Below are positions 1 to 25,215 of a stretch of DNA of 25,215 nt, piece by piece (the first letter of the stretch is position 1; each line of letters begins with the position of its first letter). The stretch lies in the IMG/VR virus record IMGVR_UViG_3300025313_000115, positions 1-25,215 of that record. One strand, 5' to 3'. This DNA comes from a virus. The position numbers were made by a program, and so were the translations under genes. The notes under the pieces were generated by a model, which saw nothing but the letters and a program-made list of their open reading frames with translations, was not told the DNA's origin and did no database searches.

Positions 1-10
1 GATCCTCGCG

Positions 11-853
11 TTGACGGTGGAGTTGCGGCAGGGTGACGGCCGGACGTGGGGCCCGGTGACGAACGCGAACGGGCAGACGGTCAACGGGCTGGTGCCCCTG
101 CCGGGGCGGCTGGAGGTGTCGATCTGCGGCGAGGTGTACGACGCGCGCGGTCGTCATCTGCACGGCGGCCAGTGCGTGGACGCGCTGCGTCGCCTCGTGC
201 AGGAGGGGTCGTCGCCGGGCCCTGGGCTGACGCGGGCGGACCTCTGGCGGTTGCTCGAGCTCTGGGAGCGGTGGCATCTGAACGGGATGCGGGCCGCGTG
301 CGCGCATCAACGGGGGCGCGGGGAGACCTACACGACGCATCCAGGCGCGGCGTGCCAGGACTGCGGCTATCGGCTCGGCTCGGCGTGGCTGACCGAACCG
401 CTCCCGCCGGATGTCGAGGCGTTCGTGCTGGATCTGCGGCGGCTGCCAGGTTCGCGGGGTGCGGCTGGGCAAGCGGAGGCCAAGGCCAGCGCGGAAAGGG
501 TGACCCTGCGGGTGCTCGGTGGGGCGCCGAGCAACCCCGCGATGCCTCAGGCGTCCGGAAACCACTGGCGCGTCGAGTTGCGGGGTCCGGATCGCAAGCG
601 GACGATGCGGTTCATCTTCACGAAGGGCGTCGGCCACGGGGGCCAGGAGCCGACCCTGGCCGAGGTGCTCGGATGTCTCCGCTCGGACGCGGAATCGCTG
701 GAGAGCACGGGCGGATTCGAAGCGTGGGCGCGGGAGATGGGCTGGGATGCGGACTCGCGCCAGGCCGAGCGGACCTATCGGGCGGTTGTCGCGCAGACCG
801 CGAAGCTCCGCGCTTGCCTCGGGGCGTCCTACCGCGCGCTGGTGGAGGTGTGA
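11..853 (+). CDS. phage hypothetical protein, two-domain (possibly 5'-partial)
   Basis: This 280-residue protein has no known biochemical function. It seems to join two modules that I recall as separate small proteins in other phages. The first (about residues 1-135) contains RWHLNGMRAACAHQ and then GYRLGSAWLTEPLP, a hallmark block of a widespread uncharacterised phage family. The second (about 155-280) contains FTKGVGHGGQEPTLAEVLGCL and DSRQAERTYRAVVAQTAKL, the hallmark of another uncharacterised phage family of about 100 residues. The start is taken as TTG at 11. The frame is open to the window edge, so the true start may lie upstream. The stop overlaps the next start. The reading frame is confident; the family resemblance is from memory and the fusion is an inference. 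Confidence 0.85.
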   Translation: MTVELRQGDGRTWGPVTNANGQTVNGLVPLPGRLEVSICGEVYDARGRHLHGGQCVDALRRLVQEGSSPGPGLTRADLWRLLELWERWHLNGMRAACAHQRGRGETYTTHPGAACQDCGYRLGSAWLTEPLPPDVEAFVLDLRRLPGSRGAAGQAEAKASAERVTLRVLGGAPSNPAMPQASGNHWRVELRGPDRKRTMRFIFTKGVGHGGQEPTLAEVLGCLRSDAESLESTGGFEAWAREMGWDADSRQAERTYRAVVAQTAKLRACLGASYRALVEV

Positions 854-960
854 GGCGCTCCTGGTGGCGCGAGCTGCAACGGGCCCTGCTGGCCCTGGGC
901 TGTGCGGTCGCCTGGGCGGCCGTGGCGGCGGCCGGGCTCGCGGCGGTGGGGCTGTGGTGA
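850..960 (+). CDS. small single-span membrane protein
   Basis: A 36-residue protein starting with GTG at 850, inside the stop region of the previous gene. It has a charged N-terminus with MRRSWWRE, then one continuous hydrophobic stretch rich in Ala, Leu, Val and Gly that ends at the C-terminus, as expected for one transmembrane helix with the positive end inside. No family is recognised. The tight overlap and high-GC third codon positions favour a real gene. Small membrane peptides are common in phage accessory regions, but the function here is unknown. Confidence 0.55.
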   Translation: MRRSWWRELQRALLALGCAVAWAAVAAAGLAAVGLW

Positions 961-997
961 TGGGCATGCGGTCAACGCTCAACGCTGGAGGTGGACG

Positions 998-1216
998 ATG
1001 GACCATGGAGCACGGCTCGAACGGTATCACTGCCGGCAGTGCGATCAGGACATGCCTCCGGAGGTGGACGGCCAGGGCCGACCGCGGCGCCGGCGTGACT
1101 GGGGCGGCCGGGTGCGGGTGCGGCTCGTGTGCGGCCATCGGGCGGACCCGGTGACCGATCGGCAGGTGGTCGCCGGGGCGTTCTGGGTGGGCGAGGACGC
1201 CGGGGTGCGGTCGTGA
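998..1216 (+). CDS. small zinc-ribbon-like protein
   Basis: A 72-residue protein. ATG at 998 is chosen because a strong ribosome binding site (GGAGGT, 987-992) lies six bases upstream; longer in-frame starts lack one. The sequence has YHCRQCDQDM near the N-terminus and LVCGHRADP about 30 residues later. A Cys-x2-Cys pair followed by Cys-x-His could bind one zinc ion. The linker is basic (RPRRRRDWGG). No named family is recognised. The stop overlaps the GTG of the next gene. A nucleic-acid or protein-binding role is only an inference from the fold type. Confidence 0.7.
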   Translation: MDHGARLERYHCRQCDQDMPPEVDGQGRPRRRRDWGGRVRVRLVCGHRADPVTDRQVVAGAFWVGEDAGVRS

Positions 1217-1476
1217 GGGCCGCGGGTCTGTTCGGCGCGCCTGGCGCGGCTGGGCCGCTGCCCGTGCCTGGGCTCGAGGGGTTCTTCCTGTGCGAAGACG
1301 GCGGGTTGGCGATCGCCCTGCCGCAGGAGCTCCGGCGGGCGGCTGGCGGGCGGTGCTGCTGCGAGGTGTGCTGCGGGGCGCCGGCGATCTGGGACACGCT
1401 GCGCGTCCACCCGAGGCACTCGACTGGGTGGCTGTGTCACTGGCCCCAGCTGCGGGCCGAGGCGATGCCGTCATGA
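1213..1476 (+). CDS. cysteine-rich phage hypothetical protein
   Basis: An 87-residue protein starting at GTG 1213, overlapping the upstream stop. A hydrophobic N-terminal half is followed by a cluster CCCEVCCG and then APAIWDTLRVHPRHSTGWLC. The cysteine cluster plus a W-D-T-L-x-V-H-P segment resembles a zinc-binding phage protein that I recall without a function. The last base triplets form an ATGA junction with a 12-codon mini-ORF. Coding is supported by GC-rich third positions and by overlaps on both sides. The longer frame beginning at 1129 lies inside the previous gene and is not used. Confidence 0.65.
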   Translation: MRAAGLFGAPGAAGPLPVPGLEGFFLCEDGGLAIALPQELRRAAGGRCCCEVCCGAPAIWDTLRVHPRHSTGWLCHWPQLRAEAMPS

Positions 1477-1511
1477 CCGTGACCCGGACCCGTGGTTGGC
1501 TGGGGAGGTAA
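1473..1511 (+). other. 12-codon bridging mini-ORF (possible coupling peptide)
   Basis: ATG at 1473 overlaps the previous stop in an ATGA junction. The frame reads 12 residues (MTVTRTRGWLGR) and stops with TAA at 1509-1511, four bases before the next ATG at 1516. The ribosome binding site of the next gene (GGGGAGGT, 1502-1509) lies inside it. This layout would let a terminating ribosome restart on the next gene. It could be chance. Confidence 0.3.
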
Positions 1512-1515
1512 AGGG

Positions 1516-1713
1516 ATGAAAAAGACACGACGGTTCCGCGCAGTCGAGTCGTGCATCGACGAGGGTTGCCGGTGCGACGACCGCGCCGGGGTCGTGCTGT
1601 ACGACGGCCCCGACGTTCACGAGGCTCGACAGGCCGAGGAGAGAGTTCGGTCTGGTTACAGCTTCCTTGTCGAAGAACTCATCGGCGAGGAAGTTGGGTG
1701 GAGCAAGTGTTGA
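1516..1713 (+). CDS. small acidic hypothetical protein
   Basis: A 65-residue protein with an ATG start seven bases after GGGGAGGT (1502-1509). It begins basic (MKKTRRFR), has a CIDEGCRCDD cluster near residue 20, and ends in an acidic segment with EELIGEE. Codon use is less GC-biased than in its neighbours, which may mean more recent acquisition. No family is recognised. The stop TGA at 1711-1713 overlaps the TTG start of the next gene. The strong ribosome binding site is the main support. Confidence 0.65.
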   Translation: MKKTRRFRAVESCIDEGCRCDDRAGVVLYDGPDVHEARQAEERVRSGYSFLVEELIGEEVGWSKC

Positions 1714-1898
1714 ATACGAAGCGGCGAACCGATGAGGACACCTGCGACGCGTGCCATCACCCGGTGCGCGCTCATCACCCCAACCAGCGGTACGGGGCGG
1801 CCTGCCTGATCCGCTGCGGGTCGTGCCGGCGCTACATCCTCGCTGCTGACTGGGGCACGCACCACGCGGCGGTGCCGCACCCCGGTGAGGCACGCTAG
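1710..1898 (+). CDS. small zinc-ribbon protein
   Basis: A 62-residue protein reading from TTG at 1710, which overlaps the upstream stop; a GGTGGAG element lies upstream at about 1697-1703. It carries two Cys-x2-Cys pairs, CDACHHPV and CGSCRRYI, about 24 residues apart, with several histidines between and after them, consistent with a single zinc ribbon. An ATG-started alternative is not available in the frame, so the start is the uncertain part. No named family is recognised; it belongs with the many small cysteine-pair proteins of this window. Confidence 0.6.
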   Translation: MNTKRRTDEDTCDACHHPVRAHHPNQRYGAACLIRCGSCRRYILAADWGTHHAAVPHPGEAR

Positions 1899-1974
1899 CC
1901 ATGGACGCGATCCGCGCCGCCGCCTCTGGGTGGAGGTTCCTGGCTGCATCGCGACGTGGCGCAGGAGGTGGGCG

Positions 1975-2301
1975 ATGCTGAGGCATGACCCGGGCCGCGG
2001 GCTGACGCTGATCGGTCGGCCTGGGGAGCGCTGGGGGGGCCTCGGCTCGTGCGGGCTCTGCGGCGAGACGGCCCCCGAGGGGACCTCCCCGCTCCTGCCG
2101 CAGGCTGTCCGGTGGTGGGATCCGGATGACGGGTGGCGCCTCGGGGTCTTGTGCCTCGGGTGCGGCCAGGAGGCCCGGACCCGTGGTCCCCACCGCGACG
2201 ACTTCGCCGTGGCGACCCGTCGGCCCCAGGCCGACCCCGCCCGCCTCGACCTCGCCGCCGCCGACGACCCCGACGCCGCCCTCTCCGACCTCCTGCCCTG
2301 A
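1975..2301 (+). CDS. zinc-ribbon-containing hypothetical protein
   Basis: A 108-residue protein. ATG 1975 is preferred over the longer GTG frame at 1885 because a near-perfect ribosome binding site (AGGAGGTG, 1963-1970) precedes it. Two Cys-x2-Cys pairs (CGLCGETA and CLGCGQEA) are about 40 residues apart and flank a tryptophan-rich segment (VRWWDPDDGWRLG), a zinc-ribbon arrangement. The C-terminal third is Ala/Asp/Pro-rich and probably disordered. It is the last gene of the first gene run and is followed by a hairpin that may end transcription. Function unknown. Confidence 0.65.
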   Translation: MLRHDPGRGLTLIGRPGERWGGLGSCGLCGETAPEGTSPLLPQAVRWWDPDDGWRLGVLCLGCGQEARTRGPHRDDFAVATRRPQADPARLDLAAADDPDAALSDLLP

Positions 2302-2318
2302 TCCGCCCGCCCTGAAGG

Positions 2319-2360
2319 CGATCACTCACTCCCGCTGTCCCTCAGGGGATGGGGTGATCG
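2319..2360 (+). terminator. imperfect hairpin, candidate terminator
   Basis: CGATCAC (2319-2325) pairs with GTGATCG (2354-2360). The stem continues with interruptions to CCC/GGG around a 12-base loop. It begins 18 bases after the stop at 2301 and is followed by a pyrimidine-rich tract (TCTCTCATCC). The tract is not a clean run of T, so efficiency is uncertain. Confidence 0.45.
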
Positions 2361-2643
2361 TCTCTCATCCTCTCTCGACCCCTCCGCGTGCCTCGCGGTG
2401 ACGTAGTCCCCCAGTAGCACGACCTCCGCTCCACTCCCCAGTCGCCTCAGCCGTATCCTGTTGTCCCAGCAGTGAAAGAAAATCCTTGACAGGTGTGTCC
2501 CCTCACTGAGCGTTTGACGCGCTGCTCCTGGCACGATGGATGCTAGCCCAGGACCCTGCTCGGCGTCAATCAGTCGGTCGCGCTGCGGCGTGCGCCGGAT
2601 GCCGGGTGAATTCTAGGCCGGATGCCTCATGGGCTGAGTCGGG

Positions 2644-2692
2644 ACTGACCCGGTGGACGGCGGGGGGGGGACTGACCCGGTGGACGGCGGGG
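2644..2692 (+). repeat. G-rich direct repeat, 27-base period
   Basis: The block starting ACTGACCCGGTGGACGGCGG occurs at 2644 and again at 2671, separated by a poly-G run. A shorter third copy, GGTGGACGGCGGGGGCG, lies at 2866-2882. The copies are in a gap with no convincing gene. Confidence 0.75.
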
Positions 2693-2732
2693 GCGTCCGG
2701 GCGGGGTCTGGGTGTGGCGTCGAGCCGGGGGT

Positions 2733-2770
2733 CCGGAGGACGGGTGGGAGCGACCCGGAGGACGGGTGGG
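2733..2770 (+). repeat. direct repeat, 22-base period
   Basis: CCGGAGGACGGGTGGG is present at 2733-2748 and exactly repeated at 2755-2770. It lies in the same gene-free, G-rich stretch as the 27-base repeats, so the region may have grown by local duplication. Confidence 0.75.
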
Positions 2771-2998
2771 GCCCACCGCACGGGGGCGCCACGGGGTCGG
2801 CCGGGCGCGGGGGGCTGGGCGCGGGTGGGCGAGCCGGGCGCGCCTCGGTCGTCCACGGGCTGGCTGGTGGACGGCGGGGGCGCCGGCACAAGTGCAGGGC
2901 GAACGGACGGATCACAAACCGCGCGCGGCGGGGGAAATGCCGGCCCGCCTGCGCGACGCCTTCCAGATTTTTCCCGCAGAAATTTTGAGGGAATGCTG

Positions 2999-3027
2999 TT
3001 GACGTGGGGGGGGGGATGTGGCAGGAT
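2999..3027 (+). promoter_or_regulatory. candidate promoter with a ten-G spacer
   Basis: TTGACG at 2999-3004 resembles a -35 box. A 17-base spacer leads to CAGGAT at 3022-3027, a partial -10 match. The spacer contains an uninterrupted run of ten Gs (3006-3015). An AT-rich pocket (2965-2990) lies just upstream of the -35 position, as an UP element would. The next gene starts at 3054, a plausible leader length. Promoters of unknown hosts cannot be called with certainty from sequence alone. Confidence 0.4.
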
Positions 3028-3053
3028 GTCGCCACAGTCCGGGGGGGCACAGG

Positions 3054-3332
3054 ATGGCGCACGGAGATCCGCACGGTCGATGGTCGCGTGAGCGACGCGG
3101 TGAGGAGGCGCCGAGGACTTGCCGGGGGCAGGCGTGCTGCGACCCCGCGTTGCCGCACGAGCATGCCGAGGAGGACCTGCCGGTGTCGGATCACGGGGTG
3201 GAGGGGGCGATCCCGCTGCCGGTGGCGGACGCTGCGGCGTGGGGGCGGCTGAACATGGCCCCGTCGGACGCGGAGTGGGCCGAGCAGAACCGGCGGATCA
3301 ACGACCTGCTGGCGGGGCGGAGCCGCGCATGA
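3054..3332 (+). CDS. hypothetical protein, first gene of second run
   Basis: A 92-residue hydrophilic protein. It starts MAHGDPHGRW and has RTCRGQACCDPALPHEH in the first half, a Cys/His cluster that could bind metal. The acidic middle is followed by an ADAAAWGRLNMAPSDAEWAEQNRRINDLL helix-like tail. ATG 3054 is chosen over the GTG at 3018 because the earlier codons overlap the promoter candidate, but no clear ribosome binding site separates the two. The stop overlaps the next ATG in an ATGA junction. No family is recognised. Confidence 0.6.
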   Translation: MAHGDPHGRWSRERRGEEAPRTCRGQACCDPALPHEHAEEDLPVSDHGVEGAIPLPVADAAAWGRLNMAPSDAEWAEQNRRINDLLAGRSRA

Positions 3333-3550
3333 CGGGACCGTTCTCTGCGGGGATGCTTCGGGCGCTGTCGCGTCTCATGGGTCGGGCGGCCGCTCACCCG
3401 GCGGCGCACGCTCCTGAGACTCCGGAGGGGGGCTATCAGGCCGGCGAGCCATGGTACGAGTCCGCGACGCGGATGCGGAAGTACCGGCGAGCGCGCGCGA
3501 CGCGCACCCGGATGGCGCGGGCATCCCGTCGCGCGAACCGGGCGGCGTGA
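3329..3550 (+). CDS. small basic hypothetical protein
   Basis: A 73-residue protein whose ATG overlaps the previous stop (ATGA). The N-terminal half is mixed; the C-terminal 30 residues are highly basic (KYRRARATRTRMARASRRA), suggesting nucleic-acid or membrane-surface binding. The longer upstream open frame is a shadow of the preceding gene. The next ATG follows the stop by one base. No homologue is recognised and the role is unknown. Confidence 0.6.
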   Translation: MTGPFSAGMLRALSRLMGRAAAHPAAHAPETPEGGYQAGEPWYESATRMRKYRRARATRTRMARASRRANRAA

Positions 3551-3551
3551 C

Positions 3552-3776
3552 ATGCCCACGCGCCTGATCTTGGTCACGGACCCGGTGGCTGAGGGCCAGC
3601 CGCTCGGCACGGAGATGCCGCGGTGGTACGTCGCATGGACCTATCCGGACGCGACGGACCTCGAAACGATGTACTGGACCTTCGAGCAGGCGATGCTGAG
3701 CCTGCGGCAGGAGCTGGCGGAGGCGGGCGTGATGGGCCGGCCGTCGGACCCGATCGCTGGAGCATCCTGCCCATGA
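3552..3776 (+). CDS. hypothetical protein
   Basis: A 74-residue protein starting at ATG 3552, one base after the previous stop. It reads as a compact mixed fold: MPTRLILVTDPV strand, PRWYVAWTYPDATDLETM, then an amphipathic helix (EQAMLSLRQELAEAG). It ends six bases before the tRNA at 3783. Coding is supported by GC-rich third positions and position in the gene run. No family or function is recognised. Confidence 0.65.
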   Translation: MPTRLILVTDPVAEGQPLGTEMPRWYVAWTYPDATDLETMYWTFEQAMLSLRQELAEAGVMGRPSDPIAGASCP

Positions 3777-3782
3777 TGACAC

Positions 3783-3860
3783 CGCGCGGTGGACTGGAAC
3801 GGCTCCAGCGGGAGGCTCATACCCTCCACCAAGCCGGTTCGACTCCGGCCCGCGCCACCA
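3783..3860 (+). tRNA. tRNA-Met-like (anticodon CAT), CCA encoded
   Basis: A cloverleaf can be drawn. The acceptor stem has six perfect pairs (GCGCGG, 3784-3789, with CCGCGC, 3850-3855) plus a C-C mismatch at the first pair. The anticodon stem is GGAGG/CCTCC (3811-3815 with 3823-3827) around CTCATAC, giving anticodon CAT at 3818-3820. The T arm is GCCGG/CCGGC around TTCGACT. The discriminator is A, followed by encoded CCA (3858-3860). A first-pair mismatch, A73 and CAT recall initiator tRNA. The D arm is irregular, pairing as TGGA/TCCA with an unusual three-base connector, and the anticodon stem lacks the three G-C pairs typical of initiators. It could instead be an elongator or a lysidine-modified tRNA-Ile. 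Confidence 0.7.
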
Positions 3861-3873
3861 TCGTGACCGGATC

Positions 3874-4122
3874 ATGGACGACCAGAGCCCGAGCCCGGTG
3901 ACGCTGATGGACGCCCAGGGGGTGGTCCTGGCCGTGGTGTCCATCGAGGAGTTCCGCCGGAGCCGGCAGGCGCTGCGACAGTGTCGCCGCCACCGGCGGG
4001 AGCTGTGTGTCTTCTGTTTGCCGGCGATGCCCGCGCGCGCCCGGCCGATGGCGCCGTCCGCGGGGGTCCGGGACCGCGCCCGGCGGGCGGCGAGGACGCG
4101 CTGGCATGGCCCGGCGGCGTGA
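3874..4122 (+). CDS. hypothetical protein
   Basis: An 82-residue protein beginning 13 bases after the tRNA. The N-terminal half looks folded (PVTLMDAQGVVLAVVSIEEF, then a basic helix RRSRQALRQCRRHRRE) with a CVFC pair near residue 45. The C-terminal half is basic and Ala/Pro-rich. Its stop overlaps the GTG start of the following frame (GTGA). There is no strong ribosome binding site. No family is recognised. Confidence 0.6.
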   Translation: MDDQSPSPVTLMDAQGVVLAVVSIEEFRRSRQALRQCRRHRRELCVFCLPAMPARARPMAPSAGVRDRARRAARTRWHGPAA

Positions 4123-4916
4123 GCGATCTGCGGGAGGTGCGGCGGTGCCTGGAATGCCACCAGCCGCTGCCGTTCGACGCCCATCCGCTGCGCGTGCGGT
4201 GCTCGAGGCGGTGTCGTCGGAAGGCCGCCACGGCGCGGCGGCGGGCGCGTGACCGCGCGGCCCGGGGCGTGGTCGGCGCGGCCCGGGGCGTGGTCGGCGC
4301 GGCTGACGCCGAACGGCTGGCTCAACCGCGCGACGGTGGCCGCCCTGGCCGGGTACACCATCGACGAGCTGCGCAACGTGTGCGAGCGGGCGGACCTCGG
4401 GCAGAAGATGCTGTTCCTGTCGGCCCCGCATCCGGCGAACCCGGCGATGCGGTTCGGGCACCAGTGGTGGATTCTCCCGGCGACGGTGGTGGAGGCCTTG
4501 CGGTGGCGCCGGCTGGCGCGGGCCTATCACGCCGACCACCGCCATCAGAAGCGCAAGCACCCGCCCTCCCCGTGGGACCCTTTTCTACTGCCCCACGACA
4601 GACGCTGCGCCTGCATGCCAACGACGTCATCGCCAACCTCTACTGGGGCACCAACGAGCTTCGCCGTCTCGCAGGCAAGGCGGAAGCTCAGGACGATGTC
4701 TTCACGGCGGCGTGGGCGACGCACCGCTTCGTCGAGGAATTGAGGCGCGTGACCGAGCTGGTGGTGGGCAAGACGACGCGGCTGGACGTGACCATTGCCT
4801 CGCAGGAGGACCTGCCGGACTGGAACGCCTTGCCGGCAGAGGTGCGGGCGGCGCTCGACCAAGCCTTCGAGCAGTTGCCGCCGATCTACGCGGGGGAGGC
4901 CCGGCGCGTTGAGTAG
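4119..4916 (+). CDS. zinc-knuckle N-terminus plus C-terminal domain; middle read in another frame
   Basis: GTG at 4119 overlaps the previous stop. The first 40 residues contain CLECHQPLPFDAHPLRVRCS followed by RRC, a zinc-knuckle arrangement known from small phage and HNH-type proteins, then a basic tail. From about 4600 the same frame again looks coding (HANDVIANLYWGTNELRRL, RFVEELRRVTELVVG, LPAEVRAALDQAFEQLPP). Between about 4300 and 4580 this frame is compositionally poor, while the frame of the 4249 gene is clearly coding. The stop TAG at 4914-4916 overlaps the TTG of the glycosyltransferase, so the 3' end is real. The locus is therefore two or three pieces: a zinc-knuckle gene, the 4249 gene, and this C-terminal part reached by a -1 shift or from a weak GTG at 4572. 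Confidence 0.5.
   Translation: MSDLREVRRCLECHQPLPFDAHPLRVRCSRRCRRKAATARRRARDRAARGVVGAARGVVGAADAERLAQPRDGGRPGRVHHRRAAQRVRAGGPRAEDAVPVGPASGEPGDAVRAPVVDSPGDGGGGLAVAPAGAGLSRRPPPSEAQAPALPVGPFSTAPRQTLRLHANDVIANLYWGTNELRRLAGKAEAQDDVFTAAWATHRFVEELRRVTELVVGKTTRLDVTIASQEDLPDWNALPAEVRAALDQAFEQLPPIYAGEARRVE
4249..4743 (+). CDS. helix-turn-helix-like protein, probably shifted to frame ending at 4916
   Basis: The frame starts with GTG at 4249. It opens with the doubled heptapeptide PGAWSAR and then a convincing domain: LTPNGWLNRATVAALAGYTI, DELRNVCERADLG, a strand-like AMRFGHQWWILPATVVEALR and a basic helix RWRRLARAYHADHRHQKRK. The order helix, AALAGYT turn and helix suggests a helix-turn-helix DNA-binding domain, but I cannot name the family. 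Coding character ends near 4584. The zero-frame tail to 4743 is Ser/Thr/Arg-rich and looks like a shadow of the frame ending at 4916. The likely full product is this domain joined to that downstream frame at the slippery site, or the sequence has a one-base error there. Confidence 0.55.
   Translation: MTARPGAWSARPGAWSARLTPNGWLNRATVAALAGYTIDELRNVCERADLGQKMLFLSAPHPANPAMRFGHQWWILPATVVEALRWRRLARAYHADHRHQKRKHPPSPWDPFLLPHDRRCACMPTTSSPTSTGAPTSFAVSQARRKLRTMSSRRRGRRTASSRN
4261..4302 (+). repeat. perfect 21-base tandem duplication
   Basis: The unit beginning CCCGGGGCGTGGTCGGCGCG occurs at 4261-4281 and is exactly repeated at 4282-4302. It is in frame, giving PGAWSAR twice in the 4249 gene and ARGVVGA twice in the overlapping frame. 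It lies exactly where the coding signal moves between the two frames. Confidence 0.85.
4578..4584 (+). other. candidate -1 frameshift heptamer C CCT TTT
   Basis: In the frame of the 4249 gene the bases read C CCT TTT, matching the X XXY YYZ rule: both tRNAs can re-pair after a one-base backward slip (CCC TTT). The new frame enters the coding-looking segment ending at 4916. No clear upstream Shine-Dalgarno stimulator and no strong downstream hairpin are seen, so this could also be an indel in a C/T run. Confidence 0.4.
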
Positions 4917-5634
4917 CGCGGGCGCCGTCCACCCGCCCGGCATGATCGTGCTCCCGCTGGGCGACCTCACCCGCTACACCGACTTCTGGGTCTCGGTCCT
5001 CGCGCTCCAGCGCCCGCCCGGCACCGGCATCCTCCCGGTCAAGGGCACCTCGGTCGCCCGCAACAAGAACCAGGCGTACCGCGCCTTCCTCACGAGCGGC
5101 GCCCAGTGGGTCTGGTCGATGGGGGACGACCATGTGTTCCTCCCTGACATCCTGACGCGGCTGCTCGACCACCAGGTGGACGTGGTGGCGCCGCTCTGTC
5201 TCAAGCGGAAGCCCCCCTTCCAGCCGGTCGTCTACCGCGGGCCGGGGGAGCGCGAGCACTTCTTGGAGCGGTACACGATGGAGGGCCTCGCCGCGTCCCG
5301 GGGACTCCTCGAGGTGTACGCCTGCTCGACGGCGGGAATGCTCGTGCGGCGCCGCGTTGTGGAGGCGATCGCCGATCCCTGGTTCGAGCTGGGGCAAGGC
5401 TCGACGGATGTCCTGGGCGAGGACCTGCACTTCTGCGCCAAGCTCCGCGCGGCCTCCATCCCAATCTACGTGGACCTGGACGTGACGCTGGGCCACCAGA
5501 CGCCGATGACGGTCTGGCCCGAGCGGGACGAGGCCGGGATGTGGTGGGTGGCGATCGACGCCGACGGCGTGCGGATCAGGCTGGCGCCGATGGACGGGGC
5601 GCCGGCCGCGGCCTCCGGAGCGCCGGCGCCATGA
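4909..5634 (+). CDS. GT-A fold glycosyltransferase-like protein
   Basis: A 241-residue soluble protein likely to transfer a sugar from a nucleotide donor. An N-terminal strand ([10 protein letters not shown]) is followed by [14 protein letters not shown], as in phage GT-A enzymes. WSMGDDHVF holds a DxD-like metal site (D73, D74), [16 protein letters not shown] follows, and GEDLHF (E171, D172) fits a C-terminal acidic pair. Length is typical for a single-domain GT-A enzyme. TTG 4909 is used because GGGGGAGG (4892-4899) sits at good spacing; ATG 4942 is the alternative. It overlaps the upstream stop and its own stop overlaps the acyltransferase ATG, so the pair is probably co-translated. Donor and acceptor are unknown; a surface glycan, virion protein or modified base are all possible. 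Confidence 0.8.
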
Positions 5635-6119
5635 TCGCCTCCCCGCACGACGACTTCGAGGGCTGGACGGGCGGCAAGGTCCACCGCCTGGCCCTCGTGC
5701 ATCCCACCGTGGTCCTGGGCGAGGGCACGCTCGTCTGGCCCTACGCCTACGTGCGGGCCGACGTCGTGACCGGCGCGCAGTGCGCGATCGGCCACGGGGT
5801 CTCGGTCGCCGAGCGGGCGCGCCTCGGGGACCGGGTGCGCGTCCAGACCTTCGCGCTGCTGTGCCAGGACCTCATCGTTGGCGACGACGTGTTCATCGGG
5901 CCCGGCGTGCTCACCGCCAACGACCCGGCGCCTCGGGTGGGGAATCCGCACTACGTCCGCCGCCCGCCCGTCATCGCGCGCGACGTCGTGATCGGGGCCG
6001 GGGCGATCCTGCTGCCGGGGGTCCGGATCGGCCAGGGCGCCGTGATCGCCGCCGGCGCCGTGGTGACGCAGGACGTGCCACCCTACGCGCGCGTGATGGG
6101 GGTGCCGGCGCGTGGCTGA
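5631..6119 (+). CDS. hexapeptide-repeat (left-handed beta-helix) acyltransferase
   Basis: A 162-residue protein of the hexapeptide acyltransferase superfamily, whose trimeric members transfer acetyl or longer acyl groups from CoA, often to amino sugars. Repeating hydrophobic-x-G-x-x steps run through [50 protein letters not shown] and [20 protein letters not shown]. The end, [20 protein letters not shown], is the classic final coil. The extra loop with [17 protein letters not shown] resembles the Asn-rich insert of sugar N-acetyltransferases. The usual short C-terminal helix after GVPA is missing because the gene stops inside the start of the crotonase gene. It starts at ATGA overlapping the glycosyltransferase stop. 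Substrate unknown; context suggests a sugar added by its neighbour. Confidence 0.85.
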
Positions 6120-6861
6120 GATCCTGTACGATGTCGAGGGGCACGTCGCCACGCTGACGCTCAACCGCCCCGAGAAGAAGAACGCCGTGAATCACGCGAT
6201 GTGCCAACAGCTCGCGGGGGCGTTCGCGTCGATCCAGGACGACCCCGAGGTCTGGTGCGCGGTGCTCACGGGGGCCGGCGGCGTGTTCTCGTCGGGCCAC
6301 GATCTGACCGAGGACTTCACCGACGCCTGGCCGACCTTCGCCGATCTCTACGCGATCCAGGCGCAGCTCACCAAGCCGCTGGTGGCCGCCGTGGAGGGGA
6401 TCTGCTACGCGCAGGGCACGGCGTTGGCGCTCGGGTGCGACGTGGTGCTCGCGTCGGTCTTCGCGACCTTCGGGTGGCCCCAGGTGCGCCGCGGCATCGG
6501 CTCCGTGAGCGGCCCAACGGTGTTCGCGAGGCTCGTGCCGCGCCACACCGCGATGCGCGCCCTGTTGACGGGGGAGCCCGTCATGGCGGGCACGCTCTCC
6601 CGACTCGGCGTCATCGAAGTCGTGCGTGAAGGCCTCGCGGTGCTCGCCGAGGCGCAGCGGTTGGCCCGCGTGATCGCCTCGAACGCTCCGCTCGCGGTGC
6701 AGGCCGTCAAGCTCGCCGTGGTCGACACGACGCCGCTCCGCCCGCTGACGGCGTATCGCGTGGCCACGGACATCCTCAAGGATGTGCTCAGGACCGAGGA
6801 CGCCGCCGAGGGCCTCCGGGCCTTCCGGGAGCAGCGCCCGCCGGTCTGGAAAGGACGCTGA
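6112..6861 (+). CDS. crotonase-fold (enoyl-CoA hydratase/isomerase family) protein with altered active site
   Basis: A 249-residue protein of the crotonase superfamily, which binds acyl-CoA and stabilises a thioester enolate. [11 protein letters not shown] (17-27), FSSGHDL (59-65, first oxyanion loop) and [15 protein letters not shown] (96-110, second loop) are diagnostic, as is the natural-looking C-terminus [12 protein letters not shown]. The two catalytic glutamates of enoyl-CoA hydratase (Glu144 and Glu164 of the rat enzyme) align with A104 and Q124, and the usual glycine-rich second loop is altered. Simple hydration is therefore unlikely; another acyl-CoA reaction or a binding role is possible. 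GTG 6112 overlaps the acyltransferase stop. Such genes are rare in phages. The family call is secure; the function is not. Confidence 0.85.
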
Positions 6862-6936
6862 CTGCTCTGCCATAACTGCAACATGGCCAAGGGGTGTTAC
6901 GGTGAATGCCCGCATCGCAAGAATGGGCCGCGTTCG
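6862..6936 (+). pseudogene. 3' remnant of an HNH / endonuclease VII-type gene
   Basis: Directly after the crotonase TGA, in the same frame, the codons read LLCHNCNMAKGCYGECPHRK. This matches the C-terminal zinc-binding part of recombination endonuclease VII and related HNH nucleases, which typically read G-L-L-C-x-N-C-N. No start codon, DHDH motif or first CxxC pair precedes it. The frame stays open past this point, but coding character fades by about 6936. The fragment looks like the surviving 3' end of a nuclease gene cut where the crotonase cassette joins. Confidence 0.6.
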
Positions 6937-6956
6937 GTGGTCCAGGAGGAGCGCCA

Positions 6957-7109
6957 ATGGGCGTGTTGTTATGGTTCTATAGGTGTCCGAAGTGCGGGTC
7001 GACACGGTGCTGGGCGGATAGCCGCCCGGGGGGCGATGCCGCCTGGGACCGCGAGGCGTGCGGCTTCTGCGGCACGCCCTTGCAGCGCGTGGAGCGGCAA
7101 GCGGCGTAG
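6957..7109 (+). CDS. 50-residue zinc-ribbon protein
   Basis: ATG 6957 follows AGGAGGA (6944-6950) at ideal spacing. The product has CPKCGSTRCW near residue 10 and CGFCGTPL near residue 38, two Cys-x2-Cys knuckles that together make a classic zinc ribbon, with a Gly/Asp-rich loop between. The start codon usage (ATG, GTG, TTG, TTA) is less GC-biased than in neighbours. Alternative longer starts overlap the nuclease remnant and lack a ribosome binding site. Function unknown; zinc ribbons of this size often bind nucleic acids or protein partners. Confidence 0.7.
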   Translation: MGVLLWFYRCPKCGSTRCWADSRPGGDAAWDREACGFCGTPLQRVERQAA

Positions 7110-7151
7110 CAGTGGTTCTCTTTTTCGTGCGAGGATAACGAGGAGGACATC

Positions 7152-7478
7152 ATGCAGGACCTGCCACATCATGGTGAGCACTGGTTCAAGGATGTCGGCG
7201 AGCAAGCCGAACAGGCGAGGCGGGCGGACCAACTCAAGGCGACGATCCGCACACTCACAGAGCAGACGAGCCGTGTCGGGTTGCCTCTCGGCGAAACGGG
7301 CCAGTATCCTCAAGGCGCGATGACGCCCGATGACGAAGGCGAGTTGCGTCTCGCGGTGACGACGCAGGCCGGGAAAGTGATTCTCGCCTTTGGCAAGCCG
7401 ATTGCGTGGCTCGGGATGTCTCCACGAGAAGCTCGGCAGATGGCTGACGCGCTGAACGAGTGGGCCGCGAAGGCATGA
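7152..7478 (+). CDS. hypothetical phage protein
   Basis: A 108-residue protein with a strong ribosome binding site (AGGAGG, 7141-7146) five bases before ATG. The N-terminal half is a long charged helix (EQAEQARRADQLKATIRTL). The C-terminal half has strands GELRLAVTTQAGKVILAFG and a helix MSPREARQMADALNEWA, a layout I recall from small uncharacterised phage proteins. Codon use is somewhat less GC-rich than in the structural genes. Its last bases overlap the DHH gene start (ATGA), so the two are probably co-translated. Confidence 0.75.
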   Translation: MQDLPHHGEHWFKDVGEQAEQARRADQLKATIRTLTEQTSRVGLPLGETGQYPQGAMTPDDEGELRLAVTTQAGKVILAFGKPIAWLGMSPREARQMADALNEWAAKA

Positions 7479-8332
7479 GCCCCCTCGTCCTCTATCACGG
7501 CAACTGCCCCGACGGCTTCACCGCCGCGTGGGCGGTCTGGAAGGCCCTCGGCGATCAGGCGGAGTATCGCGCCGTCAACTACGGCGAGGCGCCGCCGCTG
7601 GACGACGCGGCGGGGCGCCGTGTGATCCTCGTGGACTTCTCGTATCCGCGCGCCGCACTCGACGCGCTGGCCGACGTGGCAGCCTCCGTCGAGGTGTATG
7701 ATCATCACAAAACCGCCCAGGCCGACCTCGTCGGATGGGAGCGCGGAGGAGTGGTGTTCGACATGGAGCGCAGCGGGGCGGGGATCGCGTGGGATGCGTT
7801 TCACCCCGGGCGCGTTCGGCCGGCCCTCATCGCCTACGTCGAGGATCGTGACCTGTGGCGATGGCAACTGACGTCGAGCCGAGAGGTGAGCGAGTACGTG
7901 TTCTCCTGGTCCTACTTGTTTGCGAATTGGGACCGTCTCGCCAGTCAGCTCGGGGCTCTCGACCCGCGCGGCGGTGTGGCCTTCCAGACTGCCGTTGAGT
8001 GCGGGTCTGCGATGCTCCGCGCCAAGCGTGCTCGCGTGGCGAAGGTCTGCGAGCACGCACGGTGGCTCATCTTCTCGGGCGGCGTCGGTGATCAGGTCAC
8101 GCTCCCGGTTGTCAACACCTCTTGGGACTTCTCCGAGATCGGCGAGTACCTCTGTGAGCGGTTCCCGGACGCCCCCGCGGGCGGCTACTACTTCGACCGG
8201 GCCGACCAGCGCCAGTGGGGATTTCGGAGTCGTGGCGAGTTCGACGTGTCGGAGTTGTGCAAGCGGTATGGTGGGGGAGGGCACAAGGCGGCCGCAGGGT
8301 TTCAGTCGGAGATCGGATGGTTGCCGTGCTGA
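7475..8332 (+). CDS. DHH/DHHA1 family phosphoesterase
   Basis: A 285-residue protein of the DHH phosphoesterase family, metal-dependent enzymes that hydrolyse short oligonucleotides, cyclic-dinucleotide products or related phosphodiesters. Motif I is YHGNCPDGFTAAWA (H8, D13), motif II VDFSYP (D54), motif III VYDHHKT (D76, H77, H78), and YVEDRDLW supplies a further acidic residue. The C-terminal GGGGHKAAAGF (266-276) is the DHHA1 substrate-binding motif. All key metal ligands are present, so it should be active. ATG 7475 overlaps the upstream stop. Its role in the phage could be recycling of nanoRNA during host degradation; action on a signalling nucleotide is a speculative alternative. Confidence 0.88.
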   Translation: MSPLVLYHGNCPDGFTAAWAVWKALGDQAEYRAVNYGEAPPLDDAAGRRVILVDFSYPRAALDALADVAASVEVYDHHKTAQADLVGWERGGVVFDMERSGAGIAWDAFHPGRVRPALIAYVEDRDLWRWQLTSSREVSEYVFSWSYLFANWDRLASQLGALDPRGGVAFQTAVECGSAMLRAKRARVAKVCEHARWLIFSGGVGDQVTLPVVNTSWDFSEIGEYLCERFPDAPAGGYYFDRADQRQWGFRSRGEFDVSELCKRYGGGGHKAAAGFQSEIGWLPC

Positions 8333-8727
8333 TCGAGCGGCTCCCCGACCGCTCCCTGGTCTTCTGCTGCACCTGGCGGGAGTTCCTCCAGGCGTGGCGG
8401 CAGGCCGACCAGGCCCACCGCGTGGTGCTCCCGGACGGCCGCCCGGCCGCCCGGACGGACGGCGAGGGCGAGGAGCCGCCGAGCTACACGAGTCTCCACC
8501 CGCACGTCTGGCCCGTGCTCCGGGCGCGGTTGAAGGAGGCGTTCGCGCTCGTGCCGCCGTCCTCGAAGCGCGTGCGGCTCTGCGAGGCGTGCCGGAGCGA
8601 GTTGAAGGTGTCCAGGGAGGAGTCGATGGTCTGGCATTTCAAGTGCGAGACGTGCGGCTCCATCGAGATCTACGGCAAGGACTTCGTGGGGGGCACCCCG
8701 GGTGCCGGAGAGAAGGAGCGGCCATGA
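8317..8727 (+). CDS. zinc-ribbon-containing hypothetical protein
   Basis: A 136-residue protein starting at ATG 8317 after CGGAG (8308-8312), overlapping the end of the DHH gene by 16 bases. The N-terminal two-thirds contains IERLPDRSLVFCCTWREFLQ and a helix before a disordered acidic loop. The C-terminal third carries CEACRSELKV and FKCETCGSIEIYGKDF, two Cys-x2-Cys pairs forming a zinc ribbon of the transcription-factor type. No named family is recognised. It ends in an overlap with the next small gene. Confidence 0.7.
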   Translation: MVAVLIERLPDRSLVFCCTWREFLQAWRQADQAHRVVLPDGRPAARTDGEGEEPPSYTSLHPHVWPVLRARLKEAFALVPPSSKRVRLCEACRSELKVSREESMVWHFKCETCGSIEIYGKDFVGGTPGAGEKERP

Positions 8728-8873
8728 TGCACGAGGACCACGCGATGCCGAAGATGCCGAAGGGCATGTCCATGAAGCCGCCGAAAGGGATGAAGGGTCC
8801 GGGGCGCCAGACGACGCGCCGGCCGACGCGGAGCCAGCAGCGGTCGCGGGCGCGGAAGATGACCCGTGGCTGA
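8724..8873 (+). CDS. small basic Met/Lys-rich protein
   Basis: A 49-residue protein with ribosome binding site AGAAGGAG (8711-8718) before ATG 8724 (a second ATG follows at 8727). It begins MMHEDHAMPKMPKGMSMKPP and ends in an arginine-rich tail (TRRPTRSQQRSRARKM). The composition predicts a disordered, strongly cationic peptide that might bind DNA or a virion component. No family is recognised. Its stop overlaps the GTG of the next tiny gene. It lies close upstream of the terminase, so a packaging or head role is possible but unproven. Confidence 0.6.
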   Translation: MMHEDHAMPKMPKGMSMKPPKGMKGPGRQTTRRPTRSQQRSRARKMTRG

Positions 8874-8985
8874 GGCGGCCTCGCCGCGCCGCATCTGCCG
8901 CGAGTGCTGGCGTATCGACGACGAGAGCCTCGTGACGCGCCGGTGCGAGCCGCGCTGCGCCTGTCCCTGCCACGGCGCCGCCTGA
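8866..8985 (+). CDS. 39-residue cysteine-rich zinc-ribbon-like peptide
   Basis: GTG 8866 overlaps the stop of the previous gene, and TGA (8983-8985) overlaps the ATG of the next (TGATG). The product reads CRECWRIDDESLVTRRCEP and then RCACPCH, six cysteines and a histidine in 39 residues, so it likely folds around one zinc ion. It is too short for most gene finders, but the tight overlaps on both sides and high-GC third positions support it. Function unknown. Confidence 0.55.
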   Translation: MAEAASPRRICRECWRIDDESLVTRRCEPRCACPCHGAA

Positions 8986-9248
8986 TGGACACCCTCCTGT
9001 CGATCCTCGCCCTCTTCGTGATCGCCGAGGCGTTCGGGCTGTTCGTCCTCGGCCTGCTGGTGGCGCAGGATCGGGAGCGGACGCGGCATCTGACGCGCGT
9101 GATGCTGGCGCTGCGGGACGAGGTGCGGCGGCAGGCCGGCGTCGAGGTGGCGGTGGACCGGAGCCTGCTGGGCGAGGAGCCGGAGGATGTCGTGGCGACC
9201 GAGGAGGACGAGGTGTCACGCATCCCGACGGTGCGGCCGTGGCGGTGA
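8985..9248 (+). CDS. small membrane protein with one N-terminal span
   Basis: An 87-residue protein starting at the TGATG junction at 8985. Residues 3-26 (TLLSILALFVIAEAFGLFVL) are a single strong transmembrane segment, followed by a charged helix DRERTRHLTRVMLALRDEVRRQ and an acidic tail. The topology is like small phage membrane proteins of unknown role; a lysis-related function such as a spanin-like or holin-like protein is conceivable but nothing specific supports it. It overlaps the terminase start by ten bases. Confidence 0.65.
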   Translation: MDTLLSILALFVIAEAFGLFVLGLLVAQDRERTRHLTRVMLALRDEVRRQAGVEVAVDRSLLGEEPEDVVATEEDEVSRIPTVRPWR

Positions 9249-12049
9249 TCCCCCCGCTCGAGACCCGCATCGACGCCGAGAAGCTCCGGTGGGCCCGCGA
9301 GATGGCCCGCTGCGAGCAGGACGTCGATTACCTCTCCTCGCACTATCTCCGGATCAAGAGCAAGACGGTCATCGGCTTCCCGAACCTGAAGCCGAACCGC
9401 GTCCAGCGCTTCCTGCACGAGAAGATGCAGGACCAGTGGAAGCGGACGGGCCGGATTCGGCAGTGCTGGGGAAAGATTCGGCAGTGTGGCGCCAGCACCG
9501 AGGTCTCCCGGCACGTCTTCCACCAGACGGCGTTCCGGAACAACCGCAACGCCTTCATGGTCAACTACGACGAGCCGAACAGCTACGAGCTGTTCGACGT
9601 GTATCCCACCTACTACGATTCCTTGCCGGTGCCGCTCCGCCCGACGCTGAAGACGCGCTCCAAGAGCCGCATCGAGTTCAAGAACCGCAATTCCAAGATC
9701 CTCGCCGCGCACGCGCTGAACCTGAACGTCGGCGCCTCGCAGATGAACCACGTCGTCCACCTGACGGAGGTGGCGCGCTACAAGAACGCCCACGAGATCC
9801 AGGCGAGCCTCTTCCCGTCCATCTCGGAGGCGAAGGGCGAGGACTACTCCCTCGTCGTCCTGGAATCGACCTCGCGGTACGGCGGCGACTGGTTCAAGGA
9901 TTTCTGCGAGGCGGCGCAGGCCGGGGAGAACGGCTACGAGTTCAGCTTCGTCCCGTACTTCATGCACGAGGACTACACGGCCCCGGTGCGGCGCGAGTTC
10001 CAGCCGACCGCCGAGGAGCGCGACCTCATGAAGCAGTACGGCATGAGCCTCGGGAACATCGCGTGGCGCCGCCAGAAGCGAGCGGAGTACAAGACGAACG
10101 TCGCGCTCTTCGAGCAGGAATATGCGTGCTGTCTTTCCGGCGACACGAGGATTTCCACCGATCACGGGATGGTGCGTCTGCGCGATGCGGAGAGCGAAAA
10201 GACCACCGAATCCGGGCGCATCCTGGGCTGGCTCCCGCAAGGACTGAGCGAGACACTCCTCGTCAGAACATCGCTCGGATACGAAATCGTCGCCACACCC
10301 GAACATCTGATCGCCACGGCTTCAGGCGGATGGGTTGACGCGGCCTCGAGCCTTGGGTCTCGGGTCGAACTGCGCCCGCCCAGGTTCGCGGAACGCGAAG
10401 AGACGCTGTCGTGGTCAGACGTGCCGTCGACGCAGACGACATTGACCGTCACGGCGACCTGGGGTCGGTTTCTCGGCTACTTCATGGGGGATGGCTCCTA
10501 TGCGATGTCTCGTGGCCCGCACGTGTCAGCGGGAGCCGGTGGAACGCTGAGCGTGTGTTGCGACGCACAGGATGGCGACGTGATCTTGGACGTCGAGCGT
10601 GTGGTGCGTGACCTGTTCGGCGCCCCCATGCAGCGGCGTCTCGTGGGACCTCGCCGTGGAGGCTGTGATCTTCGGGCCTCTCGCGCCCAGTTCTTTCGGC
10701 CACTCCTCGAACTCGGTGTCATAGAGCGACGCGGGCCCGAGCGTCGCTGGATGCGCAAGGTGTGTGTGCCCGAGGCGGTCTTTCGGAGTCCTCGGCACGT
10801 CGTGCGCGAATTTCTCCGGGCACTCTTCGAGTGCGATGGCAGCGTGCGTCGTTCTGGCAATGTGCTTCTGTTCTCTAAGTACGAAGACTTCCTTCGTGAT
10901 ATCCAGCTCCTGCTCCTCGGGTGGGGGATCACGTCGCGTCGCGAGCGGTGGAAGCAGAAAGAGCAGTACGGCCCGGGGCATGTCCTGGCACTCCGAGCCG
11001 AAGAATCGGAGATGTTCCACGCCACAATCGGATTTATCGGAGCGAGGAAGTCGTGGGCGAGTCCTCCGCCGACGACTCGGCGCGGCCGGCGTCGGCAGCC
11101 TGTGGTGCTCAATGACATCGTGACGTCGGTGGTCCCCTCTGGGCTCCGCGCGGTGTACGATCTCGTCCTCCCTCCGCCCCATACGTTCAGCGCGAACGGC
11201 ATCGCCGTGCATAACTCGTGGGAGTCGTCCTGGGTCCTCCCCCTCGGCACGCTCCGCACCTTCGACTGGCCCACCCTGGAACGCCTCCAGGCGGGCCTCC
11301 GTCCCGGCCAGCGTATGACGCCGACCTCGACGGGTCTCCGGCCGGAGCTCGGCGGGCCGGTGGAGGTCTGGCAGCCGCCGCAGCCGGACGTCTACTACGA
11401 CATCGGCGTGGACCCCTCGCAGGGGCGGACGAAGGACGCGGACTGGACCGGCATCTGCGTGGTCCGCCGCGACCGCCTCGAGCAGGTGGCTGAGTGCCGC
11501 GTCCACATGGACCCTGCTGGGCGGGAGTTCTTCGATCTCGTGTACTGGCTCGGGCACAACTACAACACCGCGCAGTTGAACCCGGACATCACGGGGGGCT
11601 GGGGCCTGGCGCTGATGAGCGAGTTGCAGCGGCGCTCGTACCCGAACATCTGGCGCTGGCGCCGGCCGGACGACGCCAAGGAGCGCGTGTCCAGCCGCCT
11701 CGGCTTCCTGTTCACGCAGCGCGACAAGGCCCGGCTGGTGAGCAACGCCGTGACGCTCGCCCAGCAGGGCCAGGTCGTGATCCACTCCCAGGTGCTCCAC
11801 GACGAGATGCGGGACTACTTGAACGTGGGGCTGGACGAGTGGGGGCCGGCGCCGGGGGGCACCGACGACAGTCTGACCGGCTGGATGCTGGCCCTGATCG
11901 CCGCCCGGGACGAACGGTGGGACGTCGAGGAGCTGGCGCCAGGGGCCGAGCCGGAGGCTGCGGCGTCCTGGGCGGTCCACGACGTGGACGCGGACCTACG
12001 TGACGAACACGACCACGACATGCTAGCGTTGGGGCCATGGAGAGCGTGA
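9239..12049 (+). CDS. terL: terminase large subunit, interrupted by an in-frame intein
   Basis: A 936-residue precursor. The exteins (574 residues after splicing) form the DNA-packaging motor: an ATPase that pumps DNA through the portal, plus a nuclease that cuts concatemers. The ATPase half shows a Walker A-like KIRQCGAST (79-87), a Walker B-like VVHLTEVARY with E177, and the coupling motif ESTSRYGGDWF (209-219). The nuclease half begins YYDIGVDPSQG (D721, D725) and ends GGTDDSLTGW (D876, D877), matching an RNase H-like acidic site. The intein (residues 298-659) splits FEQEYAC from SWESSW. The Walker A strand is preceded by a seven-residue near-duplication (IRQC twice). GTG 9239 overlaps the upstream gene. 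No separate small terminase gene is identified with confidence. Confidence 0.92.
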   Translation: MAVIPPLETRIDAEKLRWAREMARCEQDVDYLSSHYLRIKSKTVIGFPNLKPNRVQRFLHEKMQDQWKRTGRIRQCWGKIRQCGASTEVSRHVFHQTAFRNNRNAFMVNYDEPNSYELFDVYPTYYDSLPVPLRPTLKTRSKSRIEFKNRNSKILAAHALNLNVGASQMNHVVHLTEVARYKNAHEIQASLFPSISEAKGEDYSLVVLESTSRYGGDWFKDFCEAAQAGENGYEFSFVPYFMHEDYTAPVRREFQPTAEERDLMKQYGMSLGNIAWRRQKRAEYKTNVALFEQEYACCLSGDTRISTDHGMVRLRDAESEKTTESGRILGWLPQGLSETLLVRTSLGYEIVATPEHLIATASGGWVDAASSLGSRVELRPPRFAEREETLSWSDVPSTQTTLTVTATWGRFLGYFMGDGSYAMSRGPHVSAGAGGTLSVCCDAQDGDVILDVERVVRDLFGAPMQRRLVGPRRGGCDLRASRAQFFRPLLELGVIERRGPERRWMRKVCVPEAVFRSPRHVVREFLRALFECDGSVRRSGNVLLFSKYEDFLRDIQLLLLGWGITSRRERWKQKEQYGPGHVLALRAEESEMFHATIGFIGARKSWASPPPTTRRGRRRQPVVLNDIVTSVVPSGLRAVYDLVLPPPHTFSANGIAVHNSWESSWVLPLGTLRTFDWPTLERLQAGLRPGQRMTPTSTGLRPELGGPVEVWQPPQPDVYYDIGVDPSQGRTKDADWTGICVVRRDRLEQVAECRVHMDPAGREFFDLVYWLGHNYNTAQLNPDITGGWGLALMSELQRRSYPNIWRWRRPDDAKERVSSRLGFLFTQRDKARLVSNAVTLAQQGQVVIHSQVLHDEMRDYLNVGLDEWGPAPGGTDDSLTGWMLALIAARDERWDVEELAPGAEPEAAASWAVHDVDADLRDEHDHDMLALGPWRA
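10130..11215 (+). mobile_element. intein with LAGLIDADG homing endonuclease inside terL
   Basis: A 362-residue intein. Cys1 begins block A (CLSGDTRIST). Block B holds ATPEHLIAT with the catalytic Thr-x-x-His. Two LAGLIDADG motifs, LGYFMGDGS (D418 of the precursor) and FLRALFECDGS (D533), make a bidirectional homing nuclease. Block F is VYDLVLPPPHTFSANG and block G ends IAVHN, followed by Ser660 of the C-extein. All splice-site residues are intact, so self-excision is expected. The DNA is visibly less GC-biased in codon use than the flanking exteins, consistent with recent arrival. Splicing would restore a continuous FEQEYAC-SWESSW, where intein-free terminases have a conserved E-Y-x-C/S-type segment. 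Confidence 0.92.
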
Positions 12050-12051
12050 CG

Positions 12052-12435
12052 ATGGAGATCCAGAAATGGTGCCAGCCGCATTGGGACGCACTCCGTGCGA
12101 CCGTCGAGGCGCGTGGGCTCGGACATCTTGTGTCGCGGGGCGGAGCGGCCGCAGCGGCGCATGTCGCGGACGAACTGCGCCTCGGTAACGCCCATGATCG
12201 TGAGGGATTCGACCCCTTACTCCGAGCGTGGGCAATGATCTCTGGGCGAGCGCTTGACAATGGGGTGAGCCCCGTTGGATGCCCACTGTGTCACGTCCAG
12301 CGGCACCACGATGAGTGCCAGCAGCCTGGGTGTTTCCTGGCCTCGGCGCAGGACTGGATCGACGGCTGCACGGAGTCGCTGCGCCAGTACGCTATGGGCC
12401 TTGGTCTCACTACGGCAGAGACAGGAGAGGCATGA
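12052..12435 (+). CDS. phage hypothetical protein adjacent to terminase
   Basis: A 127-residue protein. ATG 12052 is chosen because GGAGAG (12040-12045) lies six bases upstream; ATG 12037, which overlaps the terminase end, is the alternative. It begins MEIQKWCQPHWDALRATVEA and continues RGLGHLVSRGGAA, which matches a widespread uncharacterised phage family known for a W-C-x-P-H-W start. The C-terminal half has CPLCHVQRHHDECQQPGC, a likely zinc site, and DWIDGCTESLRQYAMGLGL. The family is common near packaging or structural genes, but its function is unknown. Its stop overlaps the next start. Confidence 0.8.
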   Translation: MEIQKWCQPHWDALRATVEARGLGHLVSRGGAAAAAHVADELRLGNAHDREGFDPLLRAWAMISGRALDNGVSPVGCPLCHVQRHHDECQQPGCFLASAQDWIDGCTESLRQYAMGLGLTTAETGEA

Positions 12436-13088
12436 TGGCCGATAAGATCTGGTCCTACTTCAGCGAGCAGACCAAGGATCGTCTCCGGGTGGTGGCGGAC
12501 GGGCGCCATGTGGCGATGGCCGAGGCGGCTGCGCTGCTGGTCATGGAGGCGCTGGAACCGAGGCCGGAGGGCGGCTCGACGACGGCCGGGGCGCCGTCGC
12601 CACCGAGCCTCGACGACGCCGCCAGCCTGTTCCTGCGTCATCTCCCGCAGGACCAGGCCGACCTGATCCGCGAGCTGTGTCTGGACAACGGGGCGCGGCC
12701 CTGGCAGTACCTGATGTCCTACATCCACCTAGCGCACGAGCGCGGCGAGACCGCCGTGATGGCCAGCGAGACCGTGCTGGACGAGATCGCGGCGCCGCCG
12801 GCCGCCTCGCCGGGCCAGGTCGCCGCCGGAGCGACCGGGACATGCCTCTACTGCGGGGGCGCGTTCCAGGCCGTCCGCCGCGGGCAGAAGTATTGCCCCG
12901 ATCCCGAGGACGGCCCCGGCTGCGGGCGCAAGGCGTTCCTGGAGGACCTCCACCAGCGCCGACCCCAGACACCGTTCCGGGGGCGCCAGCCCCAGGCCGC
13001 GCCCACGCCGTCGCCGCCGCCCGCGCCGACGTTGCTCGACACCGTGGCGCTCCGCCAGGCGATGCTGGCCGGAACCCCGGAGGGCTAA
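12435..13088 (+). CDS. hypothetical protein with zinc-ribbon, upstream of portal
   Basis: A 217-residue protein. ATG 12435 sits four bases after AGGAGAGG (12423-12430); ATG 12432 is possible but too close. An N-terminal helical domain begins ADKIWSYFSEQTKDRLRVVA and contains AMAEAAALLVMEALE, resembling a small ribbon-helix-helix or CopG-like module only superficially. A middle helical domain has DLIRELCLDNGARPWQYLMS. A zinc ribbon follows (CLYCGGAF, then QKYCPDPEDGPGCGRKAF), and the tail is Pro/Ala-rich and disordered. Its position between terminase and portal would suit a packaging accessory or small terminase, but nothing specific supports either. Confidence 0.75.
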   Translation: MADKIWSYFSEQTKDRLRVVADGRHVAMAEAAALLVMEALEPRPEGGSTTAGAPSPPSLDDAASLFLRHLPQDQADLIRELCLDNGARPWQYLMSYIHLAHERGETAVMASETVLDEIAAPPAASPGQVAAGATGTCLYCGGAFQAVRRGQKYCPDPEDGPGCGRKAFLEDLHQRRPQTPFRGRQPQAAPTPSPPPAPTLLDTVALRQAMLAGTPEG

Positions 13089-13094
13089 CCGACG

Positions 13095-14813
13095 GTGGCG
13101 CGCCTGCTCACGGAGCGCGTGGACGCTCTCGGCCAGACCCGGCGAAACTCGGCCGAGGAGCGCAAGCTCATCGACGAGCTGGACGCGCTCTACGACGAGG
13201 GCAAGAAGGCGCGCGACCGCTGGGTCAAGGACGTCGACCTCGAACGCGATCTCAGACTCTACCGGGGCGAGGGGGGGCCGGCCGACCGCGACCCGTACTT
13301 CGAGGCCAACTTCATCCAGGCGTTCATCGACCGCATGGTCGCGCAGCTGACCGACAACCGCCCGATCATCCGGGTGGAGAACAAGAAGCTCGGGCTCAAG
13401 AAGGTCGCCCAGGTGGCGCAGCCGGTCATCTCGGCCGTCTGGGAAGACGAGAAGATGCAGCGGCAGACCTTCAAGATGTGCCACACCGCCGCGATCAACG
13501 CCTCGGCCGGCCTCTACACCGGCTACGACATGGTGACGGACAGCTTCGTCATGGAGGTGCTCGGCATCAAGCAGGTGGTCTTCGACCCGATGGTCAAGGA
13601 GGCGGCGCTCGTCGGGTCGGGGGACTACCTCTTCATCGACCGGGTGCGGGCGCTGGACGACCTGCGGGCGCGCTTCCTGGCGCGCGGCGCCGAGGTCAAG
13701 GCCGACGCCGTGCTGTCCGAGACCCGCGAGCAGGCCAAGGCCCGGACGATCCTGTCGCCCCTGAACGACCTACTGGGGCGCCGGAGCGGCCAGAGCGAGG
13801 CGCTGCCGCGCGCCATGGTGCGGGAATGCCTCATCAACGACCGCCGGCGGAACGGCGACGGCACGCTGCTCTTCCCCGGCGGGCGCATGATCCTCAAGAC
13901 CCGGGACCTGATCCTCTGGGACGGGCCGAACCCGTACTGGGACGGCGTGCCGCCGATCGACTGGTACGACTGGATCGTCGATCCGGAGCACCCCTACGGG
14001 TCCTCCGAGCCTCGCCGGCTCATGCGCTTGCAGTTGTCCTTCAACCAGATCATGGACGGCCTGGTGGAGAACCAGCTCCTGAGCAACTTCCTGTCGGTGA
14101 TCGGGGACCACGACGCCCTGGAACCGAAGGTCTGGGAGAAGCTTCAGAAGATCGCCGGGTCGATCATCATGCGGAAGCGCAACCGGAACGCCGCGTTGAC
14201 GATCCAGCCGCCGCCCGTGTTCGGCACCGACAAGATCAACCTCTCGCGGGCGATCTTCACCTTCGCGCAGCTCCTCACGGGCGTGACGGACGTGACCCTC
14301 GGCGAGACGCCGGGGTCCTTGCAGTCGGGCCAGGCGATCGAGGGCTTGCAGGAGGGCGCCAACCTCATGACGCGCTCGCGGGCGTCACGGCTGGAGGACT
14401 TCTTCGTTCGCGTCGGCAACAAGCTCCTGAGCCGCGTGTTCCAGTTCTTCCCCTCCGACCGCGTGGTGCATCTCGTGGGCCCCAGCGGCGACGCGATCGA
14501 GTACGCGATCAAGCGGCAGGAGTTCTTCGTGGACGACGACGGCCGACCGATCGAGCCCGAGAAGCGTCGGGAGGCGCTGCGCTACGTGCGCTTCCTGGTG
14601 TCGCCGGGCTCCTCGGCGCCGGGCAGCCGGCTCAAGCGCGCGCAGCTCATGATGGACCTCTACAAAGCCGCGCTGGCGCCGGGCGTGGACGTGCTGCGCG
14701 CGGCGGACTTCCCGAACCCCGAGGAGATGCTCAAGCGCGCCCGCGAAGAGCGCGCGACGGTGCCGCCCGAGGTGTCCCAGGCGCTGGCGAAGTCGGCCGG
14801 GGAGAAGCGGTGA
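13095..14813 (+). CDS. portal protein
   Basis: A 572-residue protein judged to be the portal, the ring at one head vertex through which DNA enters and leaves. The N-terminal helix-rich stem includes DRWVKDVDLERDLRLYRGE and ANFIQAFIDRMVAQLTDNRP, a typical portal start. A central clip/wing segment has YWDGVPPIDWYDWIVDPEHP. The late part, GETPGSLQSGQAIEGLQEGA and SRLEDFFVRVGNKLLSRVFQ, is the portal core helix region. Size, position directly after the terminase block and before scaffold and capsid genes all agree. GTG 13095 is preceded by GGAGGG (13079-13084). The family assignment is by motif and context, so the portal subtype is not stated. Confidence 0.85.
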   Translation: MARLLTERVDALGQTRRNSAEERKLIDELDALYDEGKKARDRWVKDVDLERDLRLYRGEGGPADRDPYFEANFIQAFIDRMVAQLTDNRPIIRVENKKLGLKKVAQVAQPVISAVWEDEKMQRQTFKMCHTAAINASAGLYTGYDMVTDSFVMEVLGIKQVVFDPMVKEAALVGSGDYLFIDRVRALDDLRARFLARGAEVKADAVLSETREQAKARTILSPLNDLLGRRSGQSEALPRAMVRECLINDRRRNGDGTLLFPGGRMILKTRDLILWDGPNPYWDGVPPIDWYDWIVDPEHPYGSSEPRRLMRLQLSFNQIMDGLVENQLLSNFLSVIGDHDALEPKVWEKLQKIAGSIIMRKRNRNAALTIQPPPVFGTDKINLSRAIFTFAQLLTGVTDVTLGETPGSLQSGQAIEGLQEGANLMTRSRASRLEDFFVRVGNKLLSRVFQFFPSDRVVHLVGPSGDAIEYAIKRQEFFVDDDGRPIEPEKRREALRYVRFLVSPGSSAPGSRLKRAQLMMDLYKAALAPGVDVLRAADFPNPEEMLKRAREERATVPPEVSQALAKSAGEKR

Positions 14814-14880
14814 TCCTCAAAAAACTTCTTGCATCGGCGTGTCAGGATGCCCATGCTACGGAGCAGATGAGGAGCCGCTG

Positions 14881-15405
14881 ATGCCGCTCGGGATCGGTGG
14901 ACCGCCAGACCAGGGCGGAGGCGAGGACGCCTTCGCCACCGGCCTGCTCGCCGGCGCCGGGCTCCGCGAGATCTCCCAAGTTCTGGGGCTCTCCCGCAAG
15001 CGGCAGGGAAGTTCCGGCGCGCAACCCTCGGCCTCGACCATGCTCCAGGGCCAGATGGGCGACCTCGACCGCGTGATGCTCTTGGCGCGCATCCAGTCGC
15101 TGATGGGTGGCCCAGGCGGTGGCCCGATGGGGCCGGGGCTTCCCGGCGCCGCGCCGCCGATGCCGGGAGCCATGCTCGGGGCGATGCCGGGGGCACTGCC
15201 GCCCGGCGCGGGTCCCCTGCCGTTCCCGTCACCGCTGGCCCGCCCGCCGATGCCGCCGATGGTGCCGCCGGGTCCCCTGCCGATGCCGGGCGGGCTGCCG
15301 ATGCCGACGCCGGCGATGCCCGGGCCTCAGGGCGGGGCCATGGGCGGGGGGCTCCCGATCATCCTGCTCAAACAGATGCTCTCCGGAGCGGCGGGGCCGG
15401 TATGA
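14881..15405 (+). CDS. Pro/Gly/Met-rich low-complexity protein
   Basis: A 174-residue protein. ATG 14881 follows GAGGAG (14869-14874) at six bases; an in-frame GTG at 14839 has no such site. The first 70 residues are ordinary (DAFATGLLAGAGLREISQVL, then a short helix MGDLDRVMLLARIQSLMGG). The rest is almost entirely Pro, Gly, Met and Ala in repeats such as MPGAMLGAMPGALPPG, then ends with LPIILLKQMLSGA. It is likely disordered. A virion or head-assembly role is inferred from its place between portal and scaffold; no family is recognised. Confidence 0.7.
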   Translation: MPLGIGGPPDQGGGEDAFATGLLAGAGLREISQVLGLSRKRQGSSGAQPSASTMLQGQMGDLDRVMLLARIQSLMGGPGGGPMGPGLPGAAPPMPGAMLGAMPGALPPGAGPLPFPSPLARPPMPPMVPPGPLPMPGGLPMPTPAMPGPQGGAMGGGLPIILLKQMLSGAAGPV

Positions 15406-15557
15406 CAGCCTGGCACATAGGGCCGATCCAGCCGCTCTTCTTCGCATGGTCCTTCCCGGTCTACGACCGCCCGTTCCAGATCAGCGGCGTGGTGGTGCCG
15501 GCGTTCCACTGGACGCTGGTGACCTCCCGCGGGATCTTCCTGGGCGGGGTCAACTGA
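15402..15557 (+). CDS. 51-residue hypothetical protein
   Basis: ATG 15402 overlaps the previous stop (ATGA), and TGA 15555-15557 overlaps the next ATG (TGATG). The product begins MTAWHIGPIQPLFFAWSF and has a beta-rich, aromatic sequence (ISGVVVPAFHWTLVTSRGIF). It is below usual gene-finder length, but the perfect junctions on both sides make it likely real. No family or role is recognised. Confidence 0.65.
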   Translation: MTAWHIGPIQPLFFAWSFPVYDRPFQISGVVVPAFHWTLVTSRGIFLGGVN

Positions 15558-15739
15558 TGCCGCTCCGCGGCGCTCGCTACCGCGTGAAGCAGACCTCCAA
15601 AGGGCCGGTCAGACTCGCGTTCCGCGGCAAGGGGACCGTGGTCGAGGCCAAGAACATGAAGACGGGGGCGATGCACTCGGAAGGCGACTTCCGGCGCGAC
15701 GCCCGCCGCTCGCACCGGCGCTCGATGCGCCGCCGATGA
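15557..15739 (+). CDS. 60-residue basic protein
   Basis: It starts at the TGATG junction at 15557. The first two-thirds read as a small beta fold (RYRVKQTSKGPVRLAFRGKG, TVVEAKNMKTGA) and the last 20 residues are arginine-rich (RRDARRSHRRSMRRR). The strong positive charge and place among head genes suggest binding to packaged DNA or an internal virion role, which is an inference. The longer upstream frame is a shadow of the Pro-rich gene. No family is recognised. Confidence 0.65.
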   Translation: MPLRGARYRVKQTSKGPVRLAFRGKGTVVEAKNMKTGAMHSEGDFRRDARRSHRRSMRRR

Positions 15740-15749
15740 AAGGAGTGCG

Positions 15750-15869
15750 ATGAAGCCCAAGAGCAACGCGCCCACGCAGAAATACGAGTCCGGCAGCGCG
15801 ATCAAGTCGCCGCTCAAGGACGTCGCCAAGAGCGGCAACGTCACCACGAAGCGGGCGGGCGGCACGTAG
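15750..15869 (+). CDS. 39-residue Lys/Ser-rich peptide
   Basis: ATG 15750 follows AAAGGAG (15739-15745) at four to five bases. The product MKPKSNAPTQKYESGSAIKS continues to a Thr/Lys/Gly-rich end and is likely disordered. Its strong ribosome binding site and fit between neighbours support translation. It is too short for most gene finders. Function unknown. Confidence 0.55.
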   Translation: MKPKSNAPTQKYESGSAIKSPLKDVAKSGNVTTKRAGGT

Positions 15870-15871
15870 CG

Positions 15872-16102
15872 ATGCTGCCCCTCGTCGAGGGCCTCTCCCA
15901 GACCGCGCGGGACGCCGAGCCGCTGCACCAGCGGCTGGCGGGCTTCCTCGCGCAGCGCCGCGGCGCGTCCACCGAGGACGTGGCCCAGGCGCTCGAGCGG
16001 CTGGAGTCGGCCTTCGGCAAAGAAGCGGACGAGCAGGTCAAGGGTCGGATCGCGGCGGCAATCGCCGTGCTCCGGGGCGACAAGAAGGACGAGGACAAGT
16101 GA
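15872..16102 (+). CDS. 76-residue helical protein
   Basis: ATG 15872 begins two bases after the previous stop. The product is predicted almost entirely helical (LVEGLSQTARDAEPLHQRLA, EDVAQALERLESAFGKEADE, IAAAIAVLRGDK) with an acidic/lysine tail. It is the last small gene before the hairpin-rich gap ahead of the scaffold gene. No clear ribosome binding site, so coupling to the preceding peptide is likely. No family is recognised. Confidence 0.65.
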   Translation: MLPLVEGLSQTARDAEPLHQRLAGFLAQRRGASTEDVAQALERLESAFGKEADEQVKGRIAAAIAVLRGDKKDEDK

Positions 16103-16210
16103 CGCGGCGCGGTCTGGATCGTCAGGCAACCGGCGCCGCCGATGCAGCGCACATGGTGACCACCGCAGGTCCTGGGGAAGCCATGTAGGACGATGAGTGC
16201 GGCCCACCGG

Positions 16211-16227
16211 GCGGGGTAGCTCCCCGC
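16211..16227 (+). other. perfect hairpin in the gap before the scaffold gene
   Basis: GCGGGG (16211-16216) pairs with CCCCGC (16222-16227) around a five-base loop TAGCT, with a further C-G and G-C possible beyond a one-base mismatch. It lies 19 bases before a second, stronger hairpin. Together they may form a structured leader or attenuator. Confidence 0.45.
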
Positions 16228-16245
16228 TCGGCGGCTGAGGCTGGA

Positions 16246-16292
16246 CGAGACGCCCTGATTCCTTGCGCAAGGGGGGATCAGGGCGTTTCTCG
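16246..16292 (+). terminator. long hairpin, candidate terminator or RNA-processing site
   Basis: CGCCCTGAT (16251-16259) pairs perfectly with ATCAGGGCG (16276-16284), with inner CCTT/AAGG pairing around GCGC and an outer CGAGA/TCTCG arm beyond a TT bulge. It lies in the 245-base gap between 16102 and 16348. The following bases are TTTCTCGTTTC, a weak T tract. A partial terminator here would set a different transcript level for the scaffold and capsid genes; a processing site is the alternative. No gene is seen in the gap. Confidence 0.6.
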
Positions 16293-16347
16293 TTTCGGGC
16301 CGCAGATCATCGCCCACGGGTCCCAGGGGAGCCAAGGGGAGAACGAG

Positions 16348-17199
16348 ATGGCGAAGTTCAAGACGCACGAGGAAGCCGAGGCGGCGCATGCGGCGCTTGA
16401 GCAGAAGCTCGGCGAGCAGGGCAAGGAACTCGGGGAGCTGCGGAAGCAGTCCGAGGGCCTCCAGGCGCTCCAGGCGACCGTCAAGCAGTACGAGGCCTAC
16501 GTGACGCAGGCCAAGCCCGTCCTCGACTGGTACACGACCAACGAGGCGACGATCCGGTCGTGGGCGCAGTCGAACGGCCAGCCCGCGCAGGCGGGGGCCC
16601 AAGGCGTCCAGCAGCAGGCGCAGCAGGTCGCGCAGCAGCAGCCGGGCTACGAGTGGCTGACCCCGCAGGAGAAGCAGGCGTTCACGCAGTCGATCGCGCA
16701 GCACCTCCAGCAGTCGGTCCTAGTGCCGTGGACGCAGCAGTTCAGCAAGGTGGCGGAGGACTACGCCAAGCGGACGCAGGAGTCGCTCGACGCCCGGCAG
16801 CGGGCGGCGGCCGACGTGATGTGGCGGACGCTCCAGTTCGTGATGCCGCCCGACAAGATCGAGGCGGCGCGGAAGTGGCACGAAGAGGCGATGAAGTACG
16901 CCGATCCGTCGAAGATCGACCCGATGCAGATGGCGCAGGAGCGGCTGGACCTGGTGGGGCAGAACGAGACGCTCAAGCAGAAGCTCAAGGAGATCGAGAC
17001 GCAGCAGGAGGAGGCGGCGAAGCGGGCGACGCCGTCGCTGGGGCCGAGCGGCTCCACCCTCGTGCCGTCGGACGCGAAGCCCGAGGATCAGCAGGCGCCG
17101 CAGAGCCGCGACGAGCGGTTCCGCGCCGTCATGGACGACGTCAAAGCGCAGCACGGGCCCGAAGGTGTCTCCACGATGTTCCCGGCGTTGGGCCGGTAA
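16348..17199 (+). CDS. scaffold-like coiled-coil protein
   Basis: A 283-residue, Gln/Glu/Lys-rich helical protein directly before the major capsid gene, the usual place of the scaffold that guides shell assembly and then leaves the head. The N-terminus is a coiled coil (HEEAEAAHAALEQKLGEQGK, ELRKQSEGLQALQATVKQ). A Gln-rich linker follows (QQQAQQVAQQQ), then more helix (LDLVGQNETLKQKLKEIETQ) and a disordered Pro/Ser segment ending ERFRAVMDDVKAQHGP. ATG 16348 has AGGGGAG (16335-16341) six bases upstream. The call rests on composition and context because scaffold sequences diverge quickly. Confidence 0.75.
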   Translation: MAKFKTHEEAEAAHAALEQKLGEQGKELGELRKQSEGLQALQATVKQYEAYVTQAKPVLDWYTTNEATIRSWAQSNGQPAQAGAQGVQQQAQQVAQQQPGYEWLTPQEKQAFTQSIAQHLQQSVLVPWTQQFSKVAEDYAKRTQESLDARQRAAADVMWRTLQFVMPPDKIEAARKWHEEAMKYADPSKIDPMQMAQERLDLVGQNETLKQKLKEIETQQEEAAKRATPSLGPSGSTLVPSDAKPEDQQAPQSRDERFRAVMDDVKAQHGPEGVSTMFPALGR

Positions 17200-17243
17200 T
17201 GTCGAGAGTGCCTGCGTCCGTGGCTGCCGACGAGGAGGAGTAG
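17199..17243 (+). other. 14-codon bridging mini-ORF before the capsid gene
   Basis: ATG 17199 overlaps the scaffold stop (TAATG), and the frame MSRVPASVAADEEE stops at TAG 17241-17243, three bases before the capsid GTG. The capsid ribosome binding site (GAGGAGGAG, 17232-17240) encodes its last three residues. It may couple scaffold and capsid translation, or be chance. Confidence 0.3.
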
Positions 17244-17246
17244 CCC

Positions 17247-18194
17247 GTGGCCACACCGACAAGGACGCAGACATTAAACACCTTCGTCTCCAGCACGGCG
17301 GAGAACCGCCGGAAGGGCCTGATCGACAACTTCTTCGGGTCGGCCCCGCTGTGGGTCTACATGAAGAAGCAGAAGTCCGTGCCGGTGCGGGGCGGCGAGA
17401 TCATCAAGGTCCCGCACATCCACTCCGGCTTCGAGGCCAGCTCCTACGGCCGGGGCGACACGTTCAACACCGAGGTCAAGGAGTTCGCGACGACCATGGC
17501 GTTCAACTGGAAGTTCGCCTACGCCCCCGTGAACCTGAACGTGATCGACGTGGACCTGAACGACTCGCCCGAGCAGACCTTCGACCTCGTGGACGCGGCG
17601 ATGGAGAACGGCGAGCTGTCGCTCATCAACGACCTGGGCGTCCAGATGTTCGGCGACGGCACGGGCAACGCCAGCAAGGACCTGGACGGGCTGGCGATCG
17701 GCGTCAGCCGCACGGGCACCTACGGGGGCATCGTGCGGGGCACGGACGCCGAGGGCGCCTCGGTGCGGGCCGCCGTGGAGGACACCACGGGCGGCGCGGT
17801 GTCGCTCGCCACGATGAACAGCAACTTCGGCTCGTGCGTGGTCGGTCGGGAGAAGCCGAACCTGATCGCGACCACGCAGACGCTCTGGAACCGGATCTGG
17901 GAGAAGTCCCAGCCGTCGGAGCGCAACGCCCCGGAGGATCTGCGGGACATCGGCTTCGACGTCGTGCGGTTCAACGGCGCGAACACGATGGTGGACTCGC
18001 ACTGCACGGCGGGCTTCCAGTACTACCTCAACACGAAGTTCTGGGAGCTGTTCACCCACCGCAAGTGGGACTTCCGTTTCCGGGGCTTCATGGAACAGAC
18101 GAACCAGCAGATCAGCATCGGCCAGTTGATCTACTGGGGCGCGCTGGTCTGCCGCGGGCCGCGCTTCCAGGGCGTGGCGTCGGGCCTCAGCTAG
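17247..18194 (+). CDS. major capsid protein
   Basis: A 315-residue protein called the major capsid protein, expected to have the HK97 fold and build the icosahedral shell. It follows the scaffold-like gene and has the strongest ribosome binding site of the region (GAGGAGGAG, 17232-17240, before GTG 17247), fitting high expression. Recognisable parts are ENRRKGLIDNFFGSAPLWVY near the N-terminus, FGDGTGNASKDLDGLAIGVS followed by GTYGGIVRG in the middle, and a C-terminal FNGANTMVDSHCTAG with KFWELFTHRKWDF. The D-G-L ... TYGGI block is typical of one phage capsid family. Family by recall; position strongly supports it. Confidence 0.88.
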   Translation: MATPTRTQTLNTFVSSTAENRRKGLIDNFFGSAPLWVYMKKQKSVPVRGGEIIKVPHIHSGFEASSYGRGDTFNTEVKEFATTMAFNWKFAYAPVNLNVIDVDLNDSPEQTFDLVDAAMENGELSLINDLGVQMFGDGTGNASKDLDGLAIGVSRTGTYGGIVRGTDAEGASVRAAVEDTTGGAVSLATMNSNFGSCVVGREKPNLIATTQTLWNRIWEKSQPSERNAPEDLRDIGFDVVRFNGANTMVDSHCTAGFQYYLNTKFWELFTHRKWDFRFRGFMEQTNQQISIGQLIYWGALVCRGPRFQGVASGLS

Positions 18195-18197
18195 GCC

Positions 18198-18620
18198 ATG
18201 ACCTCTCGGGAGTGGGCCAGGGCGGCGCTCCGGACGATGGCGCTGCCGGTGCCTGACCGGGACCGGACGCTCCACGTCCAACTGCCGCCCGGTGTCCAGA
18301 CGCCGGACGTTCGCACGCACTGTACCTGCCATGTGGTGGCGCAGTACGTCTGGCGGGCGGCGCACGAGCAACGCTGCACGCGCGTCGTGATTCATAACGG
18401 CCCGGTCCACACGCACGAGTTCGACACGACCGAGCTGTTCAAGCGGGCCACGCTCCAGCGCCTCGGGTTCTGGCCCAAGGTCCTGAAGATTCGCGGCCGG
18501 ACGCCGCCGCAGCTGGCGACGGTCGGCCACCGGGCGCTCGGGAACACGCTCGAGGAGCGCCGCCCGATCTTTCACGTCCCAGCAGCCGTTTCCGGCTCGC
18601 AGGCCGGCGGCGAGGAGTAG
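18198..18620 (+). CDS. hypothetical protein after capsid gene
   Basis: A 140-residue protein starting at ATG 18198, three bases after the capsid stop. It is mixed alpha/beta with THCTCHVVAQYVWRAAHEQR and a basic FKRATLQRLGFWPKVLKIRG. A CTC pair and several histidines might bind metal. It has no family match that I recognise. Its place between capsid and the virion-like genes suggests a head role, but no motif confirms it. Ribosome binding is weak, so coupling to the capsid gene is likely. Confidence 0.7.
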   Translation: MTSREWARAALRTMALPVPDRDRTLHVQLPPGVQTPDVRTHCTCHVVAQYVWRAAHEQRCTRVVIHNGPVHTHEFDTTELFKRATLQRLGFWPKVLKIRGRTPPQLATVGHRALGNTLEERRPIFHVPAAVSGSQAGGEE

Positions 18621-18626
18621 ACGACG

Positions 18627-19418
18627 ATGGCGAACAGCACGACCGATCTGGTGTTCCGACTCTCCAGCATCACGGGGCTCGGGATGCGCGACATCAACGG
18701 CAACGACGCGGAGCCCCAGGGGCGACCCGGGGCGATTTCGATCGTCACGGACGACTTCGGGGTCCGCATTCTGAAGTACATCAGGAACGTGAACGGCTCG
18801 GCGATCACGATGGGCGAGCTGCACAGCTACGCCTCGGACACCCAGAACACCAAGACGACCACGGTGTCGAACATCACGTCGGGGACGACGACCTCGGCGG
18901 TGACCACGGGCCTGACGGCCAGCCGCCACCAGGGCGGGCTCTGCTACGTGCTGGACAACGCCGACTCGGCCGGGGACGCCCCGGAGACCGAGATCAGCCC
19001 GATCGCCGGCAACACGACGACGGCCATCACGCTGGACGCCGACTACCCGCTGACGGTCGCGCTGGCGGCGAACGACGACCTGGAGCTGATCTCGACGTGG
19101 CAGATCGAGGACTCGGCCGACGGGGACGAGGCCTGGACAGTGGCGGGCGTGGTCCTGGGCAACCAGGGGCTCACGAACCTCTACTACGGCTGGATTCAGG
19201 TGGAGGGGCCGGTGCGGGCCGACGTGACGGCGACCACGACGATCGCCGAGGGCGACCCGGTGGTGGCTGGCGCGAACCTCGTCAACCTCTTCGGCTCGGA
19301 CGGGCACGAGCTGTGGATCGGCACGGCGCTCGCCGCCGCCACGAACGACATCGTGTCGGACAGCATCCTGGTGCATCTCCAGCTGTTTTCGACGGAACTC
19401 TCCGGAGGCACGCCGTAG
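18627..19418 (+). CDS. putative virion decoration-type protein
   Basis: A 263-residue beta-rich protein. ATG 18627 has GAGGAG (18612-18617) at nine bases. It starts VFRLSSITGLGMRDINGN, has long Thr/Ser-rich strands (TTTVSNITSGTTTSAVTTGL), and ends with a barrel-like TNLYYGWIQVEGPVRADVTA and AEGDPVVAGANLVNLF. The Y-G-W-I-Q-x-x-G pattern with later E-G-D resembles the small decoration/head-surface proteins seen next to capsid genes. No cysteines and few charged patches, as expected for an extracellular virion protein. The specific role is an inference. Confidence 0.7.
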   Translation: MANSTTDLVFRLSSITGLGMRDINGNDAEPQGRPGAISIVTDDFGVRILKYIRNVNGSAITMGELHSYASDTQNTKTTTVSNITSGTTTSAVTTGLTASRHQGGLCYVLDNADSAGDAPETEISPIAGNTTTAITLDADYPLTVALAANDDLELISTWQIEDSADGDEAWTVAGVVLGNQGLTNLYYGWIQVEGPVRADVTATTTIAEGDPVVAGANLVNLFGSDGHELWIGTALAAATNDIVSDSILVHLQLFSTELSGGTP

Positions 19419-19430
19419 CGGGCGGCCCCG

Positions 19431-19703
19431 ATGGCAGCGGTCGCCGAGACGGCTGGGACGAAGGTCGAGTTCGTGGCGGGCAACCTCCACATCGTCGCCG
19501 CCGACGTGACGTCGGTGGACGACGGGGATACGTGGCAGCCCGGACTCGGCCGCATCGTCTTCGCTGCCTTCACGAACTCCACGGCGAATCCGTCCGGCTC
19601 GCAGGTCAACGTGAGTTGGGCAACGGCCAACAACCGGGCAACGGTGACGTTCGACTGCGAAGCGGCCAGTCAGAGCGGCACCGTGATCGCCATGGGCTAC
19701 TAG
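19431..19703 (+). CDS. small beta-rich virion-type protein
   Basis: A 90-residue protein, all predicted strands (TKVEFVAGNLHIVAADVTSV, GRIVFAAFTNSTANPSGSQV, RATVTFDCEAASQSGTVIAM). Proteins of this shape and size follow capsid genes in other phages and act as head or fibre accessories; I recognise the style but no named family. ATG 19431 is 13 bases after the previous stop with a distant GGAGG. It lies in a tight series of virion genes. Confidence 0.7.
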   Translation: MAAVAETAGTKVEFVAGNLHIVAADVTSVDDGDTWQPGLGRIVFAAFTNSTANPSGSQVNVSWATANNRATVTFDCEAASQSGTVIAMGY

Positions 19704-19725
19704 CCCGCAGGCGGAGGAACGCATC

Positions 19726-21108
19726 ATGGCCTTGACTGTCAGCCTCACAGGGGATTACTTCCGCCAGGTGGGGAACATCAACGAGGTGACCGCCACGATC
19801 GACTTCGACTCGAGCTATCCCACGGGGGGCGAGAGTCTGACGGCGGCGGATCTCGGGTTGCGGACCTTCCTGACCGGCGGGGTCGCGATCGACCCGAAGT
19901 CCGGCTACACCTTCGAGTTCGACTACACGAACGCCAAGGTGCTCGTCTACCGCACGGCGACCCTGACGCCGGCGGGATCCGTGGCGGCGCCGACCTTCAC
20001 GGGCACGGCCAACGTCGGCACGGCCGGCATCGTCCAGGACGACGACACGGCCGCGACGAACGGGCACGCCCTCTATGTCGTGCCGGTGCCGCAGGCCACG
20101 CCGATCACGCTGGGCACGGAGGGCGGCACGGGCACGGGCACGATCCAGGACGACGACACGGCGGCCACGACGGGCGTGGCGCTCTACGTCGTGCTCGACG
20201 ACGAGGAGTTCCTGCCCACCTACGCGCTCGGCCACTTCGAGTTCGTCTCGCCCACCAACGCGCACGGCACCTGCACGATCTTCAACGGCGGGCCGACGCT
20301 GCTGATCGAGGACGACGACGCCGCGGCCACGAACGGCGTGGCGGTGCGCGCGATCGCGGCCGACGGGGGGCTCGAAGCCACGCTGGCCGGTTCCGGCCGC
20401 TCGGTGCTGGTGCCGGTCTCGGACGGGCAGTACATCGTCGTCGCGGACTCCACGACGGGGGCGGCGCCGCCGATCTACTTCGACGAGGACGCGGCGAACA
20501 CCTACGAGCGCCTCATGGCCGTCGTGGTCGACAACCTCGACGAGACCTTCGAGCTGGTTGACATTCAGGCTGGCCGGGCGTTCCGGCCCTCGCCGGGGGC
20601 GGGCACGCGCCTGGCGACCCTCGTGACCGTGGGCCCGGGCGCGACCTACTCCAAGGGCACGGTCGGCTCGGCCGGCGGCGGCCCCGAGTACACGGTGACG
20701 CACGACCAGGCCGCGGCGATCATGCCGGGCGCAGCCCTCCTCTACGTGCAGGCGGCCGGCGCCGGCTTCAACGCCGCCGTGCCGGGCGGCGAGTCCGTCT
20801 TCATCCCGGTCGCCAACGGCGAGTTCATCGCCGTGGCCTACGCCGCCTCCCCGGCGGGCGTCCAGGTCTACTGGGACCACGACGGGACGAACGACTGGGA
20901 GCGGATGCTCGCCGTGGTCGTCGACAACGCCGACGAGACGTACTCCACGGAGGCGGCGACCGGCTGGCGCCGCGACACGCCGGCCGGGTCGAACTCGGCG
21001 CCGGCCTTCACGGGGACGGCCACCACGGCGGCGGCGCTGGCCGAGGTCGGCAACGCCACGGATCTCTCGGCCCTGACGGGCGTGCGCGTGCGCGCTAGGG
21101 GGTGGTGA
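19726..21108 (+). CDS. large beta-rich virion protein with internal repeats and a nested insertion
   Basis: A 460-residue protein with a good site (GGAGGA, 19713-19718) before ATG 19726. The first about 85 residues (VGNINEVTATIDFDSSYPTG, SGYTFEFDYTNAKVLVYR) and the last about 40 (TTAAALAEVGNATDLSALTG) look like the two halves of one small phage virion protein. Between them lies about 340 residues flanked by repeats AAPTFTGTA and SAPAFTGTA. This insert contains three copies of a DDDTAATNG-x-ALYVV type motif and two copies of a longer unit ending ERLMAVVVDNLDETF and ERMLAVVVDNADETY. It is probably a decorated or adhesin-like head or tail protein. Function by context only. Confidence 0.75.
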   Translation: MALTVSLTGDYFRQVGNINEVTATIDFDSSYPTGGESLTAADLGLRTFLTGGVAIDPKSGYTFEFDYTNAKVLVYRTATLTPAGSVAAPTFTGTANVGTAGIVQDDDTAATNGHALYVVPVPQATPITLGTEGGTGTGTIQDDDTAATTGVALYVVLDDEEFLPTYALGHFEFVSPTNAHGTCTIFNGGPTLLIEDDDAAATNGVAVRAIAADGGLEATLAGSGRSVLVPVSDGQYIVVADSTTGAAPPIYFDEDAANTYERLMAVVVDNLDETFELVDIQAGRAFRPSPGAGTRLATLVTVGPGATYSKGTVGSAGGGPEYTVTHDQAAAIMPGAALLYVQAAGAGFNAAVPGGESVFIPVANGEFIAVAYAASPAGVQVYWDHDGTNDWERMLAVVVDNADETYSTEAATGWRRDTPAGSNSAPAFTGTATTAAALAEVGNATDLSALTGVRVRARGW

Positions 21109-21113
21109 ACTAG

Positions 21114-21548
21114 ATGGCCGACGCCGTCATCCAAGCCAAGCTGATCAGCTCCGGCGTCGTGCCTGGCGGTGGGGCGTGGGAGGTGTGGCAGGTCTTCAAC
21201 GGCGAGCTGGTCAACGCCACGGCCACGGTGGACTCCGTGGTCCACACGGCGGGCGCGACCTACGGCTTCGACCTGACGCAGTTCCGCTACTTCGGCCTCT
21301 ACGTCCTCGCCGCGAGCGCCACGGGCACGGCGGACCTCACGGTGCAGCTCCTCCAGTCCTACAACGACACGGCGGCCAACTACGTGGTGCCGGACACGGC
21401 GGGCACGGTCGACTCGGCCCTCGCCGAAACCGCCATGGTCTACGCGCTGGCTCCGAGTCCGATGCCACGGGCGCGTCTCCGCCTCGTCGGCAACGCAGGC
21501 AACCCCGTCGACACGCTGGTCTCGGCGTGGCTGTTCATGCAGGCGTAG
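21114..21548 (+). CDS. beta-rich virion-type hypothetical protein
   Basis: A 144-residue protein starting at ATG 21114, five bases after the upstream stop. It has strands such as GATYGFDLTQFRYFGLYVLA and an aromatic N-terminus (GGGAWEVWQVFNGELV). Thr/Ala-rich strands ADLTVQLLQSYNDTA and SAWLFMQA at the end complete the fold. It resembles small structural proteins found in this part of phage genomes but is not recognised by name. Its place between two virion genes supports a structural role. Confidence 0.7.
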   Translation: MADAVIQAKLISSGVVPGGGAWEVWQVFNGELVNATATVDSVVHTAGATYGFDLTQFRYFGLYVLAASATGTADLTVQLLQSYNDTAANYVVPDTAGTVDSALAETAMVYALAPSPMPRARLRLVGNAGNPVDTLVSAWLFMQA

Positions 21549-21553
21549 CGGGG

Positions 21554-21751
21554 ATGGTTACTCGGGACTACCTCGACGGGCGGCGGCGTGACCTCCAGCG
21601 GGATCTCGCGGAGACCGAGCGGCAGGTGGCGATGTTCTCGGCGAAAGTTCTGATGCTCCGGGGTGCCATCGCGGAGATCGACGAGACGCTCAAGCAGGAC
21701 GCCGAGCCCGCACCGCCCACATCCGAGGACGCTCCCCCCGAGGTGACCTGA
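21554..21751 (+). CDS. short coiled-coil protein
   Basis: A 65-residue protein: YLDGRRRDLQRDLAETERQV, a heptad-like helix, then KVLMLRGAIAEIDETL and an acidic Pro-rich tail. It looks like the small helical proteins that accompany virion or fibre genes. ATG 21554 lies shortly after the previous stop. TGATG overlap with the next gene suggests coupled translation. The longer upstream frame is a shadow of the preceding gene. Role unknown; a chaperone or trimerisation helper for the fibre is conceivable. Confidence 0.7.
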   Translation: MVTRDYLDGRRRDLQRDLAETERQVAMFSAKVLMLRGAIAEIDETLKQDAEPAPPTSEDAPPEVT

Positions 21752-22653
21752 TGGGTGCCTGGAACGCCGGGGCCTGGTGGGCGGGCCTCGCCTTCGTCCC
21801 GAGCACGCTTCGGGTCAACGGCGACGTCCTGCCCCAGGCGGACGACGGCGGGACACTCGGGTCGGCGACCCGCTCGTGGTCGGACCTCTTCCTCGCCTCC
21901 GGGGCGGTCATCAACTTCAACAACGGAGACGTGACCCTCACCCACAGCGCCAACGCCCTGACGCTCGCGGGCGGGCAGCTGCTCCTCCCCGACGGCACGG
22001 AGTCGCTACCGGCTGTGGCACGGTCGTCACAATCTGACACAGGGATCTATTGGGATAATGATTCTCTGTACTTTACAAGGGACGGTATTGCCACATTTGG
22101 CATGTCCCTCAACGAATTGCGACTTGGCTCCGCACGGCAAATAACGTGGTCATCTAACACTAACCCAACGGCTGCAACGGGAGATGTGTTTCTCTCTCGC
22201 CACGCCGCCGGCCACGTCAAAGTCACCACGAACGGGAGCGTGCTCGGGACGCTCTCCACTGACAAGCTCCAGTCCGGGGTTGCGGCGAATGGTTACTACT
22301 CAGTCCTACAGACGATCGCCGAGGCCCATACCCTGGCGCTCGCCGGCACCAGTGACACGGCGGCCATCATCCCGGCAAACGCGCTGGTGATTGGGGTCTC
22401 GTTCCGGGTCACGACCGAGATCACCGGCTGCACGTCGATCGACGCCGGGGTGGCAGGGGCGACGACCCGCTACGGCACGGGTGTTGCCCTGGTGGCCGGG
22501 ACGACGAACGTCTCGGCTGGGGTCACGAACCCGACCGTCTACGGCACAGCCACGGCGATCCGCTTCACGGCGGTCGGGGGCGGGGCCTCGTTCACGGCCG
22601 GGGTGATCCGTGTGGTGGTCCACTACATCAGTCTGACGCCGCCTACTTCGTAG
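21751..22653 (+). CDS. tail-fibre-like protein
   Basis: A 300-residue protein beginning at the TGATG junction. It contains GGTLGSATRSWSDLFLASGA followed by GDVTLTHSANALTLAGG, a unit typical of phage fibre shafts and also seen in the fibre gene at 24144. The C-terminal half (ANALVIGVSFRVTTEITGCT, TAIRFTAVGGGASFTAGV) is a beta-rich head domain, shared with other phage fibre proteins. Bases 22020-22190 are AT-richer and use different codons from the flanks. It likely binds the host surface. The fibre call is by repeat style, not by a named family. Confidence 0.75.
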   Translation: MGAWNAGAWWAGLAFVPSTLRVNGDVLPQADDGGTLGSATRSWSDLFLASGAVINFNNGDVTLTHSANALTLAGGQLLLPDGTESLPAVARSSQSDTGIYWDNDSLYFTRDGIATFGMSLNELRLGSARQITWSSNTNPTAATGDVFLSRHAAGHVKVTTNGSVLGTLSTDKLQSGVAANGYYSVLQTIAEAHTLALAGTSDTAAIIPANALVIGVSFRVTTEITGCTSIDAGVAGATTRYGTGVALVAGTTNVSAGVTNPTVYGTATAIRFTAVGGGASFTAGVIRVVVHYISLTPPTS

Positions 22654-22669
22654 GAGAGAAGACCTCAAG

Positions 22670-22900
22670 ATGGCGAAACGTACGATCAACATCGCCGATG
22701 TCCTGGATGCGGACCTCGCGGCGCGGGTTGCCGAGCAGGGCTACCCGAGCCCGGAGGCGTGGCTATCGGCCATCATCGAGCACGCAATCATCGAGGGGAT
22801 GCGAGCGTTGGACGACACGCTGATCCGCCGAGCCCGCGAGAAGAAGGCCCTCACCAAGGAGGAGCAGACTCGCGTGAAGACGCTGTTGAATCTCGCATGA
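22670..22900 (+). CDS. small helical hypothetical protein
   Basis: A 76-residue protein with AGGAGAG (22652-22658) upstream of ATG 22670, at a slightly long spacing. It is almost all helix (VLDADLAARVAEQGYPSPEA, IEHAIIEGMRALDDTLIRRA) with a Lys/Glu-rich C-terminal segment EKKALTKEEQTRVKTLL. I recognise similar short proteins near phage fibre genes but not their function. The stop overlaps the next ATG in an ATGA junction. Confidence 0.7.
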   Translation: MAKRTINIADVLDADLAARVAEQGYPSPEAWLSAIIEHAIIEGMRALDDTLIRRAREKKALTKEEQTRVKTLLNLA

Positions 22901-23205
22901 AAGGAGACGTGATAACGGGACAGGACCGCGTGGCACTGCAAGCTAGGATGACGACCGCCGCGAGAACGCCCGAGACCGTGACGGCTCAGAGCCTCACCAA
23001 GCGCCGTGCCGAGTTGGCTGGAGTGCTGGGAGCCCTTGAGCGGAAGATCCAGCTCGGCCAGCAGCAACTCGCCGCCGACGTGGAGCAGCACCGGCTGGCG
23101 CACGGGGCGCTCCTCGAGATCGAGCGGTTGCTCCGTCTACTGGCGCCGGACGGCCAGGCGTCGACGGCGCCCACCGCGGCGGCCGAGGCTGTAGGTGGCG
23201 ACTAG
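22897..23205 (+). CDS. coiled-coil hypothetical protein
   Basis: A 102-residue protein from the ATGA junction at 22897. After a short N-terminus it is a long heptad-containing helix (TKRRAELAGVLGALERKIQL, QQLAADVEQHRLAHGALLEI) followed by an Ala/Pro-rich tail. Its layout is similar to the 65-residue helical protein at 21554. Its end overlaps the adaptor-like gene by 11 bases. The role is unknown; proximity to the adaptor and fibre genes suggests a virion function. Confidence 0.7.
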   Translation: MKGDVITGQDRVALQARMTTAARTPETVTAQSLTKRRAELAGVLGALERKIQLGQQQLAADVEQHRLAHGALLEIERLLRLLAPDGQASTAPTAAAEAVGGD

Positions 23206-24130
23206 GGCGGACGTCCGCAGCGACGTTTCTGGCCTGCTCGGCGCCGACGCCAACCTGTCCTCGGCCGAGATCAATACCTTGATCCAGCTACGGTTGGACC
23301 ACCTCTACGAGACCGTCCGCTGGAGTCGCCGGGTCAAGGAGTTCAGCCTGACGACGGTGGCGCAGACCTCCTCGACCTCGGCCACCACCGTAACGGTGAC
23401 GAACGGCTCGGCCACGGTCACCTCGGCGGGGACGCCCTTCACCTCGGCGATGGTGGGCTACCGGATCGCCATCAGCAGTGGGCAGCCGTACTGGATCGAT
23501 ACCTTCGTGTCGAGCGCCGAGATCACCCTGGGGGACGGCGAGGGCACCGCCGTGACCTACCAGGGGGACGACGACACGGCCGCCTCCTGGCGGGTCTTCA
23601 AGACGCTCTACAGCCTGCCGGCGGACGCCGACGAGGTGCTGTCGCTCGCCTCGTTGCTCGGTCAGGTGGAGGAGCTGGACGGCGGCCGGGACGCGCTGGA
23701 CCGGCTGGACTTCGACCGCTCGACCACGCAGGACCTGCCGACCCGGTGGGTCTATGCCGGCATCGACTCGTCGGGGTATCGCCGGATCGAGCTGTGGCCT
23801 GTGGCGACGACGGCCGACGTGCTGACGGGCCAGTACGCCCGGACCACGCCGACGCTCTCGGACTCCTCGGTGATCCCGTTCAACCGGGCGCTGCTGGTCT
23901 ACGGGGTGGCGGCTGACTGCTTCAACGTGCTGGCCGAGAAGACGGGGGACGAGAATTTCCGCGCCCTGGCCCTGTTCTACGAGCGCAAGCACAACGAGGT
24001 GAAGGCCGACGTGCTGCCGATCGAGTACGAGCGCATGGGGCTGCCGACCTCGCTGGGACGCGTGCCGAGCGGGCGCGGGCGGCTGCGCAATACAGACTAC
24101 AGTGTCGATCACCAGATCGAGGAACCCTGA
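23195..24130 (+). CDS. putative head-tail adaptor-like virion protein
   Basis: A 311-residue protein starting at GTG 23195. An N-terminal helical part (DVRSDVSGLLGADANLSSAE, INTLIQLRLDHLYETVRWSR) leads to a beta insertion rich in Ser/Thr (TTVTVTNGSATVTSAGTPFT). A C-terminal helical part (YGVAADCFNVLAEKTGDENF, LALFYERKHNEVKADVLP) follows. The helix-sandwich with a beta insert, and a location just before the fibre gene, resemble connector proteins that join head and tail in short-tailed phages. The match is by architecture only; it could be another virion protein. Confidence 0.65.
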   Translation: MATRADVRSDVSGLLGADANLSSAEINTLIQLRLDHLYETVRWSRRVKEFSLTTVAQTSSTSATTVTVTNGSATVTSAGTPFTSAMVGYRIAISSGQPYWIDTFVSSAEITLGDGEGTAVTYQGDDDTAASWRVFKTLYSLPADADEVLSLASLLGQVEELDGGRDALDRLDFDRSTTQDLPTRWVYAGIDSSGYRRIELWPVATTADVLTGQYARTTPTLSDSSVIPFNRALLVYGVAADCFNVLAEKTGDENFRALALFYERKHNEVKADVLPIEYERMGLPTSLGRVPSGRGRLRNTDYSVDHQIEEP

Positions 24131-24143
24131 GGGGGTGAGCTAG

Positions 24144-25215
24144 GTGAGTCTGCCAAACCAGGTAGATGCCTCGAGCCCGGCGGGCAGTGATTCGCCCGCA
24201 AGTGGTGATGATCAGCTTCGAGCGCTCAAAACCTTTATCGAGGACGTTTGGGGCATCCCCGACGCGACCAATATCGCAGCCGCAGGCTTCACCTTCGTGG
24301 CCGCTGGTCTGGAGACGCTCATCCTCCAGGACGCCGCCGCGGCCCCGACGGCGGAGGGCGAGATCCAGCGCAACGGGACGGCGCTCCTCTACCACGACGG
24401 GGTGGCCTCCCGGACGATCCTGACGAGCGCCACGGCGGTCACAGCGGCGCAGGGCGGCACCGGGATCACCTCCTACGCGGTGGGCGATCTTCTCTACGCC
24501 TCCGGGGCGACGACGCTGGCGAAACTGGCGGACGTGGCGGCGGGGGCGTATCTGCGCTCGGGCGGGGTGACGACGGCGCCGGTCTGGTCGACGCTCTTGC
24601 TGCCCAACAGCGCGACGGCGAACCGGATCGCCTACGCCACCGCGACGAACACCTGGGGCGACTCCGCGAACCTCACCTTCAACGGGACGACCCTGACGAC
24701 GACCGGGTTCTCCAACTCCGGCACCTCCGTGCTGACCGGGGCGGTCCTCTCGAATCTGATCTTCACGGACAACACCTACGACATCGGCGCCTCGGGGGCG
24801 ACGCGGCCTCGGGATCTGTTCCTGGCCAGGAACCTGAACCTCGGCGGCAGCGTCACCTCGCACCTGACCTTCTCGACGGATGCGACCTACGACATCGGGG
24901 CCAGCGGGGCGACCCGGCCGCGGAACCTCTACCTCTCCGGGGCGGCGACCCTCGGGACGGCGCTGAGCGCCGCGAACGGCGGCAGCGGGCAGTCCTCCTA
25001 CACCAAGGGCGACCTGCTGGTGGCCTCGGGGGCGACGACGCTCGCCAAGCTCGGGGTGGGGACCGACGGGTTCGTTCTGACGGCGGACTCCGGGGAAGCC
25101 TCCGGAGTGAAGTGGGCCGGGGCGCTCACGCCGGACTTCACGAGCACCGACCAGACGGTGACGTTCGCGGCGTCGCTGGCGGTGGCGCACGGGCTCGCGA
25201 GCGCGCCGTCCTTTA
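24144..25215 (+). CDS. tail fibre protein, 3' end beyond the window
   Basis: The frame opens with GTG at 24144, after GAGGGGG (24129-24135), and stays open to the window end (at least 357 residues). It starts MSLPNQVDASSPAGSDSPAS with a helix DDQLRALKTFIEDVWG, a common fibre N-terminus that attaches to the tail. The shaft has two kinds of repeat. YDIGASGATRPRDLFLARNL and YDIGASGATRPRNLYLSGAA form one pair. AAQGGTGITSYAVGDLLYAS and AANGGSGQSSYTKGDLLVAS form the other, each followed by GATTLAKL. Such repeats are characteristic of trimeric fibre shafts. The receptor-binding end is outside the window. Confidence 0.85.
   Translation, partial: MSLPNQVDASSPAGSDSPASGDDQLRALKTFIEDVWGIPDATNIAAAGFTFVAAGLETLILQDAAAAPTAEGEIQRNGTALLYHDGVASRTILTSATAVTAAQGGTGITSYAVGDLLYASGATTLAKLADVAAGAYLRSGGVTTAPVWSTLLLPNSATANRIAYATATNTWGDSANLTFNGTTLTTTGFSNSGTSVLTGAVLSNLIFTDNTYDIGASGATRPRDLFLARNLNLGGSVTSHLTFSTDATYDIGASGATRPRNLYLSGAATLGTALSAANGGSGQSSYTKGDLLVASGATTLAKLGVGTDGFVLTADSGEASGVKWAGALTPDFTSTDQTVTFAASLAVAHGLASAPSF

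Follow-up and report, generated by a model that had tools for sequence, protein, structure and literature searches.

The locus considered here is a G-rich non-coding gap (positions 2302–3182; 40% G and 31% C) located 5′ of a series of rightward genes and flanked by the called genes 1975–2301 and 3183–3332, all features being on the plus strand unless indicated otherwise. It belongs to a window, i.e., the whole stretch of DNA that was analysed, of 25,215 nucleotides, which is a whole IMG/VR virus record classed as linear and with about 70% GC. In each of the six frames the codon scores stay below zero between about 2305 and about 3120, with a few bins, on the minus strand and on the plus strand, near zero (e.g., −0.5 at 2785–2880). 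The sequence-only reading previously made of this DNA had placed a gene start at 3054; the frame from this position scores −15.7 (3025–3120) and −10.7 (3073–3168), carries no coding signal until about 3121 and is positive from the 3121–3216 bin on, and the better start is GTG at 3183 with the Shine-Dalgarno sequence GAGGAGG (3168–3174) 8 nt upstream. The first rightward gene (3183–3332, 49 aa), based on the gene caller and codon score, has no Pfam match, and its start at 3183 results in a predicted leader of about 150 nt. The stretch 3034–3190 folds no better than its shuffles (z 0.17), and the Rfam search gave no match. Within the gap there are also G-rich repeats at 2640–2885, namely, GGTGGACGGCGGGGG (three copies) and ACTGACCCGGTGG, which possibly mark an origin or packaging region.

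The first gene is followed by two small reading frames without PHROG or Pfam matches (3329–3550, with no clear coding score, and 3552–3776, with a clear one) and by a tRNA-Met (CAT) detected by ARAGORN at 3783–3860. Further 3′ and in the same direction lie the accessory-type genes that had been expected from the letters alone: a GT2-like gene (4909–5634) and a hexapeptide transferase (5631–6119), both identified by Pfam and gene call, and an enoyl-CoA hydratase/isomerase (6112–6861; PF00378, 4.3e-44), an enzyme of which the presence in a phage, adjoining the other two genes, is an observation in its own right. The phage origin, also supposed earlier, is supported by matches to terminase, portal, and major head protein.

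The picture is extended by further contigs of this virus. Contig G004 (IMGVR_UViG_3300025087_000188) is identical to window positions 12374–25215 and then extends for 26,376 b, and contig G001 (IMGVR_UViG_3300025322_000189) aligns to positions 1–13782 and has another 5,791 b upstream of position 1. The initial 1,947 b of this added stretch match the terminal part of the G004 continuation without a difference, and by arithmetic the overlaps give a circle of about 55.4 kb. All genes called in these pieces are on the plus strand, and all 9 G/C runs of at least 7 are G runs on this strand. Several contigs of this virus start or stop between 12374 and 13792, and one of them (L023, 3300025146) shows 11 clustered mismatches to the window at 12620–12656, near its own end. 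Another region of the same phage (L022:15872–16525) encodes a protein consisting mostly of ADLxGADLRGA pentapeptide-like repeats. The large terminase (9239–12049, 936 aa) is matched by two relatives, G011 and G012, only at about aa 12–350 and 660–935, and its middle part contains LAGLIDADG_3 (aa 521–598, above the cut-off) and Intein_splicing (aa 340–659, below the cut-off), from which the terminase is judged a probable intein carrier. No similar DNA was found among 50,697 phage records, and no GTDB genome contig encoding a relative of the head protein was found.

Shortly before the end of the gap several promoter-like features are located side by side. An AT-rich pocket (2965–3000, 61% AT, a value reached by 0.08% of all 36-mers from the contigs of this phage) leads into the −35-like hexamer TTGACG (2999–3004; 5/6 to TTGACA), which is separated by a spacer of 17 nt (3005–3021) containing a run of ten Gs (3006–3015) from the −10-like hexamer CAGGAT (3022–3027; 3/6 to TATAAT). 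The sequence-only reading had given the letters and coordinates of this site exactly, had noted an AT-rich pocket just upstream, the location of the G run between both hexamers and the weakness of the −10 match, and had missed the TG preceding the −10, which makes it an extended −10-like element (TGG-CAGGAT, 3019–3027). In high-GC bacteria TAGGAT-like −10 hexamers are often present, and an extended −10 is expected to reduce the dependence on spacer length. The −10 is also covered by an inverted repeat TGTGGC-N8-GCCACA (3017–3036), the sole copy in this phage's contigs and a possible operator, which may have arisen by chance, the window containing 111 perfect 6-bp inverted repeats with loops of 4–12.

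The site is tied second among 11,250 hexamer/spacer combinations scored in the phage's contigs, using a promoter score into which the TG bonus was put only after TG had been noticed at the site; the best promoter score of the 881-b gap was reached by 2.0% of shuffles with this bonus and by 12.8% without it. When the gap was shuffled with its dinucleotides preserved, 0 of 1000 shuffles had a run of at least 8 inside TTGAC-N16-18-nAnnnT, a pattern defined after the finding was seen. A stricter consensus scan omits the site (8/12 matches versus a threshold of 9), and the sole site it lists is on the minus strand at 2569–2540. Three further TTGAC-type matches are present in the same gap, at 2486 (+), 2514 (+), and 2569 (−), so the site may be one of several promoters or an unused one. 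On balance, a predicted promoter at this site is the more probable reading of the sequence.

The explanation preferred here goes further, and is tentative, at a little short of even confidence: the AT pocket, TTGACG, the 17-nt spacer, and the extended −10 would form a sigma-70-type promoter with a mutable G10 spacer, from which transcripts would start near 3034 and run into the rightward genes, the first of them at GTG 3183. The G10 run would be mutable by replication slippage, and the loss of one G would shorten the spacer to 16 nt and change promoter strength in a graded manner rather than on/off, an effect which the extended −10 would buffer. This explanation makes no claim of selection for switching.

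The strongest competitor, considered rather unlikely, is that there is no promoter at all and that a chance G run lies in a G-rich non-coding region, perhaps the origin or packaging region, with the difference of nine versus ten Gs produced by sequencing or assembly error. The composition of the gap agrees with it, since besides the G-rich repeats there are other G runs in the gap (G9 at 2662–2670 and G7 at 3041). The 8-mer G8 is not overrepresented in the window (5 matches versus 4.25 expected), and a G/C run of at least 10 occurred in 22–47% of Markov genomes of this size (order-1 to order-3, 60 each), so that G10 by itself is unremarkable. What stands against this explanation is the coincidence of the AT pocket, the −35, the 17-nt spacing, and the TG-extended −10 just 5′ of a coding start.

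The length of the run bears on the same question. Contig G001 has nine Gs where the window has ten, giving a spacer of 16 versus 17 nt; the two differ at 3 positions over 13,782 aligned columns, and the G run is the only indel. For G/C runs of at least 6 in the other contigs of this virus 48 of 49 comparisons agree, the G10 run being the sole exception, and among runs of at least 8 the remaining comparisons, one for the G9 at 2662 and two for the G8 of the G004 continuation, agree, which argues against simple error. A further contig, G002, breaks off at the nearby G7, which fits error, and its contig-edge G8 versus the G7 of the window was left out of the counts, the left flank being missing. 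The differing run is also the longest one of the phage, as error would have it; slippage and sequencing or assembly error predict this alike, and two assemblies cannot separate them. Some sequencing platforms are described as producing indel errors in homopolymers (PMC8808543). Between two other long viral contigs, L075 and L107, the sole differences over 1,516 aligned columns are a pair of single-base indels, each located in a C run, which also fits error. Three of the four repeated pairs of poly-G loci found in other viral contigs are also one base apart, so that the length difference says little about function. Of the earlier proposal that slippage alters the spacer length, the one-G difference between two assemblies was found, which may be biological or an error.

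A selected phase switch of the porA type, in which slippage toggles the rightward genes, including surface-type enzymes, within the phage population, represents a live, unproven minority reading that is regarded as doubtful. Known bacterial systems provide its background. At porA of Neisseria meningitidis, tracts of 11, 10, and 9 Gs are described as resulting in graded PorA levels (PMC3639595), at tp0126 of Treponema pallidum transcription is reported as best at a −35/−10 distance of 17 nt (PMC7864442), and meningococcal repeats are described as able to alter promoter spacing (PMC5084427). The phage site resembles both loci at the sequence level in having poly-G between −35-like and −10-like hexamers, with 9 and 10 Gs in its two assemblies against 9, 10, and 11 at porA, where single-G steps of this kind go with graded expression (PMC3639595), and with a spacer that at G10 equals the best tp0126 distance (PMC7864442); these likenesses, together with the glycosyltransferase and hexapeptide transferase 3′ of the site as enzymes of surface-modification type, favour a switch. 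It differs from them in that single-base expression steps were measured at porA (PMC3639595) and tp0126 is a bacterial chromosomal gene with transcription data (PMC7864442), whereas the present case is a phage of about 70% GC, represented by two assemblies and by sequence alone. In N4-like phages homopolymers of up to 12 nt are reported and regulation by polymerase slippage is suggested by the authors (PMC3670811); a long homopolymer tract in a phage genome is common to both cases, but the tracts of N4-like phages were compiled once apparent frame-shifts had turned up in assemblies of 454 reads, in an account that, as far as consulted, names no promoter spacer (PMC3670811). Among the titles and abstract openings listed from the open-access literature on phage poly-G or homopolymer phase variation, none concerns a phage promoter spacer.

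Several observations weaken the case for a selected switch. Chance alone often produces a run of this length here, the one-base differences in three of four repeated pairs elsewhere make such a difference a poor guide to function, the extended −10 should weaken spacer dependence, and the enzymes begin about 1.7 kb downstream, behind the small frames and the tRNA. The tract is also absent from two relatives. Apart from further copies of this virus, the head protein is common to L009 (67%), G011 (72%), and G012 (57%), of which L009 is too short to reach the operon start, and the whole contigs G011 and G012 contain no G run in a TTGAC spacer. The earlier analogy with a porA-like device is supported in its promoter-like anatomy within a non-coding gap, and the tract itself is lacking in these two relatives. 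G011 does have a G7 at 22785, about 20 nt before its first rightward ATG, with no clear promoter hexamers around; it was rejected as a counterpart, being outside any TTGAC spacer. Relatives were also collected by the DHH gene (10 loci, two of them this virus), and in the 7 of the 8 others that were compared, L035 being left out, synteny at the operon start is absent; it is likewise absent in the relatives of gene 4795–5634 (L012–L014). The element is hence not conserved, although this is a weak test, as no closer relative except copies of the same virus was found.

Promoter-like poly-G spacers do occur in some other viral contigs among the matches listed, which speaks for a switch. A pattern scan of viral contigs provided 80 loci among the matches listed, of at least 120 stretches, and 46 loci were retained after dropping 4 repeats and the 30 members of a recurring family (TTGACnTAyG8) that was taken as coding by look alone. 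Among these listed matches TATAAT-like hexamers (5 or 6 of 6) were present at 8 of 230 positions at spacers 14–18 versus 15 of 1,012 at spacers 19–40 (Fisher one-sided p 0.047, with the grouping picked after the matches were seen); spacers 11–13 (2/138 positions among the matches listed) were left out of the test, and one of the 8 TATAAT-like loci, L060, looks coding by eye. Perfect TATAAT was found in 3 of the 46 loci among the matches listed, with spacers of 14, 15, and 16, and at no other spacer within 11–40. This spacing enrichment around poly-G is suggestive only. The hexamers themselves appear convincing as promoter-like sequence in four loci, some of which may lie in host rather than virus DNA: L114 (TTGACA-C-G9-CAGTG-TATAAT, spacer 15), L069 (TTGACA-ATA-G11-TATAAT, spacer 14), L061 (TTGACG-G7-AAATAAGTG-TATAAT, spacer 16), and L059 (TTGACA-G9-AAGTGA-TATATT, spacer 15). 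In a distant search of phage records the L114 region had a single match, covering 21% of the query, and the L061 and L059 regions had none.

A translational switch, in which nine Gs would join the frame from ATG 2540 to the frame of 3054–3332 and toggle a fusion protein, is very improbable: according to the ORF list the frame 2540–3091 minus one base does join the frame of 3018–3332, but the stretch 2540–3053 is without coding signal in any frame and open frames this long arise easily at about 71% GC.

In a wider reading, several phage lineages would carry contingency promoters whose slipping poly-G spacers set the strength of operon expression within one phage population, the window with its 9- and 10-G forms being one case; this generalization is considered improbable. 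In pathogenic bacteria, slippage in promoter spacers is a documented means of varying expression without a regulator, and a phage that used this device could allow its populations to hedge the expression of an operon.
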